NCBI RefSeq assembly: GCF_002056295.1
Contig: NZ_CP020100.1
Location: forward strand, 2,937,501 to 3,001,500
DNA length: 64,000 nt
Reading direction: 5' to 3'
Origin: Halopseudomonas phragmitis
GTDB taxonomy: Bacteria > Pseudomonadota > Gammaproteobacteria > Pseudomonadales > Pseudomonadaceae
Part shown: positions 1 through 64,000 of the stretch, in pieces
How positions within the stretch are numbered: position 1 is the stretch's first letter
Layout of the letters: each line of letters starts with the position of its first letter
Notes under the pieces: generated by a model
Seen by the model: the letters and a program-made list of their open reading frames with translations, nothing else
The model's database searches: none
What the model was told of the DNA's origin: nothing
Program-made: the position numbers and the translations under genes

Positions 1-685
1 CCGGTACGCTGAAGAAGGTATCCTGCATCCCCAACGGCTGAAAAATATGCTCGGCGAAATACTCGTCCAGGCTCTGGCCTGACAGCAGTTGGACCAGATA
101 GCCGCAGACATCGGTAGCCACCGAGTAATTCCACGCGGTTCCCGGTGAGAACTCCAGCGGCAGGCGCGACAGCTCATCCACCAACTGTTCCAGGGTCATC
201 CCGCCGCTGCCATCCAGCTTCAGCTCGCGGTAGGCGGCATCGACGTTGCTGCGATTCATGAAACTGTAGGTCAGGCCCGATTGATGGGTGAGCAGGTCGC
301 GCACGGTCATTGGCCGCTGACAGGCGCTGGTCACGAACTGAGGGTAGACCCCGGCCTTGTAGACACGCAGGTTCTGCCATGAAGGAATGTACTTGCTTAC
401 CGGATCATCCAGCAGGAAGCGACCCTGCTCGTAAAGCTGCATCAAAGCGATCGAAGTGATCGGCTTGGTCATCGAATAGATGCGAAACAGCGTGTCGCGC
501 TCAATCGGCAGATTTCGCTCAACATCCCGCAGCCCTTGAGCCTTGCACCAGACTACCTCGCCGCGCCGGGCTACCATGGTCAAGGTGCCAGCCAGTTTTC
601 CGGGGGCCAGATAGGCACGTTGAATGTGCTCGGCAATACGGTCTAGGCGGCCAAGGTCAAGGCCGGCGATCAGGGAGTCAGTCAT
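1..685 (-). CDS. Beta-lactamase-fold serine hydrolase (partial, 3' end outside window)
   Basis: About 228 N-terminal residues are visible, starting at an ATG at 685 and running off the left edge. The serine-hydrolase motif SMTK is at residues 71-74 (Ser71 nucleophile, Lys74 general base). A YSVATD segment further on corresponds to the Tyr motif of class C beta-lactamase-like esterases (EstB/LpqH-type 'serine hydrolase' family). No signal peptide is apparent, so a cytoplasmic esterase is more likely than a periplasmic beta-lactamase. The substrate cannot be read from the sequence. The gene is divergent from the YkgJ-type gene to its right, with 143 bp between them that must hold its promoter. 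Confidence 0.85.
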
Positions 686-828
686 GCAGGGTGTCCGGTG
701 GATCATTGAGGTGGCTACGTTACCTGTATCTCGTTGACCGCTTCAAGCTTTGTCATTGCCCTCTTGTGGGCGAGATGGCCGATCGGTAAGAATCGTGCCA
801 CCTTCAGCCGCATGAGGAATGCCATGAA

Positions 829-1206
829 ATGAGCCAAGCGTCTCCCTGTCTGAATTGTGGTGCCTGTTGTGCCACTTTCAGGGTTTCGTTTTACTGGGCA
901 GAAACGGATGCCGCCCCGGAGGGTTCAATCCCCCAACATCTGACGGAACAGGTAACTCCGCATATCAGCTGTATGCGCGGCACTAATCAGAAACCGACGC
1001 GCTGCGTGGCGCTACTTGGTGAGGTTGGTGAGGCGGTACGTTGCAGCATCTACGAAAAAAGATCTTCCACCTGCCGGGAGTTCATCTGGCATGGTGAGAA
1101 TGGTCAGGACAATCTGGATTGTCAGCGCGCCAGGGCCGCCCATGGCCTGCCCCCGCTGCCATCCAATCCCCAAGGCCCGGGCCTGATCCCGATCATCGCT
1201 GCGTGA
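829..1206 (+). CDS. YkgJ-family cysteine-cluster protein
   Basis: The 125-residue protein opens with a CxxCGACC-type cluster (CLNCGACC at residues 8-15) and has further cysteines near residues 48, 59, 72 and 82. This is the pattern of the YkgJ/Fe-S-oxidoreductase-like zinc or iron cysteine-cluster family (PF03692-type), whose members are thought to bind a metal; their function is not established. The start ATG is preceded by a GAGGA ribosome site about 14 bases upstream. A strong hairpin follows the stop codon. The gene appears monocistronic. Confidence 0.8.
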
Positions 1207-1207
1207 A

Positions 1208-1239
1208 ACTCACGCTCCGCCATAAGGCGGGGCGTGAGT
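1208..1239. terminator. Stem-loop between convergent genes
   Basis: A 14 bp inverted repeat (left arm 1208-1221, right arm 1226-1239) with loop ATAA and one T-G pair lies immediately after the YkgJ-type stop and just before the stop of the convergent alpha-E gene. It lacks a long T tract, so it may act as a transcript-stabilising or bidirectional termination structure. Confidence 0.6.
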
Positions 1240-1257
1240 GTTAAGCCGCTTTAACGC

Positions 1258-2220
1258 CTACTGCTGTTGCTGGGCCTGAACATCATGCGGGCCATTGAAC
1301 CAGGTGTGGTGGATAGCCTCATGCAGCTCTATGAAGTCGAGCTGAATTTCATCGACGAAGGCATGCAGCCGGTCAGGCTCGGCAGCTAATGGCAAGATAT
1401 CGGCTTCGGCCAGATGCTTGAGGCAGGCCTCGACCTCCTTTAGCGCTGTTTCATGGCGGGGCAGGGTGCGCAGCCCGGCGGCCAGTTGTTCCAGACTGCA
1501 GGCTACCGACCGGGGGAAATGGCGGTCCTGCAACAGGTAGCGCAGTACGTCAGGCCCGCGAATGCGCAGGCGTACATGCTGGCGATACATTTGATAACCG
1601 GTCAGGGATTTAAGCACGCTCATCCACTGCAGGGTTTCAAAGGGGGTCAGGTCCTCGGGGCTGCGCGGTAACAGGTTGGCTGAACGCACGTCGATCACTC
1701 GGGTGGTCATGTCAGCGCGCTCCAACTGCCTGCCCAGCATCAGGAATGTGCGTGCCGGGGTGTAGCTTAAAGTTCCTTCGATCAAGCCGGTGACGGTCTG
1801 GCAGCTACGAATAACCCGACCGAGAAAGGCGTCGCGCCGGCGCGGGGTGATACCGGCTTCCACCTGTTCCTTGACGTTGAGATAGAGCTGGTTGACCTCT
1901 TCCCAGATTTCCCGCGGGATGACATCACGAGTGGTGCGCAAATTCTCCCGGGCTGCGGCCAGGGAGCTTATGATCGAGCCGGAATAGCGGGTGTCGCCGC
2001 ACATGAACGACAGTACGCTGGCTTCATCGCGGACCGGATAATGCTCGTTGAACAGTTCGTCGTTGCCGGTAATGGCAATGATTTCCGACCAGCCGAGTTT
2101 GGTCGGGCGCGGTAAATCCAGCAGCAGATTGCTGGTAACGCTGAGCAGGCGGGCGGTGTCTTCGGCTCGCTCAAGGTAGCGGGCCAGCCAGTAAATGTTT
2201 TCTGCAACGCGTGAAAGCAT
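1258..2220 (-). CDS. Alpha-E domain protein (DUF403)
   Basis: 320 residues beginning MLSRVAENIYW at an ATG ending at 2220. The reading frame is open further upstream, but that part overlaps the preceding ATP-grasp gene, and the family consistently begins with this Met-Leu-Ser-Arg sequence. The whole protein is an alpha-helical alpha-E domain (PF04168). In known genomes it sits next to, or is fused to, circularly permuted ATP-grasp proteins, and the set has been proposed to form a peptide-ligating or peptide-modifying system. It lies 14 bp downstream of the ATP-grasp gene and is surely cotranscribed with it. A fused homologue occurs at 7303-9903. Confidence 0.9.
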   Translation of the reverse strand: MLSRVAENIYWLARYLERAEDTARLLSVTSNLLLDLPRPTKLGWSEIIAITGNDELFNEHYPVRDEASVLSFMCGDTRYSGSIISSLAAARENLRTTRDVIPREIWEEVNQLYLNVKEQVEAGITPRRRDAFLGRVIRSCQTVTGLIEGTLSYTPARTFLMLGRQLERADMTTRVIDVRSANLLPRSPEDLTPFETLQWMSVLKSLTGYQMYRQHVRLRIRGPDVLRYLLQDRHFPRSVACSLEQLAAGLRTLPRHETALKEVEACLKHLAEADILPLAAEPDRLHAFVDEIQLDFIELHEAIHHTWFNGPHDVQAQQQQ

Positions 2221-2234
2221 GATGTGTCCCTTGC

Positions 2235-3689
2235 TCAATTGCCTGACAGGTCGACGATCCAGGTGTCCTTGCTGCCGCCACCCTGGGACGAGTTGACCAC
2301 CAGCGAGCCCTTGGTCAGGGCTACCCGAGTCAGCCCGCCAGTGGTCACCCAAGGCGTTTCGCCAGATAAAATGAAAGGCCTGAGGTCAACGTGCCGGGGC
2401 TCCATTGCGCCGTCGCACAAGGTTGGCGAGGTCGACAGGCTCAAGGTCGGTTGAGCCATGTAGTTGCGAGGGTTGGCCTTGATCAGCTCGGCAAATTTCT
2501 GGCGTTCTTTCTTGCTGGCATGAGGGCCGATCAGCATACCGTAGCCACCAGACTCGTTGGCCGGCTTGACTACCAGCTTGTCGAGATTGGCCAATACGTA
2601 GTCGCGGTCCTGATCGAACATGCACAGATAGCTCGGGACATTGGGTAGCAGCGGTTCCTGGTCCAGATAGTATTTGATGATTTGCGGCACGAAGGCATAC
2701 ACCACCTTGTCGTCGGCCACTCCTGCGCCGGGAGCATTGGCCAGTGCGACATTACCCTTGCGCCAGGCGCGCATCAGGCCGCGCACGCCGAGCATGGAGT
2801 CGGGGTTGAACACCTCTGGGTCAAGGAACATGTCGTCCACCCGACGGTAGATTACATCGACCCGGCACAAGCCATCGACCAGGCGCATATACACGCAGTC
2901 ATCGTCACCCACCACCAGATCGCTGCCCTCAACCAGTTGTACGCCCATTTGCTGGGCCAGGTAGGAGTGCTCGTAGTAGGCTGAGTTGTAGATCCCCGGG
3001 GTCAGGATCACGATCACCGGGTCATCGCCGGGACGCGGTGACATTGAGGACAGCATTTCGTAGAGCTGGGAGGTGTAATCGTCGACCGGTTGAATGCGCC
3101 CGGTGGCGAACAAATCGGGCAGCACCCGTTTGGTGACATTGCGGTTCTCCAGCATGTAGGACACACCAGAAGGAACCCGCAGGTTGTCTTCCAATACATA
3201 CAGAGTGCCGTCCTTGTCCCGGACCAGATCGGAGCCGCAGATATGCGCCCAGACGTTGTGCGGGGTATGGATGCCGACGCATTGCGGACGGAAGTTTGCC
3301 GACTGGGCCAGTACTTCGGCCGGAAACACGCCGTCCTTGACGATTTTCTGTTCGTGATACAAATCGTCGATGAACAGGTTGAGCGCCTGTACACGCTGCT
3401 TGAGACCCGCTTCAGTCCTTTGCCACTCCGGCAGCGGGATGATTCGCGGAACTATGTCGAAAGGCCAGGCCCGGTCGATCATGTTGCCTTCGGTGTAGAC
3501 CGTGAAGGTGATCCCCATGAGCTGGATTGCCACCTCGGCAGCGGTTTTATGCTCTGCCAGTTCCCGGGCATCCAGGCTGGCCAGGTACTCGCACAGCATT
3601 GCCGCTTCGGGGCGGGGCTTGCCGGGTGCTGCAATCAGTTCGTCATAGAACCCCTTGGGGTTGTAGTCCTGCCAGTCGACTTTACTCAT
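2235..3689 (-). CDS. Circularly permuted type 2 ATP-grasp protein (DUF404/DUF407)
   Basis: 484 residues starting MSKVDWQDYNPKG, full length for the family. The region GSDLVRDKDGTLYVLEDNLRVPSG and the later KPANESGGYGM segment (about residue 385) carry the expected nucleotide- and Mg-binding acidic and lysine residues of permuted ATP-grasp enzymes (PF04174/PF14403). ATP-grasp enzymes join a carboxylate to an amine through an acyl phosphate; this branch has no proven substrate. It is the first gene of a leftward two-gene unit with the alpha-E gene, divergent from the transglutaminase/DUF2126 gene at 3915, with a palindromic operator in the intervening 225 bp. Confidence 0.92.
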   Translation of the reverse strand: MSKVDWQDYNPKGFYDELIAAPGKPRPEAAMLCEYLASLDARELAEHKTAAEVAIQLMGITFTVYTEGNMIDRAWPFDIVPRIIPLPEWQRTEAGLKQRVQALNLFIDDLYHEQKIVKDGVFPAEVLAQSANFRPQCVGIHTPHNVWAHICGSDLVRDKDGTLYVLEDNLRVPSGVSYMLENRNVTKRVLPDLFATGRIQPVDDYTSQLYEMLSSMSPRPGDDPVIVILTPGIYNSAYYEHSYLAQQMGVQLVEGSDLVVGDDDCVYMRLVDGLCRVDVIYRRVDDMFLDPEVFNPDSMLGVRGLMRAWRKGNVALANAPGAGVADDKVVYAFVPQIIKYYLDQEPLLPNVPSYLCMFDQDRDYVLANLDKLVVKPANESGGYGMLIGPHASKKERQKFAELIKANPRNYMAQPTLSLSTSPTLCDGAMEPRHVDLRPFILSGETPWVTTGGLTRVALTKGSLVVNSSQGGGSKDTWIVDLSGN

Positions 3690-3789
3690 GCAAGCTCTCG
3701 TTCTACATGCGTGGGTGTTGTGATGGTATTTGCAATTGCCATACCAGAGGGACTTTCCGGGCAGGCTGTTTCATGTGGTTGGAGCACTA

Positions 3790-3817
3790 CAGTGTTTGTA
3801 ACACTGCTAGTGTTACA
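3790..3817. promoter_or_regulatory. Overlapping palindromes, putative operator
   Basis: A perfect 9 bp inverted repeat TGTAACACT-gct-AGTGTTACA occupies 3797-3817. Its left arm is shared with a second palindrome, CAGTGTT-tgt-AACACTG, at 3790-3806. The result is three alternating half sites of AGTGTT/AACACT in the divergent promoter region of the ATP-grasp/alpha-E and transglutaminase operons. This geometry suggests one dimeric repressor controlling both arms; the regulator is not identifiable here. Confidence 0.55.
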
Positions 3818-3914
3818 GAGTAGCTTAGAAGAGTCGCGGCCGGTTTGCCGGTGGGTTGGCACAGCCATTGCCTTGGATTCCAGCTTGCAGAGCCTTGAAC
3901 AGGGATAGCTTTAC

Positions 3915-6900
3915 ATGACCATACGCGTAGCACTCCGGCACAGTACTCACTACCAGTTCGACCGGCCCGTAGCGGTCTCGCCACACCTGGTCCGGTTGCG
4001 TCCAGCCCCCCATTGCCGCACCCCGATCGAAGCCTATAGCCTGAAGGTCGAGGGTGGTGAGTACTTCATCAACTGGCAGCAGGACCCCTTCGGAAATCAT
4101 GTTGCACGCCTTGTTTTTCCTGAAAAAATCAATGAGTTGAAGATTGATGTTGAAGTTGTTGCTCCGATGACGGTGATCAACCCGTTTGACTTCTTCATTG
4201 AGGACTATGCCGAAAATTACCCCTTCAACTACAGCAGCGAACTGCGTCGCGATCTGGCGCCTTATCTGGAGTTGACCGAGTCCGGGCCACTATTGAGCCA
4301 ATGGCTGGCAGAGGTGCCCAAGGGCGCGCGCCAGACCACTGACTTTCTAGTGGATCTGAACCAGCGTTTACAGGCCGATGTCAGTTATCTGGTCCGCATG
4401 GAGCCCGGGGTTCAGACCGGTGAACAGACCCTCGAAAAGGGCAGTGGCTCGTGCCGCGACTCGGCCTGGCTACTGGTTCAGATCCTGCGGCACCTGGGCC
4501 TGGCAGCCCGGTTTGTCTCGGGCTACCTGATCCAGCTCACTGCCGATCTCAAGGCGCTCGACGGTCCGAGTGGGCCGGAGGCAGACTTTACTGATCTGCA
4601 CGCCTGGGCCGAGGTGTTCATACCCGGGGCTGGCTGGATCGGGCTGGACCCGACTTCCGGGCTTTTTGCTGGCGAAGGTCACTTGCCGCTGGCGGCTACC
4701 CCCGATCCATCCAGCGCTGCACCGATAACGGGCGCGACCGACAAATGCGAGGTCGAGTTCTCCTTTGCCATGGAAGTAACCCGCATTCATGAAGATCCGC
4801 GAGTAACCAAACCCTACACGCTGAACCAATGGCAGCGCATAGATGCCTTGGGAGCGCGGGTTGACCAGCACCTGGAGGCGCTGGATGTGCGTTTGACCAT
4901 GGGCGGCGAGCCCACTTTTGTATCAGTGGATGATATGGATGCACCGGAATGGAACACGGCGGCCCTGGGGCCGACCAAGCGCCGCTTATCCGAGCAGTTG
5001 CTCAAGCGCCTGCGTCGGCATTACGCGCCCGGCTCGCTGGTGCATTACCAGCAGGGCAAATGGTATCCGGGCGAGCCGCTGCCACGCTGGGCCTTGGCCT
5101 GTTATTGGCGTCGGGATGGCGTGCCAGTCTGGCGCGATGACCGCTGGCTGGCCGACAGCGCTCAGGATTACGGGTTCGGTGAGCCGGAAGCTCAGCGCTT
5201 TGCCACTGCACTGGTACGGCGGCTGGGAGTAGCGGAGCGGTTTCTGATTCCGGGCTACGAGGATGCCTACTATTACCTGTGGCTGGAGCAGACCCTACCG
5301 ATTGATGTCGAGTTGCAGGGCGAGGATCTCAAGGATGATGCCAATCGGCTGCGCCTGGCCCGCTTGCTTGAGCGCGGACTGGACAGTCTGACCGGCTTGG
5401 TCTTGCCCTTGGCCCGCAGTGTCGATGGCCAGCGCTGGTTGTCTGGTGAGTGGCCGGTGCGCCGTGACTATTTGTATCTGGTGCCGGGCGACTCGCCCAT
5501 GGGATTGCGTCTTCCGCTGAGTGCGCTGCCGGTGCAACGCCGCGATGATCCTTTGCCGCGCTCATTGTTTGAGGCTCCCCCAGCTTTGCCCGACGTGCAT
5601 GGTGAGGTGGCCAGCCGCTACAGTGCCGCCGAAGCGCCGATTTATGCCGAACCGGGCATGCATCATCAGGCGGTCGGTCAGGATTGGCAGGAGCAGCGCC
5701 CCGAGCTGCGCGATCAGGGCATCATCGGGACGGCGCTGTGTATTGAGCCGCGCGATGGCAAGCTGTTTGTCTTTCTGCCACCGTTGGCCCAGCTCGAGGA
5801 TTTTCTCGCATTGGTTGCGGTGATCGAGCGGACTGCCGCCGATACCGGCTTGCCGGTGTGCCTGGAAGGCTATGCGCCACCTGCCGATCCGCGTCTGGAG
5901 AAATTCATGATCACCCCGGACCCGGGGGTGATCGAGGTGAATGTCATGCCGGCTGCTAGCTGGCAGGCACTGGTGCGCAATACCCGGATACTTTATGACG
6001 AGGCGCGTCAGACCCGCCTGGGAACCGAGAAATTCATGCTTGATGGCCGGCATACCGGCACCGGTGGCGGCAACCATGTGACCCTGGGTGGTCCCACTCC
6101 GCTTGATTCGCCCTTTTTGCGCCGCCCCGACCTGCTGGCCAGCCTGCTGACCTACTGGCAGCATCATCCGAGCTTGTCCTACTTGTTCTCGGGGCTGTTC
6201 ATTGGCCCGACCAGCCAGGCACCACGGGTTGATGAGGCCCGTCACGAGGCATTGTACGAACTGGAGATTGCTCTGGCCCAGATGCCCGCAGGCGAAGTGC
6301 CCCAGCCCTGGCTGGTTGACCGCTTGCTGCGCCATTTGTTGACCGATATCACAGGCAATACTCACCGGGCTGAGTTCTGTATCGACAAGCTGTATTCGCC
6401 GGACAGCGCCAGCGGGCGCCTGGGGCTGATCGAGTTGCGTGGCTTTGAAATGCCGCCGCATGCCGACATGAGTCTGATGCAGCAGTTGCTCATCCGCGCA
6501 CTGGTGGCCCGATTTTGGGCCAAGCCGTATCGCAAGCCATTGGTACGCTGGGGCACGGCCTTGCATGACCGCTGGTTGATGCCGCATTACCTGTGGCAGG
6601 ACCTGCTGGAAGTGATTGAAGACCTGCGTCGCCATGGTTTCGAGTTTGAGCATGACTGGTTCGCACCGTTTCTCGAATTCCGCTTCCCAATGTGTGGAGA
6701 GGTCCAGTATCAAGGCGTGAGCCTGGCCCTGCGTCAGGCGATCGAGCCTTGGCATGTGCTTGGCGAGGAAGCGGCTGGTGGTGGCACTGCCCGCTACGTT
6801 GATTCTTCGGTTGAGCGGTTGGAGGTCAAGCTACGCGACTTCAATCAGGCCCGTCATGTGCTGACCTGTAACGGCTTCAAGGTTCCACTGCATGCCACCG

Positions 6901-7244
6901 GCGTGCCGGGTGAGGCGGTCGCTGCCGTGCGTTATCGGGCCTGGCAACCACCGTCAGCCCTGCACCCGATGATCGAGGTCCAGGCGCCACTGGTGTTCGA
7001 TCTGATCGACACCTGGAATCAGCGCTCGCTGGGTGGCTGCACCTATCATGTGGTCCATCCGGCTGGACGCAACTATGAACACTTCCCGGTAAATGCCAAC
7101 GAGGCTGAAGCCCGGCGCCTGGCCAGATTCTGGCATTACGGTCACAGTCAGGGAGCGATTGGCCAGATTCAGCAGGCGCCAGGGCAGGAGTATCCACATA
7201 CCCTGGATTTGCGTAGGGCAGGGGTGCCGCCCACTGGTTTATAA
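3915..7244 (+). CDS. Transglutaminase / DUF2126 protein
   Basis: 1109 residues. The N-terminal bacterial transglutaminase domain (about 1-85) is followed by a transglutaminase core with a complete papain-like triad: Cys180 in GSGSCRDSAW, His229 in DLHAWAEV and Asp245 in GLDPTSG. From about residue 320 to the end is a large DUF2126 (PF09899) region, containing the conserved stretch GTGGGNHVTLGG. The ATG at 3915 is reached without competing upstream starts. By family knowledge the core hydrolyses or transfers amide bonds; the DUF2126 part is often encoded beside permuted ATP-grasp proteins, and a coupled amide-making and amide-breaking cycle has been suggested. It is first in a rightward three-gene cluster. 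Confidence 0.92.
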   Translation: MTIRVALRHSTHYQFDRPVAVSPHLVRLRPAPHCRTPIEAYSLKVEGGEYFINWQQDPFGNHVARLVFPEKINELKIDVEVVAPMTVINPFDFFIEDYAENYPFNYSSELRRDLAPYLELTESGPLLSQWLAEVPKGARQTTDFLVDLNQRLQADVSYLVRMEPGVQTGEQTLEKGSGSCRDSAWLLVQILRHLGLAARFVSGYLIQLTADLKALDGPSGPEADFTDLHAWAEVFIPGAGWIGLDPTSGLFAGEGHLPLAATPDPSSAAPITGATDKCEVEFSFAMEVTRIHEDPRVTKPYTLNQWQRIDALGARVDQHLEALDVRLTMGGEPTFVSVDDMDAPEWNTAALGPTKRRLSEQLLKRLRRHYAPGSLVHYQQGKWYPGEPLPRWALACYWRRDGVPVWRDDRWLADSAQDYGFGEPEAQRFATALVRRLGVAERFLIPGYEDAYYYLWLEQTLPIDVELQGEDLKDDANRLRLARLLERGLDSLTGLVLPLARSVDGQRWLSGEWPVRRDYLYLVPGDSPMGLRLPLSALPVQRRDDPLPRSLFEAPPALPDVHGEVASRYSAAEAPIYAEPGMHHQAVGQDWQEQRPELRDQGIIGTALCIEPRDGKLFVFLPPLAQLEDFLALVAVIERTAADTGLPVCLEGYAPPADPRLEKFMITPDPGVIEVNVMPAASWQALVRNTRILYDEARQTRLGTEKFMLDGRHTGTGGGNHVTLGGPTPLDSPFLRRPDLLASLLTYWQHHPSLSYLFSGLFIGPTSQAPRVDEARHEALYELEIALAQMPAGEVPQPWLVDRLLRHLLTDITGNTHRAEFCIDKLYSPDSASGRLGLIELRGFEMPPHADMSLMQQLLIRALVARFWAKPYRKPLVRWGTALHDRWLMPHYLWQDLLEVIEDLRRHGFEFEHDWFAPFLEFRFPMCGEVQYQGVSLALRQAIEPWHVLGEEAAGGGTARYVDSSVERLEVKLRDFNQARHVLTCNGFKVPLHATGVPGEAVAAVRYRAWQPPSALHPMIEVQAPLVFDLIDTWNQRSLGGCTYHVVHPAGRNYEHFPVNANEAEARRLARFWHYGHSQGAIGQIQQAPGQEYPHTLDLRRAGVPPTGL

Positions 7245-7302
7245 TGCGAACTTCGTTCAATCTGTCGTGATACGGCTCGAATATGCCGTGGAGACAACAA
7301 TA

Positions 7303-9903
7303 ATGCAGCAAACGAGTGGTCTTGGGGCGGCGCTGGAGGCCTTGTTGGGAGAGTATCCGGGACATGGCCTGTATGATGAGCTGCTTGGTGACAATCGCCA
7401 GCCCAGAGCGCACTGGCAAACTTTGCTGGAAGACTTCACTTTGCTGGGGCCAGAGGTGCTGGCCGCACGCTCGGAAGAAGTGCAGAACCTGCTGCATGAG
7501 AATGGCGTTACTTTCAATCCCTATGAGGATAATCCCGGACAATTGCGCTCCTGGCAGCTAGATTGCCTGCCCTGGGTAATCAACACTGAGGAGTGGGAAG
7601 TGCTGGAGGCCGGCCTGCGTCAGCGCAGTCGGCTGCTGGAGCATCTGATCGATGACCTGTATGGCGAACGTCGGGTCATCACCGAGGGGCTGTTGCCGCC
7701 GGAGCTGGTTTATAGCCATCCCGGCTTTCTGTTTTCCGCCGCCGACCTGCCCAATCAATTGGAGCGTCCGCTGCTGATCATCCATGGCACGGATTTGATC
7801 CGTGACTCTGATGGAAACTGGCTGGCTCTGGCTGACTGGACCCAGTCGCCAGCCGGGGCTGGCTATGCCCTGGAGAACCGCATCATCCTGTCTCGTGCCT
7901 TGCCAAGTATTTACCGGGATGCGCCGATCAAACGTCTGGCTGGTTTTCTGCAGGCACAGCATCGTTGCCTGGCCAGCCTGGCCAACACCCAGCGCGAACA
8001 ACCCAATATTGTTCTGTTGTCGCCGGGACCAGGCAGCCCGGGTTATTTCGAACACGCCTGGCTGGCCAACTATATGAACTTTTCCCTGGTCGAAGGGGCA
8101 GACCTGGTGGTCCGCGATGGTCAGGTATCGGTCCGGGCTCTTGGCGGACTGACCCAGGTGGATGTGATCGTCCGTCAGATCAACGATCCCTGGTGCGACC
8201 CGCTGGAGCTTCGCCCGGACTCACTGCTGGGCGTGCCTGGGTTGCTGCAGGCTGCGCGCAATGGCGAGGTGCGTATTGCCAATGCCCTGGGGACTGGAGT
8301 GCTCGAGCATCCGGCTCTGGCGGCTTTTCTGCCGATGCTATGCCGCCGGCTGTTGGGCGAAGAGCTGTTACTACCCTGTCGGGAAAGCCTCTGGTGTGGC
8401 GACCCGCAGTCGCGGCAACAGGTGATGGCAGGGTTGGATAACTGGCATATCCGCGATGTCACGCAGTCGGGCAAGGTGTTCATTCCTGAACAAATGTCAC
8501 TGACGGCAGTCGAGGCGTTGCGCCGGGATCTCGACAGGCGCCCCCACTTGTTTACCGCGCAGCGGCCACTGGCATCGTCGGTCGCGCCGGGTTTCAACCC
8601 TCATACCCGGCAGCTGGAGCGGCAAAGTACCACTTTGCGATTCTTCAGCCTGGTTGAGCCGGACGATCTGAAAAAACCGGTACAGCAGCGCAATTATCGG
8701 GTGATGCCGGGTGGTCTGGCCTGGGTAGGCGAGCCCGGAGCGCCGCTGATGCAGAGCCGCACGGTCAAGGATATCTGGGTCATGGCGCCGGTGCCGCAGC
8801 CGCATATCAGTCTGTTGCGTCAGGCTCAGGGGCCGATTGTGGTGACTCGCGATGGCAAGGATCTGCCCTGTCGGGTAGCTGAAAGCTTGTTCTGGATGGG
8901 TCGCTATGGCGAACGCCTGGATGCCCGGGCCAGACTGTTGCGTGAGGCGCTGGCGCGACTACTGCAGGAGGATCGGGCCGAGGCCGGAGTACATCTGATG
9001 CCGGATCTGCTGGCGGCGCTGGAGATCCCGCTCGATGCCGAAGGCCTGCCGGCAGATCAGGAGGAGAGCGATCCACAGACCCTCAATGGGCGGTTTTCAC
9101 GTGAATATGTGATCAGCCGTGATCGGTTGCTGCAGCTGTTTGCCGACGACCAGCCTGATGGCCTGCCCATGTTGTTCGGCCATTTTGTGCGCAACAGCCG
9201 GGCGGTACGTGACCATCTGGGCGACGATGCCTGGCGGGCGATCAATGTCATGCGTCAGCGTTTCAACAACATCTCGCGGACCAGGGGAATTGTGGTTGGC
9301 CAACGTCATCTGGAAGCCATGGTGCTCGATCTGTCGGCCTTCTTCGGGCTGTGCAACGAAACCATGCCGCATCACTACGGCTGGCGTTTTCTCGATATCG
9401 GGCGTTTCGTCGAGCGCGCGCTCAACGGTCTTGAGCTGCTCAAGCTGGCGTTGCTGACCGCTCAGCAGCCGGGCATCCCGCTGTGGGAGGTAGTGCTGGC
9501 GACTACTGACAACTTCACCGTCTATCGCCGCCGCTATCGCTCCCAACTGCATCCCTCGGCTATTCTCGACCTGTTGCTGTTCGATGAAACCAATCCGCGC
9601 TCGATTGGCTACATGCTCAAACGTCTGGGCCGACAAATCGTGCGCCTGCCGTCCCCGGGCAGCTCGCCTTACCGTAATCTTGAAAATCGCCTGATCATCC
9701 AGGCCACCAGCGCCTTGCATCTGGTCGATATCGACAGCCTGGCCGATCTTGAGAAGTCGGCCGAGGCCCGGGCGGCTCTGGCGGATCTGCTAGACCGCCT
9801 GATCGAGCCCATGGCCGAGTTGTCCAATGCCGTATCCCACAGTCATTTCAGCCACGTTGAAATGCCCCGGCAACTGGTCACCATGCAATACACCCCGACC
9901 TGA
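7303..9903 (+). CDS. ATP-grasp / alpha-E fusion protein (DUF404-DUF407-DUF403)
   Basis: 866 residues from an ATG at 7303, chosen because a GGAG site lies about 10 bases upstream and the family begins near there; the frame is open upstream to 7093 but that overlaps the preceding gene. Residues 1 to about 480 are a circularly permuted ATP-grasp module. An alpha-E module starts near residue 525 with VAESLFWMGRYGERLDAR and runs to about 850. The domain order equals that of the separate genes at 2235-3689 and 1258-2220, so this is a fused paralogue of that pair. In the ATP-grasp part several charged residues conserved in the stand-alone protein are replaced, so it may be a less active or structural copy; that is inference. 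Confidence 0.9.
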   Translation: MQQTSGLGAALEALLGEYPGHGLYDELLGDNRQPRAHWQTLLEDFTLLGPEVLAARSEEVQNLLHENGVTFNPYEDNPGQLRSWQLDCLPWVINTEEWEVLEAGLRQRSRLLEHLIDDLYGERRVITEGLLPPELVYSHPGFLFSAADLPNQLERPLLIIHGTDLIRDSDGNWLALADWTQSPAGAGYALENRIILSRALPSIYRDAPIKRLAGFLQAQHRCLASLANTQREQPNIVLLSPGPGSPGYFEHAWLANYMNFSLVEGADLVVRDGQVSVRALGGLTQVDVIVRQINDPWCDPLELRPDSLLGVPGLLQAARNGEVRIANALGTGVLEHPALAAFLPMLCRRLLGEELLLPCRESLWCGDPQSRQQVMAGLDNWHIRDVTQSGKVFIPEQMSLTAVEALRRDLDRRPHLFTAQRPLASSVAPGFNPHTRQLERQSTTLRFFSLVEPDDLKKPVQQRNYRVMPGGLAWVGEPGAPLMQSRTVKDIWVMAPVPQPHISLLRQAQGPIVVTRDGKDLPCRVAESLFWMGRYGERLDARARLLREALARLLQEDRAEAGVHLMPDLLAALEIPLDAEGLPADQEESDPQTLNGRFSREYVISRDRLLQLFADDQPDGLPMLFGHFVRNSRAVRDHLGDDAWRAINVMRQRFNNISRTRGIVVGQRHLEAMVLDLSAFFGLCNETMPHHYGWRFLDIGRFVERALNGLELLKLALLTAQQPGIPLWEVVLATTDNFTVYRRRYRSQLHPSAILDLLLFDETNPRSIGYMLKRLGRQIVRLPSPGSSPYRNLENRLIIQATSALHLVDIDSLADLEKSAEARAALADLLDRLIEPMAELSNAVSHSHFSHVEMPRQLVTMQYTPT

Positions 9904-9917
9904 ACGAGCCCTGATCA

Positions 9918-10829
9918 ATGAAATATCAACTGCGCCATACCACGCGCTATGAATACAGCGGCCCGGTCAGCCTGAGCCATAACGAAGCGCGGATCCTGCC
10001 CCGACAGTTGTCATGGCAACGCTGTGACAATACCCGCATCGAAATAATTCCAGCTCCGGTTCGCCAGCGTGAACGGACGGATTTCTTTGGAAATCGGGTG
10101 GTGAACTTCTCTCTGGAATCCCTGCATGACAGCCTGGAAGTGCATGTATTCAGCGAAGTCACTACCTCGGCGCGACCTGCCCAGGATTTCTTCTCCTCAA
10201 TGGCCTGGGAATCGGCAGTGGCCGCTTTGCGTGAAGACTGGCGTGACAGCAACGCCGATACGCTCGAGGCCCGACTATATGTAATGGACTCGGCCTTCGT
10301 TCAGGCCCATGACCACCTGGCCAGTTACGCGGCCAAAAGCTTCACCCCTGGGCGCAACCTGATCGAGGCAATTCTGGACCTGAATACCAGGATCTTTACC
10401 GAGTTTAGTTATGACCCAGGATTCACTACAGTCGCCACCCCATTGGCTGAGGTTCTGGCCAGCCGGCGGGGGGTATGCCAGGACTTTGCCCATCTGACCA
10501 TCGGCTGCCTGCGCTCGCTGGGGCTGGCGGGGCGTTATGTCAGTGGCTACATGGAAACCCTGCCGCCACCAGGGCAGGAGAAATTGCTGGGTGCCGACGC
10601 CACTCACGCCTGGTTGGCAGTTTTCATTCCGGGCTGGGGCTGGCTGGAGATCGACCCCACCAATGGCTGCTTGCCGGATGAGCGCTATATCGTGCTGGGT
10701 TGGGGGCGTGATTTTGCCGATGTAACTCCGCTCAAGGGGGTCATGACCGGGGGCGGCGAACATGTGCTCAGTGTGGCCGTTGACGTATTGCCGCTGGGTG
10801 ATGAGCCAGGGGAGGGCGTATTGGTCTAG
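9918..10829 (+). CDS. Transglutaminase-family protein
   Basis: 303 residues with an N-terminal bacterial transglutaminase domain and a core whose triad is intact: Cys187 (RRGVCQDFAH), His230 (DATHAWLAV) and Asp246 (LEIDPTNG). It begins 14 bp after the ATP-grasp/alpha-E fusion gene, so the two are cotranscribed. It is predicted to be a cytoplasmic protease or transamidase; no signal peptide is visible. The stop codon TAG (10827-10829) lies inside the terminal repeat of a MITE-like element, so the last residues may have been altered by that insertion. Confidence 0.9.
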   Translation: MKYQLRHTTRYEYSGPVSLSHNEARILPRQLSWQRCDNTRIEIIPAPVRQRERTDFFGNRVVNFSLESLHDSLEVHVFSEVTTSARPAQDFFSSMAWESAVAALREDWRDSNADTLEARLYVMDSAFVQAHDHLASYAAKSFTPGRNLIEAILDLNTRIFTEFSYDPGFTTVATPLAEVLASRRGVCQDFAHLTIGCLRSLGLAGRYVSGYMETLPPPGQEKLLGADATHAWLAVFIPGWGWLEIDPTNGCLPDERYIVLGWGRDFADVTPLKGVMTGGGEHVLSVAVDVLPLGDEPGEGVLV

Positions 10830-10972
10830 GTAACCTCTGAAAAACTACCTGCGTTGGCAATACTGCGTTAAAAACAGCCTCAAAATGCTCATTTACACCA
10901 CGTAAACTGCGCTTTTTCGGCTGTTTTTGCCTTGTCTTGCCTGCCTCGCCTACGTTTTTCAGAGGTTACCTA
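10827..10972. mobile_element. MITE-like element with 19 bp terminal inverted repeats
   Basis: The ends are exact inverted copies: taggtaacctctgaaaaac at 10827-10845 and its complement at 10954-10972. Each end terminates in TA, consistent with a TA target duplication around 17 bp inverted repeats. The 146 bp interior has no coding capacity and is itself partly self-complementary. This is the form of a non-autonomous MITE; TA duplication is typical of IS630/Tc1-mariner-type transposases (inference). It lies directly between the transglutaminase gene and the convergent ETF-QO gene. Confidence 0.8.
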
Positions 10973-11005
10973 GCCACGCATGCAGTGGCTGGTCTGTCTG
11001 AAACG

Positions 11006-11031
11006 AAAAACCCGGCCGAAGCCGGGTTTTT
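11006..11031. terminator. Bidirectional rho-independent terminator
   Basis: The stem CCCGGC/GCCGGG (11011-11016 with 11021-11026) has loop CGAA and is flanked by five A and five T, extending the stem to 11 bp. On the minus strand it follows the ETF-QO stop at 11048 and so is its terminator; it also faces the transglutaminase operon. Confidence 0.85.
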
Positions 11032-11047
11032 GCTTGGTACAGCAGCC

Positions 11048-12712
11048 TTACATGTTGGGGTAGTTCGGGCCGCCAGTACCTTCAGGAGCGATCCAGTTGA
11101 TGTTCTGGGCCGGATCCTTGATGTCGCAAGTCTTGCAGTGTACGCAGTTCTGCGCGTTGATCTGGAAGCGCTTGCTGCCGTCATCGTTCTCGACGATCTC
11201 ATACACACCAGCCGGGCAGTAACGCTGAGCCGGCTCGTCGTACAGCGGCAGGTTCTTCTCCAGCGGAATGCTCGGGTCCTTAAGAGTCAGGTGAACCGGC
11301 TGATCTTCCTCATGGTTGGTGTTGGACAGGAACACCGAGGACAGCTTGTCGAAGCTGATCACTCCATCCGGCTTGGGATAGGTGATCTTCTTGGCTTCGG
11401 AAGCCTTCTTCATGCAGGCGTAATCCGGAGTCTTGTCACGCAGGGTGAAAGGGATCTTGCCGCCGAACAGGTTCTGATCCAGCCAGTTGACGCCGCCGCC
11501 AATGATGGCGCCGAACTTGTGCACTGCCGGGCCGAAGTTGCGGGCACGGAACAGTTCGTCATACAGCCAGCTCGACTTGAAGCTGTCAACGTAACCGGTC
11601 AGCTCGTCGCCACCTTCACTGCCAGCCTTGAGCGCTTCGACAATGGCGTCGGCGGCCAGCATACCGGATTTCATAGCGGTGTGGCTGCCCTTGATCTTGG
11701 CAAAGTTCAGGGTGCCCAGATCGCAACCAATCAACGCACCACCGGGGAAGACCATCTTCGGCAGCGAGTTGAAACCACCCTTGCAGATGGCGCGGGCACC
11801 ATAAGCAACGCGCTTGCCGCCTTCCAGGTACTGCTTGATCACCGGGTGGTGCTTGTAGCGCTGGAACTCGTCGAACGGCGACAGATGCGGATTGGCGTAG
11901 GACAGGTCGATGATCAGACCAACGACGACCTGGTTGTTTTCCAGGTGATAGAGGAAGGAACCACCGGTGTTTTCGGTGCCCATGATATCCATCGGCCAGC
12001 CGGCGGTGTGAACTACCAGACCCTGCTGGTGCTTGGCCGGATCGATATCCCAGATTTCCTTGATGCCGATACCGTAGTGCTGGGCGTCAGCGTCGCTGTC
12101 AAGATTGTACTTTTTGATCAGCTGCTTGCCGATGTGGCCACGGCAACCTTCAGCGAACAGGGTGTACTTGGCGCGCAGCTCCATACCCGGGGTATAGAAG
12201 CCTTCTTTGGGGTTGCCTTCACGGTCGACACCCAGATCGCCAGTGAGGATCCCCTTGACCACGCCGTTCTCATCGATCAGTGCTTCCTGGGCGGCGAAGC
12301 CCGGATATACCTCTACGCCCAGGTTCTCAGCCTGCTGGGCCAGCCAGCGGCACAGGTTGCCCAGGGAGATGATGTAGTTGCCTTCATTGTGCATGGTTTT
12401 GGGCACAAAGAAGTCGGGAACCTTGGTGGCTTTCTCTTCACTGGTCAGGACGTAGATATCGTCACGAATGACCGGAGTGTTCAGCGGGGCTTCCAGTTCT
12501 TTCCAGTTGGGGAACAGCTCGTTAAGCGCACGCGGCTCGAAAACCGCACCGGAGAGAATGTGGGCGCCGACTTCGGAACCTTTCTCCACCACGCAGACAC
12601 TGATTTCCTGCCCGGCTTCAGCAGCTTGCTGCTTGATGCGGCAAGCGGCGGACAGACCGGACGGACCAGCGCCCACGATGACAACGTCAAACTCCATGAA
12701 TTCGCGTTCCAC
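11048..12712 (-). CDS. Electron transfer flavoprotein-ubiquinone oxidoreductase
   Basis: 554 residues. A GTG start at 12712 is chosen because AGGAG lies 7 bases upstream and it gives the MEREFMEFD N-terminus usual in pseudomonads; a TTG two codons earlier is too close to that site. The FAD-binding fold VIVGAGPSG begins near residue 10, and the C-terminus carries the cysteines of a [4Fe-4S] cluster (CPAGVYE and CVHCKTCDI). The enzyme takes electrons from reduced ETF (acyl-CoA and other dehydrogenases) and passes them to ubiquinone at the inner membrane. It is divergent from etfB-etfA, the genes for its electron donor, across a 288 bp control region. Confidence 0.97.
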   Translation of the reverse strand: MEREFMEFDVVIVGAGPSGLSAACRIKQQAAEAGQEISVCVVEKGSEVGAHILSGAVFEPRALNELFPNWKELEAPLNTPVIRDDIYVLTSEEKATKVPDFFVPKTMHNEGNYIISLGNLCRWLAQQAENLGVEVYPGFAAQEALIDENGVVKGILTGDLGVDREGNPKEGFYTPGMELRAKYTLFAEGCRGHIGKQLIKKYNLDSDADAQHYGIGIKEIWDIDPAKHQQGLVVHTAGWPMDIMGTENTGGSFLYHLENNQVVVGLIIDLSYANPHLSPFDEFQRYKHHPVIKQYLEGGKRVAYGARAICKGGFNSLPKMVFPGGALIGCDLGTLNFAKIKGSHTAMKSGMLAADAIVEALKAGSEGGDELTGYVDSFKSSWLYDELFRARNFGPAVHKFGAIIGGGVNWLDQNLFGGKIPFTLRDKTPDYACMKKASEAKKITYPKPDGVISFDKLSSVFLSNTNHEEDQPVHLTLKDPSIPLEKNLPLYDEPAQRYCPAGVYEIVENDDGSKRFQINAQNCVHCKTCDIKDPAQNINWIAPEGTGGPNYPNM

Positions 12713-13000
12713 AAGCAATCTCCTACACTAGGCCAGCTAAATAACGGTTTTTTTAGATCTTCCCTGATCGGTTTAGCCGAGCATTATAACAGTCTGTCTC
12801 ATCGGCTCCAATCCAAAGATCGAACTGGCAGCCCCTGACAATACGACTTTAGACCTAACGGACTATTGACCCTCACACAGAGGGCCGGCATGATAGTTGC
12901 CCTGAATGATAATCTCGATTTAGTCTGATTGTGAACGATTTGTTGTTGTTCGGTCACTTTTTGGCATCGAGTGGTTGCACCCAAGACTCATGAGGTAGCC

Positions 13001-13750
13001 ATGAAGGTACTAGTAGCCGTTAAGCGCGTGGTCGACTACAACGTCAAGGTTCGCGTCAAGGCGGACAACAGCGGTGTCGATCTTGCCAACGTCAAGATGT
13101 CCATGAACCCCTTCTGCGAAATCGCCGTAGAAGAGGCCGTGCGCCTGAAAGAGAAGGGCGTGGCAACTGAAATCGTTGCCGTTTCCGTAGGCCCGACCGC
13201 CGCTCAGGAGCAACTGCGCACCGCGCTGGCTCTGGGTGCCGACCGCGCCGTGCTGGTTGAGTCTGCCGATGAGTTGAACTCGCTGGCCATCGCCAAGCTG
13301 CTCAAGGCCGTGGTTGACAAGGAACAGCCGCAACTGGTCATCCTTGGCAAGCAGGCCATCGATTCCGACAACAACCAGACTGGCCAGATGCTCGCAGCCC
13401 TGTCCGGCTACGCCCAGGGCACCTTCGCCTCGGCGGTCAATGTCGAAGGCGACCGGGTCAAGGTCACCCGCGAGATCGATGGCGGTCTGCAGACCGTTGA
13501 TCTGAAACTGCCGGCCATCGTCACCACCGACCTGCGCCTGAACGAGCCGCGTTACGCTTCGCTGCCGAACATCATGAAGGCCAAGAAGAAGCCGCTGGAA
13601 ACCCTCAAGCCGGAAGAGCTGGGTGTCAGCACCGCCTCGACCGTGACCACCCTGAAGGTTGAAGCCCCGGCTGCCCGCAGCGCCGGCATCAAGGTCAAGA
13701 GCGTCGACGAACTGATCGACAAACTCAAGAACGAAGCCAAGGTGATCTGA
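13001..13750 (+). CDS. etfB: Electron transfer flavoprotein subunit beta
   Basis: 249 residues starting [17 protein letters not shown], the typical EtfB N-terminus. The ATG at 13001 has GAGG eight bases upstream; the frame is open for ten more codons, but that extension is not part of the family. EtfB forms a heterodimer with EtfA and binds AMP, and the DNNQTGQ region around residue 123 fits the nucleotide site. It precedes etfA by 2 bp, so the two are translationally coupled. The product is soluble and cytoplasmic. Confidence 0.97.
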
Positions 13751-13752
13751 AC

Positions 13753-14682
13753 ATGAGCATTCTGGTTATTGCCGAACACAACAACGCCGCACTGAACGCC
13801 GCGACCCTGAACACCGTGGCTGCTGCCCAGGCCATCGGTGGCGACATCCATGTGCTGGTAGCCGGTCAAGGCTGTGGCGCCGCGGCTGAAGCTGCGGCCA
13901 AGGTCGCCGGTGTGAGCAAGGTTTTGGTTGCTGACAACGCCGCCTACGCCCATCAGTTGCCGGAAAACCTGGCGCTGCTGATTGCCGAAGTCGGCAAGGG
14001 CTACAGCCACATCCTGGCTCCGGCCAGCACCAACGGCAAGAACTACGCCCCGCGCGTAGCCGCGCTGCTGGACGTCGATCAGATCTCCGAGATCATCGCG
14101 GTCGAAAGCGCCGACACCTTCAAGCGTCCGATCTACGCCGGTAATGCGATTGCCACCGTGCAGTCCAGCGCTGCGGTCAAGGTCATCACCGTCCGCGCCA
14201 CCGGCTTTGACGCCGTGGCCGCCGAAGGTGGCAGCGCCGCCGTAGAAGCGGTTGCCAGCGCCACTGACGCCGGCATCTCGGCCTTCGTTGGCGAAGAGCT
14301 GGCCAAGTCTGACCGTCCCGAGCTGGCCGGTGCCAAGATCGTCATTTCTGGCGGCCGTGGCATGCAGAATGGCGACAACTTCGAGATGCTCTACAAGCTG
14401 GCCGACAAGCTCGGCGCGGCGGTAGGCGCCTCGCGTGCCGCAGTGGACGCCGGCTTCGTGCCGAACGACATGCAGGTTGGCCAGACCGGCAAGATCGTTG
14501 CTCCGCAGCTGTACGTGGCGGTCGGCATCAGCGGTGCGATCCAGCACCTGGCCGGTATGAAAGACTCCAAGGTGATCGTCGCGATCAACAAGGACGAAGA
14601 AGCCCCGATCTTCCAGGTTGCCGACTACGGTCTGGTCGCTGACCTGTTCGAGGCGGTACCGGAGCTGGAAGGCAAGCTGTAA
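13753..14682 (+). CDS. etfA: Electron transfer flavoprotein subunit alpha
   Basis: 309 residues. The C-terminal FAD domain carries the family motifs SGGRGMQ (about residue 197), [11 protein letters not shown] and [15 protein letters not shown], ending with [15 protein letters not shown]. EtfA binds FAD and, with EtfB, relays electrons from dehydrogenases to ETF-QO, which is encoded just to the left on the opposite strand. A terminator closes the operon 25 bp downstream. Confidence 0.97.
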
Positions 14683-14706
14683 GCCTCAGGCTGCAAGTAC
14701 GACGAG

Positions 14707-14732
14707 AACCCCGGCCTGGTGCCGGGGTTTTT
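14707..14732 (+). terminator. Rho-independent terminator of etfBA
   Basis: A 9 bp stem (aaccccggc 14707-14715 with gccggggtt 14721-14729), loop ctggt, followed by a T run to 14732. Confidence 0.88.
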
Positions 14733-14760
14733 GTTTGTCTGGATTCTCTGCCGCCGCTGT

Positions 14761-14794
14761 GGATTGCCACGGGCCTGCGGCCCTCGCAATGACG
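14761..14794. repeat. Palindromic repeat (REP-like) between convergent genes
   Basis: An imperfect 34 bp dyad: outer arms ATTGC/GCAAT and a GC-rich inner stem gggcc-tgc-ggccc (14771-14783). It sits between etfA and the convergent acyl-CoA ligase gene, a typical position for repetitive extragenic palindromes. No second copy was seen in this window. Confidence 0.4.
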
Positions 14795-14806
14795 AGGAGT
14801 GAGAGA

Positions 14807-16462
14807 TCAGCCTTGTGCCCACTCCTGTTCCTGCAGGGCTCGCCAGAGAATCTTGCCGGTCGGTGACTTGGGCAGGGCGCTGACGAACTCCACCAGTTTG
14901 GGGCATTTGTAGGCCGACATGTTGCCCTGGCACCAGGCGATGATCTCCTCGGCGCTGGCCTGCTGGCCCGCTGCAAGAACAATTACCGCCTTGGTGGTTT
15001 CCCCACGCCGGGCATCCGGGGCTGATATGACGCAAACCTCCTGTACGGCGGGGTGGCCATAGAGCAGTGCTTCGACTTCGGCCGGCCAGACCTTGTATCC
15101 GGAGGCGTTGATCATCCGTTTGACCCGGTCAACCAGGAAAAAATAGCCCTGCTCATCGTAATAACCCAGATCGCCGGTCCGGAAGAAGCGCTTACCATCC
15201 AGTTCAATGAAGGCCTCGGCTGTTGCATCGGGGCGATTCCAATAGCCCTGGAATACCTGCTCACCATGGATGACGATCTCTCCGGTCACTCCAGGCTCCA
15301 CCTCGCTCAGGGTCTCAAGGCTGACCACGCGAGAGTCCACGCCGATGATCGGAATACCCAGGCACTGTGGCTTGGGGGCGTGGTAAGGATTCATGTGAGT
15401 GGCGCTGATGGTTTCCGACAGACCATAGCCTTCAGCGTATTCCAGCCCGGTCTTGAGCTTGAGTTTTTCCGCCACTGCGACCGGCATCGCCGCGCCGCCG
15501 CCACCAATTGCCTTGAGGCTGCTGAGATCGTATTGGTCGATCTGTGGGTCAGAGAGCAGGTCGACCACCATGGTCGAAATGTTCCGCCAACTGGTAATGC
15601 CATGGCGCTGGATGAGCTGGGCAGCGGCCTTGCGATCCCAGCGGGTCATCACTACCTGGGTGCCGCCGATATAGATCGAACAGTTCATGCAGACCTGCAT
15701 CCCGGTGACATGGAACATGGGGACCGATACGAGTTGCACGCTGTCATGCTGGGCATTGCCCCAGACCGAACAATACACGGTGGTAGCCATGACGCTGTGA
15801 TGGGTATGCACACACCCCTTGGGGTTGCCGGTAGTACCTGAACTGTAGGGAATGACGCAAAGATCGTCCGGACCGGCGGTCAAGGGCCCCGGCTGATGCT
15901 TGGCGGCCAATGCCTGCTGCCAGGCAGTGAGACCCGGCAGTTCGGGAATCTCGTTGGCGAGCTGGACCGCTTCGGGCAAGTCGATCCCGTCGCATTCGCC
16001 AGCATATTCGCTATAGGCGCTGACGATGACTTCACGCAACCCATGCTGGCCGACCAGCGGGGCGATGTTCTCCAGCAGCTCCAGGCCGCACAGCGCCACT
16101 TCGGCCTGGGTATCCTCCAGCAAATACTCCAGCTCGGCCTTGCGGTTCATCGGGTTGACCGGTACCACCACGGCGTTGGCCCGCAAGATCGCATAGAACC
16201 CGATGACGAACTGCGGGCTGTTCTGCATGTATAACAACACCCGGTCTCCGGCCTTGACGCCAGCCTGCTGCAGGTAACCTGCCAGCGCCTCGGCCTGTTG
16301 CTGCAGTTCACGGTAGCTCAGTGCCGCACCGTAGTAGATGATCGCCGGATGTTCCGGGTAGCGCAGGGCTGACACGCTGAGATTGCTGTACAAACTGGTA
16401 GTGGGCAGTTCAAGAAAGTGCGGGACGGACTCGGGCCAGACGGCGTAATGGCGGTCAAACAT
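14807..16462 (-). CDS. Acyl-CoA synthetase (AMP-forming, fatty-acid ligase type)
   Basis: 551 residues with the adenylate-forming signatures in order: YSSGTTGNPKGCVHTHHS near residue 205 (ATP phosphate loop), YGLSETISATH near 345, RTGDLGYYDEQGYFF near 430, GYKVWPAEVEALL near 455 and the catalytic lysine in SPTGKILWR near 540. It activates a carboxylic acid to an acyl-CoA through an acyl-AMP. Similar long- or medium-chain enzymes lack a membrane anchor, as here. Neighbouring ETF genes fit a role in fatty-acid use, but chain length cannot be read from sequence. Confidence 0.92.
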   Translation of the reverse strand: MFDRHYAVWPESVPHFLELPTTSLYSNLSVSALRYPEHPAIIYYGAALSYRELQQQAEALAGYLQQAGVKAGDRVLLYMQNSPQFVIGFYAILRANAVVVPVNPMNRKAELEYLLEDTQAEVALCGLELLENIAPLVGQHGLREVIVSAYSEYAGECDGIDLPEAVQLANEIPELPGLTAWQQALAAKHQPGPLTAGPDDLCVIPYSSGTTGNPKGCVHTHHSVMATTVYCSVWGNAQHDSVQLVSVPMFHVTGMQVCMNCSIYIGGTQVVMTRWDRKAAAQLIQRHGITSWRNISTMVVDLLSDPQIDQYDLSSLKAIGGGGAAMPVAVAEKLKLKTGLEYAEGYGLSETISATHMNPYHAPKPQCLGIPIIGVDSRVVSLETLSEVEPGVTGEIVIHGEQVFQGYWNRPDATAEAFIELDGKRFFRTGDLGYYDEQGYFFLVDRVKRMINASGYKVWPAEVEALLYGHPAVQEVCVISAPDARRGETTKAVIVLAAGQQASAEEIIAWCQGNMSAYKCPKLVEFVSALPKSPTGKILWRALQEQEWAQG

Positions 16463-16688
16463 GGGGCTGGGGCTCCTCTGCTGGTTGTGTGGGCAGACTA
16501 CGCCGACAACCGTCAGGACAGAACGAACAACAATCCTGGTGTTAACCCGGCATAAGGGCGGCGAAGCGAGTAGTGCGAAAGGGCAGGCTTGCTGCTCAAG
16601 TAGCAGGGCTTTAGTGCAAAAGTGGAGTTAAAGAGCAATGAAAGGCGTGGGACAGTGACCTGAATAAATCCAATAACAGGGAGGTCCC

Positions 16689-17384
16689 GTGAAAGAGAGT
16701 GAGCTCTGTCGCCATCTATTGGGTGTAGAGGCACCTTGGGATGTTTGCCGTATACGTGTCGATACCTATGCCAAGGAACTGCACGCTTACCTGAGTACCA
16801 CGAAAAGTGGCTGGTTCGGCCGCTACCTGCCTGACAAGCCTCGCGCGCGCTGGCGACATACCAACGTTGGTGGCTACCGCACCTATATTCATGCTGACCT
16901 GAGCGAAGCACCGGCTTACCCAGCACCGCCGGCGTTCATCGGTGCACCGGGCAACGATTTCACCCAGGGTTTGGCCCACAACGTAATTCGCTGCCTGCAG
17001 GCGGGGCTGCGCTATCGTGAAGTCTGCGAATTGCTTGAAATCGACATCCATCTGGCCTGGCAGATCAAGCATGCAATCAGTGGTATCGAGTCAGGTAGTA
17101 CCGCAATGGTGCTTGATGAAACTGTTGCCCAGAGTGGCATCCCGCCAAGTCACCATCCCATCTGGACCCGACTACTGGAAAGCGGTGATGTCTGCCAGAT
17201 CCGCCTGCTGAGCCTGAAATTATTGCTGTCACGGGCTCGTCAGGACTTCTCCAGACTTTCGGATGATGAGGTTAAAGCAATAAAAATCAATGAAATACGT
17301 AGGTTTTTTATAAAACACGAGAAGCAACTGACCAGTGAAATCGCGCAGTTGAACGCAGCCTGCCAGCAGGGGGATGGGCGATGA
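16689..17384 (+). CDS. Uncharacterised protein related to ISL3-transposase N-terminus
   Basis: 231 residues from a GTG start at 16689 with GGGAGG six bases upstream. The N-terminus (LLGVEAPWDVCRIRVD) and the segment RWRHTNVGGYRTYIHADL near residue 55 match the general layout of the N-terminal region of ISL3-family transposases, and residues 95-120 (GLRYREVCELLEIDIHLAW) read as a helix-turn-helix. The zinc-finger cysteines expected between these segments are missing and there is no DDE catalytic domain, so it cannot transpose. The C-terminus is helical. It overlaps the next gene by 4 bp (ATGA), pointing to a functional two-gene unit rather than a decaying IS. The function is unknown; a domesticated DNA-binding protein is a possibility. 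Confidence 0.6.
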   Translation: MKESELCRHLLGVEAPWDVCRIRVDTYAKELHAYLSTTKSGWFGRYLPDKPRARWRHTNVGGYRTYIHADLSEAPAYPAPPAFIGAPGNDFTQGLAHNVIRCLQAGLRYREVCELLEIDIHLAWQIKHAISGIESGSTAMVLDETVAQSGIPPSHHPIWTRLLESGDVCQIRLLSLKLLLSRARQDFSRLSDDEVKAIKINEIRRFFIKHEKQLTSEIAQLNAACQQGDGR

Positions 17385-18361
17385 AGCACGCCAGCCAACT
17401 GATGAGTGTCGTCGAGGCCTCGCAATTGATCGAGCAGGGGGCCAGTCTGGTGATTGCCGGGAGCACCGAGAGCCTCGAAAGGTTACCTGCGGGCAACTGG
17501 ATTGGGGGTACCACACCGTATTTCATGACCGAGGCTGGAGGGCTCTGCGACCAGCAGCAGGTGTTCGTGCAGGCGCTGGGACTGCCGGTCGCCCGAATCG
17601 CCAGCTATGACCGTGTGCAACTACCGCATGTGCTGGAGGATGCTCCGGAGCACGGTCTTACTCTGCTGATTCTACCGGCCGCCAGTCAGGTGCTGGAGGA
17701 CTATGCACAACAGGCCCCAGACTATGCCGACATGTTCATCAAGCCTATCGCTGGCTGGGTAGCCGGGATGCACCTGGATCAGGTTGGGCAGGCCCGCGCG
17801 CTGGTATACAACGGCCAGGAAGGCCGCTCATATGCTGACCAGGCTGTCGCCCTGCATTGCCCGTTGCCCGAGAACCTTCTGGCGCATATCGAGATCGTCA
17901 ATTTATTTCAGCCTGGCAGTGGGCCGGTATTGCGCTTCGGGGAAACCGGATTCTCTGCGGCAGACTGTCTGGCAGATGAGCAGCCTGCCAATCTGGCGAG
18001 CCTGATTCGTGAGCGGCAAATAGATACCCGCGTGCCATTGGTGGCCGACTATTGCGGAGCGCTGATCAATGTCAGTGTGCAGGCAGTCGATGAACACAAG
18101 GTACAGTTCTACGCGCCAGTGTTTGCTGGGGTCGATTACCGTTTTGCCGAGCCGCTGGAGGATTATCCGAGCCAGTTCATTGAGGCACTGCCCGCGCAGG
18201 AGGGCGAGATGCTGCTGGGCTGCAACTGCATTCTCAATTATCTGTACTCGCAACTGGAGGGGCGCTGCACTGGGGCTTTGACCGGGCCTATCACCTTTGG
18301 CGAGGTTGCCTATCAATTGCTCAATCAGACCGCTGTGCGGATCAGTCTTATTGAGAGCTGA
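17381..18361 (+). CDS. Conserved protein of unknown function (FIST-like features)
   Basis: 326 residues, no signal peptide or transmembrane segment. Glycine-rich turns (IGGTTPYFMTEAGG), a central FGETGFSAADC segment and the C-terminal EMLLGCNCILNYLYSQLEG are its most distinctive parts. The last resembles the C-terminal cysteine region of FIST-type sensory proteins, but similarity is weak by eye; it may match a DUF6976-type family. It is translationally coupled to the ISL3-like gene upstream. Confidence 0.6.
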   Translation: MKHASQLMSVVEASQLIEQGASLVIAGSTESLERLPAGNWIGGTTPYFMTEAGGLCDQQQVFVQALGLPVARIASYDRVQLPHVLEDAPEHGLTLLILPAASQVLEDYAQQAPDYADMFIKPIAGWVAGMHLDQVGQARALVYNGQEGRSYADQAVALHCPLPENLLAHIEIVNLFQPGSGPVLRFGETGFSAADCLADEQPANLASLIRERQIDTRVPLVADYCGALINVSVQAVDEHKVQFYAPVFAGVDYRFAEPLEDYPSQFIEALPAQEGEMLLGCNCILNYLYSQLEGRCTGALTGPITFGEVAYQLLNQTAVRISLIES

Positions 18362-18370
18362 ACGGCCCGG

Positions 18371-19087
18371 TTACATGCTGGCGCTTCTGGCTTGACGCAG
18401 ACGCCGCCAATGGCCGAGACAGGTATTGAGCTGAGCGAGGGTGTTAATGCCCTTGGCTCGGGCTTTACTGAGCAGAATCAGGGTCAATTCGGCAGTAGCT
18501 AGGGCGTCAGCGGCGGCATTATGCCGCTGGCTGATGCTCAGACCGAAATAGTCCAGCCACTCGTCAAGGCCGCCACGTCCCACCCGAGCTTCCGGGCAAA
18601 GCATTGGTGCCAGTTCAGCCACGTCAATGAACTTGTGGCTCAGGCGGTAGCCCAGATCCTGACGCAGACCGCGGCTCAGCATCCGTTGGTCGAAGGCGGC
18701 ATGAAAGGCCAGGAAAACGCTTTCGCCGGCGAACTCAACGAAGTCGAGCAGGGCGTCTTCAGCTTCCATGCCCTGTTCGATCTCGCTGGGTGCGATGCCG
18801 TGAATCAGTACACTCTCGGTCACCTGATGATTGGCCCGATACAGCGTGCACTCGTACTGGCTGCCCATATCGATGGCGCCCTGTTCGATCACTACCGCAC
18901 CGATCGACAGAATCTGGTCGCGCTGGACGTTAAGCCCGCTGGTTTCCAGATCGACCACCACCAGGCGGGTCTGACTAAGTGGCGTGTCATCCAAGGGTTG
19001 GGGCGGGGGTAACGCCTCGCGCCGGGCATGCTGTTCCGGGCTCAGTTGGCAGGGACGCAGGCGGGGAAACCAGGCAAGTGGGCTCAT
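18371..19087 (-). CDS. DnaQ-like 3'-5' exonuclease
   Basis: 238 residues. The DEDDh motifs are complete: ExoI VVDLETSG (Asp46, Glu48), ExoII AFHAAFDQRML near residue 130 and ExoIII HNAAADALATAEL near residue 190. It is longer at the N-terminus than the PolIII epsilon exonuclease domain and lacks the polymerase-binding tail, so it is a stand-alone nuclease. Its start overlaps the end of the cNMP/CBS/DUF294 gene by 4 bp (ATGA), so the pair is translationally coupled; the same pairing is common in marine gammaproteobacteria and pseudomonads near acetate uptake genes. Confidence 0.9.
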   Translation of the reverse strand: MSPLAWFPRLRPCQLSPEQHARREALPPPQPLDDTPLSQTRLVVVDLETSGLNVQRDQILSIGAVVIEQGAIDMGSQYECTLYRANHQVTESVLIHGIAPSEIEQGMEAEDALLDFVEFAGESVFLAFHAAFDQRMLSRGLRQDLGYRLSHKFIDVAELAPMLCPEARVGRGGLDEWLDYFGLSISQRHNAAADALATAELTLILLSKARAKGINTLAQLNTCLGHWRRLRQARSASM

Positions 19088-21018
19088 AGCTGATACCTCA
19101 GGGCCAGGCTCGATTGCAGACGTTTGGCCTGGCGGAAGGATTCTCTAAGAATACGCCGATCCAGATGGTTGAGCGTGTCTGGATCGACCCGGTTGCTGAA
19201 AGGCAGTTGATCGCGATCCTGGCACTGATGCTGCTGCATCCGAATCAACTGAATGAAGTGATAGGCCTCTTCGTAGGCATCGGCATCTTTGGCATCGATT
19301 ACCCCCTTGTCGCGCAACTGGCGAAAGCGTTCGAGGGTGTTGCAGTCGCTGATGCCGTGGGAGAGGGCAAGAATTCTGGCGCCATCGACGAAGGGAACCA
19401 GCCCTTCGGTTTTCAGGTCCAGGGTGTCTTTGTCGGCCCCTTTGCGGGCCACCACGAAGTCCCTGAACCGTCCAATCGGTGGGCGGCTGAGCATTGCATG
19501 CTGGGCCAGCATGTGCTGGAACAGGTCATTGGCTGCGACCTTTTCCAGCACCTCATTGAACATGCTTTCAGCGCCTGCTGCCTCACCCCAGATCACCCGG
19601 AAGTCGAAGTAGATCGATGACGCCAGCAAGTTGTCCGGGGTGGCGGAGCGGATCAGTTTATCGAACCGGGCGGCCCATTCATCGCGCGACAGGCACAGCT
19701 CGGGATTGCTGGCCATGATGTTACCCTTGCACAGGGTAAAGCCGCATTCGGCCAGGCCCTTATTGATCCGCATGGCCAGAGGCAGCAGTCGGGAGCGAAT
19801 TTTGGCGGCTTCGGCTGACGAGGCGGCCTCGAACAGAATGCCGTTGTCCTGATCGGTGTGCAGGGTCTGTTCCCGGCGGCCTTCGCTGCCAAAACTCAGC
19901 CAGGTAAAGGGTACGCCAGGATCCCCCATTTCCTCGATACACAGCTCGATCACCCGGCATACGGTGTGATCGTTGAGCAGGGTGATGATATGGGTAATCT
20001 GGGTTGAACTGGCGCCATGGGCCAGCATGTTCTCAACCAGGTGGCGGATATCGGTACGCAGGGCTGCCAATGTGCCGATTCGACTGGCTTGGCGGATAGT
20101 CCGCGCCAGGTGAACCAGATCGACCCGTTGCAAGGAAAACAGGTCGCGCTCTGACACCACTCCGACCAGGCGTTCCTGCTCGACTACGCAGATATGCGCG
20201 ATATGCTTGCCGGTCATGGCGATCGCCGCATCGAAGGCCGAGTCGGACGGATGCAGGTAGAACGGCCTGGGGGTCATGACCTGCTCAATCGGGGCATGCA
20301 TTTCAACCGCGCCATCGGCCACGACCCGGCGCAGGTCACGCAGGGTAAAGATGCCCAGCAGGTGCTGCCGGTCGTCGACCACCACGATGCTGCCAACGCT
20401 GGCTTCATGCATATGGTGTACGGCTTCGCGGATCGGAGTGTCGGGATTGCAGGTTACCGGGTTGCGCACGGCCAGATCACCCAGGCGACTATCCAGCGAA
20501 TACTGTGCACCGAGGGTTTCAGCGGCCTGAAGCTGGGCCTGTTGGTTGACCTGGTCGAGCAGGCTGCTGACTCCGCGCAGGGCAAAGTCACGGAAGCTGG
20601 GCGACATGGCGAACAGTCGCACGAACTCGGCGCGGGGCAGAGCCAGGCAAAAGGTATCCTGGCCGGCAAGATGTTCGGTCCGGGTGGCCCGTTCGCCAAT
20701 CAGCGCAGCGAGGGGGAAACATTCGCCGACACTGATCTCGAAAGTGGTTTCCGGGGTTTGCTGGCCAGCAATCATGCGCTCGCCACGAATCAGCCCCTGC
20801 TTGACGATATAGAAGTGCTGTACCGGGCCATCCTGCGGGCGAATGATGGCCTCGCCCTCGGCGTAGAAACGTAGCTGGCAATGTTCAACCAGATAGGCCA
20901 GGTGGCTGGTCTCCATCTGGTTGAAGGGCGGGTAATTGAGCAGAAACGTCATGGTGCCATGCACGTTCTGCAGCACTGCAGCTTTACCCGCCAGGGCAAA
21001 CGCATCTTCCTTCGTCAT
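19084..21018 (-). CDS. cNMP-binding / CBS / DUF294 nucleotidyltransferase-like protein
   Basis: 644 residues with a Crp-like cyclic-nucleotide domain (about 30-150), two CBS domains (about 175-300), a DUF294 nucleotidyltransferase-like domain with FGSEGRREQTLHTDQDNG near residue 380 (the GS-x-GR and D-x-D pattern of the GlnD superfamily), and a C-terminal DUF294_C helical domain. Such proteins are predicted signal transducers that sense cNMP or adenosine nucleotides and may modify a partner. It is divergent from the PrpE-type synthetase gene across 135 bp. A role in controlling acetate/propionate use is inferred from this context and the symporter genes nearby. Confidence 0.9.
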   Translation of the reverse strand: MTKEDAFALAGKAAVLQNVHGTMTFLLNYPPFNQMETSHLAYLVEHCQLRFYAEGEAIIRPQDGPVQHFYIVKQGLIRGERMIAGQQTPETTFEISVGECFPLAALIGERATRTEHLAGQDTFCLALPRAEFVRLFAMSPSFRDFALRGVSSLLDQVNQQAQLQAAETLGAQYSLDSRLGDLAVRNPVTCNPDTPIREAVHHMHEASVGSIVVVDDRQHLLGIFTLRDLRRVVADGAVEMHAPIEQVMTPRPFYLHPSDSAFDAAIAMTGKHIAHICVVEQERLVGVVSERDLFSLQRVDLVHLARTIRQASRIGTLAALRTDIRHLVENMLAHGASSTQITHIITLLNDHTVCRVIELCIEEMGDPGVPFTWLSFGSEGRREQTLHTDQDNGILFEAASSAEAAKIRSRLLPLAMRINKGLAECGFTLCKGNIMASNPELCLSRDEWAARFDKLIRSATPDNLLASSIYFDFRVIWGEAAGAESMFNEVLEKVAANDLFQHMLAQHAMLSRPPIGRFRDFVVARKGADKDTLDLKTEGLVPFVDGARILALSHGISDCNTLERFRQLRDKGVIDAKDADAYEEAYHFIQLIRMQQHQCQDRDQLPFSNRVDPDTLNHLDRRILRESFRQAKRLQSSLALRYQL

Positions 21019-21153
21019 GACCGTAGGCCTTTATTGTATGGGGTCAGTGTGCGCTACCAATGGCGGGTTTCACATCCGACGTAAGTCTAGTTCCCTTAAA
21101 AAACGTGGGGTTTAATCTGCCGTAATACAAAAACAATCAGGCATGACACCCCT

Positions 21154-23046
21154 ATGACCCGCACATCAACCTATCAGCATGATTATCTTCAAGCCCTGGA
21201 ACAACCAGAAATGTTCTGGGCCGAACAGGCCGCCGCTCTAAATTGGCAGACGCCGCCGAAAACCATTCTGGAGCCTGGCGCGGACGGCTATTACCGCTGG
21301 TTCCCCGATGGACGCCTGAATACCGCCTGGCTGGCGCTTGACGCTCAGGTCGCCGCGGGCCGGGGTGAACAAGCGGCACTGATCTATGATTCACCGGTTA
21401 CTGGCGCACGCGAACACATCAGCTATCGGCAACTGACCGAACGGGTCGCCCGCTGCGCCGGTATGCTGCGTGAATTGGGCGTCGGTCGCGGAGACAGGGT
21501 AATCATCTATATGCCGATGGTGCCTGAGGCGGTTGTCGCCATGCTCGGCTGTGCACGTCTTGGGGCAGTACATTGTGTGGTATTTGGCGGTTTTGCCGCC
21601 CACGAGCTGGCAGTCCGGATCGATGACGCTCAGGCCGATGTAGTGATCACCGCATCCTGCGGCATCGAGGTGGACAAGGTTCTGGCCTACAAACCGCTGG
21701 TCGATGCGGCAATCACCGAAGCCCGGCATACCGTCAAGCACTGTGTGGTACTGCAACGCCCGCAATGCCAGGCTGAACTCTACCAGGATCGCGATCTGGA
21801 CTGGCGCCAGGCTATGGCCAATGCCGAACCAGTGGAAGCGGTCGCTGTCGCTGCCACCGACCCACTGTATATCCTCTATACCTCCGGTACGACCGGCAAA
21901 CCCAAGGGCGTGGTGCGCGACCACGGCGGTCATGCGGTAGCTATGCGCTACAGCATGGAAGCGGTGTATGGCATGCAGCCCGGGGACGTGTTCTGGGCCG
22001 CCTCGGATGTGGGCTGGGTCGTGGGGCATTCCTACATTGTCTATGGGCCCTTGCTCAGTGGCTGCACCAGTGTTCTGTACGAAGGTAAACCAGTACGCAC
22101 TCCGGATGCCGGCGGCTTTTGGCGAGTCTGTGCAGAATATAAGGTCAAGGCACTGTTTGCCGCGCCGACGGCATTCCGGGCAATCCGCAAGGAAGACCCG
22201 GAAGCGGACCTGGCCAAACAATATGACCTGTCGCACCTGCAACGGCTGTTCCTGGCAGGTGAGCGCCTTGATCCGCCAACCTGGGCCTGGCTGGAACAGC
22301 ACTTCCAGCGCCCGATCATTGATCACTGGTGGCAGACCGAGACAGGCTGGGCGATTGCTGCCAACCCTGCCGGCTATGAGCTGCAACAAGCCAAACCGGG
22401 CTCGGCAACCTGGCCGATGCCAGGATTTCAGCTTAGTGTTCTGGATGATGAGGGTCAGCCTGTGCCGGCCGGCGTACAGGGTAATATCGCGCTCAAGCTA
22501 CCGTTGCCGCCGGGCTGTCTGAGCGGTATCTGGGGTAACCCGCAACGTTTCCGTGACGGTTATCTGAGTCACTTCCCTGGCTTCTATCAGTCCGGTGATG
22601 CAGGTTATCTGGATGAAGACGGCTATGTCTTCGTCATGGGGCGTACAGATGACATCATCAATGTCGCTGGTCACCGGCTCTCCACCGGTGAGATGGAGGA
22701 GGTACTCGGCTCACATCCAGCGGTGGCCGAGTGTGCGGTGATTGGTGTACCTGACGAACTCAAGGGCGAATTGCCGCTGGGATTGGTCGTGCTGAAAAAT
22801 GGTGTCGAGCTGCAAGAGCCACAGCTTTGTGCCGAGCTGTCTGCACTGGTCCGCCGCGATATCGGTGCGCTCGCCTGTTTTAATCGCGCCTTGGTGGTCA
22901 AGCGTCTGCCCAAAACCCGCTCGGGCAAGATTCTGCGCCGGATCATGCGACAGATGGCCGCGGGGCAGAGCTTCCAGACGCCGTCAACTATCGATGACCC
23001 TGCCTGTCTGGATGAGCTGGCCAATCAGTTGAGGGGGAGGAGATAG
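21154..23046 (+). CDS. prpE: Propionyl-CoA synthetase / acyl-CoA synthetase
   Basis: 630 residues, standard length for PrpE. It shows the acetyl-CoA-synthetase-type N-terminal extension, YILYTSGTTGKPKGVVRDHG near residue 245, HWWQTETGW near 390, the YQSGDAGYLDEDGYVFVMGRTDD hinge region near 475 (split here by description) and the catalytic lysine in TRSGKILRR near 590, the residue silenced by acetylation in this family. It converts propionate (possibly other short acids), ATP and CoA to the acyl-CoA. It is adjacent and divergent to the cNMP/CBS regulator gene. Confidence 0.88.
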   Translation: MTRTSTYQHDYLQALEQPEMFWAEQAAALNWQTPPKTILEPGADGYYRWFPDGRLNTAWLALDAQVAAGRGEQAALIYDSPVTGAREHISYRQLTERVARCAGMLRELGVGRGDRVIIYMPMVPEAVVAMLGCARLGAVHCVVFGGFAAHELAVRIDDAQADVVITASCGIEVDKVLAYKPLVDAAITEARHTVKHCVVLQRPQCQAELYQDRDLDWRQAMANAEPVEAVAVAATDPLYILYTSGTTGKPKGVVRDHGGHAVAMRYSMEAVYGMQPGDVFWAASDVGWVVGHSYIVYGPLLSGCTSVLYEGKPVRTPDAGGFWRVCAEYKVKALFAAPTAFRAIRKEDPEADLAKQYDLSHLQRLFLAGERLDPPTWAWLEQHFQRPIIDHWWQTETGWAIAANPAGYELQQAKPGSATWPMPGFQLSVLDDEGQPVPAGVQGNIALKLPLPPGCLSGIWGNPQRFRDGYLSHFPGFYQSGDAGYLDEDGYVFVMGRTDDIINVAGHRLSTGEMEEVLGSHPAVAECAVIGVPDELKGELPLGLVVLKNGVELQEPQLCAELSALVRRDIGALACFNRALVVKRLPKTRSGKILRRIMRQMAAGQSFQTPSTIDDPACLDELANQLRGRR

Positions 23047-23288
23047 AGCCTGAGTAGAGCACCGCTAAAGAAAAGCAGCCACATGAAGTGATAAGGCCAT
23101 CACAGTGCCACTAAAAACCGGAACTTATCGTCTTTTTCCTGGTTCCGGAACCGTTTCACAATTCTGGGTGATTTGCTAAGGTGTGGACTTGTGAATAACG
23201 GAGTGGATACCACTCCACTTGCCTGGTTGCCGGAGCCAGTCAGGGAATAACAAGGCTGTCCGGCAGCATTGAGTGCAAGGGGTCACAA

Positions 23289-23933
23289 TTGATCAAGGTA
23301 CTGGTGGTCGACGACCATGATCTCGTCCGCATGGGCATTAGTCGTATGCTGGGCGATGTGCCGGGTCTGGCGGTAGTAGGTGAGGCGGAGAGTGGGGAGC
23401 GAGCGGTTTCCCTGGCTAGGTCACTCAAGCCCGACGTAGTGCTCATGGATGTGCGTATGCCGGGAATTGGCGGCCTGGAAGCCACCCGAAAACTGGTCCA
23501 GCACGACAAGCATCTTAAGGTCATAGCGGTAACGGTATGCGACGAGGAGCCTTTCCCGACCCGTCTGATGCAGGCTGGGGCGGCCGGCTACGTCACCAAG
23601 GGGGCGGCGCTGGAAGAAATGGTCAGCGCCATCCGTCAGGTGCACTCGGGCCAGCGTTACATCAGCCCGACGATTGCCCAGCAACTGGCCCTCAAGTCCT
23701 TTGCCCCGACAACCGATTCGCCATTTGACAGTTTGTCCGAGCGAGAAATCCAGATCGCCCTGATGATCGTCAGTTGCGAGAAAGTCCAGAGCATTTCCGA
23801 CAAGCTGTGCCTCAGCCCGAAGACCGTGAATACCTATCGTTATCGTATCTTTGACAAGCTGGGCATCACTAGCGATGTCGAGCTGACCCTGCTGGCAGTG
23901 CGCCATGGCATGGTCGATACCAACCGCGCATGA
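23289..23933 (+). CDS. gacA: Response regulator GacA
   Basis: 214 residues from a TTG start at 23289, giving [16 protein letters not shown]; a TTG start is characteristic of gacA in pseudomonads and no in-frame ATG or GTG lies near. The receiver domain has Asp8/Asp9 and the phospho-acceptor Asp54 (LMDVRMPG), and the LuxR-type DNA-binding helix-turn-helix covers about 145-205 ([24 protein letters not shown]). GacA, phosphorylated by GacS, activates the small RNAs that sequester RsmA and thus controls secondary metabolism and biofilm. It overlaps uvrC by 4 bp, the classic gacA/uvrY-uvrC arrangement. Confidence 0.97.
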
Positions 23934-25759
23934 ATGCAGTGGTGTTTGATGCTGCGGCCTTTCTGGCCACGGCAAGCAACAAGCCTGGCGTTTACCGGAT
24001 GCTCGACGAGCAGGGTGAACTGCTCTATGTGGGTAAAGCCAAGAACCTCAAGAAACGCCTGTCCAGCTATTTCCGCAAAACCGGCCTGAGCCCCAAGACC
24101 GAGGCGTTGGTCGCGCGTATCCGGCAGATTGACACCACCATCACCGCCAATGAAACCGAGGCGTTGTTGCTGGAACAGAGCCTGATCAAACAAGTGCGCC
24201 CGCCGTACAACATCCTGCTGCGTGACGACAAGTCCTACCCCTATGTCTACCTGTCCAGCCAGGACCAGTTTCCCCGGCTGGGGCTGCACCGTGGCGCGAA
24301 GAAGGCCAAGGGCCGCTATTTCGGACCTTATCCAAGCGCCGGGGCAATCCGGGAAAGCCTTAATCTGCTGCAAAAGGCTTTTCAGGTGCGCCAGTGTGAG
24401 GACAGCTATTTTCGCAATCGCACCCGGCCCTGTCTGCAATATCAGATCAAACGCTGCAAAGGTCCCTGTGTCGGCTTGGTCGATCCGCAGGAATATGCCG
24501 AGGACGTGCGCCATTCGGTGATGTTTCTGGAAGGTCGCAGCAATGCCCTGGCCAGTGAGCTGAGTCAGAGTATGGAGCGGGCCGCCGAGCACCTGAATTT
24601 TGAGCGTGCGGCTGAATTGCGTGACCAGATAGCGCTGCTGCGCCAGGTGCAGGACCAGCAGAGCATGGATACCGAGCAGGGCAACGTCGATATCGTTGCC
24701 GCTGCTGTGGCGCCTGGTGGCGCTTGTGTGCATGTGGTTATGGTGCGTCAGGGCAGGGTACTTGGCAGCAAGAACCATTTCCCGCGGGTGCCGATCGAGC
24801 AGACAGCCGGGGAAGTGCTGGCGGCGTTTCTGCCGCAGTACTACCTGGGCGTCAGTGAGCGTGAAGTGCCGGGCGAGATCATCGTCAATGCCGTGCATGA
24901 CGACTTCCCGGTGATCATCGAGGCCTTGGCCCAGGCCCGTGGCTTTGGTGTCACCATCAGCCATCGGGTGCGCGGTACACGTGGCCGCTGGCAAGGCCTG
25001 GCGGTGACCAATGCCGAACAGGCCCTGGCCGGGATGCTTGCCAACCGCCAGCATGTGCAGGCACGTTTCGAAGCCTTGCAGGAAGCGCTGGGCCTGGATG
25101 AACCACCAACCCGACTGGAGTGCTTCGATATCAGCCACTCCAGCGGCGAGGCGACAGTCGCTTCCTGCGTAGTGTTCGGCCCGGAAGGACCGCTGAAAAG
25201 CGATTATCGGCGCTACAACATCGAAGGGGTGACGGCTGGTGACGACTACGCCGCCATGCGCCAAGCCTTGAGCCGACGCTTCAGCAAACTCAAGGACGGC
25301 GAGGGCAAGATACCCGATATCCTGCTGGTCGATGGCGGCAAGGGACAAATGAGCATGGCCCTGGAGGTGATTCAGGAGCTGGCTATTCATGACCTGACCC
25401 TGCTCGGGGTGGCCAAGGGCGTAACGCGCAAGCCTGGGCTGGAAACTCTGTACCTCAACGACACCCACCATGAACTGGTGCTACCCGCGCACTCGCCAGC
25501 GCTGCACCTGATTCAGCACATACGTGATGAAGCTCACCGCTTTGCCATCACCGGACACCGTCAGCGGCGGGGCAAAGCCAGAACCACCTCGCCACTGGAG
25601 GGGATCGCCGGGGTTGGGCCCAAGCGCCGCCGGGAGCTGCTCAAGCATTTTGGTGGACTGCAGGCACTGGATCGCGCCAGCGTGCAGGAAATTGCCAAAG
25701 TGCCAGGCATCAATAAAAAGTTGGCCGAACTGATTTACGCCACCTTGCACAGTGATTAG
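23930..25759 (+). CDS. uvrC: Excinuclease ABC subunit C
   Basis: 609 residues: N-terminal GIY-YIG nuclease ([20 protein letters not shown], residues 19-38) for the 3' incision, a UVR motif near residue 205 that contacts UvrB, the RNase H-like nuclease with [16 protein letters not shown] near 400 for the 5' incision, and two helix-hairpin-helix motifs at the C-terminus ([26 protein letters not shown]). It acts with UvrA and UvrB in nucleotide excision repair. It starts inside the gacA stop region (ATGA overlap). Confidence 0.98.
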
Positions 25760-25847
25760 CTGGTAGTTTTTAACGCGTTATTCCCGGCATAGGTAGTTTC
25801 ACGGCAGCCTGTTAGAATGCCTGCTTACTCAGCGTTGTAGATTGAAC

Positions 25848-26417
25848 ATGAATATCCCGAACATACTGACCGTGATGCGGGTGGTGTTGATCCCCATCTT
25901 CATTCTGCTGTACTACCTGCCGTTCCACTGGAGTTATTTGGGGGCTGCCATCATTTTCACCCTGGCCAGCGTGACCGACTGGCTGGATGGTTACCTGGCG
26001 CGCAGGCTACAACAGAGCACACCCTTTGGTGCCTTTCTCGACCCGGTCGCCGATAAGCTGATGGTTGCGGTCGCCTTGATTCTGCTGGTTCAGAGTCATG
26101 GCAACTTCTGGATCACCGCTCCGGCAGTGGTCATCATCGGCCGTGAGATCGTGATTTCCGCATTGCGCGAATGGATGGCCGAGCTGGGAGCCAGAGCCCA
26201 TGTGGCGGTTTCCAATCTGGGCAAATACAAGACCGCAGCCCAGATGGTGGCTTTGGTCGTGTTGCTGGCCAATCCGCCGGTACTGACCTACTGGGTGATT
26301 ATTGGCTATGTGCTGCTGATGATTTCGGCCGTTCTGACGCTCTGGTCCATGGTGGTCTACCTGAAGGCCGCCTGGCCTCACATGAGCATGGGCTCTGATC
26401 AAAAAAACGACAAATAA
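25848..26417 (+). CDS. pgsA: CDP-diacylglycerol-glycerol-3-phosphate 3-phosphatidyltransferase
   Basis: 189 residues. The ATG at 25848 is preferred over a TTG two codons upstream. The CDP-alcohol phosphotransferase motif is complete: DWLDGYLARRLQQSTPFG followed by AFLDPVADK (residues about 43-70). Several transmembrane helices are visible. It makes phosphatidylglycerol phosphate, the committed step to phosphatidylglycerol and cardiolipin, at the inner membrane. The position after uvrC and before tRNA-Gly is the conserved gammaproteobacterial order. Confidence 0.97.
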   Translation: MNIPNILTVMRVVLIPIFILLYYLPFHWSYLGAAIIFTLASVTDWLDGYLARRLQQSTPFGAFLDPVADKLMVAVALILLVQSHGNFWITAPAVVIIGREIVISALREWMAELGARAHVAVSNLGKYKTAAQMVALVVLLANPPVLTYWVIIGYVLLMISAVLTLWSMVVYLKAAWPHMSMGSDQKNDK

Positions 26418-26435
26418 CTTTTTTCGAATCAATGA

Positions 26436-26463
26436 CTTGACAGCTTGGCGCAGATCGCTAGAA
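26436..26463 (+). promoter_or_regulatory. Sigma-70 promoter of tRNA-Gly
   Basis: TTGACA (26436-26441), a 16 bp spacer and TAGAAT (26458-26463), with the mature tRNA beginning 17 bases after the -10 box. A GC-rich discriminator (gagcgcc) follows, as is usual for stringently controlled stable-RNA promoters. Confidence 0.85.
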
Positions 26464-26479
26464 TGAGCGCCATTGCAAC

Positions 26480-26555
<76 letters not shown>

Positions 26556-26562
26556 AACATCG

Positions 26563-26600
26563 AAAGGCCGACCAGAATTTATCTGGCCGGCCTTTTTCGT
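26563..26600 (+). terminator. Terminator after tRNA-Gly
   Basis: A 13 bp near-perfect stem (aaaggccgaccag 26563-26575 with ctggccggccttt 26583-26595) followed by T residues. It separates tRNA-Gly from the symporter genes, showing that tRNA-Cys further on is no longer cotranscribed with tRNA-Gly. Confidence 0.85.
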
Positions 26601-26789
26601 TATTGCCTGTTGCCCTTCTACTGACCTGCTGCGACAGCTCACTTCTTTGCCCCCGTCGTGAGGCAATTACCTAAGACTAATGTCGGGGATTCACTCTTAA
26701 GCGTTCTTTAGCAGAATGAATTCACGGAAGACTCCAGCGTTCGTGGAATTTCCCAATTTGGTCTTAACAAGAAAGTGGAGAGCAATACG

Positions 26790-27047
26790 ATGGCAGATAA
26801 AGAAAAAGCTGCTGCATACTGGTCGGCGAACCTTCGCTTGATCCTAGGTAGCCTTGTGATCTGGGCATTATGTTCCTTTGGCTTTGGCATCCTTCTACGG
26901 CCCATGCTGTCTGGCATTCCCGTAGGTGGGGCCGATCTCGGCTTCTGGTTCGCTCAGCAAGGCTCGATTCTGATCTTTCTGGCTTTGATCTTCTTCTATG
27001 CCTGGAGAATGAACAAGCTGGATAAAGAATTCGGCCTGGAGGAATAA
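26790..27047 (+). CDS. DUF4212 small membrane subunit of a solute symporter
   Basis: 85 residues starting MADKEKAAAYW at 26790, with GGAG ten bases upstream; an in-frame GTG at 26775 overlaps that ribosome site and is rejected. Two transmembrane helices (about 18-38 and 50-72). DUF4212 proteins are encoded immediately before VC_2705-type sodium/solute symporters and are taken to be their small subunit. The symporter gene follows after 4 bp. Confidence 0.9.
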   Translation: MADKEKAAAYWSANLRLILGSLVIWALCSFGFGILLRPMLSGIPVGGADLGFWFAQQGSILIFLALIFFYAWRMNKLDKEFGLEE

Positions 27048-27051
27048 GAGA

Positions 27052-28815
27052 ATGAGCCAATTTGTAATCAACCTGCTCTTTGTTGGCGCCTCCTTCATGC
27101 TCTATATCGGTATTGCGATTTGGGCTCGGGCTGGTTCCACCAAAGAGTTCTATGTTGCTGGTGGTGGCGTACACCCGGTCACCAACGGCATGGCAACTGC
27201 AGCTGACTGGATGTCTGCGGCTTCCTTTATCTCGATGGCTGGCCTGATCTCGGTCGGCTACGTCAACTCTTCCTTCCTGATGGGCTGGACTGGCGGTTTC
27301 GTGCTGCTGGCCATGCTGCTGGCGCCTTACCTGCGCAAGTTCGGCAAGTTTACCGTGCCGGATTTCGTGGGTGACCGTTTCAACAGCAAAGCTGCTCGGG
27401 TAGTGGCGGTTATCTGTCTGCTGGTAATCTCGACCACTTATGTAATTGGTCAGATGACCGGGGCAGGGGTGGCATTTGCCCGCTTCCTCGAAGTGAGCAG
27501 CACCACCGGCCTGATCATCGCCTCCTGCATCGTGTTCGTCTACGCGGTATTGGGCGGCATGAAGGGCATCACCTACACCCAGGTGGCACAGTATGTGGTA
27601 CTGATCGTGGCCTACACCATTCCGGCGATCTTCATCTCTCTGCAGATGACCGGTCACCTGCTGCCGCAGACTGGCCTGTTCGGTACTCACACCGAATCAG
27701 GTCTCCCGATGCTGCAGAAGCTGGATGAAGTGGTTCGTGAGCTGGGCTTCCAGGACTACACCGCTGACGTCTCCAACAAGCTGAACATGTTCCTGTTCAC
27801 CATGTCGCTGATGATCGGTACCGCTGGTCTGCCGCACGTGATCATTCGCTTCTTCACCGTACCGAAGGTGGCTGATGCGCGCTGGTCTGCTGGTTGGGCG
27901 CTGGTGTTTATCGCCATCCTCTACACCACTGCTCCGGCTGTGGCTTCCATGGGTCGCCTGAACCTGATCAACACCATCTACCCGGATGGTCCGAGCGCTC
28001 CGGCACTGGAATACGCTGAGCGCCCGCAGTGGCTGCAGACCTGGGAAGATACTGGCCTGGTTCGTTTCGAGGACAAGAACAACGACGGTCGTATCCAGAT
28101 GTACAACGAGGTACCTGCCTTTGCTGAAACTGCTGAAGCACGTGGCTGGGCCGGCAACGAGCTGGTGGTCAACAACGATATTCTGGTACTGGCCAACCCC
28201 GAAATCGCCAATCTGCCGGGCTGGGTCATCGGTCTGATTGCTGCCGGTGGTATTGCCGCGGCACTCTCGACCGCAGCAGGTCTATTGCTGGCGATCTCCT
28301 CGGCTATCAGTCATGACCTGATCAAGAACATGATCAATCCCAAAATCAGTGAGAAGGGGGAAATGCTCGCCGCGCGTATTTCCATGGCGGTGGCCATTGC
28401 GATTGCCACCTGGCTAGGGATCAATCCACCGGGCTTTGCAGCACAGGTGGTGGCCCTGGCCTTTGGTATCGCCGCAGCGTCGATCTTCCCGGTACTGATG
28501 ATGGGTATCTTCTCCAAGCGCATCAACAGCAAAGGCGCGGTATTGGGCATGCTGGCCGGTCTGCTGAGCACCACCATTTACATCTTCCTGTATCTGGGCT
28601 GGTTCTTCATTCCGGGCACCAACACCCTGGCCAACGTTCCGGACAATTGGTTGTTCGGTATCTCCCCGCTGTCGTTCGGTGCGGTGGGCGCGGTTATCAA
28701 CTTTGCCGTAGCCTTTGGGGTATCCTATCTGACCGAAGAGCCGCCGCAGGAAATCCAGGATCTGGTGGAAAGCGTTCGCTATCCCAAGGGTGCTGGTGGT
28801 GCTGTGGCACACTGA
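27052..28815 (+). CDS. Sodium:solute symporter, VC_2705/ActP-like (short-chain carboxylate uptake)
   Basis: 587 residues with about 13 predicted transmembrane helices and sodium/solute symporter family patterns, including DWMSAASFISMAG (residues about 52-64) and FARFLEVSSTTG. An extramembrane insertion near residue 345 contains DKNNDGRI, resembling an EF-hand calcium loop, characteristic of the VC_2705 subfamily. The best-known relatives take up acetate, so acetate or a similar acid is the likely substrate (inference); this fits the PrpE-type synthetase and cNMP/CBS/DUF294 genes to the left. Cotranscribed with the DUF4212 gene. Confidence 0.9.
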   Translation: MSQFVINLLFVGASFMLYIGIAIWARAGSTKEFYVAGGGVHPVTNGMATAADWMSAASFISMAGLISVGYVNSSFLMGWTGGFVLLAMLLAPYLRKFGKFTVPDFVGDRFNSKAARVVAVICLLVISTTYVIGQMTGAGVAFARFLEVSSTTGLIIASCIVFVYAVLGGMKGITYTQVAQYVVLIVAYTIPAIFISLQMTGHLLPQTGLFGTHTESGLPMLQKLDEVVRELGFQDYTADVSNKLNMFLFTMSLMIGTAGLPHVIIRFFTVPKVADARWSAGWALVFIAILYTTAPAVASMGRLNLINTIYPDGPSAPALEYAERPQWLQTWEDTGLVRFEDKNNDGRIQMYNEVPAFAETAEARGWAGNELVVNNDILVLANPEIANLPGWVIGLIAAGGIAAALSTAAGLLLAISSAISHDLIKNMINPKISEKGEMLAARISMAVAIAIATWLGINPPGFAAQVVALAFGIAAASIFPVLMMGIFSKRINSKGAVLGMLAGLLSTTIYIFLYLGWFFIPGTNTLANVPDNWLFGISPLSFGAVGAVINFAVAFGVSYLTEEPPQEIQDLVESVRYPKGAGGAVAH

Positions 28816-28860
28816 GAGTAATCCTGAGCGTAGTGCTATGCTGCGCTCATGACTCAACCC

Positions 28861-28890
28861 GCGGGCTTCCTCTTCGGAAGCCCGCCTTGT
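28861..28890 (+). terminator. Terminator after the symporter operon
   Basis: A perfect 10 bp stem (gcgggcttcc 28861-28870 with ggaagcccgc 28876-28885), loop tcttc, followed by a T-rich tract. Confidence 0.8.
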
Positions 28891-28906
28891 TTTCGAGACA
28901 TACTTT

Positions 28907-29413
28907 ATGATCTGGCATTTGGTCGCACTGGCCGCAGCAGGTTTGGGGGCAGCAGGGATCGGGTTTCTGTTGCGAGCAGCATCTGGCAGGAAACTGCCGA
29001 AATGGATAGTTCCGGTCTTTGCCGGTATGGGGATGCTGACTTACCAGATCTACTACGAGTATTACTGGTTCGAGCACAAGCAGAGCCAACTGCCTGCAAG
29101 TTCCGTGGTGGTCGCTACCGAACAGCAGCAGGCGATCTGGCGGCCCTGGACCTATCTGCTGCCAATGACGGTCGGTTTCAGTGTGGTGGATCGCAGCAAC
29201 CTGACAGAAGTCCAGCTGGATGACAATCGGATCAAACGTTTCATCCTGTATCGCTTCCAGAAAGAGTACGTGGATCTGGTCAGCCACCAGCCTCATCTGC
29301 TCAACTGTGACACTCAGGAGCTGGTCCCAGAGGCCGATGACGGCAGCCTGCGGCCTGAGCTGATGCGTAAACTGGATAGCGACGATCCATTGTATCTGGC
29401 TGTTTGCCGCTAG
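28907..29413 (+). CDS. Conserved membrane-anchored hypothetical protein
   Basis: 168 residues. Two transmembrane segments near the N-terminus (about 3-24 and 33-50) are followed by a soluble domain with VGFSVVDRSNLTEVQLDD and a C-terminal CR. It follows the symporter terminator, so it probably uses its own promoter or readthrough. Comparable proteins occur next to VC_2705-type symporter genes; no function is known to me. Confidence 0.65.
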   Translation: MIWHLVALAAAGLGAAGIGFLLRAASGRKLPKWIVPVFAGMGMLTYQIYYEYYWFEHKQSQLPASSVVVATEQQQAIWRPWTYLLPMTVGFSVVDRSNLTEVQLDDNRIKRFILYRFQKEYVDLVSHQPHLLNCDTQELVPEADDGSLRPELMRKLDSDDPLYLAVCR

Positions 29414-29450
29414 GGCGCAAAGCAAGTGCAGTGAAGTTCTCAGACTGCGC

Positions 29451-29479
29451 TTGCCAAGCACCAGCAATTAGGACATAAT
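29451..29479 (+). promoter_or_regulatory. Putative sigma-70 promoter for tRNA-Cys
   Basis: TTGCCA (29451-29456), 17 bp, CATAAT (29474-29479). It lies 122 bp before tRNA-Cys and would replace the promoter lost when tRNA-Cys was separated from tRNA-Gly. Confidence 0.55.
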
Positions 29480-29601
29480 GCTGCCCGTCGACAGCAAGGC
29501 AGCAAAAATGCCAGTCTTATCAATAGGATAAGATCATTTTTTGAGCAAAGCCGGTTCGACGCCGTTACGCGATCTCACCCACTGCGTAATGGTCCCTATG
29601 A

Positions 29602-29675
29602 GGCCGGGTGGCAGAGTGGTTATGCAGCGGATTGCAAATCCGTGAACGCCGGTTCGATTCCGACCTCGGCCTCCA
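29602..29675 (+). tRNA. tRNA-Cys (anticodon GCA)
   Basis: A 74-base cloverleaf with encoded CCA. Acceptor GGCCGGG pairs with CTCGGCC; the anticodon arm is GCGGATTGCAAATCCGT with GCA at 29634-29636; the T-arm is GCCGGTTCGATTCCGAC. Equivalent to cysT in the ancestral glyW-cysT-leuZ order. Confidence 0.97.
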
Positions 29676-29686
29676 TTTATTTCCTC

Positions 29687-29726
29687 GCCCGGATGGCGAA
29701 ACTGGTAGACGCACGAGACTTAAAAT
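29687..29726 (+). pseudogene. 5' half of a split tRNA-Leu (UAA) gene
   Basis: Forty bases give the acceptor 5' strand GCCCGGA, the D-arm and the anticodon 5' stem CGAGA with loop CTTAAAA (anticodon TAA at 29721-29723). After ACTTAAAAT at 29718-29726 the sequence no longer pairs. The missing half is at 42895-42951, with T-arm GCCGGTTCGATTCCGGC and acceptor TCCGGGC matching this half. Joining the halves gives a sound 88-base tRNA-Leu. The gene is therefore broken by the integrated element at its anticodon loop. Confidence 0.92.
29718..29726. other. attL core of the integrated element
   Basis: ACTTAAAAT, identical to the sequence at 42895-42903. It covers the anticodon loop of the interrupted tRNA-Leu. 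The flanks differ on the element side (TACC here), so the shared core is 9 bp. Confidence 0.8.
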
Positions 29727-29829
29727 TACCTGTGTCCTTGCCGACTCCGCACCAGATGGGCACCCCGGAACCCGTTCCGGGACACGTTGATGACGAGTAA
29801 CAAAAGGCCGTAACCTGTTGTTTTTACAA

Positions 29830-29914
29830 GCCCGGATGATGAAACTGGTAGACATACCGGACTTAAAATCCGGAGCCGAAAGGCGTGCGGGTTCGATTCC
29901 CGCTCCGGGCACCA
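29830..29914 (+). tRNA. tRNA-Leu (anticodon UAA), element-borne replacement copy
   Basis: A complete 85-base class II tRNA with encoded CCA: acceptor GCCCGGA/TCCGGGC, anticodon arm CCGGA-CTTAAAA-TCCGG with TAA at 29864-29866, long variable arm, T-arm GCGGGTTCGATTCCCGC. It starts 104 bp inside the left end of the element. It differs from the interrupted host gene in the D-arm, anticodon stem, variable arm and T-stem, so it is not a simple duplicate. It would supply tRNA-Leu(UAA) while the host gene is split. It contains the att core sequence ACTTAAAAT (29861-29869) as well. Confidence 0.95.
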
Positions 29915-29963
29915 GCACCTCGCGCACCGTCCAGCGAACCGTCTTGGCGGGCGCACACCTCCC

Positions 29964-30443
29964 ATGAGCATCGACGACGCCACCCTCGCCAAGGCGCGGG
30001 CCGCTTGGGACGCCTGCCTCCAGCAGGAGCGCGAAGCCCAGGAGGCGCAGCAGCGCCTGACAGCAGCGCGGAAGGAAGTCGCCACATTCCACCGGCGCAT
30101 GACTGCCGCCTGGGAAAACCTCTCCGAAGAAGCACGCGCACAGGTGGCATGGACGGCACAGCACACCGCTGGCGCTGCCCCTGTCGAGGCCGCTCTGCTC
30201 ACCCTCCAAGAAACTGTCGAGACCGTCCTATTCGAGGTGGGCCGCAAGCGCCGGGGTCACTACTCAGGCGTCAGCTTGGAGGCTATCCGTGCGGTCGCCC
30301 GAGCGCTGGTCATCCGTAGCTACGGCAGCAGCCAGCGGGCGAATCCCTTGCCCGACGAGAGCCGACTCCTGGCCGTGTGCAAGGCGCTCGACGCCCGCGT
30401 GACGTTACGCAACGTCCGCAACGCTCTCAAGACCCGCAAATAG
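29964..30443 (+). CDS. Hypothetical coiled-coil protein of the element
   Basis: 159 residues starting MSIDDATLAKARAAW; the first 55 residues are rich in Ala, Gln and Glu heptads (coiled coil), the C-terminal part is basic (KTRK end). It begins 49 bp after the replacement tRNA-Leu and may be on the same transcript. No ribosome site of note. I do not recognise a family. Confidence 0.55.
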   Translation: MSIDDATLAKARAAWDACLQQEREAQEAQQRLTAARKEVATFHRRMTAAWENLSEEARAQVAWTAQHTAGAAPVEAALLTLQETVETVLFEVGRKRRGHYSGVSLEAIRAVARALVIRSYGSSQRANPLPDESRLLAVCKALDARVTLRNVRNALKTRK

Positions 30444-30553
30444 CCCTCGAAAATCGCACCCTATTGGCGGGTCTATGTGCCCAGGGCTGCGCCTGAGAAA
30501 GTTCGCTCCACACGAGGCAGCGCGGTGCCGCCTCGGTTCATCAGGAGTGCAAC

Positions 30554-30943
30554 ATGGATACCACCAAACTCATTCGCATACAGCGCCAGGTCTCAATTTC
30601 CCGTCAAGCTCGCAAACAGAAGCCGCTTCCATATCTCCACGCGAACATTTTGTCTGTCCTGCAGATGAGCCCCTATGGGCTTACCGTGGAGCGGATATGC
30701 GAGGCCGTTGGGAGAACTCAACGGTCTGTTCCGACCGTCCGGGAGGCGCTTTACGAGCTGATGTATGTGGAGGGCTACCCAATCTTCGCTGAGCGTTGGG
30801 GGTACTTTGTCCTGCGTGAACGCGCTCCCGAATTTCGGACTAACGGTGATTCAGTGAGCAGTTTTCACGACAGTCTGGACATAGACGATGACGACCTCTG
30901 GGCTCAATATCCTCCGACTCAATCGTCGAAGGATGGTTGCTGA
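30554..30943 (+). CDS. Small winged-helix-like protein of the element
   Basis: 129 residues with AGGAG eight bases before the ATG. Residues about 27-80 (ANILSVLQMSPYGLTVERI, then EAVGRTQRSVPTVREALYEL) read as a winged helix-turn-helix. The tail is acidic (DSLDIDDDDLW). A role as a transcriptional regulator of the element is plausible but not demonstrated. Confidence 0.6.
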   Translation: MDTTKLIRIQRQVSISRQARKQKPLPYLHANILSVLQMSPYGLTVERICEAVGRTQRSVPTVREALYELMYVEGYPIFAERWGYFVLRERAPEFRTNGDSVSSFHDSLDIDDDDLWAQYPPTQSSKDGC

Positions 30944-31175
30944 GGGTTTCTGGCCTCGTGTCCCTTGCGGGTGCCCGGTCTCCCTGGGCTTGGCAGGCGC
31001 TGCACGGTTCGCCCGACAAACAGCGAACCGCCTGGGCCGAGCTGGCCCAGCGGGGCAGCCCGCCCCGCTGGGCGAATCTCAGCAAGTGCATGATGCTGTT
31101 GCCTTTTCTCCGCTCTGCTCAATGATTCGGTCATCGGCGGCGGTCGCGCTGCCGGAACAGAAAAGGAGAGCCACC

Positions 31176-31712
31176 ATGATCCGCATTGCTGACGTCACCA
31201 TCACCCGCTTCGCCGACCTGAACGAAGTCTCCACCGCCGACCTGCTGGCCTACTACAACAGCGTCACCGGCAAGAACACCAAGCAATTCCTGAAACGCGC
31301 CAAGGGCATGCAGCAGGTCTGGGCCTTGATCGCGCCGCAGCTCGCCCAGGTCGAAGGGGCTGCCCAGGAGGAGCCCGCCGAGGTTACGCCGGAGCAGGCC
31401 GAGAGCGTGCAGGAGCCCGCCACCCTGGCCACCGTGGAGGCAGCCCCCGCCACCGCGCCTAGCACCGCCGAGGAGCCCGCAGAGGGCGCAGCCACCGCCG
31501 AGGCCAAGGCCAAGCCCGCCGGACTCAAGGCCCGCGTGGAAGACCTCCTGGCGGCCCTCGCCAGCGGCCCGCGTACCGTCGCCGAGCTGGCCGGGGCGCT
31601 GGGCATGGAACAGAAGAAGGTGCGTTCCACCATCGACACTGCCCGCCGTGTCGGCCACACCATCGCCTGTGTCGGGCGCGGAACCTTCGCGCTGCCAGAA
31701 GCGGCCCAGTAA
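31176..31712 (+). CDS. Two-domain protein with Ala/Pro/Glu linker and C-terminal winged helix
   Basis: 178 residues from ATG 31176, with AAAGGAG eight bases upstream; the frame is open further left but without a ribosome site. An N-terminal domain (MIRIADVTITRFADLNEVS through about residue 55) is joined by a low-complexity Ala-Glu-Pro-Thr linker (about 60-115) to a C-terminal winged helix (residues about 117-175: RVEDLLAALASGPRTVAELA ... GRGTFAL). The N-terminal TADLLAYYNSVTGKNTK segment recurs in proteins of mobile elements. Probably DNA-binding; role unknown. Confidence 0.65.
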   Translation: MIRIADVTITRFADLNEVSTADLLAYYNSVTGKNTKQFLKRAKGMQQVWALIAPQLAQVEGAAQEEPAEVTPEQAESVQEPATLATVEAAPATAPSTAEEPAEGAATAEAKAKPAGLKARVEDLLAALASGPRTVAELAGALGMEQKKVRSTIDTARRVGHTIACVGRGTFALPEAAQ

Positions 31713-31865
31713 GTCGCAGTTACTCGCGGGTGCCCGTCTGCCCAGGGCTGGCGGCACCCAAGGGTGCAGCGAACCGTGCGAGCGCACTGTCTGATGGCCA
31801 AAAAGAACCCCGGCGCTTTGCAGGGCCGGGGCGAAGGTGCAGTCGGAGCAACAGGAGTGGAACGA

Positions 31866-32147
31866 TTAGACCGGCAGCATGACCTCGTGGCCGCCACGGC
31901 CCAGGTGCGGCAGCCCTTCGGCGTTGCCGGGCTGGCTCACGGGCGGATGGCCCTCAACAGCGAAGGCGGTCGTCGCGCCGATCTCAACAATAGCGAAGTT
32001 GTCGAAGGCGTCGATCTCCACACGCTTGCACAGGGCGCGGGCGGCAGCCGGAGCGGAAGCTGCATCGGCAGCGGGCACGACGATGGCGTTCAGGCCATCG
32101 GCGCGACGGAAGTGCGGTTCAGCGGGGTACAGCAGGAAGGTAGCCAT
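31866..32147 (-). CDS. Hypothetical protein, last gene of the element's leftward operon
   Basis: 93 residues starting MATFLLYPAEPHF, with GAGGAG ten bases upstream of the ATG. Two bp separate it from the stop of the preceding gene, so it is translationally coupled. Ala-rich central part; no family recognised. Confidence 0.6.
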   Translation of the reverse strand: MATFLLYPAEPHFRRADGLNAIVVPAADAASAPAAARALCKRVEIDAFDNFAIVEIGATTAFAVEGHPPVSQPGNAEGLPHLGRGGHEVMLPV

Positions 32148-32149
32148 GG

Positions 32150-32521
32150 TTAGATCTCCTCAGAGGCTTGGATGAAACGAAGGTTGGCGCGGAGTCGGCC
32201 TCCGAGCTGGCGGAACACGAACAGGCCGGGTTCTTGGGTGCGATCCACGATGCCGGGGCCGTGTGCGCCCTGCTCGGCGTCGGCCCAGCCGTCGGCGTAG
32301 CCCTTCAGCGGCAGATAGCCCAGGAACGGCATCACGCGCTGGGCGTTCGCTCCGGCCAAGGTGCAGCAGGTGCGGGCCGTCTTCACGTCCGGGCGGTCTT
32401 TGCCGTGGGCATGCGCCATCAGGCAGGCAGAAGCCAGGGCGGCGGCGTCGCGGTCGTCGAGGGTGTCGATGATCCGCTGGGCCAGCTCGGCGTCGGTCAG
32501 CGATTGGAGATGGGCGTTCAT
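32150..32521 (-). CDS. Hypothetical protein of the element's leftward operon
   Basis: 123 residues; N-terminal helix MNAHLQSLTDAELAQRII, then CLMAHAHGKDRPD and a C-terminal LGGRLRANLRF segment. It overlaps the upstream gene by 4 bp (ATGA), typical of phage-like morphogenesis operons. No function recognised. Confidence 0.6.
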   Translation of the reverse strand: MNAHLQSLTDAELAQRIIDTLDDRDAAALASACLMAHAHGKDRPDVKTARTCCTLAGANAQRVMPFLGYLPLKGYADGWADAEQGAHGPGIVDRTQEPGLFVFRQLGGRLRANLRFIQASEEI

Positions 32522-33234
32522 TCGTCACCCCCTTCAGCACCAGCAGCGGCTTCACGGTCGCGCAGGGCGCGTTCGATGCGGGCGGTCGGGTTGGTGGTGC
32601 CATTCACGACTTCGCCGTAAAGCGACAGGCCATCAGCCAGGGCGGCCTCGGCTTCCTCGAACTCGACCATCGGCGCGAACACCTCGTGCTCTTCGGGGAA
32701 GATGTCGAGGACGGCTGCCGGGTGGAACGGGCGCTTGTCGGTCGGCATACCCGAGACCACAGCGATAACAGCGGCGGCCAGCTCGGCGTCGCCCAGGGAG
32801 GCGGCACGCTCGGCGGCGTTCTTCAGGGCCACCGGGCCAGCACTGGCGAGGTTCTGCGTGTAGGTGGCGCGGCGCGGGCTGCCCAGGGTGGCGGCATCCA
32901 GCGCGGAGAACGGGTTGTCATAGACGCCCTTGCCCAGCTCCAGCACGTTGCGGGCGGTCGCCAGATCCTTTGCCAGGCGCTCGGCGGTCTCCTTCGCGGC
33001 GGCCCGCTGGGCTGCGACCAGGGTGTCGGCCTTGCGCTTGGCGAAGGTCTGGCGCTCCTGGGCGGTCATGGTGATCTTGGAGACTTCCTCCATCGCACGC
33101 TTCTGGGCAATTTCGCGGGCGTCGGTCAGCGACTTGCGCAGGCTCTGGAGGTTGGTGGCGTGGGACTTCAGGATGGAGCGAAGTTCCTGCACGTTCGCAC
33201 GGGACGGGATTTTCTTCAGATTCAACTTGGACAT
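32518..33234 (-). CDS. Helical coiled-coil protein of the element
   Basis: 238 residues from ATG 33234 (AAAGGTG upstream; a GTG three codons earlier overlaps that site). Residues 15-110 form a long, charged coiled coil (SLRKSLTDAREIAQKRAMEE and following), and the C-terminal half is Ala-rich with an acidic end. The layout recalls scaffold-type or structural phage proteins, but nothing specific supports that. Confidence 0.65.
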   Translation of the reverse strand: MSKLNLKKIPSRANVQELRSILKSHATNLQSLRKSLTDAREIAQKRAMEEVSKITMTAQERQTFAKRKADTLVAAQRAAAKETAERLAKDLATARNVLELGKGVYDNPFSALDAATLGSPRRATYTQNLASAGPVALKNAAERAASLGDAELAAAVIAVVSGMPTDKRPFHPAAVLDIFPEEHEVFAPMVEFEEAEAALADGLSLYGEVVNGTTNPTARIERALRDREAAAGAEGGDE

Positions 33235-33368
33235 GCTTCTCACCTTTGAGAAATCGGAGCCGAACCATTTCGGCTTCCTTGGTGAGAATCATTCCTGTCT
33301 CTGGCCGCGTCGGCTCTCAGTTTTTAGCGGGGCGCGAGTGGCCCAGGAAGGCCACAGCTAACGTCCAG

Positions 33369-33635
33369 TTACCCCAGGCGGCCCCGCCGGATGGGCGCTC
33401 CAGGCTGCTGGACTGTTCGCCCCGGCGCATCGCGCACTGCCCTGGGCACAGGGATGGGCAGGCGGGTGGTGCCTCGGGCCTTCTCCCCATAGGCTGCCTC
33501 CCAGCGGTCGAGCCCTTCCTCGTCCTGCCGGTAGTCCGGCATCAGGAAGCCGAACGGGGTTCGCCGGGGCGGCACCCCGGCTTCCTCCTCGAAGCTGACA
33601 AGCCCCTCCACCTGGGCCAGGAAGTCGCCGATCAT
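33369..33635 (-). CDS. Small hypothetical protein downstream of the TerS-like gene
   Basis: 88 residues; the ATG overlaps the TerS-like stop codon (ATGA), so translation is coupled. Features are an acidic N-terminus and a C-terminus rich in Arg and Pro (GAPIRRGRLG). Function unknown. Confidence 0.55.
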   Translation of the reverse strand: MIGDFLAQVEGLVSFEEEAGVPPRRTPFGFLMPDYRQDEEGLDRWEAAYGEKARGTTRLPIPVPRAVRDAPGRTVQQPGAPIRRGRLG

Positions 33636-34261
33636 GCTTCCGCCTCCAGCAGCCCAGCGGGCTCCGGTTCTACCTCCAGAAGGTCGCCCCGTGCCAGCGC
33701 AATCTCGGTGAGCAGGCCCAGGAGCTGCTGGCGCTTGCCTTCGTCGAGCAGCAGCACGTCCTCGGGCTTCAGTGTCAGCGCGTGCCCGCCGTACAGCTCC
33801 TGGGTGACGTTCAGGTTCGCGCTCAGTTCGACGGCCCGGCGCTCGATGTACTTCTGCGGGAGGAGCGCCTTGGCACGCAGCTCCAGCAGGCGGTCGCTGT
33901 ACTTCGTCACCGTCCCGACCAGCTCGCCCTTCTGATAGACCGGCTCGTCGTAGCCCTCCACAGCGCGGCGGTGAATCTCCAGCTCCACGCTGCCGGTCGC
34001 CTGCTCGATGGCGTCATCCCACGCGGCGGCGAACTCGGGATCGTTTTTCCGCAGGATGTAGAACGAAGGGGCGCACGTCCCCTTAGCGTGTGGGCTGGCG
34101 GCCCGAGCGGCGGCACTCACGATTCCGTGGCGGCGTAGCTCCGACAGGAAGACCTCCTTGCGCTCCTCGGTCAGCGCAGCCATCGGTACCCGGTCGCCCC
34201 GTTTCCGGCCCACAGGTGCGCCGGGGCGTGCCCCGCCTCCAGTCTTCGGCTTGATACTCAT
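33632..34261 (-). CDS. Terminase small subunit-like protein
   Basis: 209 residues starting MSIKPKTGGGARPGAPVG at 34261, with GAGAGGG about ten bases upstream. A basic N-terminal tail precedes a helix-turn-helix-like segment (LSELRRHGIVSAAARAAS), then DPEFAAAWDDAIEQATGSVE, HRRAVEGYDEPVYQKGELVG and YSDRLLELRAKALLPQKYIE. This succession is typical of phage terminase-small-subunit-like proteins, which bind the packaging site and load the large subunit. No large terminase gene is present in the element. In phage satellites a private TerS redirects the helper's packaging machine to satellite DNA; that role here is inferred. Confidence 0.75.
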   Translation of the reverse strand: MSIKPKTGGGARPGAPVGRKRGDRVPMAALTEERKEVFLSELRRHGIVSAAARAASPHAKGTCAPSFYILRKNDPEFAAAWDDAIEQATGSVELEIHRRAVEGYDEPVYQKGELVGTVTKYSDRLLELRAKALLPQKYIERRAVELSANLNVTQELYGGHALTLKPEDVLLLDEGKRQQLLGLLTEIALARGDLLEVEPEPAGLLEAEA

Positions 34262-34262
34262 C

Positions 34263-34598
34263 TCAGTGTCCCTCTCCAAACTGGGCCACCGCACGCAGGC
34301 GGATGGCCTCATCATCAACGGATAACGCGCTCGTGAAGAGCTGGCGCTGTCGTGCCCAGGAGCCCCGCCTGTCTGTCAGGAACCGTCGCGCCGTTCGGAC
34401 GAGATGCTCGGGCGTGAAGCCTCCGCTTCCCTTCGCGTACTTCACCGTTTCGGGCGTCGCGTTTGCGTCGTTCCATGCCTGGAGAAGGACGGCAGCGGCG
34501 AGCTGGCGCTCGGGGCTGTCGTGGGCTTCGTCCTCGTCCTGCTCGATTCGGTGCAGGTCGATTCCTCTCTGGGCTGGTGCGCGGGCGGTCAATGTCAT
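34263..34598 (-). CDS. Hypothetical protein, first gene of the TerS operon
   Basis: 111 residues; ATG at 34598 with AAGGA seven bases upstream. Its stop codon is one base before the ATG of the TerS-like gene, so the two are coupled. Features are a His/Glu/Asp-rich stretch (residues 14-30) and a C-terminal Arg-rich helix. No recognised domain. Confidence 0.6.
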   Translation of the reverse strand: MTLTARAPAQRGIDLHRIEQDEDEAHDSPERQLAAAVLLQAWNDANATPETVKYAKGSGGFTPEHLVRTARRFLTDRRGSWARQRQLFTSALSVDDEAIRLRAVAQFGEGH

Positions 34599-35002
34599 GC
34601 GGGTTCCTTGGTGCTTGCGTTCTCAAGGAAATGATCTCGGCCCAGCGGTGGCGGCGATATCAGTTTTGGCAGGTAGCGACAGGCCCAAGAAGGCGCTGCG
34701 CGGTGCGCTCCACGGTCGGCAGCGGCTGGCCCAGGGTGGTGGGCTGGTCTCGCTGGCGGGGCGTGGTAACTCGAACTTACCGGGGCGTTCCGCTACACCT
34801 CCTAGGCGGGCCTAGGGGCGGCGGCGCGGCCCAGGCAGGCCAGCGGCTGGGTGCGGCCCTGGCGGGCGCTCTCGGTGCTGCGAGGGCGGCCCAGGCGGCG
34901 GGATGCGCAGGCGGGGTGGCTCCCGTGCGCGGGCGCGATGTGTCAGTTGAAATGGATATGTCAGGAGTAGCAGCCGGGCCGGGCCGTGCTGCCCAGCAGC
35001 GG
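34599..35002. other. Non-coding segment with direct and inverted repeats (candidate promoter/packaging region)
   Basis: No supported gene lies between 34599 and 35347. This left part holds ggtaactcgaacttacc at 34765-34781, an inverted repeat whose reverse strand resembles a tRNA T-arm, flanked on both sides by the direct repeat GGGGCGT. It also holds GC-rich palindromes (cctaggcgggcctagg, 34801-34816) and several GGCCCAGG words. It immediately precedes the TerS operon and must contain its promoter. A packaging site is possible but unproven. Confidence 0.35.
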
Positions 35003-35275
35003 GAAGTAGCGGGCGGGAATTCCCGTGTTATTCCGCACTGCGGGAAACGCCCAAACCCTGTAGCTACGGGGCTCCTAGCCGGTTATTTCCCGTTTTCCCT
35101 CTTTAAGTAAAGAGAGGAAAAAGGAGTAGCACCACACTGCTGTGGTGCACTGCACTGCTACTGGGCAAGTTGCACTGCCGGAACGGGAAAGCGGGAACAT
35201 TCCCGGCGCAAACCCTGTAGCCACGCGGCCTAGCGGGTTTCCCGGCGGGGCGGGAAATTGGCGTTCCCGTTCCCG
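35003..35275. other. Putative replication origin of the element (iterons around an AT-rich core)
   Basis: Many GGGAA/TTCCC words occur in both orientations in two clusters (about 35001-35100 and 35180-35275). Each cluster carries a copy of a longer repeat beginning AAACCCTGTAGC (35053 and 35210) followed by nACG, CTAGC, GG and TTTCCCG. Between the clusters is an A/T-richer core with the inverted repeat CTCTTTA/TAAAGAG (about 35099-35114) and a GCACCACA/TGTGGTGC hairpin (about 35129-35148). The site lies just 3' of the primase-helicase gene, the position of the origin in SaPI-type satellites. Function is inferred. Confidence 0.55.
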
Positions 35276-35302
35276 CCCTGGGCAGCCCAGCCGTGCATAC
35301 GC

Positions 35303-35329
35303 AAAAAGGCCGCCTCGGTGGGCGGCCTC
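35303..35329 (-). terminator. Terminator of the primase-helicase gene
   Basis: On the minus strand, GGCCGCC-caccga-GGCGGCC is followed by TTTTT (plus-strand A run 35303-35307, stem 35308-35314 with 35321-35327). It lies 19 bp beyond the primase stop and separates that gene from the putative origin. Confidence 0.88.
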
Positions 35330-35347
35330 CTGCAAGCGTGTTGGACG

Positions 35348-38002
35348 TTAGGCCGTTGCGCTTCGCACCAGAGCGAGAATCCGCTCCCGAAGGTCGGCGT
35401 TCTGGAGTGCCTGGAACACCTCCCACTCGTCGCCCGTCATGTGCTCGACATGCGAGACATCATCGTCGCCCAGGTCGTCGGAGGGGTGATCCTGGATGGA
35501 GTACGGCAGCCACTTTTCCACCGGCTCCTCCCACTGACAAGGCGCACCGGAGAAGGCATTCCAGGCTTCCCGCGCACGCTCCACCGACCCGCTCAGCATG
35601 ATGCGACGCTTGTTACCAGTGACCTTCGCCTTGCGGAACCCGAGCTTGGCGAACTCCTTCTCCAAGTCTTCGACGCTGACCGGGCGGGTCTTTAGGCGCA
35701 TCCCGATCCACTGGGCCAGCTTGTCCGGGTGGAGGCCGACTTCGCCAGTCTTCTTCACATGAACCATCCGCTCGGCATAGCCCGGATTCGCCTCGTTCGG
35801 CAGCCATTCAGGCGGAAGTTGCCCCGTCCGGAACATCTCGCGGATGAAGCCGCGAATCGGCCCGAGGCTCCGTGCCTGCTGCTCTTCCAGCGCCCGCGTC
35901 CGAGGCACAGCGCGGACGTTGAAGTCGCTGATGTCGTAGTGCATCAGGAAATGCAGAAGGTTCTCACGCCCGCCAGCTTCCATAGCCCGGTTCAGTTCGC
36001 CGAAGTAGGCGGTGTCCTGCATCCGTTCAGAGCCAACATCCAGCACGAAGAACCGGCGCTCGAACTCCCCTGCGGGCACGACCCAGGCTTCGTTCGAGGC
36101 CATGATGATGTGCAGGCAGTTCCGGGCAGCCTCCGTGTCGAAGCCCTTACGCTCGATGGCGATTGTTTCCTCCGTAATGAGAGACTTGAGCGTGGATTCG
36201 TGCCTCTTGTCGCCCGCGTAGAGTGCTTCGTCGCCGAACAGCACGACGCAGTCGCGCAGGTGGGCGTTGAAGTTGCCAGTAACGTGGCGGGAGTCGGTAA
36301 CAGGCAGGTAGTGCCGCCCGAACAGCCCGCCGAACACCTTCGCAAGGAAGCCCTTACCCGTGCCACGCTTGCCCCGCAGGACGACGGCCACCTCTCCTGG
36401 GCAGCCCGGCTGCTGCACCGCCCGCGCCATCCAACCGAGCAGGTAGCGATAGTGCTCCTCGTCGCCCGAACAGACGTTATCGCGAATATGGTCCAGGAAC
36501 GGCAGGTGCTTGTCTCCGGCGGCAGCATCCACCGCGAACCCCTTCCAGGTGTTGTACACGTCGGGCGGGGTGTCTTGCCCAGGGGCGAAAGTGACCCGCT
36601 CGTACTGGCGACGGTTCGGGTGCGCCAGCCACCAAGCCCCAGCGGGCTTCGCGACCGGGTTGCCCTTGGCGTCGGTGCCCAGATCAACCATGACGTTGAG
36701 GAAGCGGTTCTTGAAGTCGGCGAAGCTCTGCGCCACGAGATTGACTCGCCCGAGCCCTTCGTCGGTCACTTCGCTGACCACAACGCACTTGCCCCCGAAG
36801 TTCCCGACGACAGCGAACTCCTCGTTGAGCTTGCGCAGCATCGGATGGATGGAGTCCTCGTGCGCCCGTTCGATCTGGCGCAGGGCGTATTTCTCCGGGC
36901 GCTTGTGTTCCACCACGGACTCAGCGATGCCGAACGACTCGTCGGTGAGCACCGAGAAAATCACCTCGTCGGGCACCCCCTGGCGCACCAGTTCGCACGT
37001 GCAGGCAAAGAGCGCCTCGGAGCGGCTCGGGTACTTGGTGGGGTTGTCGGGGTCGTTGCCCTGGACGATGAGAACCTTCAGCCAGTCCGGCACGTTCCAT
37101 TTGTCGAGGGCATCCACCGACTCCAGGCGTTCCACCTCGTCCAGCGAGACAGCGGCGAGAGCCGCGCCACGAGCGCCCACCGTAGCTGGCGCGGCGGCAC
37201 CCTGGGCCGGAGCCTGCTGGAAGCTCTCCAGCCCATAGACGCGCTCGGGGTACAGCTCCACGAGGGTGGCCGGGGCGGCGGTGCGGCCCTTGGCCCGCTT
37301 CTTGGCGTCCGGGTTGTTGATGCTGCCCGGCAGGCGCAGGATGCGATCCACGTTGTGGCAGTTGTCAGCCCCGCCGGACTCGCCCTTGCCGAACACGCCC
37401 TGAATCCAGCGGGTGTAACGCTCGGCCTCTACCGCCTGGGCCTCGGAACCGTCCAGGAGGATTGGCTCGCGCAGCGCCCACAGCGCCTGGGCACCAGCGC
37501 CGGAGCTGATGATTGCGGTGGGCGGCGGCAGCTCCTTCGGCAGGTTGTGCGTCAGGCGGCCGATGATGCGCTGGCGCTCCTCGCCCACGTCCTCCCCGGC
37601 ACGCGGGTCGATATCCACGTGCAGGAAGCGCACGGCGGTAACGTCCGACTTGGCGGCCTTCTTCTCCAGCCCGTCGCGGGTGGGGTTCAGGTGGTAATAG
37701 ACGTTGTTCTCGGCGTTGCCCGCCAGCCAGGCAGCCAGCTTGGCCTCTTGCCCAGGGACGAACAGCTTGGGCCGGAACACCTTCTTCTCGGGGCTGGCAT
37801 ACGAGAGCAGCCACGGGCCTTCCGGGCGGAGCCACTGCAAGAAACTGACAGCGGCGGCGGTGTCGATGATTGCCGGGGCAGCCTGTGCCACCGAGAATTC
37901 AGCTTGAGTATCGCTTCCTTCTCGCTTTGCTCCGAAAGCCCCGTCTTCTGTCGCCCCGGAAGCGGGGCTTTCACCTTTTCGGGTGTCCAGAAAATCGCTC
38001 AC
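35348..38002 (-). CDS. Primase-helicase (Prim-Pol plus SF3 helicase), satellite replication protein
   Basis: 884 residues. The N-terminal part has the archaeo-eukaryotic primase-polymerase pattern: metal-binding FLHVDIDPRAGED near residue 128 and RILRLPGSINNPDAKK near 215. The C-terminal half is a DUF5906-type superfamily 3 helicase with Walker A RGKRGTGKGF near 544, Walker B VVLFGDEAL near 587 and motif C IIMASNEAW near 634. Such bifunctional proteins start and drive replication of plasmids, phages and PICI satellites from a nearby origin. It overlaps the AlpA-like gene by 4 bp and is followed by a terminator and the iteron region. Confidence 0.9.
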   Translation of the reverse strand: MSDFLDTRKGESPASGATEDGAFGAKREGSDTQAEFSVAQAAPAIIDTAAAVSFLQWLRPEGPWLLSYASPEKKVFRPKLFVPGQEAKLAAWLAGNAENNVYYHLNPTRDGLEKKAAKSDVTAVRFLHVDIDPRAGEDVGEERQRIIGRLTHNLPKELPPPTAIISSGAGAQALWALREPILLDGSEAQAVEAERYTRWIQGVFGKGESGGADNCHNVDRILRLPGSINNPDAKKRAKGRTAAPATLVELYPERVYGLESFQQAPAQGAAAPATVGARGAALAAVSLDEVERLESVDALDKWNVPDWLKVLIVQGNDPDNPTKYPSRSEALFACTCELVRQGVPDEVIFSVLTDESFGIAESVVEHKRPEKYALRQIERAHEDSIHPMLRKLNEEFAVVGNFGGKCVVVSEVTDEGLGRVNLVAQSFADFKNRFLNVMVDLGTDAKGNPVAKPAGAWWLAHPNRRQYERVTFAPGQDTPPDVYNTWKGFAVDAAAGDKHLPFLDHIRDNVCSGDEEHYRYLLGWMARAVQQPGCPGEVAVVLRGKRGTGKGFLAKVFGGLFGRHYLPVTDSRHVTGNFNAHLRDCVVLFGDEALYAGDKRHESTLKSLITEETIAIERKGFDTEAARNCLHIIMASNEAWVVPAGEFERRFFVLDVGSERMQDTAYFGELNRAMEAGGRENLLHFLMHYDISDFNVRAVPRTRALEEQQARSLGPIRGFIREMFRTGQLPPEWLPNEANPGYAERMVHVKKTGEVGLHPDKLAQWIGMRLKTRPVSVEDLEKEFAKLGFRKAKVTGNKRRIMLSGSVERAREAWNAFSGAPCQWEEPVEKWLPYSIQDHPSDDLGDDDVSHVEHMTGDEWEVFQALQNADLRERILALVRSATA

Positions 38003-38250
38003 AGGCCACCCCCTTTGGTTTCAAAGCGGGGCTGCGCCAGGACGAAGGCGTCCAGCTCGTGAATGTCGTACAGGACAACGCTGCCGAACTTGCGGTACGG
38101 CGGGCCTTTTTTCAGCTCGCGCAGTCGGGCGAGGTGCGGCACGGAAACGCCCAGGTACTCGGCAGCTTCACGGGCGCGGAGCCACCGCTTCGGGACGTTG
38201 AAGGAGATTTCTTCGGCGAGGTCGCCGTCTTGGGCAGGGACGTTGGACAT
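37999..38250 (-). CDS. AlpA/excisionase-like helix-turn-helix protein
   Basis: 83 residues from ATG 38250 (an in-frame extension upstream lacks a ribosome site). Residues about 28-75, WLRAREAAEYLGVSVPHLAR then YRKFGSVVLYDIHELDAFV, form a MerR/excisionase-type winged helix. In satellites and P4-like elements AlpA activates integrase, excision or replication genes. Its stop overlaps the primase start (ATGA), so the two are one transcription unit whose promoter must lie in 38251-38654. Confidence 0.85.
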   Translation of the reverse strand: MSNVPAQDGDLAEEISFNVPKRWLRAREAAEYLGVSVPHLARLRELKKGPPYRKFGSVVLYDIHELDAFVLAQPRFETKGGGL

Positions 38251-38654
38251 GAGAGTCTCCGAATCTGATGTCGCCAAGATCCGGAGCCGCCCCGAGACAA
38301 TGCCGGGCGAAGCATGAGAACCCACTCGGCGGGAACGGGTTCGGCTGTTAGCTGCGGACTGCCACCGCTACTGGTCGGCCCTCCGTAGGCCGTCCTGGTT
38401 CGTCCTGTCGATTCAGGCACGCTCTCGCTAACGCCCCCAATTATCTGGCATCTACGCTCCCAGCCGCAACAGGACAACCGTTCCTCCTGACACCGGCCAG
38501 CGCCATTCCTGAGATGTCATGAGAAAGGTACGCGGTCGGTCTCGCGGTGCGCGCACTGCCCAGGGAGCGCCAGCGGCCCGCCAGACCATGCCAGAGTGGT
38601 AACGCGGCGTTACCCGGTTATGCGCTCAGCTTTCTGCGCTAGACGGACTGCCCC
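38251..38654. promoter_or_regulatory. Divergent control region between AlpA-primase and the restriction endonuclease
   Basis: 404 bp with no supported gene. It must hold the leftward AlpA promoter and the rightward promoter of the endonuclease gene. I see a CCTG-tcgatt-CAGG dyad near 38403-38416 but no convincing LexA-type site (CTG-N10-CAG) and no clear sigma-70 boxes. The sequence becomes visibly more A/T-rich to the right, where the cargo starts. Confidence 0.4.
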
Positions 38655-39569
38655 ATGGCCCATATCATGCATGCTGAATCAATTCTTGGGGGCATGGATG
38701 TGCTTGCATGGGGCTCGATAACTACTAACAACGCATTGAATGCGCTGACTTCTGCACTGCAACCGCTTTGTGGCGTGCAAGTAAACTATCTTCAGCTTCC
38801 GGCTGATCTCGCCTTGCAGATCGAACCATCTCAGGTGGGAACAATTGTTGGGACCCTGACTGACCTTCTTCTGCCGCGCATTGCGCTTGAGCAGGGTATT
38901 GGCCTAACGAAGGCAGCGGGAATTCTGGGTGACCGGGAGGGCTACCCCGATTTCGAGCATAACTCCGGGTATCGAATTGAGTTGAAGGGAGCCTTCCGGG
39001 ACAACCCCCATGTGCCGATGAAGAGGCCGCCAACCCCCAGAGAGCCGTCAGCACGCCTCACACAGAAAGTTACCGTTAAGAACGTTGATCCAGACAGGGA
39101 TGCCTTACTGATACTGGTCTATGAACTGCGACCAACTCGTAATGACCCTTCTCTTCTTTCGCCAACCATTGTTGATCTTGGGTTATTCCCAGTCATCGAG
39201 TGCATAAATGCGCGTGACCATCGCATGATAAGCGGCGGAGGCCGGTGGTTTGGAAACTATGAGACGCCCACAATCCTCAGCAAGGCGGGAAAGAGGGCTA
39301 TCGCAGGCGGGGTGTCCTTGAATTCAAATGGATACGGTCGGAAGGAAAGTGAAGGCTATCACTTCAACGAAGATACCAACTTTGGAAAGCTGAAGCGCAT
39401 ACCATATCGCCCGCTCCAGGAGTTTCTGAAGCGGGCGGGCTGTCAATTTGCAGCTACAGGGAGTTACCCGGTGTCGTGGTCAATGTCGAAGCAGGACCAA
39501 GAGTTCGCGCTGGCCCTCGATATGACGGCGGAGAACGGTAGTGATTCTCTCGCAGATCCCAACTTCTAG
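38655..39569 (+). CDS. Putative restriction endonuclease (PD-(D/E)xK)
   Basis: 304 residues. Residues about 96-113, YPDFEHNSGYRIELKGAF, fit the PD-x(n)-(D/E)-x-K nuclease signature (Asp then Glu-Leu-Lys), and the protein sits opposite a methylase/specificity gene pair. Together these point to the endonuclease of a type II system with a type I-like methylase, as in AhdI. The gene converges on the specificity gene, and the two overlap by 90 bp at their 3' ends (39480-39569). Base composition is more A/T-rich than the rest of the element. The assignment rests on the motif and context; family identity is unverified. Confidence 0.65.
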   Translation: MAHIMHAESILGGMDVLAWGSITTNNALNALTSALQPLCGVQVNYLQLPADLALQIEPSQVGTIVGTLTDLLLPRIALEQGIGLTKAAGILGDREGYPDFEHNSGYRIELKGAFRDNPHVPMKRPPTPREPSARLTQKVTVKNVDPDRDALLILVYELRPTRNDPSLLSPTIVDLGLFPVIECINARDHRMISGGGRWFGNYETPTILSKAGKRAIAGGVSLNSNGYGRKESEGYHFNEDTNFGKLKRIPYRPLQEFLKRAGCQFAATGSYPVSWSMSKQDQEFALALDMTAENGSDSLADPNF

Positions 39570-40109
39570 GTAGCGCTCTCCTACCGGCGAGTTCAGCAGG
39601 AGGTCAATGCTGATGCGCGGGTGATGCCCGCCTGTCGCGGCGGCAGAAAGCATTTCCTGTATGGGCTCGCTAAGCAACCATGCGACCAGTCCGGCAATAC
39701 TTCTACCTTCCTCAAGCGAGCGCAAGACGAAGAACTCCGTCGAGCAGTAAAGGTGGTCAACGCCAAGAAGATCACACGTACCGGGCGGAATAAACGTAAC
39801 TTGCCGGAGATAGGGGCGGAGGCGTGAAATGATTACGTCCCCGTCCCTAATAATCTTTTTGTTACTTGTTCGTCCGGAGACCGGATCGCCCAGGATCGTA
39901 ATGTCCAGCAGTCCTTCGCGAGCATTCCCCGTGTCGAGCACAAATCGGGCGTCTTCCGGCGGAATCTGCGTCTGAGTGATGGACTGCACAATCTCGCTCA
40001 AGAGTTTGCCGTCCGCAAGCTGGCTTGCGGTCTCGCTGGCGAGCCAGTGCTCTGGCGAGAGGCTGAAGTCAGCACCTGTTTCTGAGAACGATCGAGTTAT
40101 CCAGCGCAC
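39480..40109 (-). CDS. Half-size type I-like DNA specificity subunit (single TRD)
   Basis: 209 residues, about half of a normal HsdS (400-450). It shows one target-recognition domain with WLASETASQLADGKLLSEIV, GDVIISRLRPYLRQVTFIP near residue 92 and a helical spacer at the C-terminus (ICERITTVLRRHIEGQRELL). A subunit with one TRD must act as a dimer and would recognise an interrupted palindrome, as known for the AhdI methyltransferase. It overlaps the upstream methylase gene by 13 bp and the convergent endonuclease gene by 90 bp. Confidence 0.8.
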   Translation of the reverse strand: MRWITRSFSETGADFSLSPEHWLASETASQLADGKLLSEIVQSITQTQIPPEDARFVLDTGNAREGLLDITILGDPVSGRTSNKKIIRDGDVIISRLRPYLRQVTFIPPGTCDLLGVDHLYCSTEFFVLRSLEEGRSIAGLVAWLLSEPIQEMLSAAATGGHHPRISIDLLLNSPVGERYLEVGICERITTVLRRHIEGQRELLVLLRH

Positions 40110-41302
40110 ATTACGCTCCTAATACGGGGTGCAATCTCATCAAGGTCATGGTCGAGCGAGCGGTACGCCGGTGCGTCAGTATCGGCATCGGGTCGGTAGT
40201 TCGGCGAGCCGTTACTAGATTTTCCTGCCGCATCCGAGCGGAAGAAGTGAACCTCGGACTCATAGGGTGAGAGTGAGGGGGCTTGCTTGACTGCGAAGAT
40301 GACTGCTGCCTTTTGCGTGGTGTAGGGCAGAAAGGTGTAACGGTGGAGGCTTACCACCGCTCGGATTTCGCTGTTCTTGCCCAACCAAAGGCGCACATCA
40401 CGAAAGACACGGCTACTCACTTTGTTATCGGGGAGGACAATGGCAAGCCGCCCTCCAACTTTAAGCAGTCGGATGCATCTTTCTATAAATAAAACGTCAC
40501 GCTCAAGGCGCTTCCCTGAAACCCTAGCAACATCATAGGCGGCGGAAAACGTCTCTGCCGCGACATCGCCTGCGAATGGGGGGTTGGTCAAAATAACATC
40601 GAAGCCTGGGAAATCTGGTCCCATGAGAGCTTCAATCGTGTCGCCCGCTTCGCCCAAGAGGGTTCGTTCTGGTAATCGTAGGCTATCAACCTGTTCAACG
40701 TTGATAGCACCCTTAGTGCCGATGAGTGAGACAACTTTAGCGACTTGGCAGGCTCGATGTGAGTAGTCGAAACCGTAAAGGCTAGACGCGTTGCCGTACT
40801 TCTCGATGCCGTAGCTGTGCGCGGATTTGAGAAATGCAGCGCTGCCGCAAGCTGGGTCGCAAACCAGTTCGCCCGGCTTGGGATCAACTGCTTCGACACA
40901 CATGTCGATAACGTGACGGGGGGTGAAATACTGTCCCTTGTCAGCTTTGTAGGAACGGCTTGTTAGCTGCTCGAACGCTTGGTCGAGAGCGGTGAAATCT
41001 TGCCCTCGGATACTAGTCGTACCGAAGACCCTGCGAACTTCATCGAAGATGCTATCAGGGGTCTGAAGCTCTAGTACGCCATCGAGAATAAACGCGATTT
41101 CTGGGCCGTGTTCCGTGAGGAGCTGGTCACAGCTTGTTTTGTCGGGCAGCTCCGTCTGTCCGTTTCCTTCTGCAAAATACTTAGCCAGGATCAGCCTGAT
41201 GATTTCATAGAACTCATCCACCCCGCTGTTGGCCATGATGATCTCCTGCATCCGGCGGATGCGGGAGACGAAATCTACCCCGAATTGATGTCTTTTTGCC
41301 AT
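40097..41302 (-). CDS. N6-adenine DNA methyltransferase, HsdM-type
   Basis: 401 residues taking ATG 41302 (MAKRHQFGVDFVSRIRR); the frame extends 22 codons further to a TTG without better support. Motif I is DPACGSAAFLKSAHSYG near residue 170, the target recognition and flanking motif KGQYFTPRHVIDM near 145, and the catalytic motif IV is ILTNPPFAGD near 240. It is shorter than type I HsdM (about 500) and fits methylases that pair with a half-size S subunit. It protects host and element DNA from the endonuclease at 38655-39569. Confidence 0.88.
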   Translation of the reverse strand: MAKRHQFGVDFVSRIRRMQEIIMANSGVDEFYEIIRLILAKYFAEGNGQTELPDKTSCDQLLTEHGPEIAFILDGVLELQTPDSIFDEVRRVFGTTSIRGQDFTALDQAFEQLTSRSYKADKGQYFTPRHVIDMCVEAVDPKPGELVCDPACGSAAFLKSAHSYGIEKYGNASSLYGFDYSHRACQVAKVVSLIGTKGAINVEQVDSLRLPERTLLGEAGDTIEALMGPDFPGFDVILTNPPFAGDVAAETFSAAYDVARVSGKRLERDVLFIERCIRLLKVGGRLAIVLPDNKVSSRVFRDVRLWLGKNSEIRAVVSLHRYTFLPYTTQKAAVIFAVKQAPSLSPYESEVHFFRSDAAGKSSNGSPNYRPDADTDAPAYRSLDHDLDEIAPRIRSVMCAG

Positions 41303-41440
41303 GTGACGAGTGACGACCGTGCTGTTGTGACCTAGGTCATTATTATGGAGGTGGCCTTCAGAAGGCAATAGGTAAGTCCCATTGGGGTGGCGAAAACGAT
41401 CTCGCTACCCGTTGCGGGTCGCCTGGGCGCCCCTGGGCTG

Positions 41441-42718
41441 TTACGCCACAGCCCGCCTAGGGAAGGCTAGGACGTTGCCGTGAATTTGGCCCAGGAGGTA
41501 GGCCGAAACGCGGCCCTGCGCCTCTCTGAGCGTTGCTCCAAGCGCCGAGCCGTGGATGTAGCCGCCCGTTACGCCCGGCAGTTGGTGGTTGAGCAGGAGC
41601 TTGATCGTGAAGGGGTCTAGCCCAACGGCTGCGGCGGCGGTCGCGTAGGAGTGGCGCAGAGCGTGCGGATTCACCAGTCCAGCGTGCCTGACGTGGGACT
41701 GGGTGAGGTGCCCCTTGCCCGAGGTGTGCGACGGGAAGAGCCACGGGTAATCCTTGCCGAAGACCTCGGCGTTCTCCTTGACGCGCTGGCGCACCATATC
41801 CACGAGGAAGGCCGACAGCGGCAGGTCGAAGGCCCGCTTCGGCCCGCCCTTCGGGTTGGGCACGTGCAGGAAGCCGTTCTCCAAGTCCAGGTGCTCGATG
41901 CGGGCCTCGCTGGCGGCACCCCGGCGCATGCCGGTGAATGCCAAGAACAGATACCAGTCTCGCGTCACCGGGTTGCGAAGCCCCTGCACCGCTGCCCAGA
42001 AGGCGGGCCAGTCGGTAACGATGACATCCCGGCGCTTCTCGTCATTGAAATCCACCGCGTCGGTGGGCGGCGGCGGGAGGTCTCGCATCTTGCGGCGGGC
42101 GTGCCGATAGACAGCCCGGACGAGGCGCATGGTCTGGTTGGCAGCCACTGGCCCGTTGTTCTTGGTAATGGTGCGGTGGCGCTCATCCACGCCCAGGGTG
42201 TCGTCGCCGATCTCGCGCAGCGGGCGGTCGGCCCAGTCCTTGAGGTAACGCTCGAACAGGTTCCGGTAGCCCAGGACGGTGCTCGGGCGGCGGGCCTTGC
42301 GCTCGCAGCGGTCGATGTAGGAGTCTAGCGCCTGGGCGAAGGTGAATTCCTTCTTCGGCTCTGGCAGCGCCTCGGGCTCGGCGGGCTTGTTCGGGTCGAT
42401 GCCTGCCCGGAGCTGGTTGATGACCTCCTGGGCCTTCGCCCGGACGGCCTCGATGGACAGGAAGCCCTTGGCGTCGCCCAGGCGAACGCGGCGGGTGCCG
42501 AGCTTCACGCGGCGGCCTTGGGCGTCGCGCTCCTCGGAGTACAGGTCGCGCTGGACAGCGAACGACTTGGAGTTCGCATTCACGACAACCATCAGCCCAG
42601 GGACGAGGGTGTCCCGGACGGAGTACGATAGGACGCGCCCGGAGGTTGGGTCGCGCTCGGCGTGCGGCAGGTTCTCGACGAAGCGGATCGTGAGCTTGGT
42701 AGGTGCGAAGGTTGGCAT
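41441..42718 (-). CDS. Tyrosine recombinase (integrase) of the element
   Basis: 425 residues from ATG 42718 with GGAG eight bases upstream; an in-frame extension upstream is not needed. The N-terminal DUF4102-like arm-binding part (about 1-110) is followed by a SAM-like core-binding domain (about 125-220) and the catalytic domain with Arg in FTGMRRGAASEARIEHLD, HALRHSYATA (HxxR) and the nucleophile Tyr in GVTGGYIHG. It recombines attP with the anticodon loop of tRNA-Leu. The gene lies 176 bp from attR and reads inward. Confidence 0.95.
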   Translation of the reverse strand: MPTFAPTKLTIRFVENLPHAERDPTSGRVLSYSVRDTLVPGLMVVVNANSKSFAVQRDLYSEERDAQGRRVKLGTRRVRLGDAKGFLSIEAVRAKAQEVINQLRAGIDPNKPAEPEALPEPKKEFTFAQALDSYIDRCERKARRPSTVLGYRNLFERYLKDWADRPLREIGDDTLGVDERHRTITKNNGPVAANQTMRLVRAVYRHARRKMRDLPPPPTDAVDFNDEKRRDVIVTDWPAFWAAVQGLRNPVTRDWYLFLAFTGMRRGAASEARIEHLDLENGFLHVPNPKGGPKRAFDLPLSAFLVDMVRQRVKENAEVFGKDYPWLFPSHTSGKGHLTQSHVRHAGLVNPHALRHSYATAAAAVGLDPFTIKLLLNHQLPGVTGGYIHGSALGATLREAQGRVSAYLLGQIHGNVLAFPRRAVA

Positions 42719-42894
42719 GGCGGTGCTCCAGTTGTTGGCCCAGGGTGGCGAACCGTCCGCGAACCGTGCAGGTGCCGGACTAGGTATGCCTCTGGATGCC
42801 GAACTCTTGGCCAAACCGCCTTCGCAGCCAATCATTTTGTTGAGATGCGGAGCCTAAATGCCTCTAACTGCCGCCAAATGATGGCAAAATTTGA

Positions 42895-42903
42895 ACTTAA
42901 AAT
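42895..42903. other. attR core of the integrated element
   Basis: ACTTAAAAT, identical to attL. Upstream (element side) the sequence TTTGA does not pair with the 3' anticodon stem TCTTG, whereas the host 5' half at 29714-29718 (CGAGA) does. Confidence 0.8.
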
Positions 42904-42951
42904 CTTGCGGTCATTGCGACCGTGCCGGTTCGATTCCGGCTCCGGGCACCA
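42895..42951 (+). pseudogene. 3' half of the split tRNA-Leu (UAA) gene
   Basis: Begins in the anticodon loop and continues through the 3' anticodon stem TCTTG, long variable arm, T-arm GCCGGTTCGATTCCGGC, acceptor TCCGGGC and ACCA. It complements the 5' half at 29687-29726 and is the downstream remnant of the host gene. Confidence 0.92.
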
Positions 42952-43047
42952 TTCACTTCGATGACTTACCAGCCTTACAGGCAATTCTCAAACCTTCCGA
43001 AGCTTATTGAATTGACGTAATGGCCATTTGAAATGGCTGTTATGCCC

Positions 43048-43065
43048 CGTTTCAATTCTGAAACA
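43048..43065. promoter_or_regulatory. Palindromic upstream site 1 of the fap operon
   Basis: CGTTTCAATTCTGAAACA, matching the pattern YGTTTCA-N4-TGAAACA. Probable enhancer for the sigma-54 promoter at 43273. Confidence 0.55.
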
Positions 43066-43088
43066 ACCGGTTACAGATCCTCTGCTGC

Positions 43089-43106
43089 TGTTACAGCGCT
43101 GAAACA
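43089..43106. promoter_or_regulatory. Palindromic upstream site 2 of the fap operon
   Basis: TGTTACAGCGCTGAAACA, one mismatch to YGTTTCA-N4-TGAAACA; 41 bp (about four helical turns) from site 1. Confidence 0.5.
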
Positions 43107-43190
43107 CTGCAGGACAATTGTCGAGTTCACTTCAAGCCTGCGGGCGCTCGGGCTTTAACCGAGGAAAGGCCAGAAGCAGACTGATAAAAG

Positions 43191-43208
43191 TGTTTCATTG
43201 ATGAAACA
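43191..43208. promoter_or_regulatory. Palindromic upstream site 3 of the fap operon
   Basis: TGTTTCATTGATGAAACA, a perfect 8 bp dyad; 102 bp from site 2 (close to ten turns) and 65 bp before the -24 element. Confidence 0.6.
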
Positions 43209-43272
43209 GATCGCGTCGAAACCTTCTCCGCAAAAACACCTATCTAATTAAAATATAAGGCTTTTTATTTTA

Positions 43273-43288
43273 GGGCATGAGTTCTGCT
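43273..43288 (+). promoter_or_regulatory. Sigma-54 promoter of fapA
   Basis: GGGCATGAGTTCTGCT has the GG-N10-GC spacing and most bases of TGGCACG-N4-TTGCW. The -12 GC is at 43286-43287, placing transcription start near 43299, 33 bp before the fapA ATG. Confidence 0.75.
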
Positions 43289-43331
43289 TTGTTTTGGGCG
43301 TTACACCCAACAACATAAGCGAAAAAAAGCC

Positions 43332-43823
43332 ATGGACACAGGATGTATCGTAGGGCTGCGGTATCTGTTGTTCTTTTTCTGCCTGCTGCCTGCCATTGTC
43401 ATGACGCCTCCCGCATTCGCTGCCGGCGGTGACATCATCATTATCCGCGAGGTCCAGCCTCGTAGCGCAACACGTCCGCCACTGGTACCCGATCCCAATC
43501 CTCATATCGTCAACCCCAAGCCCAATGCAGTCATTGATCAGGGGCTGAGCAATCTGACTGCTCCCGGTGAACTCAGCGACAGTGACTTCGCCAATATCAC
43601 CGGGGGACACGGGATTCAGCACCATCTGACCAATCCTCAGGGGCCGCATGCGGTCGGGGAGCATGTCCAGCGCGGCAGTGCCGGTGTCAATCAGCAGAAT
43701 ATCCCCGCATCGCCTGGAGCCAGCCACAGCGGTGGCAGTCGCCTTGGCAACAATATCGATGGCCAGGTCAATCGAAGCCTGCAGCAGGGCTTGAGCCCAC
43801 TGCAGCAGTTGCAAGGACGATAA
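43332..43823 (+). CDS. fapA: Functional amyloid operon protein FapA
   Basis: 163 residues with a hydrophobic N-terminal signal (about 1-31, cleavage near AFAAGG). The mature part is short, Pro/Asn/Gln-rich and ends in LQQLQGR. FapA is a periplasmic minor component thought to act as a chaperone affecting the FapB/FapC ratio. It is the first gene of the six-gene fap operon, 18 bp before fapB, downstream of the sigma-54 promoter. Confidence 0.9.
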   Translation: MDTGCIVGLRYLLFFFCLLPAIVMTPPAFAAGGDIIIIREVQPRSATRPPLVPDPNPHIVNPKPNAVIDQGLSNLTAPGELSDSDFANITGGHGIQHHLTNPQGPHAVGEHVQRGSAGVNQQNIPASPGASHSGGSRLGNNIDGQVNRSLQQGLSPLQQLQGR

Positions 43824-43840
43824 TCACAAGGAGTTCGATC

Positions 43841-44422
43841 ATGCGTACAACCATGCAGCACGCCCTGAGTTTTGCTCTGGCGCTGAGCTTCTGCGCGCAG
43901 CTCTCGGCGGATCAGCAAGATCAGGCCCAGATCCATAATTCGCTCCAGGGCTACAGCGGCAACGCCATGGTCAACCAGGCGGCCGGCAGTGCTCAGCAAC
44001 AGGTCAATGCTCGGGCCATTGCCGCCGGCGAGCACGCCTCGGTTCAGGTCCGCCAACAGCGCGACCAGATTGCCGAAGAGACCGGCCAGTTGGATGCCAG
44101 CAGTCATATCACAGGCAATGCATTCAGTGCCGGCAACGGCATCCTGGGGGTCAATCAGAGTGCCGGTGTCGGCAATCAGCAGATCAATGCTTTCAGGCTG
44201 GGTTTTGGTGCTCTGCCAGAAAGCCTTGACGACAGTGGACTGGCGCAAAGCGCTGCGCCGCTGTCGCTCAACTCGGGTGCAGAAGTACCCAACAACGGCG
44301 AACGCCTGGTCGAGATCGATGACCAGGCCTTTGTGGGAAGTCGTGGCGCGGTGCAGCTGAACCAGAGCGCGGGGGTTGGTAACCGGTCGGTAAACAACCT
44401 CGGCATACGGATCATCGATTGA
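43841..44422 (+). CDS. fapB: Minor amyloid subunit FapB (nucleator)
   Basis: 193 residues; signal peptide to about residue 24. Three imperfect amyloid repeats of the form N-x-GN-x-x-VNQ-AG-x-x-QQQ-VNA are visible (near residues 33, 97 and 168; for example GNAMVNQAAGSAQQQVNA). FapB is related to FapC in repeat pattern and is believed to nucleate its polymerisation on the cell surface. GGAG ribosome site upstream. Confidence 0.93.
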   Translation: MRTTMQHALSFALALSFCAQLSADQQDQAQIHNSLQGYSGNAMVNQAAGSAQQQVNARAIAAGEHASVQVRQQRDQIAEETGQLDASSHITGNAFSAGNGILGVNQSAGVGNQQINAFRLGFGALPESLDDSGLAQSAAPLSLNSGAEVPNNGERLVEIDDQAFVGSRGAVQLNQSAGVGNRSVNNLGIRIID

Positions 44423-44465
44423 TCCGTTGGCAGTCAACTAAACGCAACACAAGGAGATCCACATC

Positions 44466-45461
44466 ATGAAGACGCAAAGAGTACTCACTCCGCTGGCATT
44501 CGGGCTGGCTGTAGCCATTTCTGGCTCAGCCTATGCCGTAGGTGATGGGGCTTCTGCGGTGATCTATGACACCCAGAAGAACTTCAACAATGAGGTGCTG
44601 AATCAGGGAACCGAGAATACCGCTTCGGTGAATGATTCACTGAACAGTGCTTCGGGCAATGTCGGGGTCAACGTCGCGGCGGGTGACAACAACCAGCAAG
44701 CCAACGCTGCAGCGGTGGCCACAGCTGACGCGTTGTTTGTTTTTGGTTTCCCGGTTGTCGCCTCGGCTCAGGCCAGCATCGATGTTCAGCAAAAGGCGTT
44801 CAACAACGACCTGACCAACTACAGCGTGCCCAACGATGCGTCGTTGAACAATTCGGCCAACGACACTTCGGGTAATGTTGGTATCAACATCGCCGCTGGC
44901 AACTACAACCAACAGAAGAACGACATGGCGATCGCTTCGTCCAGCAGTGCATTCACTGCGGGTGCCAGTGTGAATGTCGAGCAGAAGTCGTTCGGCAACA
45001 ACACTGACAACCTTGCCGTACTGGACTATGGCAAGCAGTACGTCCACCTCAAGCTCAAAGCTGATGGTACCTATGAAGGGGTGTCTGATCAGATCGGTGA
45101 CGTATATCTCGATGTCTGGGAAGGGCCTACTCATCCGGGCGGTGCCAATATCGGTCATATCGATGTGGACAGCGCGGCGCAAGGAGCGGTTGACCTGAAC
45201 GGTGATGGCGGCGCTTTTGCCTTCAACGAAGAAGGAACCCTGGGTCTGAAGGGATCCGTCAGCGGCTATATCCCGGTTGTTGTCGGATTCACCGGGCCGG
45301 TCACCAACAATGCCACGATCAACGGTTCGCTGAACAATGTATCGGGTAATGTTGGGGTCAACGTGGCTGCTGGTGGTGGCAACCAGCAGAGCAACTCGCT
45401 GGCGATTGCTGCCGGTTGCACCGCCTGCCCCAATGGTGGTGGCGGTGGTGGCGAACTCTGA
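44466..45461 (+). CDS. fapC: Major amyloid fibril subunit FapC
   Basis: 331 residues; signal peptide ends near residue 25 (AYAVG). Three repeats with the core SGNVGVNVAAG or SGNVGINIAAG followed by N-x-QQ (near 60, 140 and 298) are separated by linkers of different length, the second being long. The C-terminus has the CxxC motif CTACPNGGGGGG typical of FapC. It is the main component of the extracellular biofilm amyloid. A hairpin lies between it and fapD. Confidence 0.95.
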   Translation: MKTQRVLTPLAFGLAVAISGSAYAVGDGASAVIYDTQKNFNNEVLNQGTENTASVNDSLNSASGNVGVNVAAGDNNQQANAAAVATADALFVFGFPVVASAQASIDVQQKAFNNDLTNYSVPNDASLNNSANDTSGNVGINIAAGNYNQQKNDMAIASSSSAFTAGASVNVEQKSFGNNTDNLAVLDYGKQYVHLKLKADGTYEGVSDQIGDVYLDVWEGPTHPGGANIGHIDVDSAAQGAVDLNGDGGAFAFNEEGTLGLKGSVSGYIPVVVGFTGPVTNNATINGSLNNVSGNVGVNVAAGGGNQQSNSLAIAAGCTACPNGGGGGGEL

Positions 45462-45471
45462 GCGCAAGCAT

Positions 45472-45499
45472 CTGGACCCGGGCTTTGCCCGGGCTCCAG
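45472..45499 (+). terminator. Hairpin between fapC and fapD (attenuator or mRNA stabiliser)
   Basis: CTGGA-CCCGGGC-TTT-GCCCGGG-c-TCCAG forms a 12 bp stem with a single bulge. There is no T run, so it probably lowers readthrough or protects the fapABC 3' end rather than fully terminating, allowing more fibril subunit than export protein. Confidence 0.6.
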
Positions 45500-45514
45500 T
45501 AGAGGAGGGCTGCA

Positions 45515-46210
45515 ATGCGTCAGTTGATCATGGCCGCAGTGTGTTTCGCTGCGCTGGGCCTTGGCGCCGAGGTTAGCGAGGCGCGCGGACAGGGGTTTGC
45601 CGTTTTGCCGGGCGGCGGTTTGGCTTTCAAGTCAGTTACCAGCATGCGTGAGCGGCGCTATTTGAATCTGGTTGAACAGAAAACCGATTTCAGTTGCGGC
45701 GCGGCGTCTCTGGCTACGGTCCTGAACCACGCCTATGGCTGGAGTCTGACCGAAGAGCAGGTTATCGAAGGCATGTTGGCCGAGGCCGATGTCGAGCAGG
45801 TCAGGACACTGGGGTTTTCGATGCTGGACATGAAGAACTATGTCGAAAGCATCGGGCTGCGCGCCAGAGGATATCGCATTGAGCCGGAACACCTGGAGCA
45901 GGTGCAGATCCCTGCAATCGTGCTGGTGGATATCCGGGGCTACAAGCACTTCGTGGTTATGCAGCGCAGCAGTGATGGCTGGGTCTACATTGGTGACCCG
46001 GTTCTGGGGCAGAAGAAGATGCCGCTCGCCGAATTTGCCAATGGCTGGAACGGCATTGTGTTTGCTGTCATTGGCCCCGGCTATGACCGCAACAATGTTC
46101 TGCTGACACCGCCAGAACCATTGACCGCCAGACACCGGCTGGACCGGTTCAGCCCGGTCAAGGATGCGGACCTGATGGAGTTTGGTTTTATCCAGAGTGA
46201 TTTTTTCTAG
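45515..46210 (+). CDS. fapD: C39-like peptidase FapD
   Basis: 231 residues with a signal peptide (about 1-22). The C39-like papain-fold triad is complete: Cys in DFSCGAASLATVL (about residue 60), His in GYKHFVVM (about 147) and Asp in IGDPVLG (about 163). FapD is a periplasmic cysteine protease required for Fap export, perhaps trimming FapF or the subunits. A ribosome site GAGGAGG precedes the ATG. Confidence 0.93.
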   Translation: MRQLIMAAVCFAALGLGAEVSEARGQGFAVLPGGGLAFKSVTSMRERRYLNLVEQKTDFSCGAASLATVLNHAYGWSLTEEQVIEGMLAEADVEQVRTLGFSMLDMKNYVESIGLRARGYRIEPEHLEQVQIPAIVLVDIRGYKHFVVMQRSSDGWVYIGDPVLGQKKMPLAEFANGWNGIVFAVIGPGYDRNNVLLTPPEPLTARHRLDRFSPVKDADLMEFGFIQSDFF

Positions 46211-46247
46211 CGCCTGTGCAAGAGCTATTACGCTCCAGGAGCGCAAC

Positions 46248-46982
46248 ATGAACATAAAGATGAAATGCTGCTTGATAGGGAGCCTGGCCTGCTTGAGCCT
46301 GCCAGTCAGCGCTCAAGGCCTGTTCCAGCCGGTCGAGCTTAGAGATGCGGAGCTGGCTGAGCTGCGTGGGCGCTATGTGCTGCCGGACCGGGTCATTCAT
46401 TTCGGCGTCACCATGACCACATTCTGGCAGAACAGCGCAGGTCAGGCGATTGGTGCTCAGGTCAACTTCCAGATGAATGGCAAAAGCGAGCCAAGCCTGC
46501 ATGTAACCATGCTTGAACAGTTGGGCAACGGCGCAGTAGTCAACCCGGGAACCGGGCAGGTCATTGGCGGAGCAGGGCTGGGTAGCGTACAGGGTGTGGT
46601 TCAGAGCGTGCGTAGTGCCGGTGATTACAATGATGCACTGAACGATCTGACCATCAATATCAGCTCGAGCGAGCAGGTCTTTGCTCAAGGCGGTCAACCA
46701 TGGAATGGCCCAACTCAATTTGCCAATGGTGCAGGTGTAGTCCAGATCAACAAACACGCCGGGGGCTTGCAGATTGCCCTGCAGGCGAACCATGGCCAGG
46801 GCAGCGCTCAGCAGATCATGGGCGGAGGCAACCTCTCGCAACAGGCCAATATAGGCGGCAATCTGAACCAGGTATTCAACACCGCTGAACTTAACGTGGC
46901 CCTGCGCGAGAGAGCCTTGAGCATGGACCTGGCCAACTGTGCCTGGGAGCAAATGCGGGCTCTGCGCCCGGCAGGCTATTGA
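46248..46982 (+). CDS. fapE: Minor fibril-associated protein FapE
   Basis: 244 residues from ATG 46248 with CAGGAG seven bases upstream; the frame is open further left but overlaps fapD. The signal peptide ends near VSAQG (residue 20). The C-terminal part has amyloid-like Asn/Gln segments such as GVVQINKHAGGLQ and LSQQANIGGNLNQ. FapE is a minor extracellular component of the fibrils. Confidence 0.9.
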   Translation: MNIKMKCCLIGSLACLSLPVSAQGLFQPVELRDAELAELRGRYVLPDRVIHFGVTMTTFWQNSAGQAIGAQVNFQMNGKSEPSLHVTMLEQLGNGAVVNPGTGQVIGGAGLGSVQGVVQSVRSAGDYNDALNDLTINISSSEQVFAQGGQPWNGPTQFANGAGVVQINKHAGGLQIALQANHGQGSAQQIMGGGNLSQQANIGGNLNQVFNTAELNVALRERALSMDLANCAWEQMRALRPAGY

Positions 46983-47012
46983 ACAAGAACCGAATAGCGC
47001 AAGGATACTGTC

Positions 47013-48278
47013 ATGTGTCGATACTGGCGTGGTGCGTTACTTGTAGTAATGGCCAGCAGTAGCTGTGCCCTGGCCCAGGGAATGAGCAGTGAAGAAGCAG
47101 TGCTGCGTCAGGAGTTGGAGGTACTCAAACAGCGCTATGAGGCTCAGCAAAATGCGCTGATGATACTGGAGCAGCGCCTGCGTCAGTTGGAAGGCCGCAC
47201 CAGCGAACCTGCTGCGCCCCCCGCAGCTCCGGCAGCAGCGCCTGCGGCGCCCGCTCAACCAGCAACACAGGTCGCCAGGGCAGAAGGTGGTTATGGCCAG
47301 ACACTAAGAGAGTCATCCGAACCGCCACCTAGCGTTGAGGCTCTGTACCAGGAAGCCAGCGGTTTCTTCGGCGGCGGCACCTTCAGTATCGAGCCAGGGC
47401 TTACCTACAGTTATTACGATACCCGACAACTGTTTCTCAATGGCTTTCTGGCGCTTGATGCGATCTTTCTCGGCAACCTGGGGATCGATGAGATCAAGGC
47501 CAACACCTTCACCCTGGACCTGACCGGTCGCTACAACCTGCACCAGCGCTGGCAGTTCGACGTAAACCTGCCGCTGATCTATCGGCGTACCACCTATCAA
47601 TCAGCAGGTGCCGGAGGCTCAACAGCCCAATTCAGCGAGAAAACCGTTACCGGTGATCCACGCTTGGGCGATATCAGCTTCGGCGTTTCCTACAAATTCC
47701 TTGATGAAGCCCCAGGACGCCCGGATGCGGTGGCCAGCCTGCGGATAAAAGCACCTACCGGCAAGGAACCTTACGGCATCAAGTTTGATCGTGTTTCAGG
47801 CAACACCAACCTCAGCGTTCCCGAGGATCTGCCGACCGGCAATGGCGTCTGGGCTATCAGCCCTGGTATTTCTCTGGTCAAGACTCTGGACCCGGCCGTG
47901 GTGTTCGGCAACCTGTCCTATACCTACCACAAGACCGAAAGTTTTTCAGACATCAGCACCGAGCGTAATGCCAAGGTTCCCGGCAAGGTCGATCTGGGTG
48001 ATTACTTCCAGTTTGGCCTGGGGATGGCTTTTGCCTTGAATGAACGCATGAGTCTGTCCATGTCGTTTTCCGAACTGATCAGTCGCAGCAGCCGGATCAA
48101 GCCTCAGGGCGGCCCCTGGCAGAAAATCAGCGGCAGCGATGCCAATGCTGCCTATTTCAATATCGGCATGACTTATGCCGTGAACAATGACCTGACCGTA
48201 GTACCCAGTCTATCGGTTGGTCTGACACCCGATGCGCCAGACTTCACATTCAGCCTCAAGTTTCCCTATTACTTCTGA
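47013..48278 (+). CDS. fapF: Outer-membrane amyloid secretion pore FapF
   Basis: 421 residues: signal peptide (about 1-22), a coiled-coil segment (about 26-62, [19 protein letters not shown]), an Ala/Pro-rich linker (about 68-90), a helical plug and a beta-barrel ending in the terminal-Phe signature KFPYYF. FapF is a trimeric outer-membrane pore that exports FapB, FapC and FapE; the coiled coil and plug gate it. Last gene of the operon; it converges on the VpsR-like activator gene after 8 bp. Confidence 0.95.
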
Positions 48279-48286
48279 GCAGGGGG

Positions 48287-49636
48287 TTACCGCAAGTGAT
48301 GCTTGTGCAGCAGTCGATAAAAGGTCGGGCGTGAAACGCCCAGCGCAGCTGCGGCTCGGCTGGCGTTGTTGGGAAACAGGCTCAGCGCGTCGCTCAGAGC
48401 GTGAGCTTCAGCGCGCAGTATATAGTCGTTGAGTGTATCTATGCGGCTGCGATGCGAGGGGGCCTGCTCCAGTCCCAGATCGAAAGCCTGGATCAGCCGC
48501 CCCTCTGCCAGGGCCATGCCGCGTCGAACCCGGTTGGCCAGTTCACGCACGTTGCCCGGCCAGTCGTAGTCAATCATGGCCTGCATGGCGTCCTCACTGA
48601 ACCGTCGGGGCCGGCGCCCAACCTCAATCGCATACAGTTCGGCAAAATGATGAGCCAGTGGCGGGATATCTTCACGGCGTTCGTTCAGCCGCGCCGTTTG
48701 AACCTGCAGAACATTGAGACGGTAATACAAGTCTTCGCGAAACCGCCCCTGTTCGATAGCCTGCTCAAGGTCGATATGGGTGGCTGCCAGAACCCGGACA
48801 TCGACATTGATCGGCTTGCTGGAGCCAACCCGCTCAATCTGTTTTTCTTGCAAAAATCGCAGCAGGTTGGCTTGCAACTCCAGCGGTAGGTCACCGATTT
48901 CATCCAGAAACAGCGTACCGCCATTGGCCTGCTCTATACGGCCAATCTTGCGCTGATGGGCGCCTGTGAAGGCGCCTTTCTCATGACCGAACATCTCTGA
49001 CTGAATCAGGTGCTCGGCAATGGCCCCGCAATTGACGGGCACGAACGGCCCGCTGGCCCGCCGTGAGCGCCAGTGCAATGCTCTGGCCACCAGCTCTTTG
49101 CCGGTGCCACTGTCACCTCGAATCAGGACGGGGGAGTCAGTGGGTGCCAGTTTGCCAATCAAACCGTTGAGCTGTCGGGTGAGCTTGCTGTCGCCAATGA
49201 TCTGGTAGCCTGCATTGATGGGCGTGGGCCGTTTGCGCAGTCTGGCCATGCCATAAGCCCGCCCCAACGCCACGCATACCCGCTCAGGCTCGAAGGGCAG
49301 GGTGTGGTAATCGAAAAACCACTCTCCGACAAAATTGCTGAAACTGGGGCACTGCATTGACTCAGGGCGTACAGCGGCCAACCATTCGGTTCCAGCCCGG
49401 CCAAGCAGGGCTTTCAAAGGCTCGGCGCGCTTAAGATGTGCATCATGAAGACGGATAAGGCCAACATCAAAGCCCTGGGCCGGAACTTCGGCCAGTTCAC
49501 AGGTCGTGATGCTCCAGCCGCTGGCCTCCATGCGCGGAATCAGAGTCCGGCATTCCTGGCATGGGTCAACCAGCAGCAACCGGCGTGAATATTTCAAACC
49601 GGGGATGAGCTGGGCCAGTCCTTGGGTGTTTTCCAT
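48287..49636 (-). CDS. Sigma-54 activator, VpsR-like
   Basis: 449 residues. The N-terminal VpsR-like receiver domain (about 15-130) is degenerate: the strand that normally ends in the phospho-acceptor Asp reads FDVGLIRLHD, so ordinary phosphorylation is doubtful. The AAA+ domain has Walker A RGDSGTGKEL near 178, the sigma-54 contact motif GAFTGA near 226 and Walker B GTLFLDEIG near 250. A Fis-type helix-turn-helix ends the protein (RAAAALGVSRPTFYRLL). Sitting convergent with fapF and with a sigma-54 promoter before fapA, it is the best candidate activator of the fap operon (inference). Relatives such as VpsR respond to c-di-GMP. Confidence 0.88.
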   Translation of the reverse strand: MENTQGLAQLIPGLKYSRRLLLVDPCQECRTLIPRMEASGWSITTCELAEVPAQGFDVGLIRLHDAHLKRAEPLKALLGRAGTEWLAAVRPESMQCPSFSNFVGEWFFDYHTLPFEPERVCVALGRAYGMARLRKRPTPINAGYQIIGDSKLTRQLNGLIGKLAPTDSPVLIRGDSGTGKELVARALHWRSRRASGPFVPVNCGAIAEHLIQSEMFGHEKGAFTGAHQRKIGRIEQANGGTLFLDEIGDLPLELQANLLRFLQEKQIERVGSSKPINVDVRVLAATHIDLEQAIEQGRFREDLYYRLNVLQVQTARLNERREDIPPLAHHFAELYAIEVGRRPRRFSEDAMQAMIDYDWPGNVRELANRVRRGMALAEGRLIQAFDLGLEQAPSHRSRIDTLNDYILRAEAHALSDALSLFPNNASRAAAALGVSRPTFYRLLHKHHLR

Positions 49637-49846
49637 GAGTCTTTATTATGTGAGTGTTGGGGGTACTCCCTAAACATAGCAAGGCAATCCAAACCGGATG
49701 GACCGATTTCATCTAAGAGCCAGCAGCTATAAGTGAGTTGATGCATGTAGTGCTATTGTGTCATCAAGCCTTCAACTAGCGGTCATGGCGTCGTCATCCA
49801 GGTATGGCGCAATCGCGGTATCCCTCCACCATTTGGGAGTACAGCG

Positions 49847-51217
49847 ATGCGTATCACGGTTATTGGGTGTGGTTATGTCGGATTGGTAACGGCGGCCTGT
49901 TTTGCCGAAATGGGCAACGATGTGATCTGTGTCGACCAGGACCGGGAACGGATCGCCGCGCTGTCTGACGGTCGTTCACCCATCTATGAGCCCGGAATTG
50001 AAGCCTTGCTGGCGGTCAATCTCAGCGGCCGCAGGTTGGCTTTTACCACGCGTCTGGACCAGGCCCTGGAACGCGCCGAGGTAGTCTTCATTGCGGTCGG
50101 TACGCCATCGAGCGCGGATGGTTCAGCGGATATTTCACAGATTCTCTCGGTAGCCGCCAGCCTGGGCCAGTACCTTATGGCGCCAGCGATTGTCGTCTGT
50201 AAATCGACCGCGCCGGTCGGTACCGCCTGTCGGGTTCAGGCGATTCTCGACCAGCATTGTGCTCGTCGCCATCTGAACTGGCGGGCCAGCGTGGTGAGCA
50301 ATCCGGAGTTTCTCAAAGAAGGCGTGGCGATCAATGACTTCATGCGCCCGGACCGGATCATCATCGGGACTGAAGATGATCATGCCGCCGAGGTCATGTG
50401 CGCGCTGTATGCGCCATTCGTGCGCAACCACGAGCGGATTTTGCTCATGGGCCGGCGCGCCGCCGAATTCAGCAAGTACGCCGCCAATGCCTTCCTGGCC
50501 ACCAAGATCTCATTCATGAATGAGATGGCCAGCCTGAGCGCCAGGCTTGGGGTGGATATCGAGCAGGTGCGCAAGGGGATCGGTTCAGATCAGCGAATCG
50601 GCCACCAGTTCATCTATGCCGGTTGTGGTTATGGTGGCTCCTGTTTTCCCAAGGATATTCGCGCCTTGTTGCACATGGCCGAAGCAGAGGATCAACAGTT
50701 GCCGTTGCTGAGCGCTGTTGAGGCGCGTAACAGTACGCAAAAGCAATGGCTGTTTCGTCAGATCAGCACACGGCTTGGCAGCAATTTGCGTGATATGACC
50801 GTGGCGATCTGGGGCCTGTCGTTCAAGCCAGGCACCGATGATATCCGTGATGCGCCAAGCCTGGTGCTGGTCAAATCCTTGCTGGATGCAGGAGTACGGG
50901 TGCAGGCGTTTGACCCGGTCGCAGGAACGAATATCGCCAATCAGTTTGCTGCCGCGGTGGCTCGGGGCCAATTACAGTTGAGTGAAGATCAGTACCAGGC
51001 CGCTCGCTTTGCCGATGCGCTGGTGCTGGTGACTGAGTGGAAGCAGTTTCGCCAGCCGGACTTCATTCGTTTGCGTGAGCTGATGCGTCGCCCGTTGTTG
51101 ATTGATGGGCGCAATCAATATGATCCGCAGGCGTTGCAGGCGCAGGGGTTCGAGTATGTCGGGGTAGGGCGACCCAGTGCCGAGCCGCAACAGCGGCCAG
51201 CACTAAGGATCGCCTAG
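49847..51217 (+). CDS. ugd: UDP-glucose 6-dehydrogenase
   Basis: 456 residues: N-terminal NAD fold VIGCGYVGLVTAACFAEMG, central domain and the catalytic cysteine in GYGGSCFPKDIRAL near residue 266, then the C-terminal UDP-binding domain (WGLSFKPGTDDIRDAPS). It oxidises UDP-glucose to UDP-glucuronate for exopolysaccharide or lipid A modification. GGGAG precedes the ATG. It is divergent from the VpsR-like activator gene (210 bp), so matrix amyloid and polysaccharide precursor genes adjoin. Confidence 0.95.
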   Translation: MRITVIGCGYVGLVTAACFAEMGNDVICVDQDRERIAALSDGRSPIYEPGIEALLAVNLSGRRLAFTTRLDQALERAEVVFIAVGTPSSADGSADISQILSVAASLGQYLMAPAIVVCKSTAPVGTACRVQAILDQHCARRHLNWRASVVSNPEFLKEGVAINDFMRPDRIIIGTEDDHAAEVMCALYAPFVRNHERILLMGRRAAEFSKYAANAFLATKISFMNEMASLSARLGVDIEQVRKGIGSDQRIGHQFIYAGCGYGGSCFPKDIRALLHMAEAEDQQLPLLSAVEARNSTQKQWLFRQISTRLGSNLRDMTVAIWGLSFKPGTDDIRDAPSLVLVKSLLDAGVRVQAFDPVAGTNIANQFAAAVARGQLQLSEDQYQAARFADALVLVTEWKQFRQPDFIRLRELMRRPLLIDGRNQYDPQALQAQGFEYVGVGRPSAEPQQRPALRIA

Positions 51218-51227
51218 GAAACTGCGC

Positions 51228-53360
51228 TCAGAACTCGTATTTGAGGCTGGCCTGAATGGTGCGTTCGGCGCCGAACCAGCAGTTGTTTTCGTCGTAGCAA
51301 CTGTAATAGCGCTCATCCAGCAGGTTGTTGACCGACAGCCGGATACTGGCACCGGCCAGGCTAGTGTCCAATTCGCTCAGGTCATAACCAACGGACAGAT
51401 CAACCAGACGGGCCGAAGGCACCTTGCCGCCGGTGTTGCGCTCGTTCAGTTCTGCCTCGCCGATATAGCGCCAGCCCAGTCCCAGACTGGTACCGGCCAG
51501 CGGGCCATTGTACAGCTCGTAGTTGGCCCATAGAGCAACCTGCTGCTCGGGAATCCATACCGGGGTGGTGCCCTTGAGGCCGCTGTTGTCTTTGGTCACC
51601 TCTACATCCTGCACTGTCCATGAGCCGCTCAGGTGCAGGCTGTCAGTCACCTGGGAGGCCAGCTCCAGCTCCACACCCTGGGAGCGTACTTCGCCGGCCT
51701 GGATCAGATCATAGGGACCGCCGTTCGGGTCGCGGGTCTGGACGTTGTCCTTGGTGATCCGGTAAACGGCCAGTGAACCGCTGGTGCGCCGGTCGGGGGC
51801 TGCGTACTTGATTCCAGCCTCCCACTGCTGGCCGTTAGAGGGTTCGAACTTGCGGCCATTGCGATCACTGCCGTTCATCGGCTCGAAGCTTTCGGCATAG
51901 CTGACGAACGGTGCCAGACCATTGTCGAAGCCATACAGCATGCCAGCGCGATAGGTAGTCTTGTTCTGCTTGAAGCTGTCATTGGTGGCGAAGCCGTATT
52001 TGACGCCTTTTTCGCTGCCCTTGAAGTGGTCACGGCGTACCCCGGCAATTACCACCAAGCGGCCGAGACGCATCTGATCCTGGAAGTAGAACCCGGTTTG
52101 CCGCTTGCTCAGATCGAATTTGCTGCTGTAGCCCGACGCGGCGAAATCCAGACTACCGGGATCGATCAGATGATGGTTGGGATTGAACAAGTCGATATCC
52201 GGTGCTAGCGCATCTTCATACCGAATCCGCGAATCCAGATCCAGGTAGTCGAGCCCCAGCAGCAGGTTGTGCTCCACTACGCCGGTACGCACCAGGCCAG
52301 ACAACTGGTTGTCCATGGTTACGCCCTTGCTGCGCTCATCGGTCAGGTAGGCGCGACGGCTCAGCGTCCGCTCGTCAGCGGCCAGAACCGTGGAGTAGGT
52401 GTTTTTCTGCAGTACATCAGCATCCAGGAACCGGGTGTTGTGCAGGAAGCTCCAGTTGTCGTTGAACTGATGGCTGATCTTGTAGCCAGGCATCAGTACT
52501 TCACGGTCAAAGGTGTTCCAGTTAGCGTCACCACTGTAGGTGTCGGGGTCCAGCTTGCCGTTGCTGTTGCGCAGGAACAGGCCGCTGGCCGGCAAGGTGG
52601 TATAGATGCCCATGTCCGGATCTTTCTGATAGTACAGATTGAAATTGACCAGTGTGGCGTCAGTGACCTGCCAGTCCAGCGAGGGCGCCAGCATGATCCG
52701 CTCCTCCTCGGAGGTCTGTGCCTGACCATCCTTGCTGCGGGCCAGGCCGACAATGCTGTAGGACAGGTTGGAGTCACCCAGTTGGCCGCGAGACTCAATA
52801 CTCAGCTCACGCAAGTCCTGGCTGCCGATCGCCAGTTGTACGCTGTTGTAGGGATCCTTGCCGGGCTTTTTGCTGATCAAATTGACCATGCCGCCCGGTG
52901 GCATATTGCCGTACAGAGTTGACGTCGGTCCCTTGAAGACCTCGACCTGCTCAACGGCCAGCAGGTCGATCTGCGGCTGCAGGTTCCAGTCGTTGTATAG
53001 CAATTGCAGACCGTCATAGGCGTTCTGGTAATTGATGAAGCCGCGTACGTTGAACAGATCCAGCCGGGTTACCGCACCACCTCGCAGTTCGGTATTGACG
53101 CCCGGGGTGTAGCGTAGAGCGGCAGCTACCGAGTCGGCATTGCGCATGGACAGGGTGTTCTGGTCGATTACCGAGATACTTTGCGGCGTTTCCTGTGGGG
53201 CGAGCTGCGTTTTGGTGGCGGTGTTACGCTCGGTATTGCCGTAAATCACGACATCGTCCAGTTCGTGCTCATGCAGCTCGTTGGCCAAGGCCGGAGTGCA
53301 GAGCAGCGAAGCAATACTCAAGGCCAGCAGGGAACGCTGAAACGGATGGTGCGACTTCAT
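51228..53360 (-). CDS. TonB-dependent siderophore receptor
   Basis: 710 residues: signal peptide ending ALANE (about residue 27), a plug domain starting near TQLAPQETPQSISVID and a 22-strand-type barrel ending SLKYEF with terminal Phe. The TonB-dependent siderophore receptor pattern (IxxQxP..SISVI, then RG-x-x-x-x-Y) fits ferric-siderophore import. A Fur-box-like palindrome lies 30-48 bp before the start codon, and an AraC-family regulator gene is next upstream. The ligand is not predictable. Confidence 0.92.
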   Translation of the reverse strand: MKSHHPFQRSLLALSIASLLCTPALANELHEHELDDVVIYGNTERNTATKTQLAPQETPQSISVIDQNTLSMRNADSVAAALRYTPGVNTELRGGAVTRLDLFNVRGFINYQNAYDGLQLLYNDWNLQPQIDLLAVEQVEVFKGPTSTLYGNMPPGGMVNLISKKPGKDPYNSVQLAIGSQDLRELSIESRGQLGDSNLSYSIVGLARSKDGQAQTSEEERIMLAPSLDWQVTDATLVNFNLYYQKDPDMGIYTTLPASGLFLRNSNGKLDPDTYSGDANWNTFDREVLMPGYKISHQFNDNWSFLHNTRFLDADVLQKNTYSTVLAADERTLSRRAYLTDERSKGVTMDNQLSGLVRTGVVEHNLLLGLDYLDLDSRIRYEDALAPDIDLFNPNHHLIDPGSLDFAASGYSSKFDLSKRQTGFYFQDQMRLGRLVVIAGVRRDHFKGSEKGVKYGFATNDSFKQNKTTYRAGMLYGFDNGLAPFVSYAESFEPMNGSDRNGRKFEPSNGQQWEAGIKYAAPDRRTSGSLAVYRITKDNVQTRDPNGGPYDLIQAGEVRSQGVELELASQVTDSLHLSGSWTVQDVEVTKDNSGLKGTTPVWIPEQQVALWANYELYNGPLAGTSLGLGWRYIGEAELNERNTGGKVPSARLVDLSVGYDLSELDTSLAGASIRLSVNNLLDERYYSCYDENNCWFGAERTIQASLKYEF

Positions 53361-53389
53361 TGAGGCTCCTGATCAGTGGTCTTACATCA

Positions 53390-53408
53390 GATGCTAATGA
53401 TTCGCATT
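53390..53408. promoter_or_regulatory. Fur-box-like site
   Basis: gATGCTAATGATTCGCATt contains the near-perfect 17 bp palindrome ATGCTAAT-G-ATTCGCAT and matches the AATGATT core of Pseudomonas Fur boxes. It lies between the TonB receptor gene and the regulator gene, positioned to repress the receptor under iron-replete conditions. Confidence 0.6.
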
Positions 53409-53452
53409 TTATGCATTACTGGCAGCAAGCCACTTAACATTTTGGGGCATAC

Positions 53453-54346
53453 CTATCTCAGGGAAGGAGAGTACCCATGTTGGCAGAGCGTGACCGGAAC
53501 CCAATACTCCATGCGCGCATCCGGATTCTGAGGTTCGAAGTCTGGTGGATAGATCTCCAGATCGAAGCCATTGACCCCGCAATAGCCAGAGTCCGGCAGC
53601 CAACTCTGAATAAACCAGTCGATGAGATGTTCAAGCTGCCCAATCGGGCCATGACAGGGAACCACTGCATATTGCTGGGCGGGAACGCTCAACCTGCTCA
53701 AACCTTGATCATTGGCCAGCGGTGCGACTACTCCGGCCCAGTAGGGGATGCGTGCTTCAGGGTGGTTGTCACGCACATCGAGAACACCAATCCGAACCCG
53801 TGAACGGGTATCGGCTACGCGCTGGGCAAAGCGCTGCCATAGCCTGGGTACGCTGGTTTTGAAGTCAGGATTGGCAGCATAGAGCCCTGCGATTTCTCCA
53901 AAGACCCCCACAAGCTCAAATGCCGGACGTGTCTCAATCCGCACCTGCACCATTTGCTGCAAGACCGGGCTGTTACAGTCCGGTCGCAACGGTGTTCGCA
54001 GGCCGATGCGCACACCCCGCTGTCGGTATTGGCCAGGTGGACAGCCAAACATTTGCCGGAAACTGCGGCTGAAGCTGATTTCAGATTCAAAACCACAGGC
54101 CAGGGCGATATCCAGTTGCCGTAAGGGGGTATCAAGCAGCAACTCGGCAGCCTTGCTCAGGCGTAATTCACGGATGTACTGAGCGACGCTCAGGCCGGTA
54201 TGCAGCATGAATACCCGCTGCAATTGCCAGCGTGACCAGCAGCTCAGGCTGGCCAACTGGTCCAGCGACAAGGCCTGGTCCAGGTGAGCATGAATATGCT
54301 CAAGCACTCGGCTGATTCGGCTGAAAGATGGGTTGACGATGGACAA
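53453..54346 (-). CDS. AraC-family regulator with GyrI-like ligand domain
   Basis: 297 residues. Two helix-turn-helix motifs are N-terminal (about 10-115: LDQALSLDQLASLSCWSRWQ and the AraC signature SEISFSRSFRQMFGCPPGQY), followed by a GyrI/Rob-type effector domain (about 135-295). This is the Rob/SoxS-with-GyrI arrangement that senses small hydrophobic compounds. It is transcribed in the same direction as the TonB receptor, 92 bp upstream. Confidence 0.9.
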   Translation of the reverse strand: MSIVNPSFSRISRVLEHIHAHLDQALSLDQLASLSCWSRWQLQRVFMLHTGLSVAQYIRELRLSKAAELLLDTPLRQLDIALACGFESEISFSRSFRQMFGCPPGQYRQRGVRIGLRTPLRPDCNSPVLQQMVQVRIETRPAFELVGVFGEIAGLYAANPDFKTSVPRLWQRFAQRVADTRSRVRIGVLDVRDNHPEARIPYWAGVVAPLANDQGLSRLSVPAQQYAVVPCHGPIGQLEHLIDWFIQSWLPDSGYCGVNGFDLEIYPPDFEPQNPDARMEYWVPVTLCQHGYSPSLR

Positions 54347-54494
54347 AGGGAAGGCCTGACACAGAATACTCCCGCTAGCTTACGGATGAACAGGTCAAAT
54401 GCAAGTGATTGTCGTTTAGCTTGATTGATGTGGTAGGGATGCTGCCAGGTAAATACGGTATGCTCGGCTTTTTAAGCATTACGGGATTAAGCGC

Positions 54495-55859
54495 ATGGCC
54501 GCATATGATTTTGATCTGTTCGTGATTGGCGCCGGTTCCGGCGGGGTACGTGCCAGCCGTATGGCTGCGGGCTTTGGTGCCCGGGTCGCCGTGGCCGAAG
54601 ACCGTTATCTGGGAGGCACTTGCGTCAACGTCGGCTGTGTACCAAAAAAGCTGTTCGCTTATGCCGCTCATTTTGCCGAAGACTTCGAGGATGCCGCAGG
54701 CTATGGCTGGGATCTTCCGGCATCCGGGTTCAACTGGTCGCGCCTGGTCGAAAACAAGAATCGCGAGATTCTGCGGCTCAACGGTATTTATCGCAATCTA
54801 CTGACTTCGGCCGGCGTTCAACTGATCGAAGGCCGGGCCAGACTACTCGACTCACATACCGTCGAGGTTAACGGCCAGAGCTACACTGCCGAACGAATTC
54901 TGCTGGCCACCGGGGGCTGGCCGCATATTCCCGAGTTCCCCGGCCGCGAACATGTGATCAGTTCCAACGAGGTGTTCTACCTGCCAGAGTTGCCCAAGCG
55001 CACCCTGGTGGTTGGCGGTGGTTATATTGCTATCGAGTTCGCCAGTATTTTCCATGGCCTGGGCTGTGATTCGACCTTGCTGTATCGCGGCGAACTGTTC
55101 CTGCGTGGTTTTGACCTGGGCGTGCGTGAGCATGTCGCCAAGACCCTGAAGGATAAGGGGCTGGACCTGCGCTTCAATGCCGATGTTGAACGCATCGACA
55201 AACAGCCCGATGGCAGCCTGCGTGTTGCACTGAAAAGCGGAGAAACACTGGACGCTGATCTGGTGCTCTATGCCACCGGACGCAAGCCGAATCTGGATGG
55301 CCTGGGGCTGGAAAACACCGCCGCAACTCTGGATGCCAAGGGCTTTATTGCCGTGGATAGTGACTACCAGACCCAGGACCCGGCAATTTTCGCCATTGGC
55401 GATGTAACCGATACCCTGCAACTGACTCCGGTTGCCCTGGCCGAAGGTATGGCCCTGGCCCGCCGGCTGTTTAAGCCAGAGGAGTATCGCCCGGTCGATT
55501 ATGCCGATATCCCCACAGCGGTATTCTGCATTCCCAATATCGCCACGCTGGGCCTTAGCGAAGAGCAGGCCAGGGCCAAGGGCTACCAGCTCAAGGTGTT
55601 TGAAAGTCGCTTCCGTGCCATGCGCAATACCCTGGCCGGACGTAGTGAACAAAGCTTCATGAAGCTCTTGGTGGACAAGGTTACCGACCGGGTGCTGGGC
55701 ATTCATATGGTTGGCCCCGAGGCAGGGGAGATCGTTCAGGGGCTGGCAGTGGCGGTCAAGGCTGGCGCTACTAAGGCGGTTTTCGATGCAACCCTGGGTA
55801 TACATCCCACTGCAGCTGAGGAGTTTGTTACCATGCGCACCCCAACCCGGGAGGACTGA
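54495..55859 (+). CDS. gor: Glutathione-disulfide reductase
   Basis: 454 residues: FAD motif [13 protein letters not shown], redox-active disulfide in [13 protein letters not shown] (residues about 41-53), NADP-binding [10 protein letters not shown] near 177 and the active-site His in [14 protein letters not shown] near the C-terminus. It regenerates reduced glutathione with NADPH. The FAD and disulfide motifs match glutathione reductase rather than lipoamide dehydrogenase. Confidence 0.95.
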
Positions 55860-55893
55860 CAATCCCGGTCTGACACTGCTGGAGCGTACCTGA

Positions 55894-56532
55894 ATGACCT
55901 GGTTTTATGCGTTCGATCTGTTCGGTGTGGCGGTGTTCGCCATTACCGGGGCGCTGATGGCCGGACGCAAGTCCATGGACCTGTTCGGGGTGATGGTGAT
56001 CGCCATCATCACCGCGCTTGGCGGCGGCACTCTGCGTGACGCCATTCTGGATAATCACCCGGTGAGCTGGATTCGTAACGACCTCTATATTCTGGTGGCC
56101 GTTCTGGCCGCCATCGGAACGGTTGTCTGGGTCCGTTTTACCCGGCCAATTCACGAAACCGGGCTGCTGGTGGCTGATGCCTTTGGTCTGGCGGTGTTCA
56201 CCGTGATCGGCACCCAGGTTGCCCTGCAACATGATGTGCCGATCAGTGCTGCGGTGATCATGGGGGTAATGACCGGAGTGGCCGGCGGGGTGATGCGCGA
56301 TATCATCTGCAACGAGATTCCACTGATCTTCCATAAGGAAATCTACGCCACTGCCTGCATCGCCGGCTCACTGGTGTATATCGGTCTGTATTATCTGGGG
56401 ATTCCGGAAAACCTTGATATTACTCTGGCTATCCTGACAGTCCTGGCGATTCGCCTGGCAGCAATTCGCTGGCACTTGGGGCTGCCACGGTTCCACCTGC
56501 TTGACCGGACACCCCCAAACGACGATCAGTGA
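55894..56532 (+). CDS. TRIC-family cation channel protein (UPF0126, YadS-like)
   Basis: 212 residues with seven predicted transmembrane helices in two homologous halves, each with a glycine-rich kink: ALGGGTLRD (about 47) and GVAGGVMRD (about 131). Bacterial members form trimeric cation channels; a glycine-transport role was also suggested for relatives. It begins 34 bp after gor and may be cotranscribed. Its 3' end overlaps the convergent copper chaperone gene by 7 bp. Confidence 0.9.
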   Translation: MTWFYAFDLFGVAVFAITGALMAGRKSMDLFGVMVIAIITALGGGTLRDAILDNHPVSWIRNDLYILVAVLAAIGTVVWVRFTRPIHETGLLVADAFGLAVFTVIGTQVALQHDVPISAAVIMGVMTGVAGGVMRDIICNEIPLIFHKEIYATACIAGSLVYIGLYYLGIPENLDITLAILTVLAIRLAAIRWHLGLPRFHLLDRTPPNDDQ

Positions 56533-57020
56533 TGATGGTGGCCGTTGCCATGCCCGTGTTCATGTCCGTGTGACGGCCCATCCTGATCCTCGACCGCTAC
56601 CTCGACCTCAATCTCACCGGCATGCTCGAATCGCAGCGTCAGCGGGAAACGCTCACCCGCCACCAACGGCTGTTGCAGATTGAACAGCATGATGTGATAG
56701 CCGCCTGGCTCGAAACTGATTCGCTGACCTGGCTCAACCACGACCTGTTCAATTTGCTGCATTTTCATCAGACCATCGGCATGTACATGCTCGTGCAGCT
56801 CGGTATAGGCCGCTGCCGGAGTCTCGGCACCCAGTAACCGGTCAGCCTGGGATCCCTGATTTTCGATGACCAGATAAGCTGCACCAGTGGGCGCAACCGG
56901 TGGCATGGCGCGCGACCAGGGATGATCAATATGTAGCTCCCCGGCCCGGTATTCATGGGCAGAGACCATACCGCTCAGCAGAAAGGCAGCGCTGACTGTC
57001 AGAAACGCCTTGATCGACAT
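56526..57020 (-). CDS. Periplasmic copper chaperone PCu(A)C
   Basis: 164 residues from ATG 57020, giving a clear signal peptide ending VSAHE (the frame is open further upstream without a signal). The PCuAC motif appears as HEHVHADGLMKM and, about 21 residues on, GGYHIMLF, matching the H/M-x10-M-x21-H-x-M copper(I) site. A His-rich C-terminal tail GHEHGHGNGHHHH adds metal-binding capacity. Such proteins deliver copper to cytochrome oxidase or store it in the periplasm. Confidence 0.92.
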   Translation of the reverse strand: MSIKAFLTVSAAFLLSGMVSAHEYRAGELHIDHPWSRAMPPVAPTGAAYLVIENQGSQADRLLGAETPAAAYTELHEHVHADGLMKMQQIEQVVVEPGQRISFEPGGYHIMLFNLQQPLVAGERFPLTLRFEHAGEIEVEVAVEDQDGPSHGHEHGHGNGHHHH

Positions 57021-57256
57021 GCAGAATCTCCTTGCAATAATGAGCCACGAGCCTAGCGCGCCAACTGGTTGCTGAACAAGGCCTATGAACTGGAACCCTC
57101 GATATCGGGCCATGCAACCGGCTCTTCAAGCTGATCCTTATGGAAAATCAAGCGCAAAAATGTGGTTTGGTTAACCAATTGGAACAAATATGTGGCTGTT
57201 CGCCATCACTCAAATGGCGCACACTGTGTTCAGAGGCGACCGTCAAGGAGTGAAGC

Positions 57257-57616
57257 ATGCCAGCTAGCACCAATGGACTCGCAGTACAAGAACGCAGAAA
57301 ACTGGAGCGTCATCACGTGAGTAGCAGCCTGGAGGTATTCGATCTGGATACCGGTGAATTTCTGGGACGGGTGGTGGATTTACACACTGAAGGACTGATG
57401 CTGCTCAGTGAGCGTCCAATTGAGCTGTATCGCGGTTATACGCTGCAGGTCAACTTGCCGATGATTTTCGATGGCATGCGCGAAATTCTTCTCGATGCGC
57501 GCAGTCTCTGGCATCGTGAAAGCCTGGCGGGCGGCCAGTACTGGACCGGGCTGCACTTCACCCATTTGCCGGATGCCTCGCGGCGCTGTATCGAGCGGAT
57601 GGTCGGAAGCGCTTGA
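57257..57616 (+). CDS. PilZ domain protein
   Basis: 119 residues. The RxxxR c-di-GMP arm is RKLER (residues 14-18) in the sequence ERRKLERHHV. The second motif, normally D/N-x-S-x-x-G, is DLHTEG with His in place of Ser, so c-di-GMP binding may be weak. It is soluble. It precedes an ABC exporter operon by 36 bp and might be cotranscribed. Confidence 0.85.
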   Translation: MPASTNGLAVQERRKLERHHVSSSLEVFDLDTGEFLGRVVDLHTEGLMLLSERPIELYRGYTLQVNLPMIFDGMREILLDARSLWHRESLAGGQYWTGLHFTHLPDASRRCIERMVGSA

Positions 57617-57652
57617 TGCTAGACTGGACCCGCTCATGGAGGGGTTCACTGT

Positions 57653-58366
57653 ATGTCCGACAACCTGCCGGTATTTCGTACCCGCAACCTGACCCGCAGC
57701 TTCCCAATGGGTGAGGTCGAAATCCAGGCTTTGCGTGGTGTTGATCTGGAGCTGTACCAGGGCGAGTTCGTGGTGATGCTTGGAGCATCGGGCAGCGGCA
57801 AATCGACCCTGCTCAACATCCTCGGTGGCCTGGACAGTCCCAGCAGCGGCGAACTTCATTATCGCGACACTGATCTCAGCCATGCCAGCGATGCGACCCT
57901 GACGCGCTTTCGCCGTGAACATGTGGGTTTTGTCTTCCAGTTCTACAACCTGATTCCCAGCCTGACCGCGCTGGAGAATATCGCGATTGTCACCGACATT
58001 GCCTCCAATCCCATGCCTCCAGCCGAAGCGCTGGCACTGGTGGGGCTGGAAGGGCGCATGCACCATTTTCCCTCGCAACTGTCCGGTGGTGAACAGCAAC
58101 GCGTAGCCATTGCCCGGGCTGTGGCCAAGAACCCCAAAGTCCTGCTCTGTGATGAGCCAACCGGTGCCCTGGACTCGAAAACCGGTATCCGCGTGCTCGA
58201 AGTGTTGCAGGACATCAATCGGCGCCTGGGTACTACTACTGCAGTAATTACCCATAACGCGGCGATTGCCGACATGGCCGACCGGATCATCCGTCTGACC
58301 GATGGACGGGTCAGCGAGGTGCGCAGCAACCACAGCAAACGCTCGCCTGCCGAACTGAGTTGGTAG
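57653..58366 (+). CDS. ABC transporter ATP-binding protein (MacB/LolD/DevA type)
   Basis: 237 residues with Walker [10 protein letters not shown] near residue 43, the signature [14 protein letters not shown] near 142 and Walker [13 protein letters not shown] near 162. This is the subfamily that drives MacB/LolD-type mechanotransmission exporters. Its stop is two bases before the permease ATG, so translation is coupled. Confidence 0.93.
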
Positions 58367-58368
58367 TC

Positions 58369-60729
58369 ATGCGGACCCTGCATATCAAGCTGCTACGCGG
58401 ACTCTGGTCCTTGAAAGGGCAGGGTATGGCCATCGCCATGGTCATCGCTATTGGTGTAGGCATGTATGTCATGGCCCTGACCGCACTGGAATCACTGCGC
58501 GAAACCCAGAGTGGCTTTTACCATGACCAACGCTTCAGTGATGTGTTCGCCGAGCTCAAACGGGCGCCTGAAAGTGTCGCCGAACGAATTGGCGAACTGC
58601 CCGGGGTAGCTGTGCTGGATACCAGGGTCCGGGCGCCGGTGCACATTCGCCTGAGTGGCTTCAATGAGTCGATTACCGGTCAGGCATTGTCAATTCCCGA
58701 TGGCCGGCAACCGCAACTCAATCGCCTGTATCTGCGGGCTGGCGAGATGCCTGAAACTGGACGTGACGACCAGGTGCTGGTCAGTGAGGCCTTTGCCGAG
58801 GCTCACGCACTGGTGCCTGGCGATAGCCTCGACGTTGTCATCAATGGCCGTTTCCGGCAACTGCGGATCAGCGGCATCGTTCTGTCACCCGAATTCATTT
58901 ATCAGATTCGTCCGGGGGATCTGTTTCCTGATTTCGCCCGCTATGCGTTGATCTGGATGAACCGCAGCGCATTGGCGGCAGCGTTCAATATGGAAGGTGC
59001 GTTCAACGATATGGTGATCCGGCTGGCACCCAATGCCAGCGCCGACGGGGTCATTGCTCAGCTTGACCCGATCCTCGAACCCTGGGGCGGGCTAGGGGCC
59101 TATGGCCGGGACGATCAGATGTCCCACCGCTACCTGGATGAAGAACTAGCCCAACTGGAAACCATGGCTCGCGTCCTGCCGCTGATTTTCATCGCCGTCG
59201 CTGCATTCTTGCTCAATGTGGTCAGTGCCCGGTTGATTCGTACCCAGCGCGAACAGATTGCCGTGCTCAAGGCCTTCGGTTATGACAACCTGACTGTGGC
59301 CGGGCACTACCTGGCACTGATCGCGGTTATCGTCTGTATTGGCGCCTTGCTTGGCGTACTCCTTGGCGGCTGGCTGGCCAGTGGTCTGGCCGGTATTTAC
59401 CAGGACTATTTCCGTTTTCCCTGGCTGCACTTTCGCGTGCGCCCGCAGGTGGCGCTGACCGGGGTGGTTATTGCTGGCGGTAGCGCACTGCTGGGAACTG
59501 TCGGTGCACTACGCACGGCCTTTCGGCTGCCACCAGCCCAGGCCATGCGCCCTGAGGCGCCGGCACGCTATCGGCGCACGCTGATTGAGCGCCTGGGGAT
59601 AGGGTGGTTGAGTCAACCCTCGCGGATGATTTTGCGCAACCTGGAGCGCCAACCGGTGAAATCCGGGCTGTCGGTCATAGGTATTGCCCTGGCCGTAGCG
59701 GTCATGATGCTGACCGGTTTTCAGCAAGGCGCGATCGGTCATATGCTTGACGTCCAGTTCCGCCTGGCGCAGAAACAGGATCTCACCGTCTCATTCAGTG
59801 ACCCAGTCGGCTATTCGGCGCTGTATTCACTGCGCAATCTGCCCGGTGTTTATCACGTCGAAGGCTTTCGGGCGGTACCTGCCACTTTGCGCAATGGTCA
59901 CTATCGCTATCGGGGAGCCTTGCAAGGCTTTGAGCACCCCGCCAACCTGTTCCAGGTGCTTGACGCCACGCTGAACCCGATCCGACTGCCGCCAGAAGGC
60001 GTGTTGCTGACCGACCATCTGGCCAACCTGCTGGAGATAAAGCCGGGGGACTTGCTACAGGTTCAGGTGCTGGACGGACGCAGGCCGGAACTGGAGATCC
60101 CTGTGGTTGGCATTGTGACCGAATATATCGGTGTGGGTGCCTATCTCAGCCGTGACTACTTGAGCCGCCTGCTGGGTGAGGGTCCATCCTACAGCGGGGC
60201 CTTCATGGCGGCCGAAGCCGAACAGCTTGAACGCCTGCAACATGAACTGGAGGGTATGCCAAAGGTTCTGGGCGTGGCGCTCAGAGCCAGTAATATTGAT
60301 GCTTTTCACCGGTTGATGGATGAAACCATCCTGGTGTTTACCTTGTTCAGCGTGCTGATGGCCGGCTGTATTGCCTTTGCCGTGGTCTACAACAATGCTC
60401 GCATCGCCTTTGCCGAACGTGGTCGTGAACTGGCCAGTCTCAGGGTGCTGGGCTTTACCAGGGCGGAAACAGCCTTCATTCTGTTGGGCGAGTTGATGCT
60501 GCTGACGTTACTGGCCTTGATACCGGGTTTTGTCATAGGGGCTGGGCTGTGCTGGCTGTTGACCTGGGGGATGCAAACCGATCTGTACCGAATTCCTTTG
60601 GTACTGACGCCCAGAACCTATGCCATGGCCACGCTGGTGGTTCTGCTGGCAACGCTGCTGTCGGCATCGCTGATCTGGCGCAAGCTGGTGCGGTTGGACA
60701 TGATCGCGGCGCTCAAGGCTCCGGAGTAG
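58369..60729 (+). CDS. ABC transporter permease (FtsX-like, two modules)
   Basis: 786 residues from ATG 58369 (a TTG start three codons earlier is unnecessary). An N-terminal transmembrane helix and periplasmic domain precede an FtsX domain (about 270-385), followed by a second periplasmic domain and a second FtsX domain (about 655-775). The duplicated form resembles DevC/YbbP-like exporters. With the ATPase before it and the adaptor after it, it makes an ATP-driven efflux or secretion system. Confidence 0.9.
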
Positions 60730-60732
60730 GGA

Positions 60733-61920
60733 ATGAAACATAGCAAACGCAGGCTGATTCTGGCGGGAGTAGGTGTGGCGCTGTTGCTGGCCTTGGGGCT
60801 AGGCTTCCGCTCACCAGCGATATTGGTGGAAACCGCCGAAGTGCAGCAGGGGCCGTTTCGGGTCAGTATCGAAGAAGAGGGCAGAACTCGGCTTGCCGAT
60901 CGTTATGAAGTCTCGGCAGCGGTAGCCGGCCACCTCAACCGGATCGAACTGGAACCTGGCGACAGACTGGAGCCCGGCGACACCCTGTTCACTATCAACC
61001 CGTCGGCCAGCATTCCACTGGACAGCCGTAGCCGCTCCCAGGCCGAAGCTGCGCTGGCTTCCGCCGAAGCCGCATTGCTCGCTGCTCATAGTCTGGTTGA
61101 CAGCGAGCAGGCTCGCCTGCAACTGGCTGAAACCGAGTTGAGTCGAATTCGGCGCCTGGTCAATGCAGGGCATGTTGCCGTAGACGCCCTTGACCGCGCC
61201 GAGACTGAACAGCGCCAAGCTGATGCAGCCTTGCGCTCGGCTCGATTTGCCGCCGATGTGGCGCGTCACGAGCGGGATAATGCCCAGGCGGTTCTGGCAG
61301 TTACCAGCGGGCAGCCTGGGTCGGAAGCTCTGATCGTTCGTTCTCCCTTGTCTGCAACTGTCCTGCGCCGGCTGCGCCAGAGTGAAGGACCGGTATTGGC
61401 CGGCGACAAGCTGCTGGTACTGGGCGATCTGGACAGCCTTGAAGTGGAAGTGGACGTCCTGTCCGCCGATGCGGTGCGCCTGCGCCCCGGCATGCCGGTA
61501 GAACTTGAACGTTGGGGTGGCGATTCTTTGCTGAACGGACTGGTCAAGCGGATCGAGCCGGCGGGTTTTACCAAGGTCTCCGCCCTTGGGGTAGATGAGC
61601 AACGGGTTTGGGTCATAGTCGAATTGATCTCGCCACGTGCAGCCTGGCAGCATCTTGGCGATGGCTACCGGGTTGAAGCGCGCTTTGTGCAATGGCAGGC
61701 CGAGGAAGTGTTGCAGATCCCCACCAGCGCACTGTTTCGCCAGAGTGGCGGCTGGGCGGTGTACCTGCTGAACAATGGTCGGGCCCAGTTGCGAGAAGTC
61801 AAACCTGGCCGGCGTAGCGGGCTGATGACTGAAATAATCGAAGGCCTGGGGGCAGGGGAGCGGGTAATCCTTTACCCTGGTCAAGAGATAGCCGCTGACA
61901 CGAGGGTGAAGGAGCGCTGA
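60733..61920 (+). CDS. HlyD-family membrane-fusion/periplasmic adaptor
   Basis: 395 residues: an N-terminal membrane anchor (about 7-27), a lipoyl/barrel-sandwich domain, a long alpha-hairpin (about 95-180, with SQAEAALASAEAALLAAHS) and beta-barrel domains ending with GQEIAADTRV. It links the ABC permease to an outer-membrane channel; no TolC-like gene is in view. The order ATPase-permease-adaptor is like devCA/B operons. Three bases separate it from the permease stop. Confidence 0.9.
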   Translation: MKHSKRRLILAGVGVALLLALGLGFRSPAILVETAEVQQGPFRVSIEEEGRTRLADRYEVSAAVAGHLNRIELEPGDRLEPGDTLFTINPSASIPLDSRSRSQAEAALASAEAALLAAHSLVDSEQARLQLAETELSRIRRLVNAGHVAVDALDRAETEQRQADAALRSARFAADVARHERDNAQAVLAVTSGQPGSEALIVRSPLSATVLRRLRQSEGPVLAGDKLLVLGDLDSLEVEVDVLSADAVRLRPGMPVELERWGGDSLLNGLVKRIEPAGFTKVSALGVDEQRVWVIVELISPRAAWQHLGDGYRVEARFVQWQAEEVLQIPTSALFRQSGGWAVYLLNNGRAQLREVKPGRRSGLMTEIIEGLGAGERVILYPGQEIAADTRVKER

Positions 61921-61970
61921 TCCAGCCCTGTGCCATACTGCAGGTACTGGCAAAGGAACCGGAGGCGACC

Positions 61971-62186
61971 ATGTCTGACCATCATGTCTACAAGAAAGTT
62001 GAAATCGTCGGCTCGTCGAAAATCAGTATCGACGATGCCATCAACAATGCCGTAGCCGAGTGCAGTAAAAGTATCAAGAACGTAGAATGGTTCGAGGTGA
62101 CGGAAACCCGAGGTCATGTCGTCAATGGCAAAGTAGGGCACTTTCAGGTGGTACTGAAAGTGGGATTCCGTATCGAAGGCAGTTAG
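61971..62186 (+). CDS. Dodecin
   Basis: 71 residues, the family size. Sequence MSDHHVYKKVEIVGSSKISI, then the DAINNAVAE helix and W (NVEWFEV) that stacks on flavin. Dodecins form dodecamers that store riboflavin or FMN. Starts 50 bp after the adaptor gene with GGAGG near the ATG. Confidence 0.93.
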   Translation: MSDHHVYKKVEIVGSSKISIDDAINNAVAECSKSIKNVEWFEVTETRGHVVNGKVGHFQVVLKVGFRIEGS

Positions 62187-62220
62187 TCTGCTCGAGCCAA
62201 AAGGAGCTTAAAGCGCGGTT

Positions 62221-63093
62221 ATGACGGCAACACTACCCGAAGGTCTGGCGCTGACCCGCAATGCGCACGGCCGAGAGTTCATCCAGATCAACCATCCGGC
62301 GGTAACCGCCACCATTGCCTTGGAAGGTGCGCAGGTGATTGACTGCGTACCTGCCGGCAAACAGCCGCTACTGTGGATGAGCCCCATCGACCCGCGCATG
62401 CCGGGCACCGCTCTGCGCGGGGGCATCCCACTGTGCTGGCCATGGTTTGGCAATTCCCGTCCTGGACCTGCCCACGGTATTGCCCGTACCAGTCCGTGGC
62501 AACTGATTGATGCCCAGCGCGATGATCAGCAGGTGCGTCTGCGCCTGGAGCTCGCAGCAGAGCAGATGAAAGCCTTGCTGCCTGATGAACGCTGGCATCT
62601 GCAGGTGGAGTTTGTAATCGGCAAACAGCTGAGCGTCAGCCTCACCAGCACCAACCTTGGCAAGCAGGCGCAACCGCTGAGCCAGGCGCTGCACAGTTAC
62701 CTGCCGGTAGCCGATATCACCCAAGCCAGCATTACCGGCCTGGAAGGCTGCCGTTACATCGACCAGCTGACCAGCCAGGAACACCGGGCCCAACCTGGGC
62801 CAATCCTGATCGATCAGGAAGTCGACCGCATCTATTACGACCATACCGCACCGGTGATCCTGCACCAGCACAACGGCCGCTGCCTGGAAGTCACTCGCGA
62901 AGGTAGTCACTCACTGGTGGTCTGGAACCCCTGGCAGGCCAAAGCCGCCAGACTCAGCCAGTTTCCCCAGGATGGCTTTCGCCAGATGGTCTGCCTGGAA
63001 GCCAGCAACGCCGGGCCTGATGCTCGCGTGCTTGAACCAGGGCAAAGCCATACACTGGTAACCCGGATTCGCCAGGTGCCGGGGACCGGCTGA
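62221..63093 (+). CDS. D-hexose-6-phosphate mutarotase (aldose-1-epimerase fold)
   Basis: 290 residues with GTALRGGIPLCWPWFG near residue 62 and HGIARTSPW near 85, followed by HSYLPVAD near 160 with the catalytic His and Asp/Glu pattern of the YeaD family. It interconverts anomers of glucose 6-phosphate-like hexose phosphates. Monocistronic start after 34 bp from the dodecin gene; converges with the truncated hemoglobin gene. Confidence 0.93.
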   Translation: MTATLPEGLALTRNAHGREFIQINHPAVTATIALEGAQVIDCVPAGKQPLLWMSPIDPRMPGTALRGGIPLCWPWFGNSRPGPAHGIARTSPWQLIDAQRDDQQVRLRLELAAEQMKALLPDERWHLQVEFVIGKQLSVSLTSTNLGKQAQPLSQALHSYLPVADITQASITGLEGCRYIDQLTSQEHRAQPGPILIDQEVDRIYYDHTAPVILHQHNGRCLEVTREGSHSLVVWNPWQAKAARLSQFPQDGFRQMVCLEASNAGPDARVLEPGQSHTLVTRIRQVPGTG

Positions 63094-63102
63094 GCCCTGA
63101 AG

Positions 63103-63540
63103 TTACTGGGTGTCAGGCTCGCGACGGGCTCTGGCAGCCTGGACCACGCGATCAGCCGGCACCCGTAACTGACGCAGCAGATACTCCTTGAACTCCGGAT
63201 GCCAGGGTTGGCGATCAATGGCCTGGGCCATACAGCCAAGCCAGGCATCACGCTCAGGCTCACCGATCGGCCAGCGCGCGTGAAAGCTCGGAATACTGAT
63301 CTGGCCATAACGCTCAAGGAACAACCTTGGTCCACCAAGCCAACCACACAGGAAGCGGGTGAGCTTATCGCGCGCTTCAGTCAGATCCTCTCTGTGCATG
63401 GCACGAATATCGGTCGCATCGGGCAAGCTATCCATGATCTGGTAAAAATCGTCGACCAGTTGTCGAATACCGTCATAACCGCCAGCAGCTTGAAAAGACG
63501 CATCTTCCTGACCGTAGCGAGGCTTGTTTGAATCGTTCAT
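63103..63540 (-). CDS. Group II truncated hemoglobin
   Basis: 145 residues: the N-terminal YGQEDASFQAAGGYDGIRQLVDD (positions about 9-31, read in shorter parts), the distal pocket FYQIMDS, the proximal region LSGW-type sequence LCGWLGGPRLFLERYG near residue 75 and RWPIGEPERDAWL, which identify group II trHb. It binds oxygen or NO; likely in NO or redox stress. It is upstream of, and in the same direction as, the partial hydrolase, but separated by a 185 bp gap. Confidence 0.9.
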   Translation of the reverse strand: MNDSNKPRYGQEDASFQAAGGYDGIRQLVDDFYQIMDSLPDATDIRAMHREDLTEARDKLTRFLCGWLGGPRLFLERYGQISIPSFHARWPIGEPERDAWLGCMAQAIDRQPWHPEFKEYLLRQLRVPADRVVQAARARREPDTQ

Positions 63541-63674
63541 GGGGACTCAGGCAATAGAGTGGAAGCAGGGGGTATTGTAGAGGCTGATCTGTGCCACTTG
63601 CATAGGCTAATACGTAATTTAACATAATATACATTATACGAACTCAAAGATCAGGCTCACGCACTACAATATAA

Positions 63675-63706
63675 AGCCGTCCGCAGATTTTCACCTGCGG
63701 ACGGCT
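63675..63706 (-). terminator. Terminator of the alpha/beta hydrolase gene
   Basis: A perfect 12 bp stem (agccgtccgcag 63675-63686 with ctgcggacggct 63695-63706), loop 8 bases; on the minus strand it is followed by a T-rich stretch (63670 region) and lies 20 bp beyond the hydrolase stop. Confidence 0.85.
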
Positions 63707-63725
63707 TGTTCAAACAGCTGGACAT

Positions 63726-64000
63726 TCAGTTCTTCAGAAACTCCAGCAGATCCTGGTTGAAGCGATCTTTGTGCGTGTCAGTTAAGCCATGCGGCGCACC
63801 CGGGTAAACAATCAGTTTCGCGCCTTTGACCTGATCGGCTGACGCCTGTCCGGAAATATCGAGCGGTACGATCTGGTCGTCATCACCGTGAATGACCAGT
63901 GTCGGTACGTCGAACCTCTTCAGGTCCTCACGGAAATCGGTGGCCGAAAACGCTGCGATCGAGTCAAAGGTGTTCTTGTGGCCTGCCTGCATACCCTGAG
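63726..64000 (-). CDS. Alpha/beta hydrolase (partial, 5' part outside window)
   Basis: The visible C-terminal 90 or so residues contain the catalytic Asp region [13 protein letters not shown] and the catalytic His in [10 protein letters not shown]. The frame stays open to the right edge, so the start lies beyond 64000. The spacing is that of chloroperoxidase/esterase-type alpha/beta hydrolases. A terminator follows the stop codon. Confidence 0.88.

Follow-up and report, generated by a model that had tools for sequence, protein, structure and literature searches.

What becomes of a cell when an integrating element breaks one of its tRNA genes and does not rebuild it? The question is raised by a locus of Halopseudomonas phragmitis, which lies within a 64,000-nucleotide stretch of contig NZ_CP020100.1 that was analysed as a whole (the window; positions below are those of the window unless another sequence is named). 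An initial annotation had proposed that a host tRNA-Leu(UAA) gene is split here in its anticodon loop by an element that brings a tRNA-Leu(UAA) gene of its own.

The 5′-half of the host gene lies at 29687-29726 and ends in the attachment core, and the 3′-half, core included, lies at 42895-42951, both on the + strand. The 9-bp core, ACTTAAAAT, is present in both halves (left copy at 29718-29726, right copy at 42895-42903, both +) and is made up of the 7-nt anticodon loop CTTAAAA and its closing pair. Directly 5′ of the split gene is the host tRNA-Cys(GCA) gene (29602-29675, +; ARAGORN). The host 5′-half and the 3′-half at attR still pair with each other, 7/7 in the acceptor stem and 5/5 in the anticodon stem. 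At neither the left nor the right junction does ARAGORN report a tRNA: regeneration of the target at one junction by a fragment carried in attP is absent in the window element.

The limits of the halves follow from comparison with an empty site. A genome of the same genus, G018, has an uninterrupted tRNA-Leu(UAA) gene of 88 nt (L002:1598-1685; tRNA-Leu taa by ARAGORN) that equals, letter for letter, the two window halves overlapped at the core (29687-29726 followed by 42904-42951). The extents, stem pairing and shared core reported for the halves in the initial annotation are thus borne out to the base. Ten loci were given to ARAGORN, one of which (L001) was the window itself; in all nine relatives an intact tRNA-Leu(UAA) gene follows the tRNA-Cys gene. 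The annotation had expected an intact gene in relatives lacking the element and had named a relative with no tRNA-Leu at the site as evidence to the contrary; G018 has its tRNA-Leu there. The split was seen in one assembly of this strain, which could invite the suspicion of an assembly or annotation artefact. With the core exact, the empty site exact and four other Leu(UAA)-split sequences coming from other assemblies, we give that suspicion next to no weight.

A complete tRNA-Leu(UAA) gene, recognized by ARAGORN and Rfam, lies inside the element at 29830-29914 (+), in the orientation of the host Cys-Leu tRNA pair. It starts after a spacer of 103 bp from the left end (29727-29829, +), not the 104 bp first given; its position and identity stand. 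It is the only tRNA-Leu(UAA) gene found in the genome (4,035,153 bp in one contig, 100% complete). The genome yields 47 RF00005 matches of 40 distinct sequences, all typed by ARAGORN (47/47), and its tRNA-Leu anticodons are CAA, CAG, GAG, UAG and, once only, the UAA at 29830-29914. A pattern search of the genome with the loop and T-arm stops at three places: the carried gene, the orphan 3′-half and a tRNA-Phe gene. No second tRNA-Leu(UAA) gene was found by either route, and the broken gene is the only native one of its isotype. Together with the empty site, this count supports the earlier claim that the host gene is destroyed and the element gene substitutes for it.

By standard decoding rules, a tRNA with the anticodon CAA does not read UUA. 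The gene at 29830 should therefore be the only UUA decoder of the host. The codon is rare yet used, occurring 3 times among the 3097 codons of ten host ORFs that flank the element. In ten ORFs of the element it makes up 5 of 3159 codons, and codon supply as the reason for carrying the tRNA was rejected on this ground.

Is the complete copy element DNA, or did the element land in one of two host genes? The genes of a tandem pair would be expected side by side, as these two are, and tRNA genes are often duplicated. If the copy at 29830 were a native duplicate, the element would have broken a redundant gene. Nine relatives have a single tRNA-Leu(UAA) gene at the site, G018 has no such spacer, and the carried tRNA shares 77% identity with the host gene of G018. 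The spacer and the tRNA also move with the element into other families: the spacer is 95-98% identical in G415, G417 and G418, and an element of Gulbenkiania mobilis has, in the same place, an identical 85-nt tRNA and a 98% identical 103-bp spacer. Because the two recur in this related element at a different site, one that is not a tRNA gene, the copy at 29830 is element DNA, and a native duplicate is very improbable. The other finding that the annotation had said would refute it, a second host gene together with a native copy at 29830, is absent on both counts.

A special fold of the spacer was not seen (z -0.29), and no consensus promoter or terminator was found in 29480-30000, a stretch that includes the DNA upstream of the carried tRNA. 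A decayed 3′-half hidden in the spacer was considered and dropped: among 500 mononucleotide shuffles per spacer type, 10/500 scored as high for the window type and 440/500 for type 98.

We put at about 0.9 the probability of the following reading: a satellite-like element splits the host tRNA-Leu(UAA) gene without rebuilding it, and supplies a complete tRNA-Leu(UAA) that serves the whole cell. Counted against it were the lack of a consensus promoter 5′ of the carried tRNA, the rarity of UUA in the flanking host ORFs, and two close relatives, one of which is conventional and the other of which sits outside a tRNA gene.

The element extends from 29727 to 42903, about 13.2 kb. Beside its attR end it encodes a tyrosine integrase (41441-42835, -; PF00589, phrog_1), followed by an N6-adenine DNA methyltransferase, type I or MAD2-like (40097-41368, -; PF02384), and a specificity-subunit-like ORF (39480-40109, -; PADLOC Specificity_I, 1e-6). 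An ORF of 304 aa (38655-39569, +), restriction-endonuclease-like by eye only, matches no family or solved structure. Next come an AlpA/excisionase-like HTH protein (37999-38325, -; PF12728, phrog_66), a DUF5906/VapE-like primase (35348-38002, -; phrog_1829, 5e-91, with a weak match to a P4-family primase model), a terminase small subunit (33632-34318, -; phrog_4044, 9.5e-35) and an ORF of 241 aa with no family match worth naming (32518-33243, -). The left-end ORF of 159 aa (29964-30443, +) is conserved beside the tRNA in relatives. The stretch from the integrase to the 241-aa ORF is mostly on the - strand; the 304-aa ORF and the left-end ORFs are on the + strand. Among 20 element ORFs scanned with PHROGs there is no capsid, portal, tail or large-terminase family. 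Since int, an alpA-like gene (an HTH_17/excisionase match only), pri and a small terminase are all present without a virion family in these 20 ORFs, the element, judged from its gene content, looks like a phage satellite. In L059 a different ORF, GIY-YIG-like by eye and without a Pfam match, lies beside the integrase, so this place may be a variable cargo slot.

Does the arrangement recur? Partial contigs aside, eight elements have integrases 89-100% identical: the window element, three IMG/VR contigs and four named genomes. Both ends are readable in seven, the eighth (L058) showing its right end only. In 5/7 the host tRNA-Leu(UAA) gene is split at the same core and a complete tRNA-Leu(UAA) gene lies 102-103 bp inside; these are the window, G415, G416, Lysobacteraceae NML95-0200 and Pseudomonas duriflava. 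The sixth, in G. mobilis, carries a tRNA that is base-for-base that of the window and sits at a non-tRNA site that shares CTTAAAAT; its host gene is intact elsewhere. The seventh, in a Halopseudomonas xinjiangensis MAG, is conventional: the left end carries a 3′-half only, tRNA-Cys is followed by an intact gene, and the element, apparently in tandem with another insertion, contains no complete tRNA. In the draft genome G418 the pattern matches are the orphan half and the cargo gene only. The draft of P. duriflava has an additional orphan 3′-half; it lies on a different contig, at a place where ARAGORN predicts no gene. An integrase profile (A2) run over 368 genomes of the family returned the same seven genomes as the earlier search. 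No integrase relative was found in phage records at 1e-30, and plasmids gave one match, of 35% identity.

More distant integrases lead to other targets. Nine such loci were inspected, and in seven of them the integrase is flanked by a tRNA 3′-half that was cut at the anticodon loop. The half belongs to tRNA-Thr in L158-L161 and to tRNA-Arg, named by eye, in L163, L165 and L166. None was seen beside the integrase in L062 (G253) and L162. In the two-contig genome G622, a tRNA-Thr(CGU) gene is split at the core ATTCGTAAT, and a complete tRNA-Thr(CGU) gene begins 155 bp past the start of the 5′-half. The gene pattern has three matches in that genome, the two others being orphan 3′-halves, and the element also encodes a primase and a small terminase. 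L208, with both ends read, nearly duplicates the G622 case. The same design is found, again at both ends, in L209/L221 at tRNA-Thr(CGU) and in L213/L224 at tRNA-Thr(UGU); L220 shows it at the left end only. Thus four tRNA-Thr elements with both ends replace the gene (CGU or UGU) and three others are conventional. The latter, in G513, G524 and G503, are at tRNA-Thr(UGU); their integrases share 63-77% identity with the G622 integrase, and no extra half lies within 1500 bp upstream. In these three and in G420, likewise conventional, the target tRNA is regenerated at one junction and no complete extra tRNA was seen within the element.

A scan of 65 viral loci gave 22 rows with an intact tRNA, of which 6 (on 5 contigs) were flagged as having a 5′-half upstream. 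The 16 unflagged rows comprise G416, one base under the cut-off and counted as split from its own direct comparison, L241, cut at the contig end, and 14 others with no sign of the replacement mode. Several of these 14 are tRNA-Met, Arg or other isotypes, at loci with related primases or integrases. G1089, considered as a split tRNA-Arg(UCU), was dropped, since the half at attR agrees with the intact gene rather than with the upstream half. The counts leave out G253 (no tRNA in the stretches read), G857, G1114, G956 and G973; L058, L211, L212, L214 and L215, with a right end only; L105/L239 and L241, cut at the left end, L241 containing a complete type-98 tRNA; loci L164 and L167; and L210, where an intact tRNA-Thr lies beside the integrase.

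Carried and broken isotype agree in 10/10 split cases (nine with both ends read, plus L220), across Leu UAA, Thr CGU and Thr UGU. In all eight split cases tested for pairing, the attR half is a better partner for the host 5′-half than the 3′-half of the cargo is, and the cargo tRNA pairs fully with itself (7/7 + 5/5). The host halves make 12/12 pairs in seven of the cases and 10/12 in G622. The persistence of 7/7 and 5/5 pairing in the window would suit a scheme in which the halves are transcribed and joined in trans, the host tRNA still being made. An intact copy makes such joining unnecessary, and in G622 the halves begin to mismatch (6/7 and 4/5). We consider it hardly credible.

Replacement by a whole gene and completion by a fragment occur side by side in one integrase family. 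In an integrase tree of 23 rows, eight of them without a label and the Gulbenkiania element scored as tRNA-carrying, well-supported branches force at least three changes of mode. The labels are no more clustered than in shuffles (for the tRNA-carrying label, 167/500 scored as low). Long branches make the deep root uncertain, and the tree does not show which mode preceded. A complete carried gene would remove one limit of the conventional mode, the matching of host stems. Among six host genes compared by swapping halves, a borrowed 3′-half placed with the 5′-half of another host breaks at most 3/5 anticodon-stem pairs and at most 2/7 acceptor pairs, and some combinations fit fully. The occurrence of closely related elements in Pseudomonadaceae, Lysobacteraceae and Chromobacteriaceae would be in keeping with such freedom, though the Chromobacteriaceae element lies outside tRNA genes and one relative is conventional.

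The carried tRNA has a history of its own. Between the window and G415 or G418, the spacer is 96% or 95% identical and the 300 bp downstream 95% in both, whereas the tRNA is only 79% identical (Fisher test, 2.8e-6 and 7.6e-6). The same contrast holds for G415 and G418 against G417 (2.6e-7 and 1.3e-7). It is reversed in the pair G416/G419, where the tRNA is identical, the spacer 94% and the downstream DNA 60%. When the G416 type is compared with the window group, the tRNA is not singled out. Discordant identities mean that tRNA and flanks differ in history; recombination is the likely cause, fast compensatory change a less probable one. The carried tRNA thus looks like a cassette swapped between closely related elements. 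Compared with three host genes, the three cargo types show 68-84% identity, and the gene of Gulbenkiania is in every case the closest.

Could the carried tRNA serve translation by the element or by a helper phage, or evade tRNA-cutting defences, the replacement of the host gene being incidental? Such roles have been proposed for phage tRNAs (PMC10865867). The left-end DNA matches 113 phage records, the best 20 of the 113 covering the tRNA stretch only (10-11% of the query, at 75-82% identity). In two cargo types the anticodon stem differs, and the loop of type 98 is CTTAAAC, which no longer matches the core. Such roles do not account for the agreement of carried and broken isotype in every split case, four conventional relatives read without a complete extra tRNA, or the scarcity of UUA in the element's own ORFs, and we regard them as an improbable explanation.

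How, then, would a cell with a replaced tRNA gene live? We envisage that the integrase inserts the element into the anticodon loop of the host gene, and that neither junction rebuilds that gene because the attP core is only 9 bp. The element-supplied tRNA-Leu(UAA) would then decode UUA cell-wide, being expressed by read-through from the tRNA-Cys promoter or from its own promoter. Were the element to excise precisely, the host gene would be whole again; any other loss would be lethal or nearly so. The host probably cannot live without the element unless it exits cleanly. At the tRNA-Thr loci, wobble reading by other tRNA-Thr species may soften such dependence. Movement between cells may depend on a helper phage. 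For a broader account we would offer even odds: that a lineage of Proteobacterial satellites carries exchangeable replacement-tRNA cassettes, is thereby freed from stem matching, reaches hosts across orders, each made dependent, and has switched repeatedly between completing and replacing the gene.

The nearest known system, not named in the initial annotation, is tRNA-dependent lysogeny, shown by experiment in actinobacteriophages such as Fionnbharth, LeBron and Gaia, whose close relatives Boilgate, Ximenita and Omega reconstruct their target (Guerrero-Bustamante and Hatfull, 2024, PMC10865867). The two share a tyrosine integrase, an attB in a host tRNA gene, no reconstruction and a tRNA of the same isotype, as well as close relatives that do reconstruct and integration at secondary sites; the core is 8-17 bp in the actinophages and 9 bp in the window element. 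The carrier here, by contrast, is satellite-like, without recognized virion genes, and occurs in Gammaproteobacteria and one betaproteobacterium. Its tRNA sits 103 bp inward of the attachment site, the targets are Leu(UAA), Thr(CGU) and Thr(UGU), and the tRNA looks swapped as a cassette between closely related elements. The element would share the mechanism, but with no virion family recognized among the 20 ORFs it would not, strictly speaking, be a case of phage lysogeny.

The discussion in that paper calls the relation to canonical systems not clear and, outside actinophages, names only the Lactobacillus johnsonii prophage Lj965; the frequency elsewhere and the relation to the gene-completing mode are left open there (PMC10865867). 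The mode is now seen in satellite-like Proteobacterial elements and with three anticodons. Both modes are found within one integrase family, which opens to study what drives the switch and which way it goes. Among the titles and opening parts of abstracts searched there is no report of tRNA-dependent lysogeny in phage satellites, most subscription papers lying outside the search. What is new here is the setting in phage satellites of Proteobacteria, the repeated mode switching and the tRNA swapping; the mechanism itself was already known. A further consequence is that a foreign gene can take the place of a core translation gene of the host, which then belongs to a mobile element.

Other systems share parts of the design. 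In Sinorhizobium meliloti, too, integration inactivates a tRNA gene and the incoming DNA supplies an isoacceptor gene in its stead (PMC11476347, PMC12429752); the sequences there are phage-related and the host is an alphaproteobacterium, and phiLM21-like prophages do not show the substitution (PMC12429752). Gram-negative PICIs have the same int, alpA and pri set, here joined by a small terminase, and many target tRNA genes; they differ in that a replacement sequence in attP keeps the target working, a task that falls here to a separate, complete tRNA gene (PMC10111431). The tRNA islands of Islander include the anticodon-loop crossover as a listed subsite, but a regenerated tDNA and a displaced fragment are expected there, as against two orphan halves and a separate intact gene here (PMC4383910). 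Island finders that seek a rebuilt tRNA plus a fragment could therefore miss elements that, like this one, bring a whole gene in place of the one they break.

The slot next to the integrase does not hold the same genes throughout. In the window (38655-41368) it is occupied by a methyltransferase/specificity module, and the related locus L058 has the same module, its methyltransferase being seen there. At a second related locus, L059, the slot holds a different ORF (6025-7041), for which a Pfam search returned no match. This slot is possibly a site of variable cargo.

The cargo tRNA also varies. One cargo tRNA-Leu(UAA) sequence type, type 98 (L121, L098, and L241), has the anticodon loop CTTAAAC, in which position 38 is changed. 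The altered loop spoils the att core, and perhaps it also affects how a modification enzyme recognises A36-A37-A38.

The host DNA on both sides of the window element has features of its own. On the left, tRNA-Gly and tRNA-Cys are separated by about 3 kb (26480-29675) that hold a DUF4212 protein and a sodium:solute symporter; the distance is about 50 bp in seven of the nine relatives read at this locus, and the remaining two loci show no tRNA-Gly. On the right (43841-46210), repeat-like secreted ORFs adjoin a C39 peptidase domain protein. A Pfam search with these ORFs gave no match; by eye only, they look curli-like or fibril-like.

Relatives show two other tRNA arrangements. In G1089 (L184:9360-9563), an orphan tRNA-Arg(UCU) 5′ half is followed 127 bp downstream by an intact tRNA-Arg(UCU); this orphan half does not match the attR half of the element. 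At L210, the start of the integrase and an intact tRNA-Thr(CGU) (9661-9736) are some 265 bp apart, a layout that differs from that of the other relatives.

Additional tRNA halves, and one additional integrase gene, occur in several relatives. Another orphan tRNA-Leu(UAA) 3′ half in Pseudomonas duriflava (L196; G419:C35:5256) is likely a scar left by a further element. In G622, a second orphan tRNA-Thr(CGU) 3′ half about 2.6 kb beyond attR (L205; G622:C1:1197900) is probably a tandem remnant. The tRNA-Leu(UAA) of G415 may be used by two elements, since another integrase gene (L096:567-1685; PF00589, 2e-25) lies immediately upstream of its split copy. Finally, in G420, where the host gene is rebuilt, one tRNA-Leu(UAA) site has an intact gene and two further 3′ halves (C12 47727-81391; L123/L124/L185), apparently a tandem of another insertion of about 20 kb and the conventional version of the window element.
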